DNA of 64,000 nucleotides from Pseudomonadota bacterium. Its GTDB lineage: Bacteria; Pseudomonadota; Gammaproteobacteria; Halothiobacillales; Halothiobacillaceae. The stretch is taken from NCBI GenBank assembly GCA_021801265.1, contig JAJYYE010000010.1:248001-312000 (forward strand). The letters are read 5' to 3'. The position numbers and the translations under genes are program-made. The notes beneath the pieces are model-generated. The model was not told where the DNA came from, ran no database searches, and saw only the letters and a program-made list of their open reading frames with translations. Below, in pieces: positions 1 through 64,000 of this stretch. Positions within the stretch are counted from its first letter, which is position 1. The number at the start of each line of letters is the position of its first letter.

Positions 1-2
1 CA

Positions 3-845
3 TCCCAGTCGGCTTTTACCATCGTGCTATTGAAAAGCATGGAGCTCGAACTCCCCCCGTTCCCCGTCCAGCAACGCATCGCGGGCATCCTGTCCGCCTA
101 CGACGAACTCATCGAGAACAGCCAGCGGCGCATCAAGATTCTGGAGTCGATGGCCCGCGCCCTCTACCGGGAGTGGTTCGTCCACTTCCGCTTCCCCGGT
201 CACGAAAACCACCCCCGCGTCGCTTCCCCCCTCGGCGAGATTCCGCAGGGGTGGGAGGTCATTGCCTTCACCGAAATAGCTGACGTTCTTAGTGGCGGCA
301 CACCCAAAACCAGCACGCCCGAATACTGGGGCGGAAATATTCCTTTTTTCACCCCGCGCGACGCGCCGGACTTTTTCTACGTTGAGGGCACGGACAAGCA
401 CATCACAGAACTCGGGCTTACCAAATGCGCCAGCCAACTCTACCCGCCTGACACGGTTTTCATCACCGCCCGTGGAACAGTTGGAAAAGTTGCTCTCCCG
501 TCAGTCCCAATGGCGATGAACCAATCTTGCTACGCACTACGTGGCAAGCCAGGGATTTCTCAACGATTCCTGTTTCTGATGACGCTGCAACAGGTTGAGT
601 ATCTGAAAACCAACACCGGTGGAGCGACATTCGATACCATCGTTGTCGATACCTTTCGCCGAATGCAGATAGCGAAACCACCTCTTGATTTGATCTCCGC
701 CTTCACTCGCCATGTGGCTGGAGTGTTCGAGCAAGTGAATACGCTCCAACGCCAAATCCAAAACCTCCGCCGCACCCGCGACCTGCTGCTGCCACGTTTG
801 CTGTCGGGACAGATAGATCTGTCGGAGGGGATGGGACTTGGCTAA
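3..845 (+). CDS. hsdS: Type I restriction-modification specificity subunit HsdS (5'-truncated by window)
   Basis: HsdS gives the HsdM2/HsdR2 complex its DNA target. The frame is open to the first bases, so only the C-terminal part of about 280 residues is present. It begins in the conserved central helix region (PPFPVQQRIAGILSAYDELI), continues through the second target-recognition domain (from about GWEVIAFTEIADVLSGGTPK) and ends with the C-terminal coiled helix (RRTRDLLLPRLLSGQIDL). A GTG at 24 could be mistaken for a start, but homology runs upstream of it. hsdM is expected just left of the window. The end overlaps the next gene by 8 bases. The family call is secure; the DNA target cannot be read from the sequence. 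Confidence 0.93.
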   Translation, partial: SQSAFTIVLLKSMELELPPFPVQQRIAGILSAYDELIENSQRRIKILESMARALYREWFVHFRFPGHENHPRVASPLGEIPQGWEVIAFTEIADVLSGGTPKTSTPEYWGGNIPFFTPRDAPDFFYVEGTDKHITELGLTKCASQLYPPDTVFITARGTVGKVALPSVPMAMNQSCYALRGKPGISQRFLFLMTLQQVEYLKTNTGGATFDTIVVDTFRRMQIAKPPLDLISAFTRHVAGVFEQVNTLQRQIQNLRRTRDLLLPRLLSGQIDLSEGMGLG

Positions 846-1443
846 GAAGAAAGCTCCAGAGATGACCCTAGCTCGCTGGCTTGTGCTAGCACAGTCTGCT
901 GGGGTGAGAAACCAAATCGCCGCTGACAAGGCGCAAGAAGACTTTCAAGCCATCATCCAAGTGGCGGCGCGCCGTCAGACGCTGGATTGGGAAGAAGCTG
1001 TCGCACTCCTACACATGGTGTACGCCTGGATGCCAACCATGCTGCGGACCATTGAGCCGCATACCCCGGCACAGCGGAGTCAGTTGCTGGCTCATCTGCA
1101 GAAGGTGAAAGCAGGTGAAATACTGACCGCCACCGAGTTAGACAACGTGAAGCGTTTCGCCAATCGCTCTGTGGTTGGGGCGTCCAAGTTGTTGCATGTG
1201 CTTAACCCTGCGAACTACGTAATCTGGGATTCTCGGGTGGCCGATGTGTTTTTGTGGAGAGGCGTGACGCTGGTCGCCTATTCCACGATCGATCGGTACA
1301 TGGAGTACCTGAAGTCATTGCGCCAATGGGCAATGGATCCGGACGTAACCGGCGAGTGCGACGCACTACGCCAGTTGAACCCCATGCTGGCGGCTTCTGG
1401 CAATCTACGCTTGATCGAGCTGGTGCTGTTTTGCAAATCGTGA
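838..1443 (+). CDS. Uncharacterised protein encoded between hsdS and the AbiE pair
   Basis: This is a 201-residue soluble protein starting at TTG (MAKKKAPEMTLARW) that overlaps the end of hsdS by 8 bases, so it is probably translated with it. I do not recognise the family. The sequence is rich in helix. The stretch around residues 95-140 (KRFANRSVVGASKLLHVLNP followed by ANYVIWDSRVADVFLW) resembles helix-hairpin-helix-like proteins of the 'save the tRNA/DNA end' type only loosely. There is no signal peptide or membrane segment. Its place between specificity and nuclease genes suggests an accessory role in the restriction locus, which is inference. Confidence 0.75.
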   Translation: MAKKKAPEMTLARWLVLAQSAGVRNQIAADKAQEDFQAIIQVAARRQTLDWEEAVALLHMVYAWMPTMLRTIEPHTPAQRSQLLAHLQKVKAGEILTATELDNVKRFANRSVVGASKLLHVLNPANYVIWDSRVADVFLWRGVTLVAYSTIDRYMEYLKSLRQWAMDPDVTGECDALRQLNPMLAASGNLRLIELVLFCKS

Positions 1444-1511
1444 ACGGTCAAACCATAAGCACTCACGCCCATTCCCAAGACGAACTCGTCGAGCAACCCG
1501 CTTTCCAGTAC

Positions 1512-1556
1512 TTCCCTTTTTTTTATGGGAAAAGTAGTATGTTTTCCCATAAAAAA
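1512..1556 (+). promoter_or_regulatory. Promoter and perfect inverted-repeat operator of the AbiE pair
   Basis: A 15-base arm at 1519-1533 (TTTTTTATGGGAAAA) is matched exactly by its reverse complement at 1542-1556 across an 8-base spacer. A possible sigma-70 promoter overlaps it: TTCCCT at 1512-1517, a 17-base spacer, and TAGTAT at 1535-1540, so the -10 element sits in the centre of the palindrome. AbiEi-type antitoxins repress their own operons by binding inverted repeats, so this is the likely operator of the gene starting at 1573. Confidence 0.7.
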
Positions 1557-1572
1557 TTCTTGCACAGAATCT

Positions 1573-2181
1573 ATGCAATCACTTAATAAAAAAGCAATTT
1601 CACGAATATATGGACGCGGTAGGGGGTGGGCATTCTCGCCGAATGATTTCGTCGAGGATTTCAGTCGCGACCAGATTGAAAACGCGCTGTCGGGATTATG
1701 CCGCGAGGGTAAGATACGCCGCGTCTGCCGCGGCATTTACGATTACCCGAAGTTCAGCGAATTGTTGCAGCAGGAGTTAAGCCCGGACTCTGATCAAGTG
1801 GCTCAGGCGTTCGCACGCAAATTTAACTGGCGCATTCAGCCTTCGGGGGATGCGGCGCTGAATTTGCTGGGGCTCTCGACGCAGGTGCCTGGGCGGGTGG
1901 TGTATCTCTCTGATGGGCCGAACCGCCAGTATGAGATTGGTCAGCAGACGCTGGAATTCAAAAAGTCGGTGCTCAAAGATGTGGGCTTCAAATACCGCGA
2001 GAGTGGGCTGATTGTGCAGGCGCTGAAGGCGCTGGGGCAGGAGCGGGTCGATGATGCCGTGATCGCGACGCTCGTCAAGCAACTGGACGATGCGGTGTGC
2101 AAGCGGGTGCTGAAAGATACGGTGACGGCGACCGGCTGGGTGTATGAAACGATCAAGCGAGTTTGTGGCGGGCGCGGCTAA
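1573..2181 (+). CDS. AbiEi-like antitoxin (DUF6088 family)
   Basis: The 202-residue product is the antitoxin and probable autorepressor of a type IV toxin-antitoxin pair. Its N-terminus (LNKKAISRIYGRGRGWAF then LCREGKIRRVCRGIYDYPK) is the winged-helix domain of the family. The middle (GDAALNLLGLSTQVPGRVVY) is the diagnostic AbiEi/DUF6088 motif. An earlier ATG at 1525 lies inside the palindromic operator, so ATG 1573 is the better start. No Shine-Dalgarno is visible, and the predicted leader is only about 26 bases. The stop overlaps the start of the toxin gene by one base (TAATG), which implies translational coupling. Confidence 0.88.
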   Translation: MQSLNKKAISRIYGRGRGWAFSPNDFVEDFSRDQIENALSGLCREGKIRRVCRGIYDYPKFSELLQQELSPDSDQVAQAFARKFNWRIQPSGDAALNLLGLSTQVPGRVVYLSDGPNRQYEIGQQTLEFKKSVLKDVGFKYRESGLIVQALKALGQERVDDAVIATLVKQLDDAVCKRVLKDTVTATGWVYETIKRVCGGRG

Positions 2182-3167
2182 TGGACTCGGTTGCGCGCCT
2201 CCCACCCGCCCAACGCCATGAGCTATTTTCCGAAACGGCCGCACGTATGAACATGACGCCCGCCATCGCAGAAAAGGATTTCTGGGTGTGCTGGACACTG
2301 AGCAAGCTGTTCGCTCATCCCGAGCTATCACGCTTGTTAATGTTCAAGGGCGGCACGAGTCTATCCAAGGTGTTTCACCTGATTGAGCGGTTTTCCGAGG
2401 ATATCGATCTGGTTCTGGATTGGAATGTGGTCGAGGGGGCGGATGATCCGCTGGCCGAGCGATCTGCCAGCAAGCAAGCCGAGGTGAATAAAACCATCGA
2501 GGTAAACGCGGTGGCCTACATCGGCGGTGATTTGTTGGCGATGATTCAACAGGTCGTTGCTCCGATCTGCCAGTGTGTGATTGCCGATGACGATAATCAC
2601 ACCATCAACATCATCTACCCCGCAGCCTTCTCCGATGCCTATCTGCGACCAGAAGTGCGCCTCGAAATCGGGCCACTCGCTTCTTGGACCCCTCACGACC
2701 ATTACCTGATCAAGCCCTATGCTGCCGAGGCGTTCCCTCCGGCTTTCAGTCAACCAGATTGCGCATTACGGGCCATTCGTGCTGAACGTACGTTCTGGGA
2801 AAAAGTGACGATTCTGCATCACGAAGCAAATCGACCAGAGGGTAATGCTCAGCCTTTGCGTTACTCGCGTCATTACTATGACTTGGCGATGATGGCTGAA
2901 TCGACGACAAGGGCAGCGGCATTGGCCGATTTGGGTTTGCTTGAAGATGTGGTCGCCTTCAAGCAACGATTTTATCGGCGTGGATGGGCACACTATGAGC
3001 TGGCAAAACCCGGCACACTTCAGTTGATTCCACCTGCTCATGTGTTGTCTGTTGTTGAGCAGGATTACAGCCAGATGCGCGCCATGATTTTTGGGCGCTA
3101 TCCAGGGTTCGACAAGATTATGTCCACATTGCGGGCGCTGGAGGCTGAGATTAATGGACTACAGTGA
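2181..3167 (+). CDS. AbiEii-like nucleotidyltransferase toxin (DUF1814)
   Basis: The 328-residue protein has the nucleotidyltransferase core of AbiEii toxins: FKGGTSLSK at about 55-63 (the GGS-type motif) and FSEDIDLVLDW at about 71-81, which supplies the two metal-binding acidic residues. Known members of this superfamily (AbiEii, MenT) transfer nucleotides to tRNA or other acceptors and stop growth unless held by their cognate antitoxin. ATG 2181 is chosen because it overlaps the antitoxin stop; a longer frame from 2163 would lie inside the antitoxin gene. Its 3' end overlaps hsdR by 14 bases, so toxin and restriction enzyme are expressed together. Confidence 0.9.
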   Translation: MDSVARLPPAQRHELFSETAARMNMTPAIAEKDFWVCWTLSKLFAHPELSRLLMFKGGTSLSKVFHLIERFSEDIDLVLDWNVVEGADDPLAERSASKQAEVNKTIEVNAVAYIGGDLLAMIQQVVAPICQCVIADDDNHTINIIYPAAFSDAYLRPEVRLEIGPLASWTPHDHYLIKPYAAEAFPPAFSQPDCALRAIRAERTFWEKVTILHHEANRPEGNAQPLRYSRHYYDLAMMAESTTRAAALADLGLLEDVVAFKQRFYRRGWAHYELAKPGTLQLIPPAHVLSVVEQDYSQMRAMIFGRYPGFDKIMSTLRALEAEINGLQ

Positions 3168-6100
3168 AGATAATCTCGTTGAGCAACCCGCTATTGGGTT
3201 GTTTTCCGCGTTGGGCTGGCAAACCGTATCGGCTCAGGGTGAGACGTTTGGTACGGGTGGTACGGGCGGTACACTGGGCCGCGAGACCAAGAGTGAAGTG
3301 GTCTTGGTGGAACGCCTGCGTGCCGTGCTGTGTCGGTTCAACCCGACTCTGCCTCCAGAGGCGATCAACAATGCGGTGGATGAGCTCACGCGCGACCGTT
3401 CGGCGATGAGCCTGGAGGCGGCTAACCGTACGGTGTACGGTCTGCTGAAAGAGGGCATTACGGTGTCGATTCCCGATCTTGAACACGGCGGGCAGAAAAC
3501 TGAACGTCTGCGTGTGGTCGATTGGGAACAGCCCGAAAATAATGACTTCCTGCTGGTAAGCCAGTTGACGGTGGTGGGCAATCTCTACACCTGCCGCCCC
3601 GATCTGGTCGGTTTCGTCAATGGCCTGCCCTGGGTGGTGATCGAGCTCAAGAAGCCAGGGGTGCCCGCCCGGGCAGCGTTCGATGAAAACCTGACGCACT
3701 ATAAGCAACAGGTGCCAAATCTGTTCTGGAGCAATGCGTTGTTGATTGCCTCGAACGGCACCGATAGCCGTGTGGGTTCGCTCACGGCCGAGTGGGATCG
3801 GTTCTTCGAATGGAAGCGCATCGAGCGTGAGGACGAGCCGCGTCGGGTGTCGCTGGAAGTGATGCTGCGCGGCACCTGCGACCGAACACGTCTGCTCGAT
3901 CTGGTCGAGAACTTCACCCTGTTCTCCGAACACAAGGCCGGAGTGGTCAAGATTCTTGGCCAGAACCACCAATTCCTCGGCGTGAACAATGCCATTGTTT
4001 CCATGCTGGAAGCCCGTGCATCGGGTCACGGACGAGGCGGGGTGTTTTGGCAAACTCAGGGCAGCGGCAAGAGCTTTTCGATGGTGTTCTTCGCCCAGAA
4101 GGTGTTGCGCACGCTGGCCGGTAACTGGACGTTTGTGGTCGTGACCGACCGGGTAGAACTGGACGAGCAGATCGCCAAGACCTTCAAGACAACCGGTGCG
4201 GTGAGCGAGGCCGAGGGCGATGAATGCCATGCCGCCAGTGGTGCGCATCTGCGTGAGCTGCTGCGCGGCAATCACCGCTATGTGTTCACGCTGGTGCACA
4301 AGTTCCAGACGGCTGAGATGTTGAGTGATCGCTCGGATGTGATCGTACTGACCGACGAGGCACACCGCAGCCAGTACGACACCTTGGCGCTGAATATGCG
4401 TTCCGCCTTGCCCAAGGCAACCTTCCTGGCCTTTACCGGCACGCCGCTGATTGCGGGGGAAGAGCGCACGAAAGAGGTGTTTGGCGGTTATGTCTCGATT
4501 TACGACTTCCAGCAATCCATCGAAGATGGGGCCACGGTGCCGTTGTTCTATGAAAACCGCACGCCGGAATTGCAACTCATCAACCCCGACATCAATGAAG
4601 ACATCTACGATCTGATTGAGAAAGCCGAGCTGGATTCTGAGCAGGAAGCACGATTGGAACGCGAGTTGGGGCGGCAATATCACCTGATTACCCGCGACGA
4701 TCGGCTGGATACGGTGGCGCAGGACATCGTGCGCCATTTCCTTGGACGCGGTTTTATCGGTAAGGCGATGGTGGTGTCCATCGACAAGGCCACCGCACTG
4801 CGGATGTACGACAAGGTCAAAGCGCACTGGATGGCAGAAACGACCCGGGTGCAGCAGGCGTTGGGTGAGTTGAGTTACCTGCCGCGTGATGGGGGGATGT
4901 CGGCGGAACAGGCACGACGTGATCGGCAGATGGCTGAACTGAGCCAACGGTTGCAGGTGCTCACCACCACGGATATGGCGGTGATCGTTTCGCCGGGGCA
5001 GAACGAAATCGCCCAGATGCACAAGCTGGGGCTCGATATTGAGCCACACCGCAAACGCATGAATGAATCACAACCGAGCCTGGATGAACGCTTCAAGGAT
5101 GTGGATGACCCTTTGCGACTGGTCTTCGTGTGCGCCATGTGGCTGACTGGATTCGACGCACCGAGCTGTTCGACGGTCTACCTCGACAAACCGATGCGCA
5201 ACCATACCCTGATGCAGACCATCGCTCGCGCTAACCGCGTATTCCCCGGCAAGCACAGCGGGGTGATCGTCGATTACGCCAATGTCTTTGCGTCTTTGGA
5301 ACAGGCTCTAGCCATTTACGGCGCGGGCAAAGATGGTCACAGCCCGGTCAAGGACAAGCAGCAACTGGTGGAAGAGTTGCGTAAGGCGGTTGTTGATGCG
5401 ACCACCTTCTGTACCCGTCATGGCGTGATGCTGGATGAAATTGAGACATTGGGCGCGGGCAGTTTGGATCGCTTGCAGAAGATTGAAGACGCGATCAATG
5501 CGTTGATTTCCCCCGATCCGCTGCGGCGTGAGTTTTTCGGCCACGAACGGCTGGTGAGTACCCTTTATCGTGCGGTTAAACCTGACCCGACGGCGCTGGA
5601 GTTTGCCAGTCGCGTGGCTGGCCTGACCACACTGGCTGAGGCGATTCGCGCCAAGCTGAACCCGAACCCACCGGACATCACGCAAGTGATGAGCGAGATT
5701 AACGGCCTACTTGACGAGTCCATCACCGGACACGCCATTCGTGAGCAGGGGCCTCCGGCGCTGGATCTATCCAAGATCAACTTCGAGGCGCTGGCGCAGC
5801 GATTCAAGCAATCCAAGCACAAGAACACCGAAATCGAGGTGCTCAAAGCCGCCATACGCGCCCAACTGGAAAGAATGATCCAGTTAAATCGCACCCGAGC
5901 CAACTTTGCCGAGAAATTCGAGGCGCTGATCGAAAGCTACAACGCGGGCAGCCGCAGTATCGAGGAATTGTTCGAGGAGCTGGTCAAGCTGTCGAACAGC
6001 CTGAACGATGAGCAGGAACGGCATGTCCGCGAGCACATGAGCGAAGAAGAACTGGTCATCTTCGACATTCTCACCCGTCCGGCTCCGGCACTCACGACCG

Positions 6101-6342
6101 AAGAGCGCGCCGAAGTGAAGAAGGCTGCCCGTGAATTGTTGGCGCGCCTGAAGGCGCTGCTCGTCCTGAACTGGCGGCAAAAATCCACGGCACGGTCGCA
6201 GTTGAAGCTGACCATCGAGGACACACTCGACAGCGCTCTGCCCCGCGCCTATACGCCCGAACTGTACAACCAGAAATGCTCAGCGCTGTTCGAGCATGTG
6301 TATGAAAGCTACCCTGAGTGGAATGTCGGAGTGTACGCTTAA
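3154..6342 (+). CDS. hsdR: Type I restriction endonuclease subunit HsdR
   Basis: HsdR is the ATP-driven translocase and nuclease of the type I complex. In the 1062-residue product the N-terminal PD-(D/E)xK nuclease residues are RPD (148-150) and IELKK (163-167). The SF2 helicase motor shows Walker A GSGKS (303-307), DEAH (401-404) and FTGTP (427-431). Later motor motifs around MWLTGFDAP and QTIARANRV are intact, followed by a helical C-terminal domain that binds HsdM/HsdS. The start at 3154 (MDYSEDNLVEQPAIG) fits the family's N-terminus and overlaps the toxin gene by 14 bases. Nothing looks damaged. Confidence 0.96.
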   Translation: MDYSEDNLVEQPAIGLFSALGWQTVSAQGETFGTGGTGGTLGRETKSEVVLVERLRAVLCRFNPTLPPEAINNAVDELTRDRSAMSLEAANRTVYGLLKEGITVSIPDLEHGGQKTERLRVVDWEQPENNDFLLVSQLTVVGNLYTCRPDLVGFVNGLPWVVIELKKPGVPARAAFDENLTHYKQQVPNLFWSNALLIASNGTDSRVGSLTAEWDRFFEWKRIEREDEPRRVSLEVMLRGTCDRTRLLDLVENFTLFSEHKAGVVKILGQNHQFLGVNNAIVSMLEARASGHGRGGVFWQTQGSGKSFSMVFFAQKVLRTLAGNWTFVVVTDRVELDEQIAKTFKTTGAVSEAEGDECHAASGAHLRELLRGNHRYVFTLVHKFQTAEMLSDRSDVIVLTDEAHRSQYDTLALNMRSALPKATFLAFTGTPLIAGEERTKEVFGGYVSIYDFQQSIEDGATVPLFYENRTPELQLINPDINEDIYDLIEKAELDSEQEARLERELGRQYHLITRDDRLDTVAQDIVRHFLGRGFIGKAMVVSIDKATALRMYDKVKAHWMAETTRVQQALGELSYLPRDGGMSAEQARRDRQMAELSQRLQVLTTTDMAVIVSPGQNEIAQMHKLGLDIEPHRKRMNESQPSLDERFKDVDDPLRLVFVCAMWLTGFDAPSCSTVYLDKPMRNHTLMQTIARANRVFPGKHSGVIVDYANVFASLEQALAIYGAGKDGHSPVKDKQQLVEELRKAVVDATTFCTRHGVMLDEIETLGAGSLDRLQKIEDAINALISPDPLRREFFGHERLVSTLYRAVKPDPTALEFASRVAGLTTLAEAIRAKLNPNPPDITQVMSEINGLLDESITGHAIREQGPPALDLSKINFEALAQRFKQSKHKNTEIEVLKAAIRAQLERMIQLNRTRANFAEKFEALIESYNAGSRSIEELFEELVKLSNSLNDEQERHVREHMSEEELVIFDILTRPAPALTTEERAEVKKAARELLARLKALLVLNWRQKSTARSQLKLTIEDTLDSALPRAYTPELYNQKCSALFEHVYESYPEWNVGVYA

Positions 6343-6375
6343 ACAACGAACTTTCTTCTATAGAGGCCGAAGAAC

Positions 6376-7254
6376 ATGACTGTCAATGTACCAAGGAACC
6401 ATCATTTTGTTCCACAGCATTTTTTGAAAGCATGGGAGTCAAGCCCTAAAAAGATCATACGGTATAAACTATTACCCTCATCAACTCAGGTCGAAGTTCG
6501 TGAAGTATCTATAAAGTCAACGGCATCTCAGAAAGATCTTTATCGCCTTGAATTTGAAGATGGAACATTTGAAATAGAATCGTCCATTGTGACCCCGAAA
6601 ATTGATGCTTATGGTAGCAATTTGTTGAACTCCATTAGAGTTTGTTCCATTTTTGATTTAAACCAGGATGATAGATTTAAGTTCTTGGAATACTTGATTA
6701 ACCTCGAGGCAAGACACCCAGATATAATAAAATTAATGGACTTTAGTTCAGAATTAGAAAAATCAAGAGCAGATTTTAAAGCAAAAAACATTGGTTCTGA
6801 TGAGAGTATTGATGCGGTAATTGATTACCTTGCGGCATCGAGCACCCTTGGTGTCATGGCGTTTGGTTTTCTTTCTCAGTATGGTTTTGGTTTTGTTGAG
6901 CACTTATATAATGGGCATTTGATTGAGTTGAATTTTGAAGGAAACTCTCTGATAACATCAAGCTACCCTGTTGCGCGTTTTGGGGATTATACTAATCAAC
7001 ATCTATTGGTTGTCGCGATATCTCCAAGAAAAGCCCTTGTTTTGTCTAGCAGTGAGGATATTGGTTTTTTTAACGAATTGGAGACAAGTCTTAGAGCAGA
7101 TTTGATTAATTTATACACTTTGGCCAAAGCAGATGCTGCCTATTACAACGATAGTTCAATGTCTGATTTTGTCGGGAAGCATCTTGGGTGGGAAAATAAA
7201 TGCGAAACCAATGATAAAAAGGGGGAGTATGTTAAATCATTTTTGAGGCGGTAG
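6376..7254 (+). CDS. DUF4238 domain protein of unknown function
   Basis: The 292-residue protein begins VPRNHHFVPQHFLKAW, the family signature of DUF4238 (HH-x-VPxxFLxxW). Members occur widely in mobile elements and defence islands, but I know of no firm biochemical role. The gene lies 33 bases after hsdR in the same direction. It is clearly richer in A+T than hsdR (long runs such as 6720-6800), which suggests separate acquisition. No membrane segment or signal peptide is seen. An antiviral role is guessed only from its place between a restriction operon and an integrase. Confidence 0.85.
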   Translation: MTVNVPRNHHFVPQHFLKAWESSPKKIIRYKLLPSSTQVEVREVSIKSTASQKDLYRLEFEDGTFEIESSIVTPKIDAYGSNLLNSIRVCSIFDLNQDDRFKFLEYLINLEARHPDIIKLMDFSSELEKSRADFKAKNIGSDESIDAVIDYLAASSTLGVMAFGFLSQYGFGFVEHLYNGHLIELNFEGNSLITSSYPVARFGDYTNQHLLVVAISPRKALVLSSSEDIGFFNELETSLRADLINLYTLAKADAAYYNDSSMSDFVGKHLGWENKCETNDKKGEYVKSFLRR

Positions 7255-7330
7255 TTTGATCTTTACGGCGTTTTGCTTGGTTTGCATCTCTAAGATCAGA
7301 GATGGAGAGGTATCTAGCGTCGTGATCATT

Positions 7331-8644
7331 TTATGGTGTCCGGCCAAGTAACTCCTCCAGCCATTTTCCTAACCCATTCCAGGCGGACTTCATTTGTGGC
7401 TCATACTCGTAAAGCTGATAAATCCGTTTCATTCGATTGTTCTCTGTATGGTTAAGGCAAAGCTCTACGACATGAGGTGGGTTTTGAAGTCCGGCCATCA
7501 TTGTGGCTCCAGTTCGCCTCAAGTCATGACTGGTCCATTTTCCGCTTGAAAGAATCAGCGCGTTATAGTCCTTTGTTCGATTTTTCTGTGGCTTATCCGT
7601 TTGCCGATCACCGATCTGCTTCGAAATGTGTTTATCTCCGACTGGTTTCTCGATGCCATCTGAAAGGATGAGTCGCGAAGGGTAAACAAAATCACTCCAT
7701 CCCGTGATCTCACGCAAAAGTTTGAATTGCCCTTTGGCAAAATCTGATAGATAAATCAGATGCGAGAAACCGTTCTTCGAATTATCCGATGGGATAATCC
7801 AAGTGCCTCCCTCCAAATCAATGTGTGCCCATTCTGCCCGGCTAAACTCCCCCACGCGGCATAACGTGGAAATCATGACCCATATGGCAATTTTAATTTG
7901 GGGCACAAGGTTGAGTGTCTTGAGCTTGTTATGCAGCTCAATGACTTCAGATTCGCTGAGATAGCGATCCCGCTCTGTCTCGTTGCCGCCCACGCTCTTT
8001 TTGTTGATCCGGATCAAGGGCTCGCTTTCAACCAAATCTCGGTCGTAGGCCCATCGGTAAAACTGTTTGATATCCGTGAGCAGCTTGTTGGCCATGACAC
8101 GGGATCCACGTTCAACCACGGCATCCAGCACTTTCAGCAGATCGGCCTTCTTGATGTCCTTGAGATCCCGATCACCTAGTGATGGGTAGAAATCCCTGCG
8201 GATGGCACGCAGTGGCTCTGCGCCTTTGTCTTTGCGTTTCGATAGATCAAGGACACCCCAGCGTTCAATGGCCTGCGAGAACGTGACAAGGGAGAGAGCA
8301 ACTTCGCGCTCTGCTTTCTCCTTCAACGCTTTTTCTTCTGCTTCGCGTTCGGCCTGTTCCACTGGGCAAATGCCTTGCGCGATGAGGGATTTTGCAATAT
8401 TTGCAAGCCTCCGCGCTTCTTGTAATGTCACAAACTCAGCGTCACCAATTTTAAGAACGCGCGTTCTTTTACCAAGTGAGTAGCGAAAACTGAAAGTCTT
8501 TTTGCCGGATGTTCGAACCCTGACCATCAAACCGCTGCAAACAAGCGTATCACTCAGGAAGTAGTCTTTTTCCCTAGCTTTCGCTGCTTCAATCAACTTG
8601 ACAGTGAGTTTTTTTTCTTTCGTTTCACTACCGTTGTTTTGCAT
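7331..8644 (-). CDS. P4-type tyrosine integrase of the tRNA-Pro element
   Basis: The enzyme recombines the element with the tRNA-Pro attachment site. The 437 residues from ATG 8644 (MQNNGSETKEKKL) comprise a DUF4102 arm-binding domain, a core-binding domain and the catalytic domain. Active-site motifs are STLCRVGEF (Arg I), SHDLRRTGATMM (His-x-x-Arg) and the C-terminal Tyr in MKRIYQLYEYEP. The frame is open to a TTG at 8710, but that stretch contains three GGATACAA sites and looks like regulatory DNA, so the internal ATG is preferred. The gene points away from the tRNA fragment 180 bases to its right. Confidence 0.93.
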   Translation of the reverse strand: MQNNGSETKEKKLTVKLIEAAKAREKDYFLSDTLVCSGLMVRVRTSGKKTFSFRYSLGKRTRVLKIGDAEFVTLQEARRLANIAKSLIAQGICPVEQAEREAEEKALKEKAEREVALSLVTFSQAIERWGVLDLSKRKDKGAEPLRAIRRDFYPSLGDRDLKDIKKADLLKVLDAVVERGSRVMANKLLTDIKQFYRWAYDRDLVESEPLIRINKKSVGGNETERDRYLSESEVIELHNKLKTLNLVPQIKIAIWVMISTLCRVGEFSRAEWAHIDLEGGTWIIPSDNSKNGFSHLIYLSDFAKGQFKLLREITGWSDFVYPSRLILSDGIEKPVGDKHISKQIGDRQTDKPQKNRTKDYNALILSSGKWTSHDLRRTGATMMAGLQNPPHVVELCLNHTENNRMKRIYQLYEYEPQMKSAWNGLGKWLEELLGRTP

Positions 8645-8646
8645 AT

Positions 8647-8713
8647 AAGTTGTATCCAAGTTTTTGCATTCTGTAAATCGTAGCATGCTTGGATACAAAT
8701 CCGGATACAACTT
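8647..8713. repeat. Three TTGTATCC/GGATACAA sites upstream of the integrase
   Basis: The octamer occurs at 8650-8657 (as TTGTATCC), 8691-8698 and 8703-8710 (as GGATACAA), with extended matches AAGTTGTATCC and CTTGGATACAA forming an inverted pair. Such clusters beside int genes are usually arm-type integrase sites or excisionase/repressor sites. Which of these applies cannot be told from sequence. A fourth copy sits at 9097-9104, beyond the element. Confidence 0.5.
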
Positions 8714-8827
8714 GGCGCGAGTTTCTGTGATACGTCGTGAGACGTGATGATAAGTTTAATGCAATTAACATACTGAAATATATATATTAAATACACGGTG
8801 TGAGTCTTTATGATCCATGTATCTAAT

Positions 8828-8875
8828 TACATGGGGTGTAGGTGGTCGGAGGTTCAAATCCTCTCATCCCGACCA
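8828..8875 (+). pseudogene. Displaced 3' half of tRNA-Pro(GGG), attachment site
   Basis: The sequence from the anticodon loop ATGGGGT (8831-8837) through the T-arm GGAGGTTCAAATCCTCT to the acceptor CATCCCG, discriminator A and CCA (8873-8875) matches the 3' half of a bacterial tRNA-Pro(GGG). The 5' half is missing: bases before 8828 cannot form the D-arm or acceptor strand. This is the footprint of element integration at the anticodon loop and 3' half. Confidence 0.85.
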
Positions 8876-9170
8876 ATTAAATCCAATGGTTGCAATTTTC
8901 TATTGCAGCCTCATTTATCAAAAATCCATTTTTGTTGCCAATTTTTATGGCGCCGGCCGAAATGTGCGACCGCCATCCTGTGTGTAATTTCGCAAAATAC
9001 TTTGAGGAATTTCGCGCGATAGTTTGAGGATAAAAACCATTCATTCCACTGAGTAATATAGTGTTTGAGTTACCCCATCGCTCCCAACGGGACATTGGAT
9101 ACAAACACACCCGATAACACGGACACCTCAGAGAGATCCCATAATGGGCACAAGGAGGGAGCGGTTTTTA
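8876..9170. other. Intergenic, with a 22-bp tandem direct repeat
   Basis: No convincing gene is present. At 8986-9007 and 9008-9029 a 22-base unit occurs twice (AATTTCGC, seven variable bases, TTTGAGG). Multiple short direct repeats of this kind occur at the ends of IS21-family elements and in operators. No transposase remains nearby, so the origin is unknown. Confidence 0.5.
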
Positions 9171-9197
9171 AATAAAAACCCCGCCAAAGCAGGGTTT
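9171..9197 (-). terminator. Rho-independent terminator after the HiPIP gene
   Basis: On the minus strand AAACCCTGC pairs with GCGGGGTTT (nine pairs, one G-U) around a TTTG loop and is followed by a U-rich tail. It lies 54 bases after the HiPIP stop codon. Confidence 0.8.
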
Positions 9198-9250
9198 CAT
9201 CTGAAAATAAACAAATAAAATCAAAGCATTAAATTTTAATTGCAGATGTG

Positions 9251-9607
9251 TTAACTCATCTTGACAAAAGAGGTACACCAGCCTTTGGCGGCCACATCTT
9301 TCCCGGGGAATACGGCGCAGGGACCCCACGCGGCGGTTCGGTCGCCTTGGTAGAGCGCGCAACCGTCACAGGCACTGCCTTTTTGATAGGTGGGACTCTT
9401 GCTGGCCGTTGCATCTTCAACATAAGAAAGCGCGACAGCGGTGGGATCAGATGGTGACAAATGCGGTAAATCAGCGGCTTGTGCCATACGCATGGTGACA
9501 ATGCTACTTAAGGGGATGAGTATGACCGAAGCAGCAACCCCGCTGAGAAAGCGGCGGCGCGCGGGTTGCATTGCGTCTGTTTCGGGACGTTTAAGATCTT
9601 TATTCAT
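9251..9607 (-). CDS. High-potential iron-sulfur protein (HiPIP), Tat-exported
   Basis: HiPIP is a small periplasmic 4Fe-4S electron carrier, typically between the bc1 complex and a terminal oxidase, reaction centre or sulfur-oxidation enzymes. The 118-residue precursor has a twin-arginine signal (ARRRFLSG, residues about 17-24), a hydrophobic segment and a cleavage region near AQAADLP. The four cluster cysteines follow the family pattern in SACDGC, WGPCAVF and GWCTSF. ATG 9607 is chosen because GAGG lies 7 bases upstream; an ATG at 9619 overlaps that Shine-Dalgarno. The gene is monocistronic with its own terminator. Confidence 0.95.
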   Translation of the reverse strand: MNKDLKRPETDAMQPARRRFLSGVAASVILIPLSSIVTMRMAQAADLPHLSPSDPTAVALSYVEDATASKSPTYQKGSACDGCALYQGDRTAAWGPCAVFPGKDVAAKGWCTSFVKMS

Positions 9608-9749
9608 GGTAAGCCTCATAAAATCCAGTTGAACGAATCACCATAATAGACTGGTTTGCTCATTTTTTCCCTCCAGTACCTCCGGTGGTCAAGCCCGATA
9701 TTACGAGATCGTAATTCATCGCGGGGCAAATTAGTGGCAAATTAAAGGG

Positions 9750-10874
9750 ATGAATCAGTCCCACCACTTCACTCGTCGATCACCTTTATTTGGAATCCCC
9801 TATCTGCTGGGTTTGTGTGGCGTGTTGGCTTGCCTGTTGGCTGGCACTGGGGCTGGTGCTGCGCCCGCGCAAACGTCGATGCCCGCGCCAGGCAGTATCA
9901 TCACCGAACACGCCCTGCGAACCGAGTTTTCAACTGGGTTCGGGCACATTGCGCCTATCGCGCAAGCTGCGTTAAGAGCGAATCAAACCGGGCGGGTACG
10001 GGATTTAACCTTGTACCTCGGCCAAGTGGTACAGGCTGGCGCTGTTGTAGGTCATTTGGTCGGCTCAAACCTCACGGCACAAATCCAACAGGCGCAAGCG
10101 CGCTTATCTCAAGCGATAGCGAGTGAACACTCGGCCATACGGTTATTGCTGATTGAGCAAAGAACCCTGGCAGATCAAATCAGTACGCAACAAACGCTTG
10201 TACATGCTGAGCAGGCATTGGGGCTAGCGCAGGCAGAGCGCAGCATCGCACAGGCGGCTTTAACGGCGTTAAAACGGGATACGGAGTTACGTACGCCATC
10301 TCCGGGCATCGTGACCCGCATCGAACAGATCAATGGTAGCCGCGTGCGGCCGGGCATGGCGATTGCACGCATCGCCCCCACACAGGGTTTACTTTTACGT
10401 GCCCGATTTTTCTCGACTCAGCCTGCCCAAATTCATCTGAGCCAGATCAAACCCGGAACGCGAGGGTGGTTTATCCCAATCGATTCAACACAAAAAATTG
10501 CAGTTAGCGTAGAAAGCATATTGCCCATTGATGCCCGTGATGGTGCATTACCAATTGTTTTACAGCCCGTTAAGGGTCAATTGCTCTCGACAGACAATTG
10601 GCAAGATGGACTTGCAGGCACGGTTGAATTAATCGGTGCAAGCCAGACGGTAATCCCCGTGCCAACCCGGGCCCTGGTGTTGGCGCAGGGGCAATGGTGG
10701 GTGCTGGTTAAAACCCCTTCCGGCTGGCAACGGCAGGCGGTACACATCGGTGCCAGTCACGGCGATAATACCGATGTCACCAGTGGGCTTAATGCCGGTG
10801 CGGTGGTATTGGTCGAGCAGGCCTATCTTGAATTTCACCGCGATTTCGCCTCGCGTTATCAGCAGCCGGATTAA
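9750..10874 (+). CDS. RND efflux periplasmic adaptor (membrane fusion protein)
   Basis: The 374-residue protein links an inner-membrane RND pump to an outer-membrane channel. It has an N-terminal hydrophobic signal (residues about 15-38, then AAPAQ), a lipoyl-like half motif (LYLGQVVQAGAVVGHLVGSN), a short helical hairpin rich in Gln/Ala (about 110-170), the second lipoyl half (RTPSPGIVTRIEQINGSRV) and beta-barrel/membrane-proximal domains. It ends two bases before the pump gene, so the two form an operon. No outer-membrane partner is encoded nearby. The substrate is not predictable. Confidence 0.9.
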   Translation: MNQSHHFTRRSPLFGIPYLLGLCGVLACLLAGTGAGAAPAQTSMPAPGSIITEHALRTEFSTGFGHIAPIAQAALRANQTGRVRDLTLYLGQVVQAGAVVGHLVGSNLTAQIQQAQARLSQAIASEHSAIRLLLIEQRTLADQISTQQTLVHAEQALGLAQAERSIAQAALTALKRDTELRTPSPGIVTRIEQINGSRVRPGMAIARIAPTQGLLLRARFFSTQPAQIHLSQIKPGTRGWFIPIDSTQKIAVSVESILPIDARDGALPIVLQPVKGQLLSTDNWQDGLAGTVELIGASQTVIPVPTRALVLAQGQWWVLVKTPSGWQRQAVHIGASHGDNTDVTSGLNAGAVVLVEQAYLEFHRDFASRYQQPD

Positions 10875-10876
10875 TC

Positions 10877-13800
10877 ATGTCGGCCGCCCCGCCATCAACA
10901 CCCCCGGAACCCCACAGCCTCGCTGACGTTGAGCCCACGGGGCGCAGATTTTTTCGCCGGCCCGCTTTGTGGGCAATGGTGTATGGGGCGCTGATCGCGT
11001 ATGGCCTTTATGCGTTCATCATGATTCCAGTCGAAGTATTACCTCGGTTTGACTATCCTCAGATCAGCGTCATCACCCACGCGCCAGGTGCCAGCGCGCA
11101 GGAATTAGAAAGCCTGATCGCACGCCCGATAGAAAACGAGCTTTTGGCCTTGCCCCAAGTGGTTAGTCTACGTTCAACCATTGGGCACGGGCTGGTACAA
11201 ACCGATATTCGCTTTGCCGAAAAAAGTAATCCCACCCTTGATCTACAAATGGTGAATGGCGCGATTGACCGCGCGCGCGGCCAGCTTCCACCCCATGCCC
11301 ATCCGTATGCCGAAATCATGGGCAATGCGATTAATGAAGTGGCGGATTACAGTTTGATACTGCCCGCAGACGCCGCCCCAGATACCGTTCAGCGCCAAAT
11401 CATCAGTGACATTGTGCCGGCGCTGCGGGCGATTGCCGGTGTGCAACGTGTCACGGTATATGGGGGCGGCGAGCAAACGCTGTGGGTACAACCCAATTTA
11501 TTGGCCTTGCAACAGCATCATGTCCCCATCACGGCGATTACCAGTGCACTCAGCCAACACATTTTGCTTGAGCCGTCGGGCTATCTCTCGATGGGGCATC
11601 AAGATGTGTTAATTGAAGCCCGCGCCCTGCCGCATCAGAGTGCGGCAATCAGCCAAATCAGCATTCCAACCCCAACGGGCCCGATTCCGCTGGGCGCCTT
11701 GGCCCGAGTCGTTCGTGCCCCCATGCCTACGCATAGCGCCGTCACGCTGGATGGACGCGCGACTATTGCGCTCACCGTATTTAAACAGTCGAGCGCATCC
11801 ACACTGCCCGTGACCCGCGCCGTACAAACGGCGCTCGATCAGAGCATCAATCAGCTGCCTCCGGGATCGCACTGGCTGCGGGTGTACGATCAAGGCCATT
11901 TGGTGCAGGTCATCGGTGATGACTTAACCCGAAATCTGTTGCTGGGCGCCGCGTTGGCCGTATTGGTTTTATTCTGGCTCTTGGGTGGGGGGCGTGGGGT
12001 GTGGTTGCTTGCGCTCAGCATCCCGCTGTCCTTATTGCTGGGCATCGCGGGTTTATACGCTACAGGGCAGAGCTTGAATTTACTCACGCTGGGCGCACTC
12101 ACCGTAGCGGTTGGCTTGCTCGCCGATGATGCCATTATTGTGCTGGAAAGCATTACCCACCGATGGGAACAAGGAGATGCGCGCTGGGCGGGAATTTGGC
12201 AGGGTCTGCGGGACATTGCCAGCCCGGATGTCAGTGGCACGCTATCCACCGTTGCCGTATTTTTGCCGCTGTTGCTGGTGGGCGGTTTAGCGGGGTTATT
12301 TTTCCTGCCCTTTGCCTTAGCGATGACCTTCGCGTTATTGGCCTCGTTATTTGTCTCACTCACCCTCATTCCGATGGGACTTGGCCTCATGCAAGCCGAT
12401 CGCTATCTTCTGCGCCGTCGAGAATCGCCGCCCTCACGGGCCTCTGGCTTGCGTGTTACCACCGCGTTATATCGCGGTAATTTGGTTATTTTCCGACTGG
12501 CTGTGCGCTACCCCCGCGCCAGCTTAACCGCCAGTGTGGGGCTGCTCTTGATCAGCATCGCCAGCATGGCCTGGGTAACGGTGAATTTTTTACCACTGCC
12601 CAATGAAGGGGTGATGCTCGAAAGCTTCACCTTGCCACCGGGTACGTCCCTTGCCGAAACCCAAACCACCGTGGCACGGATGACTCAACGATTACAGCAA
12701 GACCCCAGCGTCGCGCATGTGTTCGCCCGCATCGGTTCAGCAGCCAGCACAGCCTATACCGAACCCGCCTACGCAGGCGAAATTCAAATTGTGCTGCACC
12801 CCAATATTCAGGTAAATGATTTAAATGCCATCGGCACACGACTGGCCGCGCTCAGTGCCCTGCCCGGCGTACAGACCAGTATTGATACGCCAACGATCGA
12901 ACGCGTGGGTGAGAGTCTTTCCGGCCTGCCGCAACCCTTTGTGATCCGCGTGTTCGGGCCACATATTGATACGCTCCATCACATCACCACGTTGGTGACC
13001 GCCCGCCTCCGGCGCGATGTGCCTGGTTTAACGGATGTATTTAACAACGATGGTTACCCGATCAATCAACTGATTATTTCGCCCAAACCTGCGGCCATGG
13101 CGCTGTATGGGCTGACACCGACGGTTTTATATGCACAACTTCAACCGCTGTTGGCCGGGCAGATACTGGCGCAAATCCCGGATGGCAACCTGCCGTTAAC
13201 GCTCTATATCCGCCTTGCCAACGCCAGCACGCAATCCCGCACTGAACTATCTGCGCTACCGATCAACACAGGCGCGCTACGTCCCCCTGAGATCGCCGGA
13301 AGTGCCACCCAAACCGCTACCCAAATTACCTTGGGCCAAGTCGCCGACATTCAACTCACCCAAACACCCAATCAAATTCGGCATATCAATGGCGCGCGCG
13401 CGCTGGATATTCTGGCCACCCCGAGCAGCCTCGGCGCCGTTTCTTCAATTGACCATGCGTTGGCAGATATTCCTCTGCCCGTCGGATACCGAATCACCAT
13501 CGGTGGTTTATACCCTGAACTCATCCACACGGGCATTGCCCTGGGATTCGCTGCCCTGCTGGCTTTTGGGCTGATGCTGGGCATTCTACTGCTCCAATTT
13601 GATGATTGGCTCGCCCCGGGCTTGTTGCTGGTGCAAATTCCACTGGCCTTCACCGGCGGGGCCTTGGCCTTAAGTGTGAGCGGTGTGGGGCTGAACATGA
13701 CGGGGCTCATCGCCTTCATGACGCTCATCGGGCTGAGCTTGAATCACGGCATCGTGCTGCTGTACCGCATCCGCCATAACGAACGGACCTTACCGTTGGC

Positions 13801-14056
13801 GCAGGCCGTTGAAGAGGCGATTGCCATCCGCTTTCGGCCTATTCTTCTCACCGTACTGACTGCCATTTTGGGCATGTTACCCACCGCATTGGGCTGGGGG
13901 CAAGGCGCCGCACCGGAGCAAGGCTTGGCCATTGTGATTTTAGGCGGCATTTTTTGGAGCGCGCTGCTCTCAACCAACCTCATCCCCGCGCTGTATCTGC
14001 ATTATCGACGCCCACGCGAACACGCTTTGTACGCAAATCAGCCATCCGCCCACTAA
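10877..14056 (+). CDS. RND-family efflux transporter permease
   Basis: This is the 1059-residue inner-membrane pump of the operon, of the AcrB/MdtB/CzcA type. The first transmembrane helix (ALWAMVYGALIAYGLYAF) is followed by the porter domain (EVLPRFDYPQISVITHAPGA). The TM2-6 block has the proton-relay aspartates in VGLLADDAIIVLESI (about 412-426). A second porter repeat and a C-terminal TM7-12 block follow. In the second half the usual relay lysine/threonine region cannot be judged by eye. Lipophilic drugs or solvents are more likely substrates than metals because the DD motif is the HAE type, but this is inference. Confidence 0.92.
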   Translation: MSAAPPSTPPEPHSLADVEPTGRRFFRRPALWAMVYGALIAYGLYAFIMIPVEVLPRFDYPQISVITHAPGASAQELESLIARPIENELLALPQVVSLRSTIGHGLVQTDIRFAEKSNPTLDLQMVNGAIDRARGQLPPHAHPYAEIMGNAINEVADYSLILPADAAPDTVQRQIISDIVPALRAIAGVQRVTVYGGGEQTLWVQPNLLALQQHHVPITAITSALSQHILLEPSGYLSMGHQDVLIEARALPHQSAAISQISIPTPTGPIPLGALARVVRAPMPTHSAVTLDGRATIALTVFKQSSASTLPVTRAVQTALDQSINQLPPGSHWLRVYDQGHLVQVIGDDLTRNLLLGAALAVLVLFWLLGGGRGVWLLALSIPLSLLLGIAGLYATGQSLNLLTLGALTVAVGLLADDAIIVLESITHRWEQGDARWAGIWQGLRDIASPDVSGTLSTVAVFLPLLLVGGLAGLFFLPFALAMTFALLASLFVSLTLIPMGLGLMQADRYLLRRRESPPSRASGLRVTTALYRGNLVIFRLAVRYPRASLTASVGLLLISIASMAWVTVNFLPLPNEGVMLESFTLPPGTSLAETQTTVARMTQRLQQDPSVAHVFARIGSAASTAYTEPAYAGEIQIVLHPNIQVNDLNAIGTRLAALSALPGVQTSIDTPTIERVGESLSGLPQPFVIRVFGPHIDTLHHITTLVTARLRRDVPGLTDVFNNDGYPINQLIISPKPAAMALYGLTPTVLYAQLQPLLAGQILAQIPDGNLPLTLYIRLANASTQSRTELSALPINTGALRPPEIAGSATQTATQITLGQVADIQLTQTPNQIRHINGARALDILATPSSLGAVSSIDHALADIPLPVGYRITIGGLYPELIHTGIALGFAALLAFGLMLGILLLQFDDWLAPGLLLVQIPLAFTGGALALSVSGVGLNMTGLIAFMTLIGLSLNHGIVLLYRIRHNERTLPLAQAVEEAIAIRFRPILLTVLTAILGMLPTALGWGQGAAPEQGLAIVILGGIFWSALLSTNLIPALYLHYRRPREHALYANQPSAH

Positions 14057-14096
14057 ACTGTAAAAACATCAGTCTTATTTTGGCGCGAACCCATTG

Positions 14097-14712
14097 ATGA
14101 AGCTTGATTTATTTGATTCCTCACTTAACCTGGTGCCAGAGCCTACCTGCCAAAGCCAGCGAATCGGCCCAGGCACCGTGCTATTGCGCGCGTTTGCCGC
14201 CCCCGAGGCACTGCAGGTACTGGCCGCAATCCAGACCCTGATCGAGCAAGCGCCCCTGCGACACATGTGCACGCCCGGCGGCAAAACCATCGCTGTGGCC
14301 ATGAGCCATTGCGGCACCCATACCACCGTTATTCCAACAGTTAGCCGCAGAAACCGCCGAGTTAGCCGAGTTAGCCGGGTTTACTGGCTTTACACCCGAT
14401 GCCTGTTTAATCAATCGCTACACACCCGGTGTGGGCATGGGCTTGCATCAAGATCGGGATGAGCAGGATTTTAGCGCGCCCATCGTGTCCATATCCCTGG
14501 GATTACCCGTCACTTTTCTCTGGGGTGGCTTAACGCGTGGTGATAAAGCCCGCCCCATCGTGCTCCATCATGGTGATACTTTGATCTGGGGCGGTGAAGA
14601 TCGCTTGCGCTTTCATGGCGTGCGCCCGTTAAAACCAGGATCCGCCGCAGTAGGGCAGCATCCGCCTTTGAATGACGCGCGCATCAATCTCACCTTCCGC
14701 AAAGCCGGTTAA
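14097..14712 (+). pseudogene. alkB: alkB, inactivated by internal deletion and frameshift
   Basis: AlkB is the Fe(II)/2-oxoglutarate dioxygenase that removes methyl groups from 1-methyladenine and 3-methylcytosine. The first frame encodes the N-terminal half through TPGGKTIAVAMSHCG (14097 to about 14315). The rest continues in the +1 frame from about 14317 (PIPPLFQQLAAETAELAELA) to 14712. Compared with E. coli AlkB, about 25 residues after the SHCG motif are gone, including the nucleotide-recognition lid that carries Trp69 and Tyr76. The iron ligands (LHQDRDE and RFHGVRPL) and the 2-oxoglutarate arginine region (RINLTFRKAG) survive in the second part. A 9-base tandem repeat (GCCGAGTTA twice) sits near 14358. 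Confidence 0.85.
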
Positions 14713-14733
14713 AACCGCCATGAGATCACCCCC

Positions 14734-15648
14734 GTGAATACACAGATAACACACCAAGAACCGCTACCCGAGCACTTTCATCCCGATGCAATTTTGGCTT
14801 TTTATCAACGGGATACACAGCAATTGGCCGAACGCGTTGAAGCCGGCAAGCTGCATAAAGGGTTATTCTGGCGCGGCATGCCGAGCTCAATTTCGATTGA
14901 ATTCAAACACCCACTCGCCACGGCTCAATTGCAGCTTGATGGGGAAATCGCCCCTCAGGACGCGCATCACCTTAAGCAGCTTACGCGGCACTTACTGGGG
15001 CTTAATCAACCCATTGCCGCGTTCGAGCAAGCCCATCATGCTCATCCCGAGCTCGGCGCCCTTATCACCCGCCAGACGGGGCTGCGCGTTCCTGTTACAC
15101 CCACCCCGTTCGAAGCCTTAAGCTCGGCCATTATTGGCCAGCAAATCAGCCTTAACGCCGCCGTTACGGTGCGGCGCGAATTCATTAAAATTGCAGGAAT
15201 ACCCCATAGCAGCGGCCTGTGGTGCGCACCGGATGCCGCCCATATCGCCGGCTGCACACCCGCCATGCTTCAAAAAGCGGGTTTATCTCGCAACAAAGCC
15301 AATGCCCTCATCGGCGCAAGCCAAGCCATCATGCACGGCGATTTAACCCTTTTTACGGGGGCAGATACGCCGCTCACGCCCAAAAAAATTGATGACATTC
15401 GCCATCAGTTACTGGCCATAAAAGGCATCGGTCCGTGGACCGTGAATTACACATTACTGCGCGGCTTTGGCTGGCTCGATGGCTCCTTGCATGGCGATGC
15501 CGGTGTTCGCCGCAGCCTGCAAACCCTGCTCGGCCGTGAGGAACCCATCACCCCTGCAGAAACGGAATGCTGGCTGGCCGAATTTTCCCCGTGGCGGGCG
15601 CTGGTTGCCGCCCATTTGTGGGCCGCGCTCGGCAATCCGCCCAATTAA
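14734..15648 (+). CDS. alkA: DNA-3-methyladenine glycosylase II (AlkA-like)
   Basis: This base-excision enzyme removes alkylated purines. The 304-residue protein has the AlkA-type N-terminal beta domain and the helix-hairpin-helix-GPD core: PFEALSSAIIGQQISLNAAV (about 126-145), the hairpin LLAIKGIGPWTVNY (about 226-240) and the catalytic Asp in LHGDAGVRR. The start is GTG 14734, 21 bases after the alkB remnant, and the two were probably one alkylation-repair operon. No Ada-type regulator is near. Confidence 0.92.
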   Translation: MNTQITHQEPLPEHFHPDAILAFYQRDTQQLAERVEAGKLHKGLFWRGMPSSISIEFKHPLATAQLQLDGEIAPQDAHHLKQLTRHLLGLNQPIAAFEQAHHAHPELGALITRQTGLRVPVTPTPFEALSSAIIGQQISLNAAVTVRREFIKIAGIPHSSGLWCAPDAAHIAGCTPAMLQKAGLSRNKANALIGASQAIMHGDLTLFTGADTPLTPKKIDDIRHQLLAIKGIGPWTVNYTLLRGFGWLDGSLHGDAGVRRSLQTLLGREEPITPAETECWLAEFSPWRALVAAHLWAALGNPPN

Positions 15649-15683
15649 CCCGCCCTGCCATCATCTCCGGAACACGTACAATG

Positions 15684-15846
15684 GCAGCCTGTCGGGCTTA
15701 ACGCAGCCCTACTGCAGAAAAGCCAGATTTTGGTCATACTGCCTCTTTTTTGTTCAATGGAACAACCATTTGCCTCAGAAAGAGTGAAAAATCGGCCTCA
15801 AACGGGACTTGTCCTTCGTGACAGATGGTTAAGTCCGACAGGCTGC
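15684..15846. mobile_element. MITE-like element with 19-bp terminal inverted repeats
   Basis: The sequence GCAGCCTGTCGGGCTTAAC at 15684-15702 reappears inverted at 15828-15846 (GTTAAGTCCGACAGGCTGC) with one mismatch, enclosing 125 non-coding bases. Size and structure fit a miniature element mobilised by a transposase elsewhere. No target duplication is obvious. It lies upstream of rlmD and could affect its transcription. Confidence 0.6.
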
Positions 15847-15913
15847 TAGAATAGCACTCATCTTATCGGGCTCACCTTTGCATCCCGCCCCTACCTTATA
15901 GAGCAAACCCATT

Positions 15914-17233
15914 GTGCGATTTCCAAAATTACCCAAAGGCGAATTTCCCGCCACGATCGAATCCTTAACGCTGGAGGGGCGCGGCATCACCCATATCAAT
16001 GGTAAAGCCACATTTATCAGCCGCGCACTGCCCGGTGAAGTCGTTAAATTCGTCTACACCAACTGCAAAAAACACTTTGATGAAGGTGATGTCGTGTCCA
16101 TCGAACAACCCTCGACCGACCGCATCACCCCGCCCTGCCCGCATTTTGATCAATGCGGCGCCTGTTCGATGCAGCATCTGGCCGCAGAAAAGCAAATTGA
16201 AGTCAAACAACAAGCCCTGTTCGACCAGCTCCAGCGTATCGGCAAAACCGAACCCGAACAGCGACTCCCCCCCCTCGCCGGCCCCGTGTGGGGTTACCGT
16301 CGCCGAGCGCGGTTAGGCGTTAAATACGTCATCAAAAAAGACCGGGTATTAGTGGGATTTCGCGAACGGCGCAGCCATTTTCTGGCCGACATCAGCCACT
16401 GCCCCGTGCTCGACCCGCGCGTGGGCGAACACTTAACCGACATCGCCAGCGCTATTGGCATGCTGGATGCGCGCGCCACCATCGCGCAAATTGAAGTCTC
16501 CTGCTCCGATGACCGCGTGGCACTGGTATTGCGCCATTTGGAACCGTTAAGCCCCCAAGACAAAGCGCGTTTGCACGCCTTCGGCCTTAACCAGAATTTC
16601 GATATCTACCTGCAACCCGGCGGCACCGATTCCGTGCACCCACTCGCGCCAGAAAGCATCACCCCACTGCTCGATCACCAACCCGATTTTGATGTCGCCA
16701 TCGGCTTCAAACCACTCGACTTTACCCAAGTCAACGCCCACATCAACCGCGAGATGGTCAAACTTGCCCTGCATTGGCTTGATATTCAGCCAGGCGACCA
16801 CGCGCTCGATTTATTTGCCGGACTCGGGAATTTCACCCTGCCCATGGCTCGCTTTGCCCAACACGTGACCGCCATCGAACTTGAAACCACCATGGTGCAA
16901 CGCGCTGAACAATCTGCCCGCGCCAACGGCATCACCCACACCACCCACCAAAGCCACAACCTCTTTGAACCCGACCTAACCCAACCCTGGATGCAAAAAA
17001 CCTACGATCGCATCCTCCTCGACCCGCCCCGTGCTGGCGCCGAGGCCATGCTGCCGCACATCGCCCGCTTCAAACCCAAACGGATTGTGTACATCTCCTG
17101 CCACCCCGGCACCCTCGCCCGTGATACCGACAGCCTCGTCCACGAACATGGCTACCGCCTCATCGCCACCGGCGTGATGGACATGTTCCCCCACACCGCC
17201 CACATCGAATCCATCGCCGTGTTTGAACCCTAA
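15914..17233 (+). CDS. rlmD: 23S rRNA (uracil-1939-C5) methyltransferase RlmD
   Basis: RlmD (RumA) makes m5U1939 in 23S rRNA using S-adenosylmethionine. The 439-residue protein starts at GTG 15914 with a TRAM domain (KGEFPATIESLTLEGRGITHI). The 4Fe-4S cluster cysteines are in CPHFDQCGACSMQH and SHCPVL. The methyltransferase domain has DLFAGLGNFTLPMA (about 297-310, SAM motif I), LLDPPRAG and the catalytic Cys in YISCHPGTLARD. It is a single gene with the MITE-like repeat in its upstream region. Confidence 0.95.
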   Translation: MRFPKLPKGEFPATIESLTLEGRGITHINGKATFISRALPGEVVKFVYTNCKKHFDEGDVVSIEQPSTDRITPPCPHFDQCGACSMQHLAAEKQIEVKQQALFDQLQRIGKTEPEQRLPPLAGPVWGYRRRARLGVKYVIKKDRVLVGFRERRSHFLADISHCPVLDPRVGEHLTDIASAIGMLDARATIAQIEVSCSDDRVALVLRHLEPLSPQDKARLHAFGLNQNFDIYLQPGGTDSVHPLAPESITPLLDHQPDFDVAIGFKPLDFTQVNAHINREMVKLALHWLDIQPGDHALDLFAGLGNFTLPMARFAQHVTAIELETTMVQRAEQSARANGITHTTHQSHNLFEPDLTQPWMQKTYDRILLDPPRAGAEAMLPHIARFKPKRIVYISCHPGTLARDTDSLVHEHGYRLIATGVMDMFPHTAHIESIAVFEP

Positions 17234-17344
17234 TAATCCCGATTACTCATCACTATCTGACGGCTTTCATTGCCAAAGCCCCGCACGATTGCTAGAATCC
17301 GCGCCTCTTTCCTGCCCGACAAATCAATTGTCAGGTATAAAACT

Positions 17345-17435
17345 GGAGCGGTGTCCGAGTGGTTGAAGGAGCACGCCTGGAAAGCGTGTATACGGTAACC
17401 CCGTATCGAGGGTTCGAATCCCTCTCGCTCCGCCA
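17345..17435 (+). tRNA. tRNA-Ser(GGA)
   Basis: The 91-base gene includes the encoded CCA. The acceptor GGAGCGG pairs with TCGCTCC, the anticodon stem-loop CACGCCTGGAAAGCGTG carries GGA, the long variable arm (TATACGGTAACCCCGTATC) is of the serine type, and the T-arm is GAGGGTTCGAATCCCTC. Its 3' end is the left attachment site of the island that follows and was left intact by the insertion. Confidence 0.97.
17422..17435 (+). other. attL of the 34-kb island (3' end of tRNA-Ser)
   Basis: CTCTCGCTCCGCCA is repeated exactly at 51609-51622, next to a P4-type integrase. Upstream of the core the match decays (two mismatches in the next two bases), as expected for one end derived from the phage site. 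Confidence 0.85.
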
Positions 17436-17447
17436 TCAATGCTAATT

Positions 17448-17473
17448 AAGCCCATGTTTTCATGGGCTTTTTT
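17448..17473 (+). terminator. Rho-independent terminator of tRNA-Ser
   Basis: AAGCCCATG (17448-17456), loop TTTT and CATGGGCTT (17461-17469) form a perfect 9-bp stem followed by four or more U residues. It begins 12 bases after the tRNA, so it lies inside the island and was brought by it. Confidence 0.85.
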
Positions 17474-17744
17474 AATTATAACCCTTAATCGGTCTTACCT
17501 CTGATCTTACCCAGTACAAAAATACAGTCCATGCCCGCGGCGAGCTGAAACATCCCCAAGGCTTATGAATAAGGTTAATACCGGCGATATGTGATCGCTC
17601 GATTACTCCGATCCTATTAACAGCCGTTTAACACAAGGTGCTGATGGATGTTCTGCGCCAGTTAAAAATATACCCTCAATTTCTTGTTACTTGATTGATG
17701 ACTGTCATCTTTCCGATAACGTCCACTGATGTACAATGCGCTCC

Positions 17745-17996
17745 ATGTCAATCAACGATGAAGATTCACGCCAGCGTCGCCGTGAGCAGGTCCGCCTTGC
17801 CCAGCGTCGTCGTCGCGCACGTCTGGCCGAAGGCGAACGCACTCAGGTCAATATTTTTCTATCGCCCGCTGCCATTGCTCGTCTTGATGCACTCACGCTC
17901 CTATGGGGCATCGAGCGACAGGAAGTCATCGAGCGTCTTCTGAATTCAGTCCGGATCGAGACGGCGATACCTCAGATCGACCCACCCTCCGACTAA
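17745..17996 (+). CDS. Small ribbon-helix-helix-like protein
   Basis: The protein has 83 residues from ATG 17745 (MSINDEDSRQ); an ATG three codons earlier at 17736 is also possible. A very basic N-terminus (RQRRREQVRLAQRRRRARLA) is followed by a strand and two helices (ERTQVNIFLSPAAIARLDAL then ERQEVIERLL), the layout of a MetJ/Arc-type DNA-binding domain. It is probably a regulator or maintenance protein of the island. I do not know a specific family. Confidence 0.65.
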   Translation: MSINDEDSRQRRREQVRLAQRRRRARLAEGERTQVNIFLSPAAIARLDALTLLWGIERQEVIERLLNSVRIETAIPQIDPPSD

Positions 17997-18105
17997 TCCT
18001 CTCAACCCGTAAGGCCTTAACTCCGCTCGAATCAGAGCACTTCCCTTTTGGCCCCTAATTGATTACCATCATCTTGTAATCAATAGTGCTTGGGAGAATG
18101 CTACT

Positions 18106-18642
18106 ATGTGCGACGATTTAATCGATATCTGTCCGACCGCGATCAGTGCTTTGCTTCTGCGGTTATTTCAGCGGGAGACTGGCAGTAAAGGCATATTTGA
18201 AACGCTCGCTCTGCTTCGGTGGTGGACAAAAAAAATTGTGGAACCTGATGATAACGATGCTTGGCTTAGCACCAGCCAATGGCGTCTGTATGCGCGGCAT
18301 ATTCACGCTCTGGTAGCTGTCAACGAACCCTGCATCGCCGATGCAGTGGCTTATGACCTTGGCATAGAAAGTCCCTTGATTCCAAAACCTGAAATCAAGA
18401 CCAATCCGGATGGAAGCGTTTCAGAGCTTTGGACGCTGGAGGCGCATGGGCGATCCATCCCACCTTTTGGGTTCGAGACCTGGCAGAGCCCCCTGAAACT
18501 CACTCGGTTCCACCCGTGCGATATGGATGATTTTGATATCGATCTTGACATGGATGCTTCAGAAGAGGCAGAAATCAAAACCAACAAAAGCATACAACCG
18601 CAGCAAGCTGTTTCGTTTGAAGATCACCACCATTGCTACTAA
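18106..18642 (+). CDS. Hypothetical protein, island left end
   Basis: This 178-residue protein has a helical N-terminal half (residues 1-90) and an acidic tail (DDFDIDLDMDASEEAE at about 141-156) ending in HHHCY. GGAG lies 11 bases before the ATG, which supports translation. I recognise no domain. It stands alone between two other small unknown genes. Confidence 0.6.
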   Translation: MCDDLIDICPTAISALLLRLFQRETGSKGIFETLALLRWWTKKIVEPDDNDAWLSTSQWRLYARHIHALVAVNEPCIADAVAYDLGIESPLIPKPEIKTNPDGSVSELWTLEAHGRSIPPFGFETWQSPLKLTRFHPCDMDDFDIDLDMDASEEAEIKTNKSIQPQQAVSFEDHHHCY

Positions 18643-18697
18643 ACGTGATTGGGTGGCGGGCCGTACTGGGCTTACATGCCTGGGATCAAGGAACCCC

Positions 18698-18775
18698 GGC
18701 GAGCCTTGCGGCGCCCCAACACCGCTCGCCAAGGTATTGGAAGTACCTGGTGGGTTTTTTCCGTGAAAACCTACC
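18698..18775. other. Cluster of three adjacent hairpins in an intergenic stretch
   Basis: Three hairpins follow one another: GGCGAGC/GCTCGCC (18698-18730, 19-base loop), AGGTA/TACCT (18732-18748) and GGTGGGTTTT/AAAACCTACC (18749-18775, ten pairs with one G-U). The third has a U-rich arm but no proper tail. The stretch 18643-18946 otherwise holds no gene. It may be a structured RNA leader or a replication/packaging signal. Confidence 0.4.
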
Positions 18776-18946
18776 CTACGAGATTCATGTTGCTACATGA
18801 TTTTTTACCATTAACCAGTTTGTCGGTTCAAGGTAAGCGTCCGGCCGCTCCACCTGTTCGGACGAGTATTGAGTAGGTTCGGAAAACCCAAATTTAAAGC
18901 CTTTTAATCAAGGCCATCATGAAATTTTCAAGGTCAGGGGGGCAGA

Positions 18947-19327
18947 ATGGAAGATCAAACCATGAAAGGCGCAGAGGGCGTCCCCGCTCTAGCCCCGCTG
19001 GATTACCTTGTTACCCCATCCAGGGAAATTGCCACCCGCCTGCGTCAACCAAGTCCGCAGGAGATTCGGGACACCCGTCTTCGGTTGGGCCTGACACCCG
19101 ATGAAGCCGGGCGACTAATTACGAATCGACCCAAGCCGGGCCAGATATGGCGGCGCTATGAACTGGGGCGCCACTCTAGGGTCATGCCACTGGCCTCGTG
19201 GGAACTGTTCCTGTTGGTCACCGGGCAGCACCCAACTCACCAAATGAGCCTGCGCAGTCGCTTTGAATCGGCTAACGCCTGGGATTTTGTAGATTTGGGA
19301 CTGGATGAGATTCTGGCGGATTTTTGA
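18947..19327 (+). CDS. Hypothetical helix-turn-helix-like protein
   Basis: The 126-residue protein contains a region like an XRE-type helix-turn-helix (SPQEIRDTRLRLGLTPDEAG followed by WRRYELGRHSRVMPLASWEL, about residues 37-86). A purine-rich stretch (AGGGGGGCAGA) precedes the ATG and may serve as Shine-Dalgarno; an in-frame ATG at 18962 is also possible. It may regulate the left-end genes. The family is not recognised with confidence. Confidence 0.6.
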   Translation: MEDQTMKGAEGVPALAPLDYLVTPSREIATRLRQPSPQEIRDTRLRLGLTPDEAGRLITNRPKPGQIWRRYELGRHSRVMPLASWELFLLVTGQHPTHQMSLRSRFESANAWDFVDLGLDEILADF

Positions 19328-19731
19328 AGCGCGATCACCTCTTTATCGATGCACGGAGTCGTGCGCGACACTGGTTGCCGGTCTCGGTGCCGTGCCGTCC
19401 AAACGACCACCTTGAAAGCACAGCCTTTGGCGCAGATTCCGCGCAATACGCAAAATTCATTTGGAAGGGTGATTGTGCGTATTTTGCGTTTGGGTACCCG
19501 GATATTCGATCAGCAACTTCTCGTCATAAGCGACCTGCTTTAGTGGATAGCCCACCGGGTTGGAAACCAGTCGGTAGCCATCCAGCAGGGCGAGAAAACC
19601 GGGGTTCGCTGGGCCGATGCCTTGTCGATCTGCGTGCGCACCGTCATCACCCACTGGTTCGCTCTGTACTGCGCCGCCAAGACGGCTGTGTTTGTGGCAA
19701 CTGTGAATGCTAGCGCTGACTCGGTACGGCC
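19328..19731 (+). other. Degenerate stretch with a probable lysis-gene remnant
   Basis: No intact gene is convincing. From about 19605 a plus-strand frame reads ...RTVITHWFALYCAAKTAVFV..., which resembles a phage membrane or holin-adjacent protein and ends in a stop just before the lysozyme remnant. The stretch before it has overlapping frames on both strands without recognisable homology. Confidence 0.35.
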
Positions 19732-20042
19732 GTGATTAAGGTGCCCAAAGCGGCCATTGATCTGGCCAAGCGCTTCGAAGGGTTCGAGCGCAAGGTGAAG
19801 CGCAGAATCGAGATCACTGCCGTCCCCTACATCTGTCCAGCAGGCTTTTGGACGAATGGGTACGGCCACTTCTGCGCACCAAGCACCCACCGATCATGGA
19901 GTCGGCAGCCGATGTCTATATGGCGCGCGATCTGCAGACCGCTCTGGCGGCGGCGCTGGGTCTATGGCGGCGGAAACGTGTTGCCCGTGCTTGTGGCGCC
20001 GAGAGAAATGGAATTGACCTTGCTGGTGTCCTAAAGACCTAG
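19732..20042 (+). pseudogene. Phage endolysin (GH24 lysozyme) remnant, frameshifted
   Basis: The first frame gives the N-terminal half of a T4-type lysozyme (AAIDLAKRFEGFERK and the block VPYICPAGFWTNGYGHFCAP, about 45 residues in total). After about 19885 the homology moves to another frame (KHPPIMESAADVYMARDLQT then ALAAAL) and is lost by 20000. The catalytic Glu of the family (in RFEGF) and the GYGH motif are present, but the protein cannot be made. It is a leftover of a prophage lysis cassette at the island's left end. Confidence 0.8.
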
Positions 20043-20050
20043 AGTGTCGA

Positions 20051-20800
20051 TCAACCTGGACCGTTCGCCAAGAGAAGCTCAATTAAGCGTAAGCCATTTG
20101 ATTTCAGTGCAATCAATGCATCCTCGTGTGACACGCACCATGCCTCGGCGAGCTTAACTGCCACGGCATTTGCTTCCCACGGCATCACATGTGCACCGCG
20201 CACCCTCGCAAATGGCCCATCGCTCTCTGAGACCACCCGGTCACGCGGCATCAGTGCTGCCAGCTTTCGTCCATTGGCAGACTCCATCATTGCAGGCCCA
20301 ACGCTGAACCAACATCCGGATTCAGCTGCGCGCCGAAGTGACGAAGGCGAGTCAGTAAACCAATGAAGAACAGCTGTGCCGAAGCCAGGGTTCGCATCAA
20401 GAATATCTAGAACCTTTTCAGCAGCCGCCCGAGAATGGATGTTGAGAACTCGCCCTCCCAATCGTGCGCAGTTTTCTACAACGGATTTAAATATGTGCGT
20501 TTGAAGTTCAAAGTGCTGGCTATAATGTGCGGAGCCATCTAGGCCAATTTCACCGACCCCTATGCAAGCCTCCATTTGCAAAAGCAGCATCTTCAATTCG
20601 CCATGCTTTTTATCTGCGACTTCTGGGTGGAGACCAGGGGAAATGAAAACCTTCTGCGTGGCAGCCAGAACTCTTGAAGTTGCTGCGTATGCCCTTGGAC
20701 TCGTCGTCACCAGCCACACAAACTCGGTTCGTTGCAGAGTTTCAATGTAGACTTGCTTCGCGTCTGAATAGAGGTCCAGGTGGCAGTGAAAATCCATCAC
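20051..20800 (-). CDS. qatD: QatD: TatD-like metal-dependent nuclease of the Qat anti-phage system
   Basis: The 249-residue protein has the TatD metallohydrolase ligands: FHCHLD at the N-terminus, a Glu in IGVGEIGLDG (about 91-100), His in NIHSRAA and LHWFTD, and Asp in SESDGPF. TatD enzymes cut DNA from the 3' end. In Qat the four genes qatABCD are jointly needed for phage defence. Here the gene is last in the order A-B-C-D and its start overlaps the qatC stop by 4 bases (ATGA). TatD proteins also occur as housekeeping enzymes, but the neighbours leave little doubt. Confidence 0.93.
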   Translation of the reverse strand: MMDFHCHLDLYSDAKQVYIETLQRTEFVWLVTTSPRAYAATSRVLAATQKVFISPGLHPEVADKKHGELKMLLLQMEACIGVGEIGLDGSAHYSQHFELQTHIFKSVVENCARLGGRVLNIHSRAAAEKVLDILDANPGFGTAVLHWFTDSPSSLRRAAESGCWFSVGPAMMESANGRKLAALMPRDRVVSESDGPFARVRGAHVMPWEANAVAVKLAEAWCVSHEDALIALKSNGLRLIELLLANGPG

Positions 20801-22053
20801 AGCACACCATCTCTTCGAAGCAATACAGCCAGCTCAGCCAAGCCCTGCTCGGCAACGCGGCGGTATTGCGGACGATCAGCATCAGACGCAAAAGTCAGCG
20901 TGGCCCCCAGGAAAGAATCAATTCCTCGCTGCTCAGCAGCAAGTACAGCGCAAGCCACTGCCATCGGGTCGTCCGCACTTGTCTTTCCTGCACCGGACAG
21001 TGCTGAGAATTTATACCTCGTCGTATCAGAAAAGCCCCACCGATGGATAGCTGCCTTACGCACCATACACGGCACGCATCGACCGCAGTGGGTTCGGTTG
21101 TAGGTGCGAAATCGGCCACAGCTCGTTGTATCGCAAGCATAAGTCATTAGCAGAGCTTGATCTGCACATTGCGCCAACATCTCTCCCTTCGTCTTGAACC
21201 GATAAGGCATAGACAATTGGGTATCAACGCCAATGGCATCAAGCAGTTGCTGAAGAAGCGCCATGAACTGCGGATGTGTTGTTCTTGTGCTGAGGCTTGC
21301 CATCCGCCCCGGAAGCAACGGAGGATTAATACTAATAAATCCGTTTTCTGGCACCAAAATATCGGGGCGGTTGACCGTCAGCAGCGAAGTAGCCAGCACG
21401 GCCAGGCCATAGAATGCCATGGAGCGTACTCTGGTCGACGTTTCCTTTTTACCGCTGAAAACGACTTTGTGACTCCACTGCTGGTGCCAATCGCCCCCAC
21501 CCAATGCATTGGCATAGGCAATCTGTCTAGCGGAATCCTCAAAAGCAAGCTGCGACACAAAAATTGGTCTGCGGCCCTGCGCTGTTGCATCTATTCCGCC
21601 TATCAGGCTATCGAGCCCTCCTGAAAGCAAAGAAACGCAGTCTCGATCGCAAAGCCGCCGATTGCCTCTTGGTGGTGTAGGTCCGCCCGGCAGGAAGCGA
21701 ATCGTCCAGAAGTCACCTGAGAGAACCCGAAGCATCCCCTCGACAGTGGCTCTGCTTGCCTCCCATCTGCTAGGGTCATTTAGCGTGATATCGAGCTCAA
21801 TCTGGCGCGTCCAGCCATCGGCAGTGCCTTTGCGAAGAACTGCCACATCGGCCGCATAAACAGCAAAACAGAAGAGCATGAAATCCCACACCGGGATCGA
21901 TGGAGCATAACCAGCATTTTCCAGCTCACGTTGCCAACCACAGGCGATGCGCCCGATATCAGCTCGGGTTGACGCTTCCAAGAAGGTGAATGCCCGAGTA
22001 CCAGAAGGCAATCTATCGGGCAGCGCATTAATACTTGAGCAAAGGATCTTCAT
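20797..22053 (-). CDS. qatC: QatC: QueC-like PP-loop protein of the Qat system
   Basis: The 418-residue protein is related to QueC, which makes preQ0 from carboxydeazaguanine. It has a PP-loop SLLSGGLDSL (141-150) for ATP and a zinc site formed by cysteines in TTSCGR, THCGRCVPC. An N-terminal extension of about 135 residues is not found in QueC proper. In Qat this protein may modify a protein N-terminus or a nucleotide with a deazapurine-type reaction; that is inference from family chemistry. The gene overlaps both qatB and qatD by 4 bases. Confidence 0.93.
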   Translation of the reverse strand: MKILCSSINALPDRLPSGTRAFTFLEASTRADIGRIACGWQRELENAGYAPSIPVWDFMLFCFAVYAADVAVLRKGTADGWTRQIELDITLNDPSRWEASRATVEGMLRVLSGDFWTIRFLPGGPTPPRGNRRLCDRDCVSLLSGGLDSLIGGIDATAQGRRPIFVSQLAFEDSARQIAYANALGGGDWHQQWSHKVVFSGKKETSTRVRSMAFYGLAVLATSLLTVNRPDILVPENGFISINPPLLPGRMASLSTRTTHPQFMALLQQLLDAIGVDTQLSMPYRFKTKGEMLAQCADQALLMTYACDTTSCGRFRTYNRTHCGRCVPCMVRKAAIHRWGFSDTTRYKFSALSGAGKTSADDPMAVACAVLAAEQRGIDSFLGATLTFASDADRPQYRRVAEQGLAELAVLLRRDGVL

Positions 22054-22922
22054 GATTCTGCAAACACCGTAAGCGCGTCTTGTAACGCCGAGGCCGCAAT
22101 CTCTCGCATCGAGCGCTGGACACCGCCAGAGCGAACCTTTTCCATCGATCGATTAACAACAACCATGATGTAATCAAACGCTTGCGCCAGACGCTCTTGG
22201 ATAACTCTGGGTGCGTATTTCAGTTTTTCAAAGACTCTGCCAAGTTCAAGCTGAACACGGTTGTAAACATCGAATGCCACCGTGTACGCCATTACATTGG
22301 CAATTTGGTCGTCTGCAAGATTAAAGATGTCTGCATTGGGGTCCACCTCGTAGAGATGAGCAATAGCCTGGCTCATCGCGTGCTTGGCTGATTCCTCGTC
22401 AATGCTTCCCCCTGTTGGCACCAGCTTCTGCACAACCTCAAGTGCTGCATCCCGAGCTGAGAGGCCGCGTTGTTTTACCGAAGCAACCCACGCATTGATA
22501 CCTGGGTCTGTCCCATCACGGGCTGTCGCCAGAAAGCCCCCCAATGAGGAGGCTGCTACAGCACTCGTGCGCATGCGGTTCGCTGCTTTTGCTGAGCCAC
22601 CCATGCCCTTTTTAACGAAACTCGAAATACCTCGCCGCAGATCCGAATCACTGCCTGAGCGCACGAACCCCGTCAGAGCTCTACGCGCTTCCTGATAACG
22701 ACCCGGCGGCGCAACAGTCGAGCCAGTTTCAGGCGGTGGTGTGGTTGGGTTTCCCTCTGACCCATTTGTATCTGCTTCGCCAGGTGCATCAGCTGGTGCA
22801 GCGCCGGGCGATATGGGCTTGTCGGCCTGGCTAGAATCAATGCCGCCTTCAGCACCATCTAGCCATGGCGGATCAAAAGAAACGCCCGAGCCAGCTCCCG
22901 CACTTGAGGTCGACGTACCCAT
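22050..22922 (-). CDS. qatB: QatB: small Qat component
   Basis: The 290-residue protein has a disordered Ser/Gly/Pro-rich N-terminus (about 1-85) and a helical C-terminal domain (about 120-290) typical of QatB. Gly-Ser-rich segments in the N-terminus would suit modification by QatC, but this is speculative. The start codon directly follows the qatA stop (TAAATG), so the gene cannot be separated from the operon. Confidence 0.88.
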   Translation of the reverse strand: MGTSTSSAGAGSGVSFDPPWLDGAEGGIDSSQADKPISPGAAPADAPGEADTNGSEGNPTTPPPETGSTVAPPGRYQEARRALTGFVRSGSDSDLRRGISSFVKKGMGGSAKAANRMRTSAVAASSLGGFLATARDGTDPGINAWVASVKQRGLSARDAALEVVQKLVPTGGSIDEESAKHAMSQAIAHLYEVDPNADIFNLADDQIANVMAYTVAFDVYNRVQLELGRVFEKLKYAPRVIQERLAQAFDYIMVVVNRSMEKVRSGGVQRSMREIAASALQDALTVFAES

Positions 22923-24782
22923 TTATTTCTTCCTCGCGTTTTCAATTGCACGCTTGACCGGCTGCGGCATCTGATCATCCCGCTCCCACTTCGACAGAAC
23001 GTCTTGCATCCAATCGCAATCTATCAGTGCCGATACCAATCCTGGTGCGAGCTGACTGATAGGCGCCTGGCTCACAAGCGCTGCCGCACGAGCCCCAGCA
23101 CTTGGATGAACGCGAGAGACCTCTACCAGCATCAATACTTCTTCAGCCTTTTGCCAAGTGCGGCTAGACCGCCGGAGTTCCCATGCACGAGCCATGGCAA
23201 GACCAGACTGGAAGTCACCAGCATCTCGAATCTGCTGTTTTAATGCTTCATTCGAATTCCGAGCCGCCACCAGCGCATCACGCAATGCCTTTCCTGTTAC
23301 GTTCAGATCATCTGCACCAAAATCCCTTACGGTACTATCGCGACTGAGATGCAAAATGGGCCGCATATCCATGTCCCCAAGCAGAGGCTCAAGCTGCAGC
23401 CACTCACGCGCAAACGATTTGTCGCCAAAAGGTGATGAAAGCGTGCTTTCCGGATCTTTCGATGCAACTTCCGCGTCATGAAGAATGCTGACTCTTCCTT
23501 CGCTTTCGGCCGAGACTTTTTCTGCCAATGCATTTGCTGTGGTTTCGTCACACCGCTCGAGCAAATGCCACTTGGCCAGCACTTGAACGTCCACATCAAT
23601 GTTTTGCGGCTTAGCCAAGGCCTTGCGCAGAAACACTGTATTGAGAAATCGCTTGATCAACCGTGGGTTGGCTTGAACGGTGCTCGCACTAAAAAGCAAT
23701 GGTGCAAGCCTCTCGGCCAAACCCATCAGACCGAGCAATTCGGTAGAACCCTTCGGTACCAAGGTTTCAAGAAATGCGAGATCGACTGCTTTACCGGTCC
23801 ATGTTTCCCGCAGCCGAGCCTCCACATTGACTTTAGCCTTCTCAAAATTCTCGGCATCCAGCTGGCCGCTGCGGTGCGCACGTTCTAAAAACAACAGTGC
23901 CGTGTATGCTTTCGTCTCGTTGGAGCCAAGCCTAGGTACGCGCAGCGGGACTTGAATCAACTTGTCGAAGTAGTTGGTTGCAACATCATCGTCCAAGCCT
24001 GTTCCCGCAAAATGCACTCGGACCGCACCACGGATGAACACATCATCCGCTGCAATGACGAATGCGCTTCGACGCAGAAACAGCAATAGCCTGATGGCCT
24101 CTAGCGTTGAAATAGCGGTTTTGGGGAGACACCTGTCAAGATCATCGACAAAAACCACCAGCGTGATTCCCATTTCTTCGAGCAGTTCTTCTAATGCCTC
24201 GCGGAAGGATTGGATCTCTTTAGGTAGCGAAACGGGTTTGGCTTCGTTCAAGAGGCCTTTGGTGGCTTCCGATGCATCTTTTGCGACCGCAAAACCGTCT
24301 TTAACCGATTCGTTCTTCAATGCATCGGCTCCGGCCTCTACCACTTTTCCAATCAGACCGACCGGAACTCCCGTGATCAGAGTCGCTGCAACCTCGCCGC
24401 CAAGTTGAGCCAGGCGCAGGAAATTTATCCGTTTGACAAGTGCTTTGGCCTTATCGACAAGCCCGGCGTTCTGAGCCGCGGCCTCGAGTACCGCATCTCC
24501 AACTGTCTGTAGCAGTGCCGTCCGAGCATCCTCAAATCCCTGGTAGAGCCACGGATTGAAAGTAACCACCACATATTTTGATTTCTCCGCCGCTGCTGTT
24601 TTCTCACCAACCTCCAGTTCTGACGCAACCATTCGAACAAGAGACGATTTGCCTACTCCCCAACCGCCGGAGATGCCAATCGAGATCGGCTCGCCTCCAG
24701 TATCGCGAATGAGTTCTGCACAGGCCTTTGCTACTAGGCGAAAGTTGACGTAGTCAACGGTTGTCTCATTGTCATGCCACAT
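22923..24782 (-). CDS. qatA: QatA: KAP-family P-loop ATPase of the Qat system
   Basis: The 619-residue protein has Walker A GGWGVGKS (39-46) and a Walker B in LVVFVDDLDRCLP (about 208-220), the KAP NTPase signature. KAP proteins often act at membranes, but no clear transmembrane segments stand out here apart from a hydrophobic patch at about 131-146 (VAATLITGVPVGLIGKV). ATG 24782 is chosen because AAAGGAG lies 5 bases before it; the frame is open to 24833. It is the first gene of qatABCD and begins only 93 bases after brxL on the same strand, with no terminator between. Confidence 0.92.
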   Translation of the reverse strand: MWHDNETTVDYVNFRLVAKACAELIRDTGGEPISIGISGGWGVGKSSLVRMVASELEVGEKTAAAEKSKYVVVTFNPWLYQGFEDARTALLQTVGDAVLEAAAQNAGLVDKAKALVKRINFLRLAQLGGEVAATLITGVPVGLIGKVVEAGADALKNESVKDGFAVAKDASEATKGLLNEAKPVSLPKEIQSFREALEELLEEMGITLVVFVDDLDRCLPKTAISTLEAIRLLLFLRRSAFVIAADDVFIRGAVRVHFAGTGLDDDVATNYFDKLIQVPLRVPRLGSNETKAYTALLFLERAHRSGQLDAENFEKAKVNVEARLRETWTGKAVDLAFLETLVPKGSTELLGLMGLAERLAPLLFSASTVQANPRLIKRFLNTVFLRKALAKPQNIDVDVQVLAKWHLLERCDETTANALAEKVSAESEGRVSILHDAEVASKDPESTLSSPFGDKSFAREWLQLEPLLGDMDMRPILHLSRDSTVRDFGADDLNVTGKALRDALVAARNSNEALKQQIRDAGDFQSGLAMARAWELRRSSRTWQKAEEVLMLVEVSRVHPSAGARAAALVSQAPISQLAPGLVSALIDCDWMQDVLSKWERDDQMPQPVKRAIENARKK

Positions 24783-24875
24783 AGCGGCTCCTTTGGTTTT
24801 GTGACCGACACATTGAGGGCGAAGGGCTCGCAATCATCCTGGTAAGCGAATGGTTGGCGTCTGTAGGCTGCAATC

Positions 24876-26954
24876 TCAGGCCCTGAAAATATCGACTTTA
24901 GTTTCAAGACACTTGCGCAGGCTCAAGTCGTTGGCTCCCACCTCAAACCAGCCCCCCGGCTTTTGGTAAAAATCCAGGCCTCGCCCGATTTTGATGACCC
25001 AACCGTTGTCCAGGCGGATCTCCCGATCGTGCATGTTCGGGTTGAGCTTGACCTCAAGCTCCATATCCATCTCGAGCAGGCTCTGCTTCAACTCATCCAG
25101 CTTCTCCGCAATATCTGCAAACTGCGTGTTGTCGTCGTATCCAGTGATGAGATTGATTTTCTTCACTGTACCGGCCTTCAAAACGCACTCACAAAAGCGG
25201 ACGAAATTCTGGATCTGGTGCTGGAGTCGAATGTACGGGTCTTCAATGACGACCGTCTTTGCTCCTCGCAGGTAGGGACCAATGATCGACTCATAGCTGT
25301 GGCCGATGTCACCGTACATGATCGTATAGTGCCGCTCCACCAACTCATCTGGCACAACCACGGGGGAGACGATAGGGGCCGTTGATTCGACCCTGATAGC
25401 AACCTCGGGCACTCGCGGCTCTTGAATGGCCTCTGCCGCAACGTCACGCTCAGGCGCAAGCTTTTCGTTGAGCTGTCGCCTCAACGGTTGCTGTGTGGCT
25501 GGAGCAGCCTTGGACTCAGGGCAATAGACAACAACCTCTTGTCCTTGTGTATTCAGGAATGAAAGATCGATACGCGCAAACTCATCATCGGGTTTGCGTT
25601 TATTCATCTGCTCCTTCACACGCCGACGGCACTCGACTGCGTAGGCAACATATTCTTCGAACTCTTCATCGGTTGGAGAACCTGTAGGGTGAAGAATCTT
25701 CAGGAAGGCACAGACGGTCTTCTTGATGCCTTTTTCATCACGGCCCTCAACGCTCTTTCCAAGTCGGATGCGTTTGCTGACTTCTTCGTACCGATTGGTG
25801 TGCTTGAACTGGTAGTGGAATGCTTCTGCCAAATAGTCGGTGATGAACCCGTAGCTACTGGTTAGAAATTCACTGCTGTTTTTTGGCATTTCCCAGCCAG
25901 GTATGTAGGCTGCGAATCGATCCATGATCGCCAGATCAAACTCAGCGGGCAATGGCTGGAAAAGATCATGCTCAACCGAGTTGACCACTTGACTGATGGA
26001 TAGATCGAAGTTGCCAACAAAGCTCAGGCTGGCATCAGCGATAACCTCTGCGCCACGCGAGAAGCGGCCATTCGCCATGAAATCTTTCATGATTTGAATG
26101 GTGTCTGGATCTTTGACTTTGATGCCGCCCACCTCGTCGAAAGCCACGGTATCCCAAAATCCAACCAGTCCAACCTTACGGCGTGCGTTGTTGTAGAACA
26201 GCGCCGACTTGGTCGCCTGACCACCTGAAATCAATGTGGCGTAGGGCGAAAATTCACTAAAGAAATACGACTTCCCAGTGCCGCGTGGCCCAAGCTCAAT
26301 ATAGTTGTAATTGGGTTCGACGAGGGCTGCCAAGCGCGCAATAAAGTGCATCTGCACGCGCTTCGACAACTTTGTCGGTTCCAGACCAACAGTGCGCAGA
26401 ATCGCCGCAATCCACTCGTCACGGGTGAATTGAGTACGGCCTTCACAGTAGCGGTCAAAATCAAAGCGGCTGATCTGGATAGGGCGCAGGTCTTCAATGT
26501 AAAACGCGTAGTCGTCTTCTTCGATCGCGTTATGTGCCAGCGTCACCTCAGCCCAAATGCCGCCCTCCAATAGGCGGTCGTTGTCTCGGTAGAACTTCTC
26601 GCCAATAGCGATGCGCTGTGAATTAAAGTTCTCCAGCGATGCCCAGTGACATTTTTCCTTCTCGACATACCGAACATGGACCTTGTCGATAAAGCGGTGC
26701 TTGCCTTTGGTTGCCACCTTTGACTGCGCGGCATTGGCCTCGTCAGGCTTAACATAGTTGTCTTGCAGGCTGGCGAGCACCGCCTCCATACCTGAATTCA
26801 TTTCGGCTTGATCATCACTCGCACAAAAGCGCGCAAGCAAAAACTCCAGGACGAAAGTCGGGACGTTAGTTCCCTTCTTAATTCGATGGAGTAAATCCTT
26901 GCGCAGCACCTTGCCATCAAAGGTGGCTGTCAGCTTTTGGTCGAGTTCATTCAT
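24876..26954 (-). CDS. brxL: BrxL-type AAA+ protein with C-terminal MIT_C domain
   Basis: BrxL is a BREX effector that forms MCM-like AAA+ rings on DNA. The 692 residues have the BrxL N-terminal region, Walker A GPRGTGKS (222-229), Walker B FWDTVAFDEVGG (266-277) and an arginine-finger region AIMDRFAAYIPGWEMPK (342-358). After a disordered linker (about 480-540) the C-terminus (543-692) is not the Lon-like domain of characterised BrxL proteins. It matches the MIT_C (phospholipase D-like) domain of MITD1-type proteins, with IEDPYIR (570-576) and HDREIRLDNGWVIKIGRGLD (642-661). The start lies 5 bases after pglZ. Function of the swapped domain is unknown; membrane or nucleic-acid binding is possible. 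Confidence 0.9.
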   Translation of the reverse strand: MNELDQKLTATFDGKVLRKDLLHRIKKGTNVPTFVLEFLLARFCASDDQAEMNSGMEAVLASLQDNYVKPDEANAAQSKVATKGKHRFIDKVHVRYVEKEKCHWASLENFNSQRIAIGEKFYRDNDRLLEGGIWAEVTLAHNAIEEDDYAFYIEDLRPIQISRFDFDRYCEGRTQFTRDEWIAAILRTVGLEPTKLSKRVQMHFIARLAALVEPNYNYIELGPRGTGKSYFFSEFSPYATLISGGQATKSALFYNNARRKVGLVGFWDTVAFDEVGGIKVKDPDTIQIMKDFMANGRFSRGAEVIADASLSFVGNFDLSISQVVNSVEHDLFQPLPAEFDLAIMDRFAAYIPGWEMPKNSSEFLTSSYGFITDYLAEAFHYQFKHTNRYEEVSKRIRLGKSVEGRDEKGIKKTVCAFLKILHPTGSPTDEEFEEYVAYAVECRRRVKEQMNKRKPDDEFARIDLSFLNTQGQEVVVYCPESKAAPATQQPLRRQLNEKLAPERDVAAEAIQEPRVPEVAIRVESTAPIVSPVVVPDELVERHYTIMYGDIGHSYESIIGPYLRGAKTVVIEDPYIRLQHQIQNFVRFCECVLKAGTVKKINLITGYDDNTQFADIAEKLDELKQSLLEMDMELEVKLNPNMHDREIRLDNGWVIKIGRGLDFYQKPGGWFEVGANDLSLRKCLETKVDIFRA

Positions 26955-26959
26955 AGTTT

Positions 26960-29482
26960 CTACACCGCATAGTCGGTTACCAGGTCAAGTTGGCAGTACA
27001 CCGTATAAGTCGTTGGATGAAAAGCCTTTATCTTGAATTTCCCCTCGAAATCCATTTGCATCTTGATCGTGACTTGAACCTTGTCACCTGGTTTTAAAGA
27101 CAAAGTCCCCGTTGCAGGATTCACTGCACCACCGGCCTTTGCTTCGCCCACAACTTCACCCTTGCTGTCGTGTGCCTCCAGCAAAATTTCGAACTCGTTT
27201 TCAGTTGAGAACATGTCTGCCGTTTCTACCGCAAGGTCAATCACCGGCATACGTGTGGTGATGGCTTTGGCACCATTCTTGTAGCTCATCGCCACAGATA
27301 CTTTATGCAGTGTCGGTTGATTGGAAGTTTTCAACTGCATCGTGATGACCGGCACCACGCATTCCTGCAAAGAAATGCCGCCGTGATAATAGAGCAAACC
27401 ACTTCGATAAGCGGCCAGCGAATGTGGCGCAGCGAACTTGGCAAAGTCACCGCGAATGCCCATCTTCTCTGCTGAAACGACCAGGTGATTGCCGTCGCCA
27501 GCACCATCGCCGAGCGCACACCGGTCATGAATGCCAATCCAGTTGCCAGCGGGTTTGTTGCAGACATCGCCCGCGCCAGCGTGGGTGTTCATGAAGAAGC
27601 CGTGATCGGTTGCGATCACGACCTCATGAAAGCCACGCTCTTTCAGCTTATGAATTGCGACGCGAATGCGTTTGAGCGCATTGGTAATCTCTGCAGGAGC
27701 GGTGTCGGGGTGGTTCTCAAAGTGGCTATCAATCTCCACCGCGCGCAACACCAACAAATCGGTTTCAGGCGAGAAATCGAAACGTCCGCGAACAAAGTCT
27801 TCCAGACGTCCCTCTTCAAAGCGCTGGCCGTACTTCTTCCGAAACACGTCCATGCGCTGGGTAACCGTTTCCACCACCTGGTCACCCAGCATTGGCACCA
27901 AGCTCTGTTCGTCATTCTTGATGCGAAGCTGCTGACCAGCCCCGGGCAACAAGCTGGCCATGCCTACTGGCGTGATGCTTGGTAGCTGCGCCATTGCAGC
28001 TTGCACTTCAACTTGTCCGTCTTCCGTCAACTGCCGTTCCAGCGCCACGCCCAATTCATAGCGAAGCGCATCGATCATGAAGTACGCCACCTTGTGGCCG
28101 TTCTTTTGCAGCTTGGGCGCTACGATGCGGTCGAACACATCAGCATTCGATAGCTGGCCGGCCGGTGGCCATCCGTTTTGTTCCACATGGCGAGTAAAGA
28201 TCAACTGCACCTTCTCTACCAGCTTGCCGTACTGCTTACGCACCTGCTGCTTGACCGGCGTCATGACACCTTGCGCGTCTTGCCAGTCGTAATCGCTAAC
28301 TGCTTGTTCGAACTCACGATGCAAGCGATCAGCTTCACGCAGGCTGCTCACGTAAAAGGCCAGCAGCACATCAAGATTGCGTGCGTTGTCTGAGAGTTGC
28401 CGCTCCATGTCATCGCAGGTTTGCAGCAGTTCTGTGGCCGATCGAATCAAATCCCACTGGGCACGGCTTTCGCCTTTGCCTGTCCACACCGATTGCTGAT
28501 GGCGCTCCGATATACTCCGCACCCGGTCGATGTCATCACGCAAGATGCCTTCGATCGCCCGGCTCAAAAACGTGCGTTCCTCAAACGGGAAGGTGTCGCG
28601 ATCACCCAAATCAGACCAGCCACCAAATTGGCTGACCAGATTAAGGTCCTTCTCAATTTCTTCCGCACGGTCGATATAGACACTCTGCGTGCGGCGATCA
28701 TTGCGCAGCAGGTCGCACAGGTATTCAATCAAGGGCTTCGCTTGCGTTTCTGCGCGCGGTACATCGCTCAAACTGGCAGGCAATGCGCCAGGCAGATCAA
28801 ACACAAACTCGCTGAACAAGACAAAGCGCCAGAGCTCATTGGCCACCGAGTCCCATGTCTTGCCCCGGGTCTTCAGTGTCAGGCCCATGCTGTTGCGAAG
28901 CAAATCACGCGCCTCTGTCACCCAGCTATCGCTGCCTTTCAATGCGGTCTGCTGCGCATCGTTTGGCACAAGCAGCGCAAACAGAATGTCGCGGGCGGAC
29001 TCGACTGCCAGTAGCGCACGCAAGTTGGGCCAGCCCAAGCCGCCGCCAATCGCATCCACCACTGCAAAGCTCGGTGATGCGTCCTGCTCAAAGATGGCCC
29101 GGATGGCCGTCGTGTGATCTGGCTTCGCCTTAAGGCACAGGCTCTCGAAGCTGTCGCCATCGCCTTCGGGGAAAATGGCTCCTGCTGCGGCAATAGGCGC
29201 GAACGGGTCAGCCTGGCGCTCCTCATCGTTCTGCGGTGCCTTAGTAGGCACATAGACCAAGATGCCAGAGAGCTGTCGATCGATCACATCACGCAAGCCT
29301 TGCATTGCCGCAACCCGACTCTCGATGCTGCTCTTTGAAGCATCCACAACCAGCAGCTTTTCGTCGGCCAAACCGTTGCAGACATCGTGGTAGTGCCCGG
29401 CAGGGTCATACACCACCAGGCTGCCTGTCTTTTGTAACCGGGGTCTGAGTATCTTGTTCTGGATGAAGTCGGCAATGCTCAC
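26960..29482 (-). CDS. pglZ: BREX-1 alkaline-phosphatase-like protein PglZ
   Basis: PglZ is a core BREX component that binds PglX and has a metal-dependent phosphatase or nuclease fold. In the 840-residue product the N-terminal region (1-460) is helical. The alkaline-phosphatase domain has KVAYFMIDALRYE (464-476) and VVIATDHGFFMN (621-632), which carry metal ligands, and the protein ends in a beta-rich domain (about 700-840). Its start overlaps the stop of the DUF262 gene by 4 bases, so it is translated from the same message. Confidence 0.95.
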   Translation of the reverse strand: MSIADFIQNKILRPRLQKTGSLVVYDPAGHYHDVCNGLADEKLLVVDASKSSIESRVAAMQGLRDVIDRQLSGILVYVPTKAPQNDEERQADPFAPIAAAGAIFPEGDGDSFESLCLKAKPDHTTAIRAIFEQDASPSFAVVDAIGGGLGWPNLRALLAVESARDILFALLVPNDAQQTALKGSDSWVTEARDLLRNSMGLTLKTRGKTWDSVANELWRFVLFSEFVFDLPGALPASLSDVPRAETQAKPLIEYLCDLLRNDRRTQSVYIDRAEEIEKDLNLVSQFGGWSDLGDRDTFPFEERTFLSRAIEGILRDDIDRVRSISERHQQSVWTGKGESRAQWDLIRSATELLQTCDDMERQLSDNARNLDVLLAFYVSSLREADRLHREFEQAVSDYDWQDAQGVMTPVKQQVRKQYGKLVEKVQLIFTRHVEQNGWPPAGQLSNADVFDRIVAPKLQKNGHKVAYFMIDALRYELGVALERQLTEDGQVEVQAAMAQLPSITPVGMASLLPGAGQQLRIKNDEQSLVPMLGDQVVETVTQRMDVFRKKYGQRFEEGRLEDFVRGRFDFSPETDLLVLRAVEIDSHFENHPDTAPAEITNALKRIRVAIHKLKERGFHEVVIATDHGFFMNTHAGAGDVCNKPAGNWIGIHDRCALGDGAGDGNHLVVSAEKMGIRGDFAKFAAPHSLAAYRSGLLYYHGGISLQECVVPVITMQLKTSNQPTLHKVSVAMSYKNGAKAITTRMPVIDLAVETADMFSTENEFEILLEAHDSKGEVVGEAKAGGAVNPATGTLSLKPGDKVQVTIKMQMDFEGKFKIKAFHPTTYTVYCQLDLVTDYAV

Positions 29483-31341
29483 AGCGCCACCCCAGCACTT
29501 TCTTGCTTCTCAGCGAGATGTGTAGCCCACAAAGTCTCCAGCGCGGGACTATTCCCTTCAGCAAGCGCATTCATTGCCGTAACGACTAGATTGGCTCGAT
29601 CTCGCAGGAATTCGTTGAAATCGGCCTCTAGCTTCTGTTTGAACGCATCGCCATCTAAGCCCGAGTAGTGTGCTTTTGAAAGCAGGTCGTATGAAATCAA
29701 GTGGGACTTCAAACGCTCGCACACTACTTTTTCATCGGCCCACTGCACACGCTCTTCGAGATACTCCAGCGGATCCTTACGGCCAATTATGCGGTTAGTC
29801 TTCCAGGTGATCAGCGCGCAGTTCAGCGCCCGGTAACTCGGAATTCCAGCTTCTGAGAGCAATGAATCCGGGAATACATGGTGGTACTCGCGCTTTTGAA
29901 TACTCTCGTAGGTTGCAGTCTTGTGGTCTGCGAAGTCGATCGCACCAAGATAGGTCGTTACCGCCAAGATCGCGCGAGCTTCGATACCCGCCGCCTTCGG
30001 CCAGCCAGCAGCCATCAGCGAATCCACATCGGCCAAAGGAAATTCAGAACGGTTCAGTGCCGGCACCGTCGTCAGCTCGGCATCAGTAAAACCAGGGTTC
30101 TTCAACACAGCTTTGATGGCCTTGAAGTCTGCAAACGCACGCGACGCTGCCGTGTTTTCGTAACGATCAGTGAAGAAGGCAGACCACAGGTAGCGGCGTA
30201 AAAGTTTCTCCGCTTTGGCTAGAAAATCACCGTAGTCGGGAATCAACTCATACGCAGCGGCAATCACCGCTAAAACGGCATTCGTCGGCAAACGCGCCTC
30301 GTCAAATACACGCTGGCTGTCCAGAAACGACGCCATGCGTTCAAGCCCACGTTCCAACTTCGGCCAGTTGGCAAGCAACTGCTTTTTGTCCATCTCAATC
30401 ATGCCGCGCGTATTGGGCAACTTTTCCTGCAGTAGCGCCGAGGTAGACAAAATCAGATCAGAGACATTGCCGTAGCGTCTGGCCGTCGGACACTTCTCAT
30501 TCAGGCTGGCTTCGAGCGCGTGGAGCGACTTCTCTGCCACGCTTTCAACCTCTGCCACAATGATGTCGTACAGAGATAATGGCTTGCTGTTGGTGTTCAT
30601 GTTGATGAACACCTGCAAAGCCACATCCTTGCTGGTATCCGCTGGCAACGAAAGGTAGGGAAGGTTGAAATGTGTCACCCGCTCTCGCAGCGCAGTGATG
30701 TCCGCCTTGATCTTGTCGCGCGTGGCGGTATAAGTCTTGTACTTAGATAGCGCATCCGGGTCTGTATCCGCCGGCTCCAATGGTTTGGTTGCATCGTTCA
30801 ACCAAAGGTCGATTTCTGTCGAAATGTCACCAGGACGAAGCAAATTCACAGGGAGCAAACCACGCTTGAAACACTGCGCAGGTTCCTCCGCCCAACGCGG
30901 CATCCGCAGTTGGTGCTTGTTGACCCAGCGAGGAATGCAGCGGATTTCTACTTCCGAGCCCGACTTGTTTTCGCCACGATCAAACTGCGGCAGGTAGACG
31001 AAGAACGTCTCCCATTCGTAGTTGTTATGCATCGAACGCCAAAACGCAGTCAGACGTTGCTGGCCATCTAATAGATGCTGAGTGACGGTGCCTGGCTGAG
31101 CAGGATCTGAGCTTGCGATGTAGCGCGATTCAAATTTTTCTTGCCCTGCGACTTCAAGGGCCAAAGTCACACCCACCGGCAGGTTGTTGATGATGGTGTT
31201 CAGAAAGCTAGCGATTCGACCACGATCCCACGCTTCAAAGCGTTGAAAACGAGGCAATTTCACCATGCCTTGCTGAATGTTCTGAAACCAGACGCCCAGA
31301 GTTCTGTCCTGTGCCTTGCTTGATTGTTGCATGATGCTCAT
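29479..31341 (-). CDS. GmrSD/BrxU-like DUF262-DUF1524 nuclease within the BREX operon
   Basis: The 620-residue protein has the DUF262 ParB-like nucleotide-binding motif LLDGQQRLT (90-98) at its N-terminus. Near its C-terminus (about 484-525) is a DUF1524 His-Asn nuclease motif (YHHVFP followed by LITWKTNR). This is the fused layout of GmrSD, a type IV restriction enzyme against glucosylated DNA, and of BrxU, the BREX-associated enzyme. It overlaps pglX2 and pglZ by 4 bases on each side, so it is expressed as a BREX component. Modified-DNA cleavage is the likely role, by family knowledge. In the described E. fergusonii locus brxU precedes pglX, so the position here differs. Confidence 0.88.
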   Translation of the reverse strand: MSIMQQSSKAQDRTLGVWFQNIQQGMVKLPRFQRFEAWDRGRIASFLNTIINNLPVGVTLALEVAGQEKFESRYIASSDPAQPGTVTQHLLDGQQRLTAFWRSMHNNYEWETFFVYLPQFDRGENKSGSEVEIRCIPRWVNKHQLRMPRWAEEPAQCFKRGLLPVNLLRPGDISTEIDLWLNDATKPLEPADTDPDALSKYKTYTATRDKIKADITALRERVTHFNLPYLSLPADTSKDVALQVFINMNTNSKPLSLYDIIVAEVESVAEKSLHALEASLNEKCPTARRYGNVSDLILSTSALLQEKLPNTRGMIEMDKKQLLANWPKLERGLERMASFLDSQRVFDEARLPTNAVLAVIAAAYELIPDYGDFLAKAEKLLRRYLWSAFFTDRYENTAASRAFADFKAIKAVLKNPGFTDAELTTVPALNRSEFPLADVDSLMAAGWPKAAGIEARAILAVTTYLGAIDFADHKTATYESIQKREYHHVFPDSLLSEAGIPSYRALNCALITWKTNRIIGRKDPLEYLEERVQWADEKVVCERLKSHLISYDLLSKAHYSGLDGDAFKQKLEADFNEFLRDRANLVVTAMNALAEGNSPALETLWATHLAEKQESAGVAL

Positions 31342-33254
31342 TCGGCTGCTCCCGCTTTCTTTTTGGTGCGTGTTTTCTTAGGCGCTGCCTCTGGCTCAAC
31401 GTATAGATCTTCCAACCCATGTGTGATGGCGAGGGACTTGTCGGTCTTGCACTTCTCGCGCACACGATCAGGCCAGTAAGCCATTGCGAGGTGCGCCCAG
31501 TCGTAGTCGCCTTTTTCCAGCTTGGTCCAGGTGTCTTTCAAGACCTTTTGCCAGGGCTTGTGGCGGAACAGCGGCCAGAGGGGCGCGGCGGTGATTTGCA
31601 CACCGTCGTCGTGGTTGGGCTGGTAGTTTGGTGCAATCTTGAGCAAGGTGTCGCGCAGGTCGGTCAGCTCTTGCTCGAAGGTTTGCAACGTTTCGTACTG
31701 CTTTTCCTCGTCACGAGAGCGGCCGCTGCCCTTCATACGCAACTCTGCACATTCACGGCTGACTTGCGTCAGTTTCCCGTTGGGGCCGTCGAGAAAATCA
31801 TTCACCGCTGTGAACAGCGTTTGATTATTCAAGGATGGGTAATAGACCCAGAGCTTGTAGCTACCGGAGGCGGTGGACAGCGGCCAATAGATGGGCGCTT
31901 TGCGGCGACTCTTGGAATAGCGTTGCAGGTGGAAGGCGAAGAAGTCCCGCTGCAGCCAGCGGCGCACGTTATCTGGAACGGATACATCAACCCGGTTCAA
32001 CACTTCCTCAACTAAGTAAGCAAGATCATGGGGGTGCCCTATGTCATGTACCAAAATGCCAGAATTGGCATGGAAAGGCTCAGCACCATCCTGCAACATG
32101 CCGGGGCTCTTAGCGGGCAGCGGATCGAAGGGTTCTGGGAATGGCGGCTGCGGACGCTCCCCAGTCGCTAATCGCAAATCGAAACGACCAAACACTACTC
32201 CAACGGCCCAAGAGAGTATTGTTGAAAAATCATCAATCGGCGTCTCATCAATTTCGCCTTCGTCTTCAGCCTTCTCGTCAAGCTCATCGATCTCGCCGAC
32301 TACTTGTGGCAAAGAAGCAGCAGCCTTATCAACATCTGAAAAACCATAGAGGTCAAATACGATTTCATCTATTCTTTTCAGTACGTCAGAAAGGCTTTCC
32401 GATATTGCTTGCCTATCAAAACCATCGAGCCGGTGACGCAATTGCAATGGAAGAAGGAACGCTTTGGAACACTCATCTACAGATGATTCGATATATCTCG
32501 TTCTCCAGCCCAGTTTGGCTAACTCGCCAAGCCTTTTCTTGGTTGATTCATCAAGCGACGGAAAGGGAACTCGCTGGATTAGCCCCACTTCGTACTGAGC
32601 ACCGACTACCCGACCGGCGAGCATCATTACGAATGCGTCGAAGGCCGTGCTATTAAAAATGGCCAGGCTGGCAAGCTTTTCATCAGGAATGGGGAACGCC
32701 ATTTTCCCTGCAACGCTAAAAATGCATCCTTCTGGTACTGCCTGTGAAGAGAACCTATAGCCTCTCAGCGGCCAAGTGACTCCCGGCAAAGTGAAATAAT
32801 TTTTCTCGGTTTCACCAAGCATCCAGACATTTGAACGAATTCCACCTCTCTCGTTAAGGTTGTTCTTAATTTCCACACCATTATTTTTCCAACGGACGCG
32901 ACAGAATATTTCTTGATAAAACGGTTTGGACGCCCCTCCTTTGGCATAAGGCCGCCAAGCAGAAATATGATCAAGCACCTCCCACTGAAGTCTTACAAAC
33001 CTGAAATCATCAGCGGTTGCAAGACCTTGCTTAACAGCTCTCTGTCCGCTTTCAAACGGGCCAAATTTTGCAAAACATCTGCGCACATCCTGACTAGCCC
33101 AATAGGCAAAAGGACTTCCTGGCAACTCCGAAAATACATCTGAATCGACGGAATACATGTTGCTCTTGCCCGAGCCAGACCGAAACGCAGTGGCCGCCGC
33201 AGCTAAGTCCTCTTTTTTGTCAGTAGCAGCGATAGATCGAATGAAAATAGTCAT
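31338..33254 (-). CDS. pglX2: PglX C-terminal half (target recognition part) as a separate protein
   Basis: The 638-residue product begins MTIFIRSIAATDKKEDLAAA and contains the target-recognition and C-terminal spacer regions seen downstream of the methyltransferase core in full-length PglX. Examples are FSVAGKMAFPIPDEKLASLA (about 183-202) and VVGAQYEVGLIQRVPFP. A helical stretch with TLQTFEQELTDLRDTLLKIA lies near 535-555, and the tail is basic (KKTRTKKKAGAAE). No methyltransferase motif is present. It overlaps the upstream gene by 4 bases (ATGA), so reading is coupled. It probably acts only with the N-terminal protein. Confidence 0.85.
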   Translation of the reverse strand: MTIFIRSIAATDKKEDLAAAATAFRSGSGKSNMYSVDSDVFSELPGSPFAYWASQDVRRCFAKFGPFESGQRAVKQGLATADDFRFVRLQWEVLDHISAWRPYAKGGASKPFYQEIFCRVRWKNNGVEIKNNLNERGGIRSNVWMLGETEKNYFTLPGVTWPLRGYRFSSQAVPEGCIFSVAGKMAFPIPDEKLASLAIFNSTAFDAFVMMLAGRVVGAQYEVGLIQRVPFPSLDESTKKRLGELAKLGWRTRYIESSVDECSKAFLLPLQLRHRLDGFDRQAISESLSDVLKRIDEIVFDLYGFSDVDKAAASLPQVVGEIDELDEKAEDEGEIDETPIDDFSTILSWAVGVVFGRFDLRLATGERPQPPFPEPFDPLPAKSPGMLQDGAEPFHANSGILVHDIGHPHDLAYLVEEVLNRVDVSVPDNVRRWLQRDFFAFHLQRYSKSRRKAPIYWPLSTASGSYKLWVYYPSLNNQTLFTAVNDFLDGPNGKLTQVSRECAELRMKGSGRSRDEEKQYETLQTFEQELTDLRDTLLKIAPNYQPNHDDGVQITAAPLWPLFRHKPWQKVLKDTWTKLEKGDYDWAHLAMAYWPDRVREKCKTDKSLAITHGLEDLYVEPEAAPKKTRTKKKAGAAE

Positions 33255-35152
33255 GCCTGCTTCCTAAACGTATATGCCATTGCCTCAACCATCGCGTCAT
33301 CCATCACACCAAGCCCCAAGTCAGCAAGGATTTCGGGCTCAGCAATGCCGAGCACAATTTCTTCCCGCCACTTTTGAAAACTGGTGAGGAAAAAGCAGGT
33401 GCGCGAGGTGATGGCACCAATGCGCCCGCCGCCACGCAGTAGCTGAAGGCCGCGCTCTACCATGATGGCCATAAGATCGTTCTTGCTGCGTGGATAGGCT
33501 TTGGCGAGTTGATCTTTGGTGTTTGCAGCCAATGCTCCAAATGGTGGGTTCATCACCACGACATCGAACACCTCACGACACAGATCGATGAGCCGAAGCC
33601 CTTGCAAAGCATCCTGTGCAAATAGTCGCCCTTGGTAGGTGGACTTTGCGGCCTGGGCGAATTCAGTGAGTGCCGTGCGCATACGAGCCTCCGCCTGCTG
33701 CCAGCTCTCCTGCTCTTGTGCGGCAAACAGGCCAGTGCCTTTGCCCACATAGACCTGGCGGATCAAGTTCGGCAACTCGCGCTCGACCTGGAGCAGCACG
33801 CCCATTTCCGGCAGACCTTTGAGCAATTGCAGCGTCTTTTCGAATAGCTCGCCGTCGCGCTGGTCGAGGTTGGCGGCAAACTGCTGGCGCAGTTCTCGCT
33901 CCGCCGGTGGCGCGACGGCCGCAACCACATGCCCCTTACCAATGCATGGGCGATCTTTGGCTTTCACGCTGGCATCGTGCCAGGCACGCTGTGCCCGCAG
34001 CCACAGGGCTAAGGTGGCAATCTGCGCGGCGCGCGGATCGATGTCTACGCCGTAGATGTTGTGTTCGATGATCAGGCGTGGCACATCGCGCGCAAAGGTC
34101 GCTTCGTCTTCGTAGGTCTGACTCAGTGGCTTGAGCGCAGCTTGGGGCTGAGTGGAATCATCCAAGGAGCCAGGGCCATGTTGCTGTTCCCATGCCCATG
34201 CCTCAAGGTAAATCTCGACAAACAGATCAAATGCATACAGGCCGAAGTGCATAGAACCGCAGGCCGGGTCCAGCAGCTTCAGGGTGCGCGGGTCGCGTAG
34301 TTTGATGGCCGCTTGCGGTTGCTCATCGGGCTTGACCAGCAAGTATTGGCAGCGCTCGCGCAGATCCGTTTGCCCGCCAGTGGCGTTAAACCAGAGACGC
34401 CCCAGCGTGTTATCGACCAAAAACTCCACCACATAGCGCGGCGTGAAGAACTGGTTTCGCACGGCAAGCTCGCGGCTATTGCGTGGAGCCTGGCTGGCAT
34501 CGCGCATGGCTTTGCGTTCTTCTTTGGAGTTGAAGTATTGGTAGATCCAGCCGATGGTTTCGTCTGCGCCCCAAAGCGACTCAATCTCAAAGTGGTTGAG
34601 CTCATCCAATAGCGCGCGCAGGGCGGTCTCGCGCGGGAACAGCAAGCCGTTTGCGGCGTAACGATAGAACAGGGCGGGTAGCTCTTGTGCGAGTTCATCA
34701 AATACGCTGAATAGATAAATCTGGTACGCCTGGCCGGTTTCACCCAGGGCAGTACCAGCGATCTTGCTGTAGAGCTGGTAGCCACGCGATTGGTAGCCTT
34801 TGCTGACCGACTCGATCAGCTGCCCACGCGCTTCCATCATCAACAGTGCTGCCAAACGGTTGAGCACGGTAAAAGCTTGCTCGCGCACCATACGGTCGAG
34901 CACCGCGATGCGGTGATCGGTGTCGTCTACTTCTGCGCCCAGGTAGTGCGCCAGGGTTTGGCGCAGCACTTCGGCCGTGTGACGCTGGCGGTCGTCCAGA
35001 TGGGTGAGTCGGGCCATGGGCGTGACTTCACCGGTCTTGGGGTCTAGGCCATAGGTTTGCTGAAGCTGGATACTGAACTCATCGGACAGCAAGCTGCGAC
35101 AACTATTAACCAGCTTTTGCAGGCGACCTCGTGTGGATTGATCGAAGGCCAT
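33251..35152 (-). CDS. pglX1: PglX N-terminal half: BREX-1 N6-adenine methyltransferase core
   Basis: This is the host-protecting methyltransferase of BREX. The 633 residues include the helical N-domain, a FFTPRYVVEFLVD motif (235-247), SAM-binding motif I DPACGSMHFGLYAFD (295-309) and the catalytic NPPFG (535-539) of N6-adenine enzymes. The protein stops shortly after the core (AMAYTFRKQA), where normal PglX of about 1200 residues would run into the recognition domain; that part is the next gene. The two together have 1271 residues. The clean coding sequence on both sides of the ATGA junction argues for a true gene split, not a recent frameshift, but sequencing error cannot be excluded. Confidence 0.9.
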   Translation of the reverse strand: MAFDQSTRGRLQKLVNSCRSLLSDEFSIQLQQTYGLDPKTGEVTPMARLTHLDDRQRHTAEVLRQTLAHYLGAEVDDTDHRIAVLDRMVREQAFTVLNRLAALLMMEARGQLIESVSKGYQSRGYQLYSKIAGTALGETGQAYQIYLFSVFDELAQELPALFYRYAANGLLFPRETALRALLDELNHFEIESLWGADETIGWIYQYFNSKEERKAMRDASQAPRNSRELAVRNQFFTPRYVVEFLVDNTLGRLWFNATGGQTDLRERCQYLLVKPDEQPQAAIKLRDPRTLKLLDPACGSMHFGLYAFDLFVEIYLEAWAWEQQHGPGSLDDSTQPQAALKPLSQTYEDEATFARDVPRLIIEHNIYGVDIDPRAAQIATLALWLRAQRAWHDASVKAKDRPCIGKGHVVAAVAPPAERELRQQFAANLDQRDGELFEKTLQLLKGLPEMGVLLQVERELPNLIRQVYVGKGTGLFAAQEQESWQQAEARMRTALTEFAQAAKSTYQGRLFAQDALQGLRLIDLCREVFDVVVMNPPFGALAANTKDQLAKAYPRSKNDLMAIMVERGLQLLRGGGRIGAITSRTCFFLTSFQKWREEIVLGIAEPEILADLGLGVMDDAMVEAMAYTFRKQA

Positions 35153-35157
35153 ACTGA

Positions 35158-38100
35158 TTATTCCCCCGCGTCCTGCAGTTCGAGGTTGACGGCAAAAGCG
35201 TGGGCATATTTCAGTTCGCCACGCAGCTGTTGCAGTTGCGTGATCAGCGCATCCAGGTCGTCCATCGTGGTGATCTTGGTACGCGCCTTGATGCTGCGTG
35301 CGACGGGCTGCTTGATCTCTGGTGTCTCACCGGGCGGCACTTCAGCCTGAGCACGTTCCAGTTCTTCCTTGATGCGCTGCTGTCCCAAGCGCTCAATGCG
35401 GTGCTTGAGCGATTGCACCTGCGACTGCAGTTCGTAGTCCTTGTTGAGCATGGTGGTGAGGCCCGCCAGATCGGGTGCTACATCCACAATCAGGCGCTCA
35501 AGGTTGCCCAGTAGTTCGGTTTGCTCTTGCTGGGTAAGTTTGATCCACTCCGGTACGCGCTTGAGGTCAACCTCGGCCTCTTTGATGCGTGTTTTGAGCA
35601 GGTCTTGCATCGCAATCACGGTATCGCGAATGCGGGCGCGAATGGTGGTGAGGCTGGTGCTGAAATCGGCCGCAAAACGATAGAAGTCGGCCTGCTGCAG
35701 GCGCTCCTCGATGAGACTGAGTGCCTCAGCCAACTCTTCTTTCAGCGTGGCCAGCAAGGCCACGTTCGGCAGGTTGGCAATGGCCGTACAGTGCTGGCGC
35801 AGATCGCGCAGCGTTTGCTCCAGGCCTTGCTCCAGCTTGAGTTTGACTTCGGCGGCCCATTTGAGACTTTCGAACAGCTCGGACTGCTCGTTGCCCAAGC
35901 GGCGCGGCGCATCCGAAGCATCGGTGAGCAGCACGTCGTTAATCTCGTGCGTGAGGTTTTGCAGTCGATCTACACCTGGCAGGTTGAGGCCGCGCAGCTT
36001 CTCTGTGAGCGGGCCGTATTGGTGCTGCAGTTGCGGAAAGAGCTTGGTAGTGACCTTGCTGATGTCGTCTTCCAACGGCACGACGGTGTCGCCAGTGAGT
36101 TCGGTCAACCGAGTTGCAGCGCGCGCCAGTACGTCGTTGGACGGACGATCGCCACCACGCAACGAAATACCGATGCTCTTGAAGGTGTTGTTGGTCTTGA
36201 TGGCGTCGATGGCTTGCTGGCCGTTGACGGTGACTTCGCGTCCCGCCACCTTGAGCTTGATCTCACCCGCCAGCAGCATGGCTGCCACCAGATAGCGCAG
36301 GGTGTCTGCCGACCAACCAAAGGGCGCATCGGCAAAGACGTCGGTCAGGCGTTTACCATCCACGGTGCCGTTGCGGTCAATGTAGTCACGGATGCTCACC
36401 ATGGCCAAGTGGTCGGTGCGAATGCTGTGTCGTCCACTTTGGGTTTGCACAAGGTTCAGCGGATCGAGCGCGCTGGTGATGCCCGACATATTGCCGACCC
36501 GCAGGAATTTTTCAGCAAGTTCGGTTCCGGCGCGCACTGGCGCTTCTGCGTAGCGATCGAAAACTTGTTCAGCGACTTCGCTCAGGTGCTTGCGTGCGGC
36601 ATCCAGCAATTCGGTCGCCAGCGTATCGACCGCAACAACCTGGCCTCGAAAGATGAACGAGCCTTGCAACAGGCTGCGCTGAATCTGCGCCCGCAGTTTG
36701 GTGCTGAGGTGTTCAGCTCGGTCGGCCTGGCCGTTGCAGTATTCGCGGATTTCTTGATCCGGATCGCTGCGGTAGCGGTTGGCGATTTCTCGGCAGCGGT
36801 GGATGTCGGCCGTCAGTTCGTCCATTTCCGGCGTGGTGCGGCCGACCAGGTAGATGTTGAACTTGGACGAGTTGTGACGCGACTCATCAGTGAGCCGGGT
36901 ACGTGCGTTGTCGATTTCTTTGGGATCAACCAGCTCCACAATGGTTTGGATCTGGTTGCGCTCACCCGCCAACGATGCGGGTACGTTGCCTGCCGATTGC
37001 GCCTTGAGGCCGGTGGATACGGCGTAGGAGCCGTGCAATTGGGTGGCGGGCAATGGTGCGTAGACGCTGGTCAATGCTTCGTTAACGATGCGACGCAACT
37101 CAACGCCGCGCAGTGCGACTTGACTGCGTTCCTGCTCAATGTCGTTGAGCTTTTCACTGAAGAAACAAAGGTTGCCATCTTGTTCGCCAAAAGGAACGAT
37201 GGGGTCGTTGATCAGGTCTTCGACTGCCTTGGCCACGACGTCTGCTTGTGATGCCCCAGAGATACTGGCGTGCATCAGGCTGGTGACGTTTTGGCGGGTG
37301 ATGGGCAGGTTGCCCAGGATTTGCAGAACAGCGACTGTCTTGGCGATGTTTTGATGCAACTCGGAATGCGAGAAGCGAATCTTGGTGGCTTTCTCTACCG
37401 ATGCGTGCAACGAGGCGAAGGCGCGTTTGATGTCTTTGTCCAGCGCATCAAACAGCGTGACCGTGGTGGCGAGCCAGCCAACGGCTTGTTCTGCCACAGC
37501 GGGTTTGCCTTCAGAGCCGTCGATCAGAATGTCTTGCACCACCTTGATCGCCGAGCGCAGGCCGATGCCACCCGTAGACTTGGCCAGTGCGCCGAGCAAG
37601 TGCAGCAGAATGTCGAAGTGCGCAGGCAGGAACGGGTAGAGATCGACAAAGGTCTTGCGATCGAAATCGACGCCATAGACGCGCGCATCGACAAGCTTGG
37701 TGTTCTGGCGCAGCTGCTGGCCATACTGATCAAACAACCCGCCCAATTCAGCTTCCGCTGCTGACGACTTGCCCAACAGCCGCGTGTAGCAAATTTCCTT
37801 GATGTCGTTGGATTCAAGGGCGATTTGAATCGGAAAGCGGTCATTGAGCTTGAAGAGCTCTGGCGAGTTGAGGGCAGCCTTCGCGTCATCAGCCGTGAGC
37901 GTTTGCTGCGCCGTACCAACAATCCACACCTTGCCGTCGCCGATGTTTTTCAGGTTTTTCGCCAGACCATCGAGGTTCAAAATCAGGTTGGGCCGAGGGC
38001 CTACGTACTGACCTACTTCATCGATGATGAAGATGATGTATTCCTTGCCCGATGCCTCGCGGGCAATCTCCAGCATTTCCCGCACACGGTCGTTTTCGAA

Positions 38101-38811
38101 GACGACGATTTCACTGGATTCAGTCGTGAACGAGGTGGGCGTCTTGAAAAGCGTGGGGTACAACTTATGAGCGATCTCAGGAATTAGGCTGTCGACCACC
38201 AACTCGTCATTGCGGTAGTTGTTCCAGTCTTCACCGCCAGCAGCTTCTTTGAATGCGTCCAGGAATTCGTTGTAGCGGCCTTCCTTCTTGAGCCTGCGTT
38301 CCAGCGCGGCGACTTTGAGATTGCGCGAATAGCCCGCCCATTGCAGCACCTTATAGAACAGTACCGTCGACACATCTTCCATGGTCGCACCGGCGACCTG
38401 TTCGCTGGCCAGGTCCAACATCAGCACTGCAGCCGGAAAGCGCTTGGCTACGTTCGACAACAATGATTTGGTTTGCTGGCGCTTGAGACGATCTTGAAGG
38501 TGCTGAATGAATGGGACGCCATCAATGGTGATGCGATCGTCAAATGCCAAGCCCAGATACTTGGTGAACGAGCTCTTACCGGAACCATAGAAGCCTGACA
38601 CCCAGACGCCGACTTCATTTTCGCCACCAATATCCATGGCGGCTTCCATTTTGAGCAGGAGATTCTCGAACTGCTGGTCGATGCTGTCGGTGACCACATA
38701 TTCGGAGATTTCCGATTTCAGGCGCGCCTCTTGTGACACGCCATAGGTGATGACCTTTTCAATGCTGCGATTGATGTTCTTGCTGGGGTCGAAGAGTTTT
38801 TTGATCGTCAT
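35158..38811 (-). CDS. brxC: BREX ATPase BrxC
   Basis: The 1217-residue core BREX protein is a large P-loop ATPase needed for methylation and restriction. It starts MTIKKLFDPSKNINRSIEKV, with Walker A GFYGSGKS (73-80) and a Walker B-like IIFIIDEVGQYVG (near 260). Long helical regions occupy the C-terminal third. ATG 38811 is chosen because GAGG lies 7 bases upstream; an ATG at 38823 overlaps that site. It follows brxB after 15 bases. Confidence 0.95.
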   Translation of the reverse strand: MTIKKLFDPSKNINRSIEKVITYGVSQEARLKSEISEYVVTDSIDQQFENLLLKMEAAMDIGGENEVGVWVSGFYGSGKSSFTKYLGLAFDDRITIDGVPFIQHLQDRLKRQQTKSLLSNVAKRFPAAVLMLDLASEQVAGATMEDVSTVLFYKVLQWAGYSRNLKVAALERRLKKEGRYNEFLDAFKEAAGGEDWNNYRNDELVVDSLIPEIAHKLYPTLFKTPTSFTTESSEIVVFENDRVREMLEIAREASGKEYIIFIIDEVGQYVGPRPNLILNLDGLAKNLKNIGDGKVWIVGTAQQTLTADDAKAALNSPELFKLNDRFPIQIALESNDIKEICYTRLLGKSSAAEAELGGLFDQYGQQLRQNTKLVDARVYGVDFDRKTFVDLYPFLPAHFDILLHLLGALAKSTGGIGLRSAIKVVQDILIDGSEGKPAVAEQAVGWLATTVTLFDALDKDIKRAFASLHASVEKATKIRFSHSELHQNIAKTVAVLQILGNLPITRQNVTSLMHASISGASQADVVAKAVEDLINDPIVPFGEQDGNLCFFSEKLNDIEQERSQVALRGVELRRIVNEALTSVYAPLPATQLHGSYAVSTGLKAQSAGNVPASLAGERNQIQTIVELVDPKEIDNARTRLTDESRHNSSKFNIYLVGRTTPEMDELTADIHRCREIANRYRSDPDQEIREYCNGQADRAEHLSTKLRAQIQRSLLQGSFIFRGQVVAVDTLATELLDAARKHLSEVAEQVFDRYAEAPVRAGTELAEKFLRVGNMSGITSALDPLNLVQTQSGRHSIRTDHLAMVSIRDYIDRNGTVDGKRLTDVFADAPFGWSADTLRYLVAAMLLAGEIKLKVAGREVTVNGQQAIDAIKTNNTFKSIGISLRGGDRPSNDVLARAATRLTELTGDTVVPLEDDISKVTTKLFPQLQHQYGPLTEKLRGLNLPGVDRLQNLTHEINDVLLTDASDAPRRLGNEQSELFESLKWAAEVKLKLEQGLEQTLRDLRQHCTAIANLPNVALLATLKEELAEALSLIEERLQQADFYRFAADFSTSLTTIRARIRDTVIAMQDLLKTRIKEAEVDLKRVPEWIKLTQQEQTELLGNLERLIVDVAPDLAGLTTMLNKDYELQSQVQSLKHRIERLGQQRIKEELERAQAEVPPGETPEIKQPVARSIKARTKITTMDDLDALITQLQQLRGELKYAHAFAVNLELQDAGE

Positions 38812-38826
38812 GTTTTGCCTCAATGA

Positions 38827-39399
38827 TTAGCCGCCGACGTGGACAGAGCGGTAGTTGCCATCGTCGGGGTAGAACCCCAGGAATTTGAGTCGGGTCTTGC
38901 CGGTGCGCACGCCAGGGTAGAAGAACACTGTGGGCACATGGAACTTGCCTTGCAGCTTGCCTTCGATGACACCGATGCGTGTGTAGGGATGCAGCGCCTC
39001 AAGGTCGGTGACCAGCAAAATGGCCTTAGGCTTGCCCTCAAGCTCGGCCAGCTTGGCTTCGATGCGTGCCTGCAACGCGCCATTACTGATGGCATTAGCG
39101 AGCGACGCATTGGTCTTGTCCCATGCCAACGGCGCTTTCTGATCGGCTGCGAGCCAGATCTTGCGAAGCGGTGCCTTCTCGATAATGTCTGCAACATGCT
39201 CGGCGATCGAAAAGGTTTCGACTTCCCAGCCTTCGTTGCGCAGTCGGTGCATCCACGCGGGTGTTTCGCGCTTCACATTGAGAATCTGATTCGGTGGGAA
39301 AACCAAGTAGAAAATAGGCTCGAAGCTGGCATGGCCGAACTCGCGCCCCTGCTTGATTCGCTCCATCAACTCATTGAAATCAGCTTTGAGCGATGACAT
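38827..39399 (-). CDS. brxB: BREX protein BrxB (DUF1788)
   Basis: The 190-residue protein is a typical BrxB: FNELMERIKQGREFGHASFE, PIFYLVFPPNQILNV and the C-terminal FYPGVRTGKTRLKFLGFYPD are family motifs. Its biochemical role is not settled, though it is required for BREX methylation and defence. Its start overlaps brxA by 20 bases. Confidence 0.95.
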   Translation of the reverse strand: MSSLKADFNELMERIKQGREFGHASFEPIFYLVFPPNQILNVKRETPAWMHRLRNEGWEVETFSIAEHVADIIEKAPLRKIWLAADQKAPLAWDKTNASLANAISNGALQARIEAKLAELEGKPKAILLVTDLEALHPYTRIGVIEGKLQGKFHVPTVFFYPGVRTGKTRLKFLGFYPDDGNYRSVHVGG

Positions 39400-40165
39400 C
39401 GATCAGTTCCTCCATGCTTTTATAGGTCCACCCGATATGCACGACATCGGAGGCGGCCTGGAAAATGAGCAGGCCTTGTAATGACAAACGTTTTAGTTGG
39501 TCTCGGACGTCGGCACGTTCCAGCCCGAAGAGATCCCAGTCGGAGCTTGAAACAATTTGGTTGTCGCCAAGACCGCTGAACTTCAAGTCGTAGGCCAAGT
39601 AGGCGGCGACCCTTGGCAATATGCGATACGCAGCAATCGAGCGCTGGTTGCGGCCCGTGGTAGTTAGCAACCCATAGTCGGCGCAGCAGCCCATCAAATA
39701 CGATGAGATGCGCTTGATCGTGGTCTCAGACCATGGCTTTTGTGTTTTTCCTTCGCGCACGCTGTTGGCAACAAAGGTGCGTGCGTCTTCCAGTTGAAGG
39801 TCATTTCGCCCGGCTGAATAGCGCGCCCAGTAAACCTCTCGGACAAAATCCGCCAACACAAGATTGGCGCGCGCCGTATAGATAAAGAGTAGCTGATTGA
39901 GCTCGGCGGCCGTGAAGCGATCAACCAGGGACTTGAGGCGCGCGGGAATGTACGGGTCGCGCATATAGCGTGGGGCAAAGCACTCAGCAACAATATTGCG
40001 TAGGCGCCTTGCCGTTACCAAAGGAAAACGACCCGATGCCAGCGAGGCCTCATAGAGCTGTGACGCACTCATGCCAGGCTGATAAATCTGTAGCAGTTGC
40101 CTTGTTTCTTCTAGGAGACCCAGCCCTGCTTGTAGTTGGGTGGTGTAGTAGCGCTGCTGACTCAC
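39380..40165 (-). CDS. brxA: BREX protein BrxA (DUF1819)
   Basis: The 261-residue BrxA has YYTTQLQAGLGLLEETRQLL at its N-terminus and a helical body with RYMRDPYIPARLKSLVDRFT. E. coli-type BrxA binds DNA and is needed for restriction. It overlaps the preceding BrxE-like gene by 4 bases. Confidence 0.95.
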   Translation of the reverse strand: MSQQRYYTTQLQAGLGLLEETRQLLQIYQPGMSASQLYEASLASGRFPLVTARRLRNIVAECFAPRYMRDPYIPARLKSLVDRFTAAELNQLLFIYTARANLVLADFVREVYWARYSAGRNDLQLEDARTFVANSVREGKTQKPWSETTIKRISSYLMGCCADYGLLTTTGRNQRSIAAYRILPRVAAYLAYDLKFSGLGDNQIVSSSDWDLFGLERADVRDQLKRLSLQGLLIFQAASDVVHIGWTYKSMEELIDVIAQS

Positions 40166-40665
40166 TCAACCTCCCGAACGTAGGGGAACGTCTGAATTCC
40201 GGAGGTGAAGGCGGCACAATAAAAGCCCGCAGCACGTTTCAGGTCGGCGTTGATGTCTTGACTCATCTGCCCCAGCGAAACGGGACCCGGCGACGCGGAT
40301 TCTGCTTTTCCCGCCAATTCAGCCAGGCGCGCCAGCGCCAACTCACGATTCGCCAATCTGTCTTGCACTGTTTGAACAAACGTGGCGTCGTTAAGCGCAT
40401 CGGCCGATGCTTGCTCTAGTCCGATGGGCAAGCGAAAGAGGTGGTAGATACGACCAACACCAATGGCCTCGTCATGGACCTTTGCCGCCGCTGCCGTTGC
40501 CCCTTGGTATTGGGCCAGGAACAAAGAGCGATTGAATATCGGTGCCAAAAAAGCATCGGCTGTAGAACTGAAGAACTCGCAGCCCCACCAATTAGCCTGG
40601 CCCTTCTCTCCGAGGTAGCCAATCAGAACCCGGAGCTCTGCGATTGTTGTTGCGATAGTGTCCAT
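40162..40665 (-). CDS. BrxE-like BREX accessory protein
   Basis: The 167-residue protein shows LRVLIGYLGEKGQANWWGCEF at about 11-30 and a later block AKVHDEAIGVGRIYHLFRLP, the pattern I associate with the BrxE family, best known from other BREX types. ATG 40665 is preferred to a TTG at 40689 because AGGA lies 8 bases before it. It sits between brxR and brxA with a 4-base overlap at brxA. Function is unknown. Confidence 0.7.
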   Translation of the reverse strand: MDTIATTIAELRVLIGYLGEKGQANWWGCEFFSSTADAFLAPIFNRSLFLAQYQGATAAAAKVHDEAIGVGRIYHLFRLPIGLEQASADALNDATFVQTVQDRLANRELALARLAELAGKAESASPGPVSLGQMSQDINADLKRAAGFYCAAFTSGIQTFPYVREVE

Positions 40666-40710
40666 CAAAAGTCCTAAATCTTTTTTCAACTGTGCGGCTG
40701 GGCAGCACGG

Positions 40711-41619
40711 TTAATAATTTGTCTTCGCCTCGTCCGGATGCGGCTCTCTGTATCCTGGTGCTAACAATGCGTTCTTGACGCCATACAGTGCTAAGTAATC
40801 CTTCAGCCACAGTCTGTATTCAGGGCCTTGCAAACTGTGGTCTGGCGAGGCATCTACACTCCAGCGCAGAAGCATGTAGCCAGCGACGGCCGCACGGACG
40901 CACATACGAATCGAACCGTCTTTCATCCCGTAGTCCATTCGAATGATCTCGGGACGGCTCAAGCGCGGGTGCGGTACCAAGTCCAACTCCACGATCCGGG
41001 TCCATTGGATGTCGTTGTCTGGGCGCTCGTTGGCCTTGGGTTCCTCATCAACCAAGGTCGGTGCTTCGATACGGGTGACGACAAAGTCTCGGAACTCGCC
41101 GCTCTTGCGATCAAAGGCCCGGACGTGCCAGCGCAGGCCGGTGTCGACCAAGGCGAAGGGAACGATCACCCGTTCGGACTGGCCGCTGCTCATCGAGTGG
41201 TAGCGAATGGCTACCGGGCGCTTGGCGTGAATCGCGCGACAGATAGGTGCAAGAACATCCATGCGGGGACTGCTCAGTACAGTAGGTGGCTCGCAGGGAA
41301 TCATGGGCTGCGATTCGCCATTCACACCATCACCAAACCCAAGCGAAAGTGCTGACAGAACTCGCTGTGGTGCATGGTCGAACAAGGGCGCGAACGTTTT
41401 GCCAATCCGGTAGATCTTGTTGCTGCCGTCGAACTCGATGTTCTTTGACGCTACTTCTCGATACAGCGCCAAGTCCCGAGTAGCTGCCGCAGGTGCTATA
41501 CCGAAGCGGTTTGCCAAGTCAGGCCGCCCAACTTCACCTAGGAAGTACAGACGGAAGTCGATATACGACAAACGCTCGCGTTGGGCATGACTCAAACTTT
41601 CAACACGCTGAGGGTGCAT
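40711..41619 (-). CDS. brxR: BREX regulator BrxR (winged helix plus WYL domain)
   Basis: BrxR-type proteins repress BREX operons and respond to a ligand through the WYL domain. The 302-residue product has an N-terminal winged helix (LGEVGRPDLANRFGIAPAAA, about 27-46), a WYL domain (RPVAIRYHSMSSGQSERVI, about 135-153, then WHVRAFDRKSGEFRDF) and a C-terminal WCX-like domain. ATG 41619 has GGAG 9 bases before it; the frame is open to 41640. It is the first gene of the operon, just after the promoter described at 41702-41744. Confidence 0.93.
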   Translation of the reverse strand: MHPQRVESLSHAQRERLSYIDFRLYFLGEVGRPDLANRFGIAPAAATRDLALYREVASKNIEFDGSNKIYRIGKTFAPLFDHAPQRVLSALSLGFGDGVNGESQPMIPCEPPTVLSSPRMDVLAPICRAIHAKRPVAIRYHSMSSGQSERVIVPFALVDTGLRWHVRAFDRKSGEFRDFVVTRIEAPTLVDEEPKANERPDNDIQWTRIVELDLVPHPRLSRPEIIRMDYGMKDGSIRMCVRAAVAGYMLLRWSVDASPDHSLQGPEYRLWLKDYLALYGVKNALLAPGYREPHPDEAKTNY

Positions 41620-41701
41620 AGTCAAAGACTCCTCATCCACGAGAGACGACCGAAAGACAGCAAAAATCGGATTGACTTTTCATCATCTCACTACTTATAT
41701 C

Positions 41702-41744
41702 ATCAATTTGATTACATTATGCGCCATTGCTTGTATCTAACCAA
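41702..41744 (-). promoter_or_regulatory. Probable BREX operon promoter with palindromic operator
   Basis: On the minus strand TTGGTT (41739-41744), a 17-base spacer and CATAAT (41716-41721) make a good sigma-70 promoter 97 bases before brxR. Immediately downstream lies the palindrome ATCAAATTGAT (41702-41712), a likely BrxR binding site. Confidence 0.55.
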
Positions 41745-41920
41745 GAATGCGTTGTGGGTGTGTTTAGGGCGCTGAGATAGCCCAGCTCTCTCTCTTGAGG
41801 TGGCGGTGTGGACGTGGGTTCAATTCCCAAAAACGGATTTGAAATCGGACAATGAGGCAAAAAATCAGCTGGCAATGGCCGCTTACCAAGGAAGCCCAGC
41901 TGGTTGCAAAACGTAGGCAC

Positions 41921-42300
41921 TTACAAATATCTACAAACAAAAGGAACACCCGTCGAAGAGGCAGCTTGGCCGATCGCTGTTGCCAACCATTCGGGCAGGT
42001 GGTGCTGGATACCGAGCATTGCCAGCCATTCATCCCGCCGGATTCGCCCCTCCCCCAACTTGATGATCCCCTGCTCGGCAAGATCCAGCCCGAGCTACTC
42101 AATGGCTCTAATGACATCACCGGCAAGTCTATCGCCCAGTTCCAGCATCCACCCAGGTACACGGGGATTTAGATCACTTGCTTGCCGAGATAAAGCGTCT
42201 TCTCAAAGCCTGCGGTCAAGTAGATCTGTCGCACAGGAACCTGAGTGGTCAGCTCTAATGCATTGGCCGCAACAGCGCCAAGTCAATTTCAACGAGTGTG
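41921..42300 (-). pseudogene. AbiEi-like antitoxin remnant
   Basis: Read on the minus strand, AVAANALELTTQVPVRQIYL followed by TAGFEKTLYLGKQVI (42294 to about 42190) is the core motif of AbiEi antitoxins. After a frameshift near 42170 the C-terminal part follows (ELGDRLAGDVIRAIE, an in-frame stop, then LGLDLAEQGIIKLG and WLAMLGIQHHLPEWLATAIG), ending at 41921. The N-terminal winged helix is not recognisable and no toxin gene is next to it. It is a dead copy unrelated in detail to the antitoxin at 1573. Confidence 0.75.
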
Positions 42301-42378
42301 CGACCACTCCAGGTGACACTTTCGCTTATGGATCTCAGCCATATACCGCTCGCTTGAGGAGTGTCCACAGCCAAGGCA

Positions 42379-43053
42379 CTAGCCGCGCAGTGTTGTCAGC
42401 AGTTTCACAAGTTCTACGATGGCAGTGAACGGTTCTGGTTCTGTGTGAGCACTGAAGCGCTCCGCCAGGCCCTCAGCACGCAGGGTGGCAACCGCCAGAT
42501 GCTCGCCAGTGATTGCGAATGCGTTGCCCGCGCCTTTGTCATAGCCAGGAATGTGCAGCTTGAGGCGGCGCATCACTTCGTTGCGATGCAGCGGAGCTTG
42601 AATATCTTCGTAGTGGAGCAGCAGCCACAGCTCGAAACTGGGTACTGATGCAATGGCCTGAAAACGGATCAGCTGCTTGGCATCGTTCTTGAGCTTGCCA
42701 TCAAGCGACGCGGCCAGTGCAAGCGCATCGTGATAGCTGTCGTGGTCGTCACGGTCAAAAACGGCGTAGACCTTCTCGAATGCGCGGCGCTGAATGTTCT
42801 TGTGACGATCACCGTTTTCAAATAACTCCTGCGCGTACTGCACAACCTGAATCGGCGCAGTACCCAATTCGCTGAGGCGGACTTCCACATTGGCCGTGTG
42901 CAAACGGTAGGCAGCCCTGATCTCCCGGAAATAGTTCGGCTCCGTTTTGCTGCCCTCGGAAACGATCAGAATGCGGTCGTAACTCGCTCGACGCCCTTGT
43001 TTACGCGCCAGCTGCTTTTGCTGGCGCTCTTTCGGGGAGTTATCTCGAGCCAT
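42379..43053 (-). CDS. RloB/AbiLii-type TOPRIM protein
   Basis: The 224-residue protein has the RloB family layout. A basic N-terminus is followed by ILIVSEGSKTEPNYF (28-42, the TOPRIM glutamate), and then by YAVFDRDDHDSYHDAL (about 90-105, the acidic metal-binding pair). The C-terminal part has PSFELWLLLHYED, also diagnostic. Together with the upstream ATPase it forms an AbiL-type abortive infection pair, in which the TOPRIM subunit is the probable nuclease. Its start overlaps the ATPase stop by one base. Confidence 0.9.
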   Translation of the reverse strand: MARDNSPKERQQKQLARKQGRRASYDRILIVSEGSKTEPNYFREIRAAYRLHTANVEVRLSELGTAPIQVVQYAQELFENGDRHKNIQRRAFEKVYAVFDRDDHDSYHDALALAASLDGKLKNDAKQLIRFQAIASVPSFELWLLLHYEDIQAPLHRNEVMRRLKLHIPGYDKGAGNAFAITGEHLAVATLRAEGLAERFSAHTEPEPFTAIVELVKLLTTLRG

Positions 43054-44321
43054 CAGTATTTCAGCCCCAAGGTGTGACTGAGAAATGGCACGCCACCGTA
43101 TCGCCCCATCAGGTAGCCGCGTTCTAGTGCTTCGTTCTTGCGCGGACTGAACTCGGACAAGGCGATCAATGCCGAGGTTTGGTCACGGTCTTTCTCGACA
43201 AACCAAACCTGGTCGCGTCGGAACAGGGCGGGCGCGTCTAGTAGCGACGTGTCGTGGGTCGTAAAGATCAACTGTGCGCCGCCGGTATTGATTTCCGGAC
43301 GGTGGAACAGACGCACCAATTCACGCACCAACAAGGTGTGCAGGCTGGTATCGAGTTCATCGATGGCCAGCGTTAGCCCTTTATTGAGGATGTCTAGCAC
43401 TGGCCCGGCAAGAAACAAAAGGTTACGCGTGCCATTGGATTCATCCATCAACTCAAACACGGCTTTGCCCTGTTCGGTGACGTGGTGGAAGCGCAGTTTG
43501 TGCTCCTCCATCTCTTCCGTGCGCACCTCGGTTTTGCCCGCCACCAGATCGAAGTGAACGGCTTGGCCAGGTACCTTGCGCGTCTCCACATCGATGTCGG
43601 CGATGCTGATGTCGGCGGAGGAAAGGAAGTTGCAGATCTCTTTGCGCCCATCGGCTTGTTTGAGCATCTGAATGGAGACCTGCGGATTGAGCTGGGCCTG
43701 TTCGTTGAAGATCACCAGCCGATTCACGAACCAGTCGAACACCGGACGCAGAGCCTCACTATTGAGCTGCACGGCCATCGACAAGAACAGTGAGTTAGGT
43801 CGCGTAGCCCCTTCCCACAGATTCTTGGGGCCCTTCAGGCCAGGGCCGAAGTCGTAAACGTCCTTGCCCGTTTCGCCGTCAAAGTGGCGCTCAAACCAGC
43901 GCTGCGGCTTGAATGCCTTGTAGACCAGCAGGTGCTCGCTGACGATGCGCTGCGCCGTCATGGCAAAACCGTATTGGTAGCGCACACCATCCAGCAGGAA
44001 CGTGACTTCGAACTCACTGGGCTGGCTCGCAGAGTCAGCGTCGAGTCGGAAGGGTTGCACGGCAAAGGTCTGCCCGGGCTGGATCGCTGTCGCCGACTCA
44101 GTCACCACGCCACGCATGTATTGCAGTGCCTTGATGAGATTAGATTTGCCGCTCGCGTTGGCCCCGTAGACCACGGCACTGCGCAGCAGGGTGGGCGCTG
44201 CACTGATGCCCGTTGCTTGGGTGTGGGTGTCCTGCAGAGTCTTGTCCTTGGACGCAACAAGACTAAGCACCTGCTCGTCACGCAGACTGCGAAAGTTCTT
44301 GACGCGAAACTCGACCAGCAT
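43053..44321 (-). CDS. AbiLi/RloA-type AAA ATPase
   Basis: The 422-residue ABC/SMC-like ATPase begins MLVEFRVKNFRSLRDEQVLS with Walker A GANASGKS (53-60), a signature-like region near the middle and Walker B LAIDELDTSLHTLL (about 310). A C-terminal D-loop/H-loop follows in LIFTTHDTSLL. Such ATPases sense infection and control a partner toxin (AbiLii here, as in the related PARIS pair AriA/AriB). ATG 44321 fits a promoter at 44354-44383; longer frames would start inside it. Confidence 0.9.
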   Translation of the reverse strand: MLVEFRVKNFRSLRDEQVLSLVASKDKTLQDTHTQATGISAAPTLLRSAVVYGANASGKSNLIKALQYMRGVVTESATAIQPGQTFAVQPFRLDADSASQPSEFEVTFLLDGVRYQYGFAMTAQRIVSEHLLVYKAFKPQRWFERHFDGETGKDVYDFGPGLKGPKNLWEGATRPNSLFLSMAVQLNSEALRPVFDWFVNRLVIFNEQAQLNPQVSIQMLKQADGRKEICNFLSSADISIADIDVETRKVPGQAVHFDLVAGKTEVRTEEMEEHKLRFHHVTEQGKAVFELMDESNGTRNLLFLAGPVLDILNKGLTLAIDELDTSLHTLLVRELVRLFHRPEINTGGAQLIFTTHDTSLLDAPALFRRDQVWFVEKDRDQTSALIALSEFSPRKNEALERGYLMGRYGGVPFLSHTLGLKY

Positions 44322-44350
44322 TGTATCCACCCCATGAAAAACAAAATATA

Positions 44351-44383
44351 GCGACATTATGCGACATATGCGCAAAAACTCAA
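44351..44383 (-). promoter_or_regulatory. Probable promoter of the AbiL-type pair
   Basis: On the minus strand TTGAGT (44378-44383), an 18-base spacer and TAATGT (44354-44359) precede the ATPase start by 32 bases. ATGTCGC occurs twice with a 10-base period (44361-44367 and 44351-44357), one copy over the -10 element, which suggests an operator. Confidence 0.5.
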
Positions 44384-44693
44384 TATATTAAATGTCACAG
44401 CGCCGGCATCCATGACGACCCGGTGTCATAACCGAGAGCATGCCTTACGGGGGCAAAGAGTGAGGTGGTCTCGCTGAAGGAAGGGGCGAAGGGCGGACCC
44501 CACATGTTGGCCAGTTCGTCGAATCTACGGACTTGGGGGCCATGCGTTACTATCTGGTTCAAATGACGGACGCGGGTTCGGTACCGTGTTCCACCATCAC
44601 AGTGTGCCTTGACCCCAGGGCACATCGATTGGGGGCAGACAGTCAACGATATTCGATTGGCCGAGGATACATCACTGGGCGCTGCCATGAGGC
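44384..44693. other. Intergenic stretch without a recognisable gene
   Basis: A 100-codon frame on the minus strand (44395-44697) overlaps the recombinase stop by 4 bases but resembles no protein family. I see nothing else here. Confidence 0.4.
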
Positions 44694-45722
44694 TCATGGC
44701 CAGGTATCTTCGTAAGGATCAGGTTTCATGTTGCCGCTGGCAACCTGCTTTTCCTTGATCATCAGTACCTGCTTATCCCAAACCGGCGTCGCATCGGGTG
44801 CAGGTCGAGGTTCAGTCTGGGTGTGTCCATGAATCTCCAGCACCCGGCCACCCTTGTTACCCTGTTGGTGGTTGCCATAATAGCGTTGGGTGCGCTCTGC
44901 CTGATGGCCCAGCACTTTGGCCAGATCGGTTTTTCCCGTACCCGTTGCCTTCGCATCGGCGGCCAGTTGATGGCGCAGTGAGTAACAGGAAACGCTTTTG
45001 AACCCTAAACGCTGGGCAAGTCGCTTGATACGCTTCTGAAAACTCTGGTCATTCGCGATTGCTACCGACAGTTTTGAGGCGAACAATGACTGGATAAGTT
45101 CGTGATTCCGGCACAGCAGTGTCTGGGGATCAATGGCAACAGAGCGTTGTTCATAGCCAGCGTACTCCTTGACCTTCGCTCCGTGGATGATGAATGCCAG
45201 GTAGGGCCAGTCGGACAAAACCAGGATTCTTTTCTTCAGTTCCGCCGGACGACAACCACTCAGCGCCATCACCATCAGCGGGATTTGATCCTCTGGACGT
45301 GCCTGCTCGATTAATTGATCCCGCCAGTCGTCCGGTAAACCGCGCAGGCCTTTGCGCTTGCTGTTTTTGCCCGCACGCGGGGTTCCGGCTGGTGGCTGGT
45401 AGGCAGGCAGCCCCATATCCTCCTGGAGCGATTCGACCAGGACTTGAATATCCAGCCAGATTTGCACTATCTGTTGCCTGTCGTTGGTTAATGAGAGCAG
45501 GTCGTGTGTATCGAGCAGTCCCTTGATGCGGATGGCGATACCCCGACGCCAGGCTGCGCGCAGCACCGACGCTGCCCGTTTGCCCAACGCATGAGCAGAG
45601 GCGTAATCGCGCCAGTGGCTACCGTCCATGCGTAGCAGCGCAAGGTCGTATTCCATACGCGTGGAATCAGCGACTGGCTGAATAAATCCTTGCACGAATT
45701 TGTGTATTTCACGAGTGTCCAT
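44694..45722 (-). CDS. Second tyrosine recombinase inside the island
   Basis: The 342-residue protein has the catalytic motifs of tyrosine recombinases: an Arg in LSGCRPAELKK, SLRHQLAADAKA, LGHQAERTQRYYG with the nucleophilic Tyr, and a variable N-terminal domain not of the P4 arm type. It is not next to an attachment site. Like many island-borne copies, it may move an internal cassette or resolve replication intermediates. It forms no obvious operon, as 295 bases separate it from the DUF3987 gene. Confidence 0.85.
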   Translation of the reverse strand: MDTREIHKFVQGFIQPVADSTRMEYDLALLRMDGSHWRDYASAHALGKRAASVLRAAWRRGIAIRIKGLLDTHDLLSLTNDRQQIVQIWLDIQVLVESLQEDMGLPAYQPPAGTPRAGKNSKRKGLRGLPDDWRDQLIEQARPEDQIPLMVMALSGCRPAELKKRILVLSDWPYLAFIIHGAKVKEYAGYEQRSVAIDPQTLLCRNHELIQSLFASKLSVAIANDQSFQKRIKRLAQRLGFKSVSCYSLRHQLAADAKATGTGKTDLAKVLGHQAERTQRYYGNHQQGNKGGRVLEIHGHTQTEPRPAPDATPVWDKQVLMIKEKQVASGNMKPDPYEDTWP

Positions 45723-46017
45723 GAGTATCCACCTTAGCCATCACTGGGTACATTTTTGGACGAAAATTTGTTCATCCTCATAGCCACACATCAGAGGTAT
45801 GCGACCAGTCCAGTCCATAAATTTATAGCAACAACGCACGTATGGCAGTCAGGCAGTCCGCAGATGTTCTGTCTGTAACGAACATCTCCATCAACTGCTA
45901 CATCTGCTACATCTGCTACAGCCCACCCACAGAAAACTGGCTCTATAGCCGACAGCTCTGATGTCTGGCCCACGTTCGCAGCGTCCGTTCCCCACTGATT
46001 CTTTTGGTGCACATGTA
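45723..46017. repeat. Intergenic stretch with 9-bp tandem repeats
   Basis: CTGCTACAT/CTGCTACAT/CTGCTACAG lie in tandem at 45895-45921. The 14-mer GTAGCAGATGTAGC contained in their reverse complement recurs at 47492-47505 in the next gene, in the opposite orientation. This could be an iteron-like site for the island's replication protein. A 76-codon GTG frame here (45791-46021) is judged non-coding or marginal. Confidence 0.45.
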
Positions 46018-48516
46018 TCACGCCGCTACCAACAAGTCGGGGTTCAACATCACCAGATTGGACCTGGGCGTGCCATAGATGAGTAGGTGGTTCGTTTCTG
46101 CGAGCAGATCCAATGCCTCGTGCAAAGCGGCTTTTTTTCGCAATGCATTAGGTCCGTACTGGCTGATTCGTCGGATCGAAATCTCCGCCTTGCCCGTCGA
46201 TTTGGCCTCGCGAATGAGCCACTCGAGCAGCGTCTGGGCCTGCTGGACTGCCTCAGGCACGACGAGCTCAGCGAATAGCCGTTTGGCCTCATCCATGTGC
46301 CAGGCCACGATTCGCGCAGCCGAATTGATGAGATCAGCCTCTATGCCGCCATCACGTTGCTCTGCGCAATGAAAAACGGCAGCCATCCGCGCCACATTGT
46401 CGGCAGCCTTACTGGCTGCATCGCTCACGTCATGGAGATCACCACCATGACGTAACTCACGCTCGATCGCGTCATGGACAGCGACCCACGCCTGAAATCC
46501 ATCTGCCGATAGTTGCAGGATTTCCGGTTCCAATTGCCCCTCGTCGTCGGTTTCCGGCCATCGCCGGAGCAGATCATCCATAACCGCATGCAACGCATCC
46601 AGAGCTGTCCAGCGTTGGGGGGGATTGCGAAATGGTCGATAGCCCTGGGTGCTCGCAGGCCAACAGATCAGGAATCGCGCCAGAAACCCGCTGCCACGAG
46701 CCACGGACCCAGTCCGCGACAGAAACGCGGCTAAAACGTCCGGCTGCACCATCAACGACGCCGACAAACGCACACCGTGACTACCCGGGGTACTCTCCGA
46801 TGTGCGGCGATCAATGGCATCTACCTGCCCTCCCCATGCCGAATTGAGCACCGCCAGATTTTTCAGGACGTTGTCCGTTTTCATGCCATGGCCACCGAAA
46901 ACCACACCCGCTTCCGACGTGTGCAGGACTTTGCTGGGCCACTTCCGCACCAGCGAATAGGTTAACTGCTCTGGTGTAGTATCGGCCCCGCCGATTTTGG
47001 GGATGACTGGCTCCTCCGGCATGGCATCCAAATGGTCTCGGAGCAAATCCATCGCTGACGATTTCTCCTCGGGATCCTTGCAACTGTTGATGGCGCGCAT
47101 CCGATTTTTCTTCTCTTCCTCCCAGAGCTCCATTTCCGCCTTGTAGACCTTCATCGCCTCCATGCCAAGGATGCGATGGCGCTTGTCATGCGCGATGATC
47201 GGCGCATAAAAATAGCCCTCTACAGTCGTTTTGCGCTCACCCGAATCTGCAAGGATCAACCCATACAGGGACGTCGGCCCCCTCAGGAATGACGCCCGCT
47301 CGACATCGAAGTGGGCCTGCACACAGGCAGCCATAGCCGTGATCGCTGACATGGCAATTAGGGCCATCGGCGCCTGGGTGAACTCATGAACCTCCTGGAG
47401 GGCGAGACGCATGATCGGCGGTACTGCGTCGATGGGATAAGACGGACTATGCACATGTCTGCGCATCAGTGGCTCCACACTGGCCCATGGCGTAGCAGAT
47501 GTAGCGGCTGTAGCAGTAGCAGACGCGCGATTTCCCACACGCCCCATCCCAGTCGCGGACCGGACGATTGGATCTGGATCACGCTGTTCCGGCCAAGTCC
47601 CCTCGGAGAGCGCTGCCAGAGCAGTCGCAAAATCGCCGCCGAACCGTAGAATCTTGAGCAGGTCAAATGCGTCGTGCGCGTGGCCGTCCGCGAGGATGTC
47701 ACTGGTCGGCGCATGATGGGAATATACTCGCTCCGTACCATCATCAGCGGTCATGACCACCACGCCTGGAGTGCCAGAGGTACTGTGGGGTGCCACGAAT
47801 TTGCTGCCGACGGCTTTATAGCCGTAATCACGCAGGATGTCGCCCACCGAATGGATCCGATTGATTTCGCCGATGATGCTTTCGGATGGAGTGTGTTTGA
47901 ATAGCCGTTGCACTGTTTCAATTCGGGTTTTGGCTTGTTTTTGGTTCGCGTGTGCCTCATATGTGGCAATGCATGTTCGGGCAAAATCACCGGACACCGG
48001 ATCGATGAATGGTCGATCCGTGCAGTCAATCACTTCATAGGGCGCATCGGTATGCAACTTGTTTGGCACATGACATACCTGAGCCAGACGTGCCTGGGCT
48101 AGATCGGTGCGAAATTTAATGGCCGCCCCCTGAGCCAGCTTCTCATAATGCTCTGCGCCTACTGAATTGTTGAAAGGAATGATGACTTTCCAGCGGTTTT
48201 GCGATGGCAACGAGCCTTTGGCTTGCTGGTGACTAGACGAGGTAAACGCAAGGAACCCACCTGCGTCCACCATGATCATTTTGATGGCCGACGTCGAATA
48301 GTTGCCCTCATCGAAATCCAGCACTAACGCATGGAAATTTGCTTGTCGCGCAATTTCAACGGTTCTGCCGTTCCCGTCGTGCGGGGCGAAAATGGGCGCA
48401 GTATCTTTCGGGCCGATGCGTGGGTTCTGAGCCATGGCATTGAGCTGCTCGAACGTGATATGGCCGAACTCACGAGTCTCATATCGGCTGTGCGCGAAGA
48501 AGAAGTTGATCATCAC
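46018..48516 (-). CDS. DUF3987 (YfjI-type) replication protein with primase-like N-domain
   Basis: The 832-residue protein has an N-terminal domain with VLDFDEG (about 66-72), the acidic motif of archaeo-eukaryotic primases, followed by a helical linker. The DUF3987 helicase-like domain has a P-loop variant ADSGERKTTVEG (about 430) and HTSEAGVVFGGHG in the Walker B region. Such proteins drive replication of satellites and integrated islands. It overlaps alpA by 4 bases, so AlpA and this protein are made from one message. Confidence 0.88.
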   Translation of the reverse strand: MMINFFFAHSRYETREFGHITFEQLNAMAQNPRIGPKDTAPIFAPHDGNGRTVEIARQANFHALVLDFDEGNYSTSAIKMIMVDAGGFLAFTSSSHQQAKGSLPSQNRWKVIIPFNNSVGAEHYEKLAQGAAIKFRTDLAQARLAQVCHVPNKLHTDAPYEVIDCTDRPFIDPVSGDFARTCIATYEAHANQKQAKTRIETVQRLFKHTPSESIIGEINRIHSVGDILRDYGYKAVGSKFVAPHSTSGTPGVVVMTADDGTERVYSHHAPTSDILADGHAHDAFDLLKILRFGGDFATALAALSEGTWPEQRDPDPIVRSATGMGRVGNRASATATAATSATPWASVEPLMRRHVHSPSYPIDAVPPIMRLALQEVHEFTQAPMALIAMSAITAMAACVQAHFDVERASFLRGPTSLYGLILADSGERKTTVEGYFYAPIIAHDKRHRILGMEAMKVYKAEMELWEEEKKNRMRAINSCKDPEEKSSAMDLLRDHLDAMPEEPVIPKIGGADTTPEQLTYSLVRKWPSKVLHTSEAGVVFGGHGMKTDNVLKNLAVLNSAWGGQVDAIDRRTSESTPGSHGVRLSASLMVQPDVLAAFLSRTGSVARGSGFLARFLICWPASTQGYRPFRNPPQRWTALDALHAVMDDLLRRWPETDDEGQLEPEILQLSADGFQAWVAVHDAIERELRHGGDLHDVSDAASKAADNVARMAAVFHCAEQRDGGIEADLINSAARIVAWHMDEAKRLFAELVVPEAVQQAQTLLEWLIREAKSTGKAEISIRRISQYGPNALRKKAALHEALDLLAETNHLLIYGTPRSNLVMLNPDLLVAA

Positions 48517-48719
48517 TCATCCCCCCCAGCGAGGAATTGATGGATCCATTGATCGACTTCATACTCGACCCACAGGGAGGCCCGACCGATTTTTTTGGGT
48601 GCAGGGAATGTGCCCGCCGAGATGAGCTTGTATATCGACGTACGCCTGAGTCCGACCCGGTCCATGACGGCGGGCAGGCGGAGCAGTTTGAGTGATCGTG
48701 TAGAATCGCTGGTATTCAT
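48513..48719 (-). CDS. AlpA-family regulator
   Basis: The 68-residue protein of the AlpA/MerR-like helix-turn-helix family contains LLRLPAVMDRVGLRRTSIYK (13-32) and FPAPKKIGRASLWVEYEVDQ. AlpA proteins switch on excision genes in P4-like elements. It leads the operon with the DUF3987 protein; a 112-base gap separates it from the divergent unknown gene and probably holds both promoters. Confidence 0.9.
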   Translation of the reverse strand: MNTSDSTRSLKLLRLPAVMDRVGLRRTSIYKLISAGTFPAPKKIGRASLWVEYEVDQWIHQFLAGGDE

Positions 48720-48831
48720 AAGTGCCTCCTGATCGTTAGATGGAGGCAGAGTGGCGAACGACCACGCGTCTCGAAAGACGCAATATTGTTATTTATTTTC
48801 GTTTTTCAATTTTGGCAATGCAGGTAATTGA

Positions 48832-50241
48832 ATGACAGCGCCCACACTGAGAGACATGCTCATTGAATCCTGTCGCAGGCTGAGGGCGTTTTTAACTTTG
48901 ACACTCAGCGAACGAATGCGACTGCCCGATCAGATTGAACGCTATCAAGGCCGCTGGTTGCGGTTGGATGCCGCATTGGCTCAATTTCAGGATAATCCCG
49001 CCAATTTCGATTCAAGATACGGGGTGGTAGGCCTGGCTGAGCGCATCCACCGAGTTGAACCGACCAAGATGCTGGAAGGGACTGGCAGGGCGTATTTCCT
49101 CCTAAAAGCACCCAAGTCTGAAAAAGATAGTTTTCCCCCCGGCGCTAAACCACCCAAAAAGTTTACCCCAAGCGATCTAGCTAAAACTCTAGAAAAAGCC
49201 TATAAGCTGAAAGGGCATGGAGATGCCCATGTTGCAGGCGTGTGTGAAATTTGGGGTGAATACTATGAGTCAGACGATGTAGACCTCATTTGCAGTGAGT
49301 TGAATGATTATTTCAATGGGCTGGCAGAAGAGTTGCGTATATACGAAGAAGATCAGGCTATCGCTGCCTTGTACAAAAGTGAAAATATTCGTGATTCCTA
49401 TGAAAAAACAGTGATTCAGCGTTCGATGGATCAGGATCCGTACATAACGCAAATTTTCGCTCGGAAGTGCTGCGAATTTTGTTTTCGATTGATACCAGAG
49501 CGTTCTGGAAAAATTGGTAAAACCTGTGACTTACATGATCCCAAGAAAAATCGCAGTTTGTATAATTCCGCTGGTGTCAGGCGCCTTAACCAACAAAAAA
49601 TCTTCGAAGAGCAAAGGAAAAAAGGAAAAATAGATGTCGAGGCTAACTCTGATAATCCAGAGTTTGTGCCTTGGAGGCTGCATGTGGAGATGAAATTGTT
49701 CTTGTCGAACACGAACGGTTCGCAAATCTTGGACGATGGTTTATTCGGTCTCACGTACAGTGCCCTTTCATCTGAAAAGAAAAAAGAGGTCGACATTGTC
49801 CTACTGAGAGAGCTTGTGGACAAGGTGCGCGATAATTATCCCAAAATAGCGAGGCCGGATCAGTTCGCGACGAGAATCCAAGCTCTCATTGACCAATCAA
49901 AGCATACCCCCGAGGAATTAACTCTCGTGTTCGGTTGGTTTGTTTTTGATGAATACATCCCTCTTCACCCCAATTTGATTGCCATTTGCATGAGAATGTT
50001 CTTGGAAGAGTCTTGGTTCGCCCAAGAGTATGATCCAGATTATTATGGGGTGGATAGGGGCAAGGGACGCCCCCAGAAAATTGACCCACAGGCGGTGATT
50101 GCGGCGGCAGAAAAGATAAAGCTGGAAAATCCGAAGATTGGTTCGAAGCTTTCAGCGACCTTGGCAGAAATGTTTTCATGCACACCGACAAGAATCAGGC
50201 AGCTATTGAAACCGAGAAAAAGCGATTCCACTCAAGGATGA
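48832..50241 (+). CDS. Unknown protein with zinc-finger-like cysteines and C-terminal helix-turn-helix
   Basis: The 469-residue protein belongs to no family I know. The N-terminal region (1-100) is helical. Residues 213-235 contain CCEFC...C..H, spaced as a treble-clef or zinc-ribbon site. The C-terminal 30 residues (LSATLAEMFSCTPTRIRQLL) look like a helix-turn-helix. It is AT-richer after about 49130 than before. It is divergent from alpA and convergent with the integrase, whose stop overlaps it by 10 bases. The combination of zinc site and DNA-binding end suggests a regulator or an effector. Confidence 0.75.
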   Translation: MTAPTLRDMLIESCRRLRAFLTLTLSERMRLPDQIERYQGRWLRLDAALAQFQDNPANFDSRYGVVGLAERIHRVEPTKMLEGTGRAYFLLKAPKSEKDSFPPGAKPPKKFTPSDLAKTLEKAYKLKGHGDAHVAGVCEIWGEYYESDDVDLICSELNDYFNGLAEELRIYEEDQAIAALYKSENIRDSYEKTVIQRSMDQDPYITQIFARKCCEFCFRLIPERSGKIGKTCDLHDPKKNRSLYNSAGVRRLNQQKIFEEQRKKGKIDVEANSDNPEFVPWRLHVEMKLFLSNTNGSQILDDGLFGLTYSALSSEKKKEVDIVLLRELVDKVRDNYPKIARPDQFATRIQALIDQSKHTPEELTLVFGWFVFDEYIPLHPNLIAICMRMFLEESWFAQEYDPDYYGVDRGKGRPQKIDPQAVIAAAEKIKLENPKIGSKLSATLAEMFSCTPTRIRQLLKPRKSDSTQG

Positions 50242-51428
50242 AATGTATCCTTATCTTTCGGAGCCGCATGCCAGGCCCAGTCTTCCATGAGTGTTCGGCG
50301 CAGATCGAACAGGTCCGAACGCTGGTAGGCTGCTTCAACCTTATTACGGTTTTCATGAGCCAATGCTAATTCGAGCACGGCAGCAGGGAAGCTGGTCTGC
50401 TCTGCGCCCCACTGCCGAAACGAGCTGCGAAACCCATGTACGGTAACGTCAGGCGCAATGCTGTGCAGGGTCTTATTCATGGCCACGTCCGATAACAACC
50501 CACCACGAGCACCGGGAAATACCCTAGGGCTGTTTCCCATCCTCCATGTCTGCATTTCGATCAGTATATCCATGGCTGCATCGGACAACGGTATTCGATG
50601 TGGGCGTGCGGCTTTCATGCGACGGCCGGGTATGGTCCAAACCCTTGCATCCAGATCGAATTCATACCAAGTAGCCCCGCGCGTCTCCCCAGATCGTGCA
50701 GCCGTCAGAATGGTAAAACGCAGGCAATAAGCGGATATGTGCGATTTGTCGCGTAACGCGGACATGATGCGCGGAACATCGCCATAAGGAGCTGCCGCAT
50801 GGTGTTCCGGTGTACTTACCTTGGCTGGTTCCGGTAACACCTTATTCAACACACCTTTCCATCGGGCCGGATTGCGGGTGCCATCACAAAGATCATGTAC
50901 AGCGGCATAGTCCAGTACGGCTTCGATCCTCTGACGCACTCTGGTTGCTGTTTCTGTCTTGGATGCCCAGATGGGTAACAGTATTGACTTCACATCGGAC
51001 AGGCTTACCTCTGCCGGGGCCTTTTTGCCAATGACCGGGAAAGCATAATCCCGCAGGGTATTGATCCATTGTTGAGCGTGTTTAGCATTTTTCCAGCCAG
51101 GCCGCTTGGCTTCGATCAAATCTCGAGCGCACTGTTCGAACGTCATCGAGACTGGCTCAACGGTGTCACCTCGCAACAGTTCTCCAGGGTCGCGACCGTC
51201 AGCATGGGCCTTACGCATAGCCTCGGCTACAGCACGAACATCTTTAAGCTTGCGTATGGATGTGGGCCCCAAACCGAGCTCACGAACGCGGCCCTTGTCC
51301 TTGTATCGATAGACCCATGCCCTGCTGCCTCCTTTCACACGCAAATAAAGATTGCCGCCATCACTGTGAAACCCTTCAGACAAAGTATCCACCTGCCGGG
51401 CAGTTAATTTTCCGATTGTCGTTGCCAT
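50232..51428 (-). CDS. P4-type tyrosine integrase of the tRNA-Ser island
   Basis: The 398-residue integrase has the DUF4102 arm-binding domain (LTARQVDTLSEGFHSDGGNL YLRV region), a core-binding domain and the catalytic block with AARSGETRGATW, HGFRSSFRQW and the Tyr in KVEAAYQRSDLFDLRR. ATG 51428 has GAGG 9 bases upstream; a TTG at 51461 is less likely. It reads away from attR, which lies 181 bases beyond its start. Confidence 0.94.
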   Translation of the reverse strand: MATTIGKLTARQVDTLSEGFHSDGGNLYLRVKGGSRAWVYRYKDKGRVRELGLGPTSIRKLKDVRAVAEAMRKAHADGRDPGELLRGDTVEPVSMTFEQCARDLIEAKRPGWKNAKHAQQWINTLRDYAFPVIGKKAPAEVSLSDVKSILLPIWASKTETATRVRQRIEAVLDYAAVHDLCDGTRNPARWKGVLNKVLPEPAKVSTPEHHAAAPYGDVPRIMSALRDKSHISAYCLRFTILTAARSGETRGATWYEFDLDARVWTIPGRRMKAARPHRIPLSDAAMDILIEMQTWRMGNSPRVFPGARGGLLSDVAMNKTLHSIAPDVTVHGFRSSFRQWGAEQTSFPAAVLELALAHENRNKVEAAYQRSDLFDLRRTLMEDWAWHAAPKDKDTFHP

Positions 51429-51608
51429 CGCGCGCACCTCAAGAAAGTGACACTCCGCCAAACGCGTTTGTCTTACCGTTGATCTTACCCATTGACATGG
51501 CTCATGGCGAATACTTATGAATAGTCGCGGACAGAAACATTTATAAATTAATGTATTTAATGGATATAATGAACGAAGGCGAATTTAGGCGGACAATGGT
51601 TTGGATTT

Positions 51609-51622
51609 CTCTCGCTCCGCCA
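51609..51622 (+). other. attR of the 34-kb island
   Basis: CTCTCGCTCCGCCA is the exact copy of the tRNA-Ser end at 17422-17435. No other part of the tRNA is here, so this is the displaced fragment. Confidence 0.85.
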
Positions 51623-51699
51623 ATTTTTCCAACATAACCGATTGATTTTAAATAATACTTCAAACCAATCACCTAACCCCCATTCTGGGCGTTGATGCA

Positions 51700-52235
<536 letters not shown>

Positions 52236-52244
52236 ACAGGGACA

Positions 52245-54947
52245 TTACAAGTGCCGGGATATCCGCACCATATCCTCATCCGATTCGAGCAACTGCTCTT
52301 GAAAACCCATCCGCTGCGCCAATTGCCGCATCGGCGCATTCTGTAATAACACCTCACCGAACAAAACACGCACACCGCACTGCCGGGCGTAATCGATCAG
52401 GATTTCAAGCAATTGGCTACCCACGCCATTACTGTGCCAGGCATCGGCCACCACGAGGGCAAATTCTGCCGTTTCTCCATCCGGCTCCAGGCTGTAGCGG
52501 GTAACGCCGACTTCAATTTCTTCACCCTCCGCCGGGGTATACAGGGCAATAAAGGCCATTTCACGGTCGTAATCAATTTGGGTGAACCGCACCAGCATTT
52601 CTGGCGTTAATTCATTGAGCATGCGCATAAACCGCAAATAGCGGGTCTGCTCAGATAAGCCCCGCACAAACCGTTGTTCTATATCGGCATCTTCAGGGCG
52701 AATGGGGCGAACCCGAATGCTTCGACCATCACTGAGTACGATTTGTCGGGTGAATTGCGCGGGGTAGGGATGAATGGCCAGGTGGGCATAGGGTTCGAGA
52801 ATCGGCATCCGCTCAGTCAATTCGATTCGCGCATCCACAGCGACTACGGCCAGCTCGCCCGCCAGCAGCGGGTTGATGTCAATTGCCGCAATTTCGGGCA
52901 GTTCGCACACCAGCTCGGAAACACGCATCAGGATTTGCTCAAGTTGGCGTTTATCGACGGCAGGCGCGCCCCGAAATTCGCCCAACAGTTGTGCAGCGCG
53001 GGTTTGAGCAATCAAGCGATCAATGAGCAAGCCATTTAAGGGGGGTAAAGCCAAAGCCCGGTCGCGCATGACTTCAACCGCTACGCCACCCGAACCAAAG
53101 GCAATAATGGGGCCGAATACCGGGTCGCGAGTGACGCCCAAGAGTAGTTCGCGGGCATGTCCCACTTCCGCCATACGCTCAACGGTGACGCCTTCAATCT
53201 CGGCCTCAGGATGCTTGGCACGTACGGTATCCAACATTTCTTGCACTTGTTGCCGGGTGGTTTGTACGCTGCGTACATTCAGGCGCACGCCGCCCACGTC
53301 GGTTTTATGAGTCAGCGTTGGCGCACTGATTTTCAAGGCGACTGGAAAGCCCAAAGTTTCTGCCGCCAGCATGGCTTCATCGGCATCGCGCGCCAGAATG
53401 GTGGGTGTGGTGGGGATATGGAAGGCATTGAGAATGGCTTTTGATTCTCGGGTAGTGAGCACTTTGCGCCCAACCTTGCGCGCGGCGGCGAGAATCATCC
53501 GGGCGCCGTCGACATCCGAGGGTATCTCCTCGGTCAGCGGGCCCGGCGTTTGTAGCAGCACTTGTTGATTACGCCGATATGCGATCAGGTAAGAAAGCGC
53601 TTCAACGGCGGTTTCAGGGGAACGAAATTGCGGGACACCCGCCGCATCGAACTGATCTCGCGCTGTCGTGACCAGTGCTTCGCCCATCCAACAGGTCAGC
53701 ACCGGTTTGCGCGGCGCATCTTGGGCTTGCACCACATCAATGATGGCTGTCGCACAGGCGGTTGGATCTGTCATCGCTTGCGGGGTGAGCATCACAATCA
53801 CCATATCCACGCCGGGGTCGGTGAGCGCAATCCGCAATGAGGTCGCATAACGCTCAGCGGTTGCATCACCGATAATGTCCACCGGGTTACTCTGCGACCA
53901 CGTGGCGGGTAACACCTGATTCAAGGCATGCAACGTTTCCGGGCTTAAATTGGCCAGCGGCACGTTCAGATCCGCTGCACGATCCGTGGCCATCACGCCG
54001 GGGCCGCCACCATTGGTGAGAATCAGGAGCCGATCGCCGTGCAATTTCAAGCCGCTGGCAAGAATCTGCGCCGCCGAGAACCATTGTGTAATCCGTTCAA
54101 CCCGCACCACACCTGCACGGGTCAGCGCGGCATCGAATACATCGTCGCTACCAATCAACGCACCCGTATGGGTGGCCGCCGCCCTGGAACCCGCCGCATG
54201 CCGCGCCGATTTCAAGACAATCACCGGCTTCATGCGCGCCGCTGCCCGCAAGCCGCTCAAGAAATGCCGCGCATCCTTGATGCCTTCGATGTACAGCAAA
54301 ATACCGGTGGTTTGCGAGTCGAGTGCCAAATAATCGAGCAAATCGCCAAAATCAAGATCAGCGGCATCGCCGGTCGATGCAATCGCTGAAAATCCAATAC
54401 CCCGGCTTTGCGCCCAATCCAAAACCGCCGTGACCAGCGCGCCCGATTGCGATACCAAAGCCAGCGTGCCGGGCAACGCCTGGTTATGACTGAACGTGGC
54501 ATTCAAGCCAATGCCGGGACGCATTAACCCTAAGCAATTGGGGCCCATCAAGCGCATCCCGAAGCGCTGCGCAATTTCCAGGCTTTCGCGCATCAACCGC
54601 TTGCCCATAGAACGATCTTCCTCGCCGCCCTCGCCAAAACCGGCCGAGAGAATCACCGCCGCCTTGAATCCCGCCAGACCACATTGGCGGAGAATGCCCG
54701 GCACTGTGGCTGCAGGGGTGGCAATAACCGCCAAATCCACGGGCTGATTGAGATGAGATACATCGGGCACACATGCAAATCCCTGCACCATGACGTGCTT
54801 GGGGTTCACCGGAACAATCGCACCCGCGAATCCTGCCGCACGGAGATTCTCCAACACCATTGTACCGACCGCGCCCGGTCGCTCACTTGCGCCAAAAACC
54901 GCGATACCGCGCGGGTTAAACATCGGTTCCAGAATATGTCCAGTCAT
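52245..54947 (-). CDS. PatZ-type protein lysine acetyltransferase (ADP-forming acyl-CoA synthetase-like)
   Basis: The 900-residue protein matches bacterial Pat/PatZ, which acetylates lysines of acetyl-CoA synthetase and other enzymes. Its domains are an NAD-like CoA-binding domain (GIAVFGASERPGAVGT, 14-29), ligase-CoA domain (about 150-300), ATP-grasp (about 480-700; FPVALKISAPTLTHKTDVGG) and a C-terminal GNAT domain (about 740-890; ADAWHSNGVGSQLLEILID). Whether the CoA-ligase part is active is not visible; in PatZ it is not. It lies divergent from a deacetylase-like gene. Confidence 0.92.
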   Translation of the reverse strand: MTGHILEPMFNPRGIAVFGASERPGAVGTMVLENLRAAGFAGAIVPVNPKHVMVQGFACVPDVSHLNQPVDLAVIATPAATVPGILRQCGLAGFKAAVILSAGFGEGGEEDRSMGKRLMRESLEIAQRFGMRLMGPNCLGLMRPGIGLNATFSHNQALPGTLALVSQSGALVTAVLDWAQSRGIGFSAIASTGDAADLDFGDLLDYLALDSQTTGILLYIEGIKDARHFLSGLRAAARMKPVIVLKSARHAAGSRAAATHTGALIGSDDVFDAALTRAGVVRVERITQWFSAAQILASGLKLHGDRLLILTNGGGPGVMATDRAADLNVPLANLSPETLHALNQVLPATWSQSNPVDIIGDATAERYATSLRIALTDPGVDMVIVMLTPQAMTDPTACATAIIDVVQAQDAPRKPVLTCWMGEALVTTARDQFDAAGVPQFRSPETAVEALSYLIAYRRNQQVLLQTPGPLTEEIPSDVDGARMILAAARKVGRKVLTTRESKAILNAFHIPTTPTILARDADEAMLAAETLGFPVALKISAPTLTHKTDVGGVRLNVRSVQTTRQQVQEMLDTVRAKHPEAEIEGVTVERMAEVGHARELLLGVTRDPVFGPIIAFGSGGVAVEVMRDRALALPPLNGLLIDRLIAQTRAAQLLGEFRGAPAVDKRQLEQILMRVSELVCELPEIAAIDINPLLAGELAVVAVDARIELTERMPILEPYAHLAIHPYPAQFTRQIVLSDGRSIRVRPIRPEDADIEQRFVRGLSEQTRYLRFMRMLNELTPEMLVRFTQIDYDREMAFIALYTPAEGEEIEVGVTRYSLEPDGETAEFALVVADAWHSNGVGSQLLEILIDYARQCGVRVLFGEVLLQNAPMRQLAQRMGFQEQLLESDEDMVRISRHL

Positions 54948-55052
54948 ATTGTCCTTACTCCCTAAATCAATAAACAGGACGGCTCAAGCGTTAGCAGGGT
55001 GGTGAAAAACTATTGCGCTCGGCAATACTGCGCTAAAAATGGCCTAAAAAAT

Positions 55053-55083
55053 CCGCATTTACTCTGTGTAAACTGCGGTTTTT
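55053..55083. terminator. Bidirectional terminator-like hairpin between divergent genes
   Basis: CCGCATTTAC and GTAAACTGCGG pair with a single bulged base around TCTGT. A-rich bases precede and T-rich bases follow, so it would terminate both ways. The divergent position makes a normal terminator role odd. Confidence 0.5.
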
Positions 55084-55245
55084 CGCTCATTTTTGCCTTT
55101 GTCTTGCCTTCGTTCAGCACGTTTTGCGCCACCCTGCTACAGTCCGCCCCGTGCAAGACTGCACCCAAACCTCGGCGTATCTTGCTCCGCTTCCACCGCA
55201 CGCGCAAAATATGTCCTCAGCATAACCTCCGAGGATGGCGCTCAG

Positions 55246-56178
55246 ATGAACTTGGCTTACATCACACATCCCGATTGTCTGTTGCACAGCAATGGCCTTG
55301 TGGGTGGCGTGCCCCACCCTGAAAACGCCCGTCGCCTCACCGAAATTCAAGATCATCTGATTGCCCAAGGCATTGAGCCATGGCTGATGCATTTAGACGC
55401 GCCACAGGCCACCCATGAACAGCTCTGCCTTGCCCATAGCGCTGAGTATATTGATGAAATTTTCCGCAGCGCGCCGGCCTCGGGCGGGATTATGTTCGAT
55501 CAAGATGTGGTGCTCATGCCCCATACCATACCCGCCGCACTCCGGGCAGCAGGTAGCGGCATTGCGGCAGTGGATTGGGTGCTTGCCGGGGAACAGCGGC
55601 GGGCATTTTGTGCCATTCGCCCGCCGGGACATCATGCGGGGCGCAGCAAAGCAGCGGGGTTTTGCCTGTTCAATAATGTTGCGATTGCAACCGCTTATGC
55701 ATTAACACAACCCCAGATTAGCCGGGTCGCCATTATCGATTTTGATGTGCATCATGGCGATGGCACAGAGGATATCGTGGCTGGCGATTCTCGAATCCTG
55801 TTTTGCTCCAGCTTTCAGCACCCGTTTTATCCATACAGCGGCATCCCCGCCTCTGCCGACAATTGCCTGCCTGTCCCGCTCCCCCAAGGCACACGGGGTG
55901 ACACGTGGCGGCCGGCCATTGAACAGGCCTGGTTTGCACGTCTTGAGCAATTCGCGCCAGAATTGATTGTCATTTCAGCGGGATTTGACGGTCATTTGCT
56001 CGACGATATGGGCGGCTGGGGCTTGGTTGAAGCCGATTACGCTTGGCTCACACAGGCATTGACGCGCATGGCCAACACCCATGCGTCAGGCAGAATAATC
56101 TCACTCTTGGAAGGTGGCTACGAGATTCACGCGCTGGCGCGCAGCGTGGCCGCGCACATCACGGCATTACAAGAATGA
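55246..56178 (+). CDS. Histone-deacetylase-family hydrolase (AcuC/HDAC-like)
   Basis: The 310-residue zinc deacetylase has the family motifs RPPGHHAGRSKAAGFCLFNN (catalytic histidines), DFDVHHGDGTEDI (zinc Asp and His) and SAGFDGHLLDDMGGWGL (second Asp). ATG 55246 is chosen because GAGG lies 13 bases upstream and homology begins there (MNLAYITHPDCLLHSNGLVG). Such enzymes remove acetyl groups from lysine, polyamines or acetylated drugs. Next to PatZ it could reverse that enzyme's acetylation, which is inference. Confidence 0.92.
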   Translation: MNLAYITHPDCLLHSNGLVGGVPHPENARRLTEIQDHLIAQGIEPWLMHLDAPQATHEQLCLAHSAEYIDEIFRSAPASGGIMFDQDVVLMPHTIPAALRAAGSGIAAVDWVLAGEQRRAFCAIRPPGHHAGRSKAAGFCLFNNVAIATAYALTQPQISRVAIIDFDVHHGDGTEDIVAGDSRILFCSSFQHPFYPYSGIPASADNCLPVPLPQGTRGDTWRPAIEQAWFARLEQFAPELIVISAGFDGHLLDDMGGWGLVEADYAWLTQALTRMANTHASGRIISLLEGGYEIHALARSVAAHITALQE

Positions 56179-56285
56179 ACAAATGGTAATACACGGTGAT
56201 CACGATATTCACCCAAGTTTTGCGTTAAGCTACGCGCCATCCTTGACCCAACCTTATTGGCCCGCCTATTTAAAGGACCTTTCGC

Positions 56286-57086
56286 ATGATGTTTCCCGAC
56301 TGGCTTACCGCTGCCGTTCTTGGCCTCATTGAAGGCGCCACGGAATTCTTACCTGTTTCATCCACAGGGCATTTAATCATCGCCGCCGATTATCTGGGCT
56401 ATACCGGCGATGGCGCCAAGGTATTTGAGATTTTCATCCAGCTTGGGGCTATTTTGGCGGTGATGTGGTTTTACCGTCAAAAACTCACCTCGGTTGTGAT
56501 TGGCCTACCCCGCGAACGCAGTGCACAAAAATTCACCCTCAATCTGATTGTAGCGTTTATCCCGGCAGCGGTGATTGGCTTGCTCACCCACACATTGATT
56601 AAGGAACATTTGTTCAACCCGATTTTTGTGGCAATCGCGCTGATTGTTGGTGGGTTTATTATTCTGTTGGTAGAGCGCTTTGCACCCGAGCCGCGTATTC
56701 ATCATGTCGATGACATGAGCATGATGGATGCATTCAAGGTGGGCGTGGCGCAATGTTTTGCGCTGATTCCCGGCACCTCGCGCTCCGGCTCCACCATTAT
56801 GGGCGGCATGATGTTTGGGCTATCACGTACGACCGCGACCGAGTTTTCATTTTTTCTCGCCATTCCCACCATGATCGCCGCCACGCTGTTTGACCTCATC
56901 AAGCACTGGCACATGCTTCGCCCGGAAGACATGCACATGATGATTATTGGGTTTGTTGCTGCGTTCATATCCGGCCTGGCCTTCGTCAGCATGCTCCTGC
57001 ATTACATCAGCAAACACACGTTTAAAGGTTTTGCGTATTATCGGATTGCATTTGGCGCACTGGTACTGTGGTATTTCTGGACCTGA
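56286..57086 (+). CDS. uppP: Undecaprenyl-diphosphatase UppP
   Basis: UppP (BacA) recycles undecaprenyl diphosphate for cell-wall synthesis. The 266-residue integral membrane protein has the signatures LIEGATEFLPVSSTGHLIIA (15-34) and ALIPGTSRSGSTIMGGM (about 160-176). About seven hydrophobic helices follow one another. AAAGGA lies upstream of the ATG. Confidence 0.95.
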   Translation: MMFPDWLTAAVLGLIEGATEFLPVSSTGHLIIAADYLGYTGDGAKVFEIFIQLGAILAVMWFYRQKLTSVVIGLPRERSAQKFTLNLIVAFIPAAVIGLLTHTLIKEHLFNPIFVAIALIVGGFIILLVERFAPEPRIHHVDDMSMMDAFKVGVAQCFALIPGTSRSGSTIMGGMMFGLSRTTATEFSFFLAIPTMIAATLFDLIKHWHMLRPEDMHMMIIGFVAAFISGLAFVSMLLHYISKHTFKGFAYYRIAFGALVLWYFWT

Positions 57087-57102
57087 TCATCCATAACCGC
57101 AT

Positions 57103-57819
57103 TCAGGGCAGCGCACTCGCCAACAGATTCAGCGACAACGCCAATACCAGGATGTTGTACGCGAATGAAATCATGCCGTGAACCAGTACCAAGCGCCGCA
57201 TTTCCGAGGTTTTGGTAGTGACATCGGCGGTTTGTGCCGTCATGCCGACCACCACGGCAAAATAAGCAAAATCGCTATAAACAGGTTTGGCATCCGAGGG
57301 GAAACCGTTATTTGTGTCGCCCCCCGGAAAACCCAAGCTTGCCGGCTTATTTTCACGATTTGGGTGGTAATAATGATGGGCATAACTCATGGCAAAAATG
57401 CTTTGAATTAACAGCCAATTCGCTGTTAATGCCGCAAATGCCAACAAAATATGGAGCCAGCGGCTGAATCCTGCCAACGTTTTGGTGGCTTCTGATACCT
57501 GCAAAATCCCCGCCAGGCTCACCCCGACGGTGAACAATAACAGCGTATAGATCGTGCGCACGCCGGGGTTATAACGTTGCGATCGCCAGCGTGTTTGTTC
57601 GACATTCATCCGCCAAATGCCACCCCAAGTCAACGAAAAATAGATCGTGCAGGCAATCACCCAAGCCAGAAGCGAGCGGGTTTCCCAGAGCACTTTCGGC
57701 AAGAACCAAGGCGAAATGCTAAATAGCGTAACCCCCAGCACGCTCGCCAATAAGGTTCGCTGCCAAGTGCGCAAATATGCGAGCGGATGCAATCCTTGCA
57801 TGGGCGTGGTTAAGTTCAT
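57103..57819 (-). CDS. DUF1345 membrane protein
   Basis: The 238-residue protein has five predicted membrane helices and the DUF1345 signature YSDFAYFAVVVGMTAQTADV (about 180-199). Function unknown. It is convergent with uppP (16-base gap). Confidence 0.85.
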   Translation of the reverse strand: MNLTTPMQGLHPLAYLRTWQRTLLASVLGVTLFSISPWFLPKVLWETRSLLAWVIACTIYFSLTWGGIWRMNVEQTRWRSQRYNPGVRTIYTLLLFTVGVSLAGILQVSEATKTLAGFSRWLHILLAFAALTANWLLIQSIFAMSYAHHYYHPNRENKPASLGFPGGDTNNGFPSDAKPVYSDFAYFAVVVGMTAQTADVTTKTSEMRRLVLVHGMISFAYNILVLALSLNLLASALP

Positions 57820-57922
57820 TGATTGGGCCTGCGGTGATGCTTAAATCCTGCACCAACAGCTTTTGTGCACACTGGAAACCCCCGTGCCTGGCGTGATATT
57901 CAGCCGATCTGATGCAAAAGCG

Positions 57923-58558
57923 TTAAGCGGGGTGACGGGGCTCGGCCGTGCGGACTCGATCCGCGAGTTTATCCAACACGCCGTTAATGTATTTATGGCT
58001 TTCGCTGGCGCCATATAACTTGGCCATTTCTACGGCTTCGTTAATCGCCACCGCGCGGGGGATTTCCAACGTATGGATTAACTCAAAGGCCCCCATCCGT
58101 AGAATGGCTTGCTCGATGGGATCGAGCTCATCCAACGGGCGATCCAGCAAAGGTGAGAATGCGGCATCAAGGGCCCGTTCATTCTCAGTCACACCCCGCA
58201 CAATGCGTCGGAACAGCTCAAGATCAACCTTGAGCATGAACACATCTTCCATAAACTGCGCATCGAGCACATCAACCGGCGTGCTGTTCATAATTTGCTG
58301 ATACAACGCCTGTATCACCCGTTCACGCGCCCAGCGCCAGCGTTTTTTATCTGAAGCACGCCGTGGGGAATAAGGGAGTTTGGGGTTATGTTGACCAGAT
58401 TGCGGCGGCGCAGTGACGCGCCCCTCCTCGACAGAGGGTTCCCGTTCGGTTGCCTCAAAAGCATCGGGCACGAACGATTCAGAACCTAAAGATTCCGGCG
58501 CAGAAGGTTTGGTACTGGACAGCACCCGTTCCCAGGAAAATTCGCTCAGTTTAGTCAC
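57923..58558 (-). CDS. nusB: Transcription antitermination factor NusB with N-terminal extension
   Basis: NusB binds boxA RNA with NusE and helps rRNA antitermination. The canonical domain occupies about residues 75-205 ([20 protein letters not shown] to [15 protein letters not shown]). The first 70 residues are Pro/Ser/Glu-rich and not part of usual NusB (about 140 residues). The start overlaps ribH by 4 bases (ATGA), which fixes it. An internal start would lose the coupling. Confidence 0.92.
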
Positions 58559-59046
58559 TCGAAATGATCCAATTGTTTGACAAGATTCACCATCTCAATG
58601 GCTGTTGCAGCGGCTTCACTGCCTTTGTTACCCGCTTTGGTACCCGCTCGTTCAATCGATTGTTCGATCGTATCGGTGGTGAGCACGCCAAAAATAACCG
58701 GCAAATCAAAATCCATCGCCACAGCGGCAATGCCCTTTGCCGCCTCACCCGCCACATACTCGAAGTGCGCAGTGGAGCCGCGAATCACAGCACCCAGACA
58801 AATGATGGCCTCAAACTGCTCACTCGCTGCGACGCGTTGCGCAACCAGGGGTAACTCGTACGCACCGGGCACGCGCACGAGCGTAATCGATTCGGTTGGC
58901 ACACCGTGGCGCTTGAGCGTATCAATTGCACCCTCGACCAGCCGGTCGACAATAAACGCATTCCAGCGCGTTGCAAGGATGGCGTAGCGACTCTCGCTAC
59001 GGGCCGTTAAGCCGCCTTCAATCACCTTAATACCCGCCGTACTCAT
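58555..59046 (-). CDS. ribH: 6,7-dimethyl-8-ribityllumazine synthase RibH
   Basis: The penultimate enzyme of riboflavin synthesis, 163 residues, with [20 protein letters not shown] and the phosphate/substrate loop [17 protein letters not shown] (about 82-98). It overlaps ribBA by 4 bases. Confidence 0.95.
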
Positions 59047-60176
59047 TGGTTTGCCCCCACTGCCGCATCTGCCGTTTCATCATAAATATAATCAACCACT
59101 TCCAACCCATAGCCCGCTAAGGCATGAAAGCGCTTAGGGGCACTCATGACGCGCATCCGCTGCACGCCTAAATCTTTCAATATCTGCGCGCCGACGCCAT
59201 AGGTCCGCAGATGATCCCCCGCAGATGCGATGGGCTGTTCTGCCGACTGCCAATGCTGCAATTGTTGCAATACATCAGCTTCATGGATTGCGGGTCGCAA
59301 AATAATCGCAACCCCAGCGTCCATTTGCCCCAAGCGCGCCAGTACATCCGATAAAGGCCAGCCACAATCGGCATTGAGCGGTTCGAGCAAATCACACACC
59401 GGCTGATGCACATGCACGCGCACAGGCACGGGTTGATCCGGTGTCGGATGGCCACGCACGACGGCCAGATGGGTTTGCCCCGAACTGTGATCGCGGTAGG
59501 CAAATAACCGGAACTCGCCTTCTTTGGTGCACAGCGGCGATTCGGATACCCGCTCAATCGAGCGCTCATGCTTCATGCGATAGCGAATTAACTCTTCAAT
59601 CGAACCAATTTTCAGATTATGCGTGGCAGCGAATACTTCCAAATCAGGGCGGCGCGCCATGCTGCCATCTTCGTTCAGAATTTCGACAATCACCGCGGCC
59701 GCTTCCTGAGCCCCGGACAAACGAGCTAAATCCACGCCCGCTTCGGTATGCCCGGCACGGGTCAATACCCCACCCGCTCGCGCCATGAGCGGGAACACAT
59801 GCCCCGGCTGCACAATGTCAGTGGGCTTGGCGTCCACGGCGACCGCAGCGTGAACCGTACGGGCGCGATCTTGGGCAGAAATACCCGTTGTGACGCCTTC
59901 AGCCGCCTCAACAGACACCGTGAATGCGGTCGAAAACTGCCCACGATTTTGTGACACCATCAAAGGCAATTTCAATTGCGTGCAGCGCGCTTCAGTCAAG
60001 GTTAAGCAAATGAGCCCCCGCCCGAACCGGGCCATGAAATTAATATCTTCAGGCCGTGCTTTTTCGGCCAGCATGAGCAGATCGCCTTCGTTCTCGCGGT
60101 CTTCATCATCCACGATAATAACCATGCGCCCTGCGGCCAGTTCATCGAGAATCTCATCAATCGAACTAAAACTCAT
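59043..60176 (-). CDS. ribB: RibBA-type 3,4-dihydroxy-2-butanone-4-phosphate synthase with degenerate GTP-cyclohydrolase domain
   Basis: The 377-residue protein has an intact DHBP synthase N-domain ([34 protein letters not shown]). The C-terminal GTP cyclohydrolase II-like half lacks the complete zinc-cysteine set (only [16 protein letters not shown] remains) and the QEGRGIGL motif, so it is likely inactive, as in the known RibBX-type proteins. A separate RibA should exist elsewhere. ATG 60176 fits [18 protein letters not shown]; the longer frame to 60245 has no support. Confidence 0.92.
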
Positions 60177-60293
60177 GCTAAACCTGCTCTTTAAAAGGGG
60201 AAGTGCCGATCTTCGCCCGCTGTCGTGAAGGCGGGATTCTAGCATTAGTCTTGCTCACCTGCCGGCCAATCTCATGACTAGGCTGATGGGCAG

Positions 60294-60944
60294 TCAATCC
60301 GTCGAATAGGGGGAGCCTAAATAATTCGCATAAGGATGGGTTGATGACGCTTGCTGCCCAGCCAGAAGGCGCTCCAAATAGCGCGCCACGACATCAATCT
60401 CCAAATTGACCAAACTGCCCGGTTGATAGCGCCCCATAATGGTTTGCGCCAACGTGTGCGGAATAATGGTGAGCCGAAACCGCGCCCCGTCGACATCATT
60501 GACCGTTAAACTCACGCCATCGATCGTGACCGAGCCTTTCTTGGCGATATATCTGGCCAGATCATCTGGCGCACGCAGCCAAAAACTCGTCGCGCGGGCT
60601 TCCTCGCCGCGCGATTCCACCACGGCAAGTCCATCAACATGGCCACTCACCAGATGTCCACCCAATGGCGTCGACAGCGTCAGCGCTGGCTCTAAGTTCA
60701 CGGGGGAACCGGGTTGTAATTGCCCCAGCGTGGTGAGTTTTAACGTTTCCCGCGAGCAATCTACCGTGAAATGATGACCATCGTGCGCGGTAACGGTCAA
60801 ACAGACCCCATTGACGGCAATCGAATCCCCCAACGCCACCCGGTTCATGTCGAGCTTGCCCGCGCCGACTTTAAGCTGCACATCGCCCCCTTTTGGGGAC
60901 AGCGCGACAAGAGAACCAACGGTTTGAATGATGCCGGTAAACAT
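60294..60944 (-). CDS. ribE: Riboflavin synthase RibE
   Basis: This enzyme dismutates two lumazines to riboflavin. The 216 residues comprise two homologous barrels, the first starting MFTGIIQTVG and the second near TPLGGHLVSGHVDGLA. ATG 60944 has AGGAG 9 bases upstream. It starts 4 bases after ribD ends. A longer frame to 60998 lies inside ribD. Confidence 0.95.
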   Translation of the reverse strand: MFTGIIQTVGSLVALSPKGGDVQLKVGAGKLDMNRVALGDSIAVNGVCLTVTAHDGHHFTVDCSRETLKLTTLGQLQPGSPVNLEPALTLSTPLGGHLVSGHVDGLAVVESRGEEARATSFWLRAPDDLARYIAKKGSVTIDGVSLTVNDVDGARFRLTIIPHTLAQTIMGRYQPGSLVNLEIDVVARYLERLLAGQQASSTHPYANYLGSPYSTD

Positions 60945-60948
60945 GCGC

Positions 60949-62166
60949 TTATCTCCTTTGAACGGGTTCCTGAACGATTGCCGTTGCGCTTGAGCCAATC
61001 TGCGGAATCAGGGTGATGCGCAGATCATCGCCGACCCGGCGCGTATCGGTCACCTGCCAACGTGATGCCTGATCGAGCCGATCACAGGGGGGCAAAGCCA
61101 CGCTTGCCTGTGCTTGATGCCCAAGCAATACGGGCGCTTGATACACGATGAGTTCATCCGTTAATTGTTGCGCGATAAACGCGCCGGACAACTTTGAGCC
61201 AGCCTCAACCAGCACGTCATTAATTCCTTGCTCAGCAAGATGGTGGAGCACAAAGGGAAGATCCAACCCCGAACCCGTATGCGGCGTGGCAACCAAATGC
61301 ACCCCACGCGCGGTCAGGCCATCATGGTGAATCCCCGCCATAACATCACGGGTATAAATTTGCACGGCGCCCGGTGTATCAAAAATCGGCGCAAACGGCG
61401 GCAACCGCAGGCCGCTATCGAGCACCACCCGCAGGGGTTGACGCACCGTGCCATCGATACCCAGCTCCTGGGCCGACAAGCGTACATTCAAGCGCGCATC
61501 GTCCATCAACACGGTATCCACACCGGTCAAAATAGCCGACTGGCGCGCCCGCAAAAATTGTACATCGTGACGTGCGGCCTCACCGGTAATCCAGCGGCTT
61601 TCGCCATTGGCCAGCGCCGTTCGGCCATCCAGCGATTGTGCTATTTTCACCGTGACCCAAGGCCGCCCGCGTTCGATACGAGATAAAAATCCGCGATTAA
61701 GCCAACGTGCCTCGGCTGCCATCAAACCCACATCCACCTGCACGCCCGCCGCGCGCAAAATCGCATGCCCGCCATCTGCTACGCGGGGGTCGGGATCGAC
61801 CATGGCCGTCACCACGCGCTGAACACCCGCCGCGGCCAGTTGAGGCGCACAGGGTGGCGTTTTACCAAAATGCGCGCAGGGTTCGAGCGTGACATACGCA
61901 GTCGCCCCCTGCGCCCGCTCACCCGCCTCGCGCAAGGCGAACACTTCGGCGTGCGGCTCGCCAGTACGGGCATGAAACCCCCGACCCACAAGCTGTCCAT
62001 CACGCACAATCACGCAACCCACCCGGGGATTGGGTTGGGTTGTGGTAAGTCCCCGTCCTGCCAAGGCCAGAGCTTGCGCCATCCAGCACCCGTCTTCCGG
62101 GGAAAACCCAGAAAAACCCCCAAGAGAAAATTTCGAGAAGGATTCGGGTGGGATGCTAGGAATCAT
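60949..62166 (-). CDS. ribD: Bifunctional pyrimidine deaminase/reductase RibD
   Basis: The 405-residue protein has the cytidine-deaminase zinc motif (GEPHAEVFAL and EPCAHFGKTPPC) in the N-terminal half and the NADPH-dependent reductase domain (about 180-390; VTVKIAQSLDGRTALANGES) in the C-terminal half. It catalyses steps 2 and 3 of riboflavin synthesis. It overlaps nrdR by 11 bases. A run of about 20 extra N-terminal residues compared with the usual start may not all be translated. Confidence 0.95.
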   Translation of the reverse strand: MIPSIPPESFSKFSLGGFSGFSPEDGCWMAQALALAGRGLTTTQPNPRVGCVIVRDGQLVGRGFHARTGEPHAEVFALREAGERAQGATAYVTLEPCAHFGKTPPCAPQLAAAGVQRVVTAMVDPDPRVADGGHAILRAAGVQVDVGLMAAEARWLNRGFLSRIERGRPWVTVKIAQSLDGRTALANGESRWITGEAARHDVQFLRARQSAILTGVDTVLMDDARLNVRLSAQELGIDGTVRQPLRVVLDSGLRLPPFAPIFDTPGAVQIYTRDVMAGIHHDGLTARGVHLVATPHTGSGLDLPFVLHHLAEQGINDVLVEAGSKLSGAFIAQQLTDELIVYQAPVLLGHQAQASVALPPCDRLDQASRWQVTDTRRVGDDLRITLIPQIGSSATAIVQEPVQRR

Positions 62167-62653
62167 TCGATTTTTCGGCGTTGCCTGGGTCGGAAGAACC
62201 CGCTTCCTGGGTTAAGCCCTCAATAGCGGCGCGGAAGGCCTCGACATTGTCGAAGCTTAAATATACCGAAGCGAACCGAATATAAGCCACTTGATCCAGT
62301 CGCCGCAGGGCTTGCATAACGAAATCCCCAATGCGCCGTGCCGGGACTTCCTTATCACCCGAGGATTGCAGGGATTTTTTAATTTGATCAATTTCTTCAT
62401 CAATTTTTTTGGTCGCAACCGGACGCTTTTCCAATGCCCGCATCATGCCGGCACGAAGTTTGTCTTCGTTGAAACTTTGCCGCGCACCGTTACTTTTCAC
62501 GATGCGGGGTAAGCGAATATCTGCGGTTTCATAGGTCGTAAACCGCTGGTGGCAAGCCAAACACTCCCGACGGCGGCGAATAGATACGCCCCCTTCCGCC
62601 ATGCGTGAGTCGATCACATGGGTTTCGGAATGCCCGCAGGCAATACAGTGCAT
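62156..62653 (-). CDS. nrdR: Transcriptional repressor NrdR
   Basis: NrdR represses ribonucleotide reductase genes when ATP/dATP binds. The 165-residue protein has the zinc ribbon (MHCIACGHSETHVIDSR and CLACHQRF) and the ATP-cone (LPRIVKSNGARQSFNEDKLR). The C-terminal tail (GLTQEAGSSDPGNAEKSNDS) is extra. Confidence 0.96.
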   Translation of the reverse strand: MHCIACGHSETHVIDSRMAEGGVSIRRRRECLACHQRFTTYETADIRLPRIVKSNGARQSFNEDKLRAGMMRALEKRPVATKKIDEEIDQIKKSLQSSGDKEVPARRIGDFVMQALRRLDQVAYIRFASVYLSFDNVEAFRAAIEGLTQEAGSSDPGNAEKSNDS

Positions 62654-62675
62654 AGGTTATCTAAGCCTCAGCCAC

Positions 62676-63929
62676 TCACCGGCCATAGACCGGAAAACGA
62701 CGGCACAAGTCAGTTACCTGGCCACGCACTGTAGCAATCACGGCCACATCATCCAACGCGTCGATGACATCGCACATCCAGCCCGCCAATTGGGTGGCCT
62801 CGGAGACACCAAAACCGCGCGTGGTAATGGCGGCGGTGCCCACGCGAATACCCGATGTAACAAACGGTGACTGAGGATCATTCGGCACGGCATTCTTATT
62901 CACCGTAATGTGCGCTTGACCCAGTGCCGCATCCACCGCCTTGCCGGTTAAGCCTTTTTTAACCAAGCTCACCAAAAACAGATGATTGTCCGTGCCGCCA
63001 GACACCACATCCAGCCCACGGTCGACAAACACTTTGGCCATGGCGCGCGCATTATCAACAACTTGGTTCTGATAAATTTTGAATCCTGGCTCCAGCGCTT
63101 CTTTAAACGCCACCGCTTTGGCCGCAATGACATGCATCAATGGACCGCCTTGGATACCGGGAAATACCAAAGACTGCAGTTTTTTCTCAATGTCTGGGTT
63201 CGCTTTGGCCAAAATAATACCGCCGCGTGGACCGCGCAGCGTTTTGTGTGTCGTGGATGTGGTGACATCGGCAATTTGTACCGGACTGGGATAGACGCCC
63301 GCAGCGACCAATCCGGCCACATGCGCCATGTCGACCACGAAATAGGCACCAATTTCATCGGCAATCGCACGGAATCGTGCCCAATCCACCACACGTGAAT
63401 AAGCCGAAAAGCCCGCAATAATCATTTTCGGCTTGTGCTCACGCGCTAATTGCTCAACCTGTGCGTAATCAATATATCCATGCTCATCAATGCCGTACTG
63501 CACCGCGTTGTAAATTTTACCGGAAAAATTCACTTTGGCACCATGAGTTAAATGGCCACCATGCGCCAAGCTCATGCCCAGAATGGTATCACCCGGGTTA
63601 ATCAAGGCCATGAATACCGCAGCATTGGCTTGCGAACCCGAATGTGGCTGCACGTTGGCATAGTCGGCACCAAACAATTCCTTAGCCCGATCTATGGCCA
63701 GTTGTTCAGCCACATCGACATATTCACAACCGCCGTAATACCGTTTAGCGGGGTAGCCTTCGGCATATTTATTGGTCAGCACCGAACCTTGTGCTTCCAT
63801 GACGCGCGGGCTGGCATAATTTTCTGAGGCGATGAGTTCAACGTGATCTTCTTGCCGAACCACTTCATCGGCCATGGCCTGTGCCAAGACAGGATCAAAC
63901 TCGGCAATCGTCATGGATTTTGCAAACAT
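62676..63929 (-). CDS. glyA: Serine hydroxymethyltransferase GlyA
   Basis: GlyA makes glycine and methylene-tetrahydrofolate from serine. The 417-residue PLP enzyme has [20 protein letters not shown] near the N-terminus and the PLP lysine in [13 protein letters not shown] (about 228-240). ATG 63929 ([11 protein letters not shown]) has GGAG 8 bases before it. It leads the cluster glyA-nrdR-ribD-ribE-ribBA-ribH-nusB; the promoter must lie in the last 70 bases of the window or beyond. Confidence 0.97.
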
Positions 63930-64000
63930 TGGGATGGATCTCCATAAAAACAAAGGATTAGCCTATTCCCTCACGAGAGCTGGCTGAAAAAATAAAACTT

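Follow-up and report, generated by a model that had tools for sequence, protein, structure and literature searches.

The window (the whole 64,000-nucleotide stretch of DNA analysed here) contains a type-1 BREX operon whose BrxL ends in a MIT_C domain, predicted to have the phospholipase D (PLD) fold, in place of a Lon-like domain. As judged from sequence, this domain is most likely either a PLD-type effector acting on DNA or a module for dimerisation, carried by an AAA+ ring loaded on DNA, and the reading that we prefer, and hold to be rather probable, is that paired half-sites of this PLD-superfamily domain nick, cut or hold DNA on the ring. The BrxL-MIT_C architecture is known and frequent, not new; what remains new is how closely the domain resembles MITD1, with the pocket retained.

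The operon consists of brxL and the gene set from pglZ to the WYL-domain gene. brxL occupies the positions given in the first-pass annotation, on the minus strand, and is encoded with brxC, pglX, pglZ, brxA and brxB, which lie upstream on the same strand. The features of the gene and of the operon are as follows.

24876..26954, minus strand: brxL, 692 aa, with BrxL_N, AAA+ ATPase and MIT_C; PADLOC BrxL model PDLC02508 at residues 1-691
24882..25304, minus strand: MIT_C / PLD-like C-terminal domain, residues 551-691 (Pfam PF16565, E 4.6e-51)
24972..25031, minus strand: HDREIRLD...RGLD motif, putative HxRx4D PLD-type site, residues 642-661 (from the sequence, its conservation and a weak profile register)
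25305..25568, minus strand: linker, residues 463-550, from the Pfam domain bounds
26960..29482, minus strand: pglZ (PADLOC PglZ, E 0; Pfam PglZ domain)
29479..31341, minus strand: GmrSD-like (DUF262) protein in the accessory slot (Pfam GmrSD_N, E 3.1e-20)
31338..33254, minus strand: PglX/BrxX methyltransferase, C-terminal half (PADLOC, NCBIfam)
33251..35152, minus strand: PglX/BrxX methyltransferase, N-terminal half (PADLOC, NCBIfam)
35158..38823, minus strand: brxC (NCBIfam BREX_BrxC above cut-off; PADLOC)
38827..39399, minus strand: brxB (PADLOC BrxB, E 1.4e-117)
39380..40165, minus strand: brxA (PADLOC BrxA, E 1.5e-136)
40162..40689, minus strand: brxE-family gene (NCBIfam BrxE_fam above cut-off)
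40711..41640, minus strand: WYL-domain gene, probable regulator (Pfam WYL)

Pfam places BrxL_N at residues 11-140 (E 3.6e-42) and BrxL_ATPase at residues 151-462 (E 4.5e-119). The C-terminal MIT_C domain, proposed in the first-pass annotation, was recovered by the PF16565 search over the full model (positions 1-142 of 142, 172.9 bits against a 25-bit cut-off), with identical bounds when the domain was recovered in the genome search. Within the 692-aa protein, IEDPYIR corresponds to residues 570-576 and HDREIRLDNGWVIKIGRGLD to residues 642-661. A MIT domain, as in MITD1 proper, was not among the Pfam matches of this BrxL. The same annotation had placed MIT_C where the characterised BrxL has a Lon-like domain, and the alignment agrees: the cryo-EM chains 8emc and 8emh are matched at residues 3-469 only (E 4.9e-121), with no Lon-like domain detected past residue 469 in that alignment. 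Two Lon-type BrxL proteins taken as controls (L168 and L174) align to 8emc almost end to end, and Lon_C was matched in all four Lon-type BrxL proteins scanned. In NCBIfam, the BrxL model TIGR02688 is passed (473.7 bits, cut-off 329.3) and the Lon-type model TIGR02653 is not reached (539.6 bits, cut-off 628.25), its match ending at residue 481. Since the PADLOC model spans residues 1-691, the architecture is already filed as BrxL in PADLOC. BrxL_N, BrxL_ATPase and MIT_C are all present in 40 of 40 proteins of an alignment of BrxL picked for bearing MIT_C (A1), so neither misassembly nor a frame error explains the fusion. Overall, the full-length model is poor (pLDDT 51, and below 50 at linker residues 490-535), and it was not used for placing the MIT_C domain.

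Searched against PDB sequences, the C-terminal 152 residues match the two MITD1 entries, 2ymb (E 3e-37) and 4a5z (E 5.3e-37), the next match having an E of 0.72. A profile of 28 bacterial MIT_C domains also finds MITD1 (E 3.4e-52), with two other matches up to E 10, the better at 0.049. An AlphaFold2 prediction for the domain, made from 24 sequences (pLDDT 82, pTM 0.77), has MITD1 as its top fold match in VIA-align (Z 19.6 over 150 residues). It is followed by yeast TDP1 (9.8), the ATP-dependent restriction enzyme SauUSI (9.4), the NgoAVII R protein (9.2) and NucT (8.8), and in lower rows by PLD3 (8.4), phosphatidylserine synthase (8.3), Nuc (7.8) and BfiI (7.6); rows within 1 of each other are tied, a Z of about 8 may be a common arrangement, and Z values of 8-10 show no function. 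In Foldseek, MITD1 is followed by phosphatidylserine synthase (E 1.4e-4), and then by vaccinia F13 and phospholipase D. A PLD fold is thus predicted for the domain, as the first-pass annotation had expected, and its PLD identity follows also from MITD1's own known fold.

The C-terminal domain of human MITD1 (4a5z, 2ymb) is 48% identical to that of the window BrxL and shares with it the H, R, DPYIR, Q, N, GW and RGLD. MITD1, for which membrane binding is reported, differs from the window BrxL in having this domain joined to a MIT domain that binds ESCRT-III.

The motif of PLD enzymes is H-x-K-x4-D, instead of which the window BrxL has HxRx4D (H642, R644, D649). These residues are nearly invariant: of 88 bacterial rows, 87 have H642, 86 have R644 and 79 have D649, while N takes the place of D649 in 7 rows, as in human MITD1, and S in 1. 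Also kept are P573 (86), Q580 (87), N583 (86), R658 (86), G659 (87), L660 (87) and D661 (87). The 88 rows result from thinning 125 bacterial rows at 90% identity, with gaps counted as misses and weak matches removed beforehand (L008-L011, L120-L125 and L140-L144, NsnC-like matches included). Viral loci, L108 (a broken frame), L106 and the gene copies L001, L107, L109 and L126 were left out as well, and L138 was entered as L160. In an hhalign comparison with PLDc_2, which is weak (probability 1.4, P 0.037) and was used for register alone, H-x-R and D fall on H-x-K and D, and DPYIR falls on TPYF; the PLDc_2 profile consisted of 15 domains, kept only when holding HxKx4D.

The first-pass annotation had treated this protein as an odd BrxL bearing a eukaryotic domain, a view that did not survive the architecture survey, in which MIT_C is widespread in bacterial BrxL. 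Among 398 genomes sampled from the window's phylum, BrxL_ATPase is above cut-off in 17, and 7 of these BrxL proteins end in MIT_C by our own HMM. The other 10, unmatched, were labelled Lon, which was confirmed by Lon_C in the 4 of them that were scanned. Genomes with MIT_C above cut-off in this sample are the same 7, the window's included, leaving out four weak matches below cut-off. In samples of three other phyla, each including its own centre genome, MIT_C is above cut-off in 3 of 251, 13 of 244 and 16 of 247 genomes, although some of these are not BrxL. The search of genome contigs gave 108 relatives, of which we kept 80, ranging from Pseudomonadota to Chloroflexota and Cyanobacteriota, and a BrxL core, at least partial, adjoins MIT_C in 79 of the 80 loci. 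MIT_C relatives were also found in 24 plasmid records and 14 IMG/VR loci, and no match was obtained in phage records.

Four of the loci have short MIT_C frames (177-271 aa) that are not at a contig end and are either truncated BrxL or stand-alone MIT_C. Three of them (L043, L049 and L074) contain 39-43 matched BrxL core residues and the fourth (L052) none.

The replacement has also been published. Rakesh and Krishnan 2026 (PMC12839542) describe BrxL with an HKD-endoDNase (HRD motif) replacing Lon in 1030 of 2913 type-1 BREX taxa, and credit the Menshen paper with an earlier report of it. The combination of PF16565 and BrxL is listed among BREX Pfams in an earlier study, as cited in a 2025 genomics paper (PMC12715929). 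Because place, PLD type and HxR motif are the same, we take this HKD-endoDNase to be the MIT_C domain, an identity judged from its description in that paper and not from its sequences. As described there, those proteins have the same core as the window BrxL, a PLD-fold domain in the place of Lon and the HRD motif, with no essential difference; the BrxL section of the paper makes no split into two classes. The terms "MITD1" and "MIT domain" are absent from its main text, and we found no paper comparing the BrxL domain with MITD1 itself in a literature search that was thin on subscription journals.

Other proteins share the domain in different settings. In Menshen-type loci, the NsnC-like proteins L162 and L164 combine a PADLOC NsnC match with a weak Pfam MIT_C match (E 2.7e-7 and 2.4e-5, the latter just under the curated cut-off) and, unlike the window fusion, are separate proteins of about 300 aa beside an OLD-type ATPase. 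A further protein of about 300 aa (L161), beside an NsnB-like ATPase, has a MIT_C match and no NsnC model match. In a Thiodictyon plasmid, a 947-aa dynamin-family GTPase (L094, 6634-9474) ends in MIT_C and shows weak LeoA/LeoBC matches. An IF2_N plus MIT_C protein was found once (L095), as was a 1065-aa protein with MIT_C followed by 17 Sel1 repeats (L160, 9113-12307). The locus of the latter also encodes a DpdE-like helicase and a DrmMI-like methylase and is possibly an undescribed defence arrangement.

For the window BrxL, we suggest that the N-terminal and AAA+ parts would form a ring that is loaded onto invading DNA with the help of ATP, by homology to Acinetobacter BrxL (8emc, 8emh; PMC10164562), with which these parts are shared at residues 3-469. 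The Acinetobacter protein ends in a Lon-like domain, reported in the same work to pair rings tail to tail around DNA while lying far from the DNA, whereas the window BrxL has MIT_C on a longer linker. The MIT_C domains, on their flexible linker, would then pair with one another, so that two H-x-R-x4-D half-sites would combine into a phosphodiesterase with a composite PLD site. PLD enzymes of the BfiI and Nuc types are dimers with two half-sites. Such a site could nick or cut the captured DNA, or hold a DNA end, and the longer linker, together with the very low confidence at residues 490-535, suggests that MIT_C could reach the DNA. In favour of this reading, besides the full-model MIT_C match, the fold neighbours, the conserved pocket, the weak PLDc_2 register and the published name HKD-endoDNase, the rest of the operon is DNA-acting, as seen in the BREX partners found, and three weak Pfam MIT_C matches adjoin NsnB-like ATPases, two of the three matching NsnC models. 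Against it stand the arginine in place of lysine in the motif, N or S at the D649 position in 8 of 88 rows, the small distance at which PLD3 and phosphatidylserine synthase follow in VIA-align, and the Foldseek order. Type-1 BREX PglZ is described as a metal-dependent nuclease and Salmonella BREX as able to defend without BrxL (PMC12205998), so defence need not involve a nuclease in BrxL.

The change of lysine to arginine would suit a non-catalytic MIT_C, one that is a dimerisation domain pairing the rings tail to tail as the Lon-like domain does, its pocket only binding a DNA phosphate or a nucleotide. The domain that was replaced does drive ring pairing in Acinetobacter (PMC10164562), and MITD1, reported as membrane-binding, keeps nearly identical pocket residues. 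On the other hand, dimerisation would not call for a pocket so well conserved (86-87 of 88 rows), and the linker has 88 residues here by Pfam bounds versus 29 (469-497) in the structure described in PMC10164562. We regard this alternative as unlikely, although it deserves to be kept in mind. One could also take the C-terminal domain for a decaying or misassembled fusion without a role, given the truncated or broken copies (L043, L049, L052 and L074) and L093, which is annotated in pieces. This idea is refuted by the strong conservation of the domain and motif, and with a BrxL core of at least 460 of 485 residues in 68 of the 80 loci, 8 of the remaining 12 being cut by a contig end, we find it scarcely credible.

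The first-pass annotation had also raised an action of this BrxL at the membrane, which rests on MITD1. The MITD1 domain is described as binding membranes, a binding on which abscission depends (PMC6015221), and PI(4,5)P2 is tabulated for MITD1 (PMC9776629). In addition, the next Foldseek matches past MITD1 include lipid enzymes, and one bacterial dynamin-family GTPase (L094) carries MIT_C. PI(4,5)P2 is, to our knowledge, not a usual bacterial lipid, which counts against MIT_C binding membrane lipids and bringing BrxL, or the captured DNA, to the cell membrane. Moreover, conservation falls on the residues of the PLD pocket, the BREX partners identified act on DNA, and the dynamin plus MIT_C fusion was met once only: it was found in 0 of 274 genomes of the class at E 1e-20, a search run without a positive control, and among 14 matching plasmid records only L094's own covers at least 80% of the fusion. 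Little supports the claim in a DNA-handling system that keeps H-x-R-x4-D and whose Z-ranked neighbours are DNA phosphodiesterases and restriction nucleases. A membrane role of BrxL is possible but unlikely, and recruitment through lipid binding seems to us quite improbable. For a DNA-acting PLD-type domain, which is the reading that we prefer, H642 and R644 offer a two-residue handle on a possible second nuclease, located in BrxL, in some BREX systems.

The MIT_C domains of BrxL form two classes. The 53 rows with more than 50% identity to the window domain (class I in this count) have a mean identity of 48% to human MITD1, compared with 32% for the remaining 35 rows. One protein of class II (L101) resembles the window BrxL in that its alignment to 8emc stops at the end of the ATPase and that it matches MITD1 instead. 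In the free tree, human MITD1 joins class I (97/97) on long branches. AU tests do not reject the 55 BrxL rows together without MITD1 (p 0.267), nor the 42 class I rows together without MITD1 (p 0.288). As these tests reject neither placement, we claim only the closeness of MITD1, and its nesting inside class I BrxL was dropped as a claim. Human MITD1 is the one eukaryotic sequence in the trees. In a core tree of 38 hand-picked rows, class I and class II each form one group (100/100), split by Lon types (87/76); the tree is without some other rows and without L166, a MIT_C BrxL whose branch in the first tree has a length of 10. We considered that Lon and MIT_C had been exchanged twice independently and did not uphold this, since a single MIT_C clade is not rejected (p-AU 0.221).

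We tentatively propose, as a possibility that we would not yet favour, that the C-terminal domain of the abscission factor MITD1 was captured from bacteria, where it would have been an anti-phage effector domain like that of the present BrxL type, with the PLD-type pocket retained. If this were true, MITD1 might bind or cleave a phosphodiester, either in midbody nucleic acid or in a lipid, and its ESCRT membrane function would be a reused defence nuclease. Among the bacteria searched, this domain, named for a cofactor of ESCRT, mostly forms the tail of a BREX restriction motor, where it probably acts on DNA. The nearest relatives found here for the MITD1 domain belong to phage defence, which makes its origin and a possible hidden activity testable.

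Several further defence genes are near the operon. Four genes directly downstream of brxL (20051-24833) match QatA, QatB, QatC and QatD. Among the 80 related loci, some of them cut short, Qat matches were seen in one (L035), likewise just after brxL. A pair matching AbiL, consisting of a RloB-like gene and an OLD-type ATPase (42379-44375), is a possible third defence unit in the island. The last 25 bases of a tRNA-Ser(gga) gene (17345-17435) recur at 84% in 51598-51622, 34 kb away, and an integrase gene (50232-51461) adjoins this partial repeat. The BREX, Qat and RloB/AbiL-like genes are likely inside a tRNA-borne island.

The slot between pglX and pglZ is variable, with a gap of more than 600 bases in 30 of the 55 loci (from 80) where it could be judged. 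Ten frames inserted in this slot were scanned, and GmrSD, Fic, an AAA_21 ATPase, Schlafen, DuOB with DUF488 and an unnamed 535-aa family are among them. Of 49 class I loci (from L013-L092) that could be judged, 24 have PglX/BrxX in a single frame and 25 have it in two, the window having the split form. With separate frames in 25 of 49 loci and a single frame in 24, a split PglX was rejected as a mark of the class.

Follow-up and report, generated by a model that had tools for sequence, protein, structure and literature searches.

In the 64,000-nt stretch of Halothiobacillaceae DNA analysed here (the window), the pglX gene of a BREX operon consists of two minus-strand open reading frames, pglX-N (35152-33251, 633 aa) and pglX-C (33254-31338, 638 aa). 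The first ends in TGA and the second begins with ATG, the two sharing an ATGA at 33251-33254. We consider it very probable that, in this phage-defence operon of Type 1-like BREX, they encode the site-specific adenine methyltransferase PglX (BrxX) as a natural two-subunit enzyme, co-translated, assembled as a heterodimer and endowed with an exchangeable specificity part. A sequence-only reading had described pglX as such a gene pair joined by the ATGA overlap, with the catalytic and recognition parts as separate proteins. The gene pair is confirmed, and the separation of the two parts is supported.

The operon reads brxE-brxA-brxB-brxC-pglX-N-pglX-C-GmrSD-like-pglZ-brxL, all on the minus strand: brxE (40162-40689; 162 bits, cut-off 40), brxA (39380-40165), brxB (38827-39399), brxC (35158-38823; 873.5 bits, cut-off 400), the two pglX genes, a GmrSD-like (DUF262) gene (29479-31341) in the slot between pglX-C and pglZ with 4-nt overlaps on both sides, pglZ (26960-29482), and brxL (24876-26954). 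The Type 1 BREX gene set, brxA, brxB, brxC, pglX (as two genes), pglZ, and brxL, is present in one operon. The Type 6 marker brxE is also present, but the Type 6 replacement of brxL by brxD and brxHI is not seen: brxL is in place, and none of the ORFs scanned between 20797 and 41640 matched brxD or brxHI. The coexistence of the Type 6 marker brxE with the Type 1 marker brxL recurs in the fetched loci, where BrxE is found in 76 of 99 and BrxL in 81 of 99, and the Type 1/6 boundary is therefore blurred in this clade. The pglX/pglZ interval is an accessory-gene hotspot (loci L021-L110), spanning about 50 nt in many operons and holding one gene of 1.6-2 kb in many others; filled slots are dominated by two DUF262/GmrSD-like families (15 and 12 loci). 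In the related operon of Pseudomonas kielensis the GmrSD-like gene is missing. Additionally, the anti-phage genes QatA, QatB, and QatC lie directly downstream of brxL (20797-24833), QatA being common only to L050 among the fetched loci.

The pair in the window has the gamma-class methyltransferase motifs of PglX/BrxX, the methyltransferase-TRD-spacer-C-terminal domain order and the structural matches of the family, and departs from it in not being a single polypeptide. PglX-N, the catalytic subunit, carries the N-terminal helical domain, DPACGS (residues 295-300) and NPPF (535-538), while PglX-C, the specificity subunit, opens with the final methyltransferase strand and helix and continues with the TRD (~45-235), spacer helices (~236-345) and a BREX-type C-terminal domain. 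In the NCBIfam BREX_1_MTaseX profile (1210 positions) PglX-N covers positions 1-610 and PglX-C 636-1209. Against NF033452 (Type 1 BREX PglX) the two score 470.7 and 261.8 bits, each below the 500-bit cut-off set for the whole protein, so that annotation misses or mislabels split pglX genes; one PglX-C, on a Thioflavicoccus plasmid, is annotated as "hypothetical protein". The PADLOC-DB PglX models PDLC02526 (640 aa) and PDLC02532 (682 aa) match the halves nearly end to end (577 and 802 bits). The sequences of both halves are already known to database builders as PglX; members of each have been collected in these models, both merely labelled PglX, with no two-subunit arrangement named.

The N half was scanned against genome contigs (the 80 best genome hits) and viral contigs, giving 92 loci, supplemented by plasmid and whole-genome hits. 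The recurrence of the split in relatives, which the sequence-only reading had proposed as a check, was found: 57 of the 90 classifiable relatives are split at the homologous residue (a few of them damaged) and 33 are fused. The alignment puts the split between ...AAYVLEKQ and M(T/S)xFLRLL, a position occupied in fused proteins by a short loop whose length varies. ATGA accounts for 35 of the 48 junctions measured, and most of the rest are GTGA, TAATG or TGATG. Of the 48 split junctions measured, 43 have a Shine-Dalgarno tetramer in the final 24 nt of pglX-N; the corresponding figures are 23% for control windows and 8 of 33 for the homologous positions in fused genes. In the window the tetramer is an AGGA inside pglX-N (33262-33265, minus strand), 7 nt before the pglX-C start. 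Glutamate codons in this region are GAG in 39 of 43 cases, against 27.5 expected. A search of 398 sampled genomes of the phylum with the N half at E 1e-80 returned only the window's own genome.

In several relatives the halves are separated by other genes: an OLD-like ATPase/TOPRIM gene with 4-nt overlaps at both ends in Tepidimonas (L030), UvrD-like (UvrD_C_2) and DUF2290 genes in Thioflavicoccus (L014), and PIN genes in L036 and L048. The Tepidimonas unit is itself found twice, as two identical PglX-N/OLD-like/PglX-C units (L030 and L031) about 22 kb apart on one Tepidimonas fonticaldi contig (NZ_VJOO01000006.1), either a tandem duplication or an assembly artefact. A Comamonadaceae bin (L042, 4408-8213) has one pglX-N followed by two full-length pglX-C in tandem, joined by GTGA; the two share 57% identity and are almost the same at their ends but differ in their TRDs, which makes dual specificity possible, although an assembly artefact might also account for the case, its source being a metagenome bin. 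Furthermore, three fused genes (L015, L076 and L084, the last with an inserted linker at the junction and scoring 710.5 bits against NF033452) fall inside the split class of the cassette tree, and re-fusion therefore probably occurs. Intervening genes, tandem copies and re-fusion are the usual signature of two proteins working as one.

These observations bear on two alternative explanations. A sequencing error or a recent frameshift mutation might have broken a normal pglX in this genome, a draft in 12 contigs, and many relatives are indeed fused. We reject this possibility, whose probability is negligible: the split is not an error because it recurs at the homologous residue in the relatives, with ATGA at most junctions. 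Dozens of independent isolates show it at the same residue with conserved signals, the second frame has no coding extension upstream (a stop codon lies only three codons before its ATG), and the PADLOC-DB models end and begin at the split. The split pglX is thus conserved across dozens of other bacteria and due neither to chance nor to sequencing error. Relatives with one continuous frame, which the sequence-only reading had counted against itself, do exist, yet they belong to a different cassette class and are not evidence of error. Alternatively, programmed -1 frameshifting at the ATGA might join both frames, the active enzyme still being a single PglX. The overlap does set the second frame at -1 and fused homologues exist, but unrelated genes stand between the halves in several relatives, the junction frame varies (ATGA, TAATG, TGATG), and the conserved Shine-Dalgarno site and start codon are not needed for a frameshift. 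By eye, no slippery heptamer was seen near the stop in the window. The intervening genes and the junction data thus disfavour frameshifting, which we regard as very improbable.

The halves were also compared with the fused Type 1 BREX proteins of known structure, E. coli BrxX (9EWZ) and Salmonella PglX (8C45/8Q56), which share the same domains in the same order and the same operon partners, but form one chain of 1205-1225 aa where the window has two proteins. Sequence and structure alignments of the family cover residues ~70-1223 of these entries. An alignment of a profile of fused relatives to the PDB sequences places the junction loop at BrxX ~609-616. The AlphaFold model of PglX-C (pLDDT 84, pTM 0.82) aligns from its residue 1 with BrxX 616 and PglX 617, and continues through ~1202-1223 (Z 24-25 over ~500 residues). 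The published methyltransferase/TRD border of BrxX is at 650/651, with a hinge at 638-675 (PMC11842806), and the Salmonella PglX hinge is at 654-659 (PMC11341690). The cut maps to BrxX ~611/616, in a hairpin loop of the methyltransferase; it thus lies about 35 residues ahead of that border, rather than exactly at it as had been proposed from the sequence. The end of the methyltransferase domain, its last strand and helix, therefore belongs to PglX-C, which should complete the catalytic domain. In the single-chain model of PglX-N the final 100 residues are of low quality, as might be expected if a partner were missing, but a shallow alignment could explain it too.

The comparison with P. kielensis (L028) locates an exchange in the window. 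The operons are 86-91% identical at the DNA level except over 33534-31921, an exchanged specificity cassette (minus strand) delimited by the DNA alignment, by changepoints and by a dip in GC3. This cassette begins at NPPF in pglX-N, crosses the gene junction and ends near residue 441 of pglX-C. In pairs of opposite state with N cores at least 85% identical, identity is 93, 94 and 89% over the N core, drops to 15-40% between residue 540 and roughly residue 430 of the second half, then returns to 77 and 93%. Edges of exchange were taken as sharp changes of identity between pairs, which are not independent. The left edge lies at residue 539, just after NPPF, in fused/fused and split/fused pairs, while in split/split pairs its median is residue 7 of PglX-C, and 89 of the 129 pairs have it no more than ~10 residues from the junction; the right edge lies at ~441-449 in the former and at 345 in the latter. 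By Mantel tests, the N tail follows the N core in split systems (Spearman 0.34, p 0.005) and the TRD does not (0.03, p 0.36), whereas in fused systems the N tail does not track the N core (Spearman -0.06). Explaining the split/fused state takes 21 changes on the N-core tree (12 or more of them forced, on supported branches) versus 3 on the cassette tree. Neither further PglX-C copies elsewhere in the window's own genome nor, within 24500-42000, inverted or direct repeats of at least 25 bases able to drive shuffling near pglX were found.

Specificity exchange does not need the split, since fused PglX swap a larger cassette, whereas among split systems the exchange begins at the gene junction and the specificity part moves alone. 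The separate exchange of the specificity part proposed by the sequence-only reading consequently holds among split systems, where the edge at the junction, the N tail that follows the core when the TRD does not, and the tandem PglX-C all favour it; its view of the split as what permits exchange does not hold, given the larger cassettes of fused forms and a swap in the window that crosses the split. Since fused forms exchange specificity too, any advantage conferred by the split is hypothetical. A neutral fission, fixed in one cassette lineage and hitch-hiking with it, with no role in exchange, which would proceed equally in fused and split forms, is a credible, if somewhat improbable, scenario. 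In its favour, whether a system is split or fused goes with the cassette tree rather than the N-core tree, fused forms exchange as freely, and the window's own swap crosses the split; on the other hand, the shift of the left edge from NPPF to the gene junction, the conserved N tail that tracks the core and the existence of a tandem second PglX-C speak against it. The split/split pattern could also stem in part from a stronger constraint on the N tail rather than from recombination at the junction. As we read these patterns, the split may have arisen in one cassette lineage, would travel with the cassette, and would there have confined later specificity exchange to the second gene. A specificity loop of the Salmonella methyltransferase domain has been mapped to residues 591-600 (PMC11341690). 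This loop would fall within the N tail, a segment exchanged by fused cassettes and showing little variation in split ones.

A separate specificity polypeptide is known from HsdM/HsdS of Type I restriction-modification and from the RM/S arrangement of the Type IIB enzymes BsaXI and BcgI (PMC9159934, PMC11997821). The TRD and spacer of PglX-C have a fold like that of HsdS (Z ~10), HsdS chains aligning only over ~60-305 of the PglX-C model, that is, one TRD plus spacer. In contrast to HsdS, with its two TRDs joined by conserved helices, PglX-C has a single TRD, the end of a methyltransferase fold and a BREX-specific C-terminal domain, gave no HsdS family match, and derives from PglX. No split or two-subunit PglX/BrxX was found in the literature searched, where PglX is one chain, although the original BREX paper (EMBO J 2015) may contain an earlier mention.

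With regard to mechanism, PglX-N would supply the N-terminal helical domain and, with the SAM-binding and NPPF motifs, almost the entire methyltransferase, and PglX-C the last methyltransferase strand and helix, followed by the TRD, spacer helices and BREX-specific C-terminal domain. A ribosome finishing PglX-N probably restarts on the overlapping ATGA, aided by the Shine-Dalgarno site inside pglX-N, so that the subunits would be made together. They would then come together, most likely in a heterodimer with a methyltransferase beta-hairpin completed where the two chains meet, and the pair would behave like a single BrxX, marking self DNA and licensing exclusion by BREX. The end of PglX-N varies little among split systems and for that reason might serve there as a generic docking surface. 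The specificity-setting stretch (~residues 1-345 of PglX-C) could thus be replaced, or PglX-C duplicated, with the catalytic gene untouched. A bolder version, which we put forward tentatively and regard as rather doubtful, is that split BREX is a true M/S system, in which strand complementation within the methyltransferase fold would let one generic catalytic subunit work with several specificity subunits that replace one another (or, in some hosts, with two at a time), so that a single operon would have several recognition sites.

PglX sets BREX specificity and, to our knowledge, has been known and engineered only as a single chain. If a natural two-subunit PglX with swappable specificity is borne out, re-targeting BREX and its methylation would amount to co-expressing another second protein, and the split would offer a natural cut point for dissecting which part of PglX touches the other BREX components.
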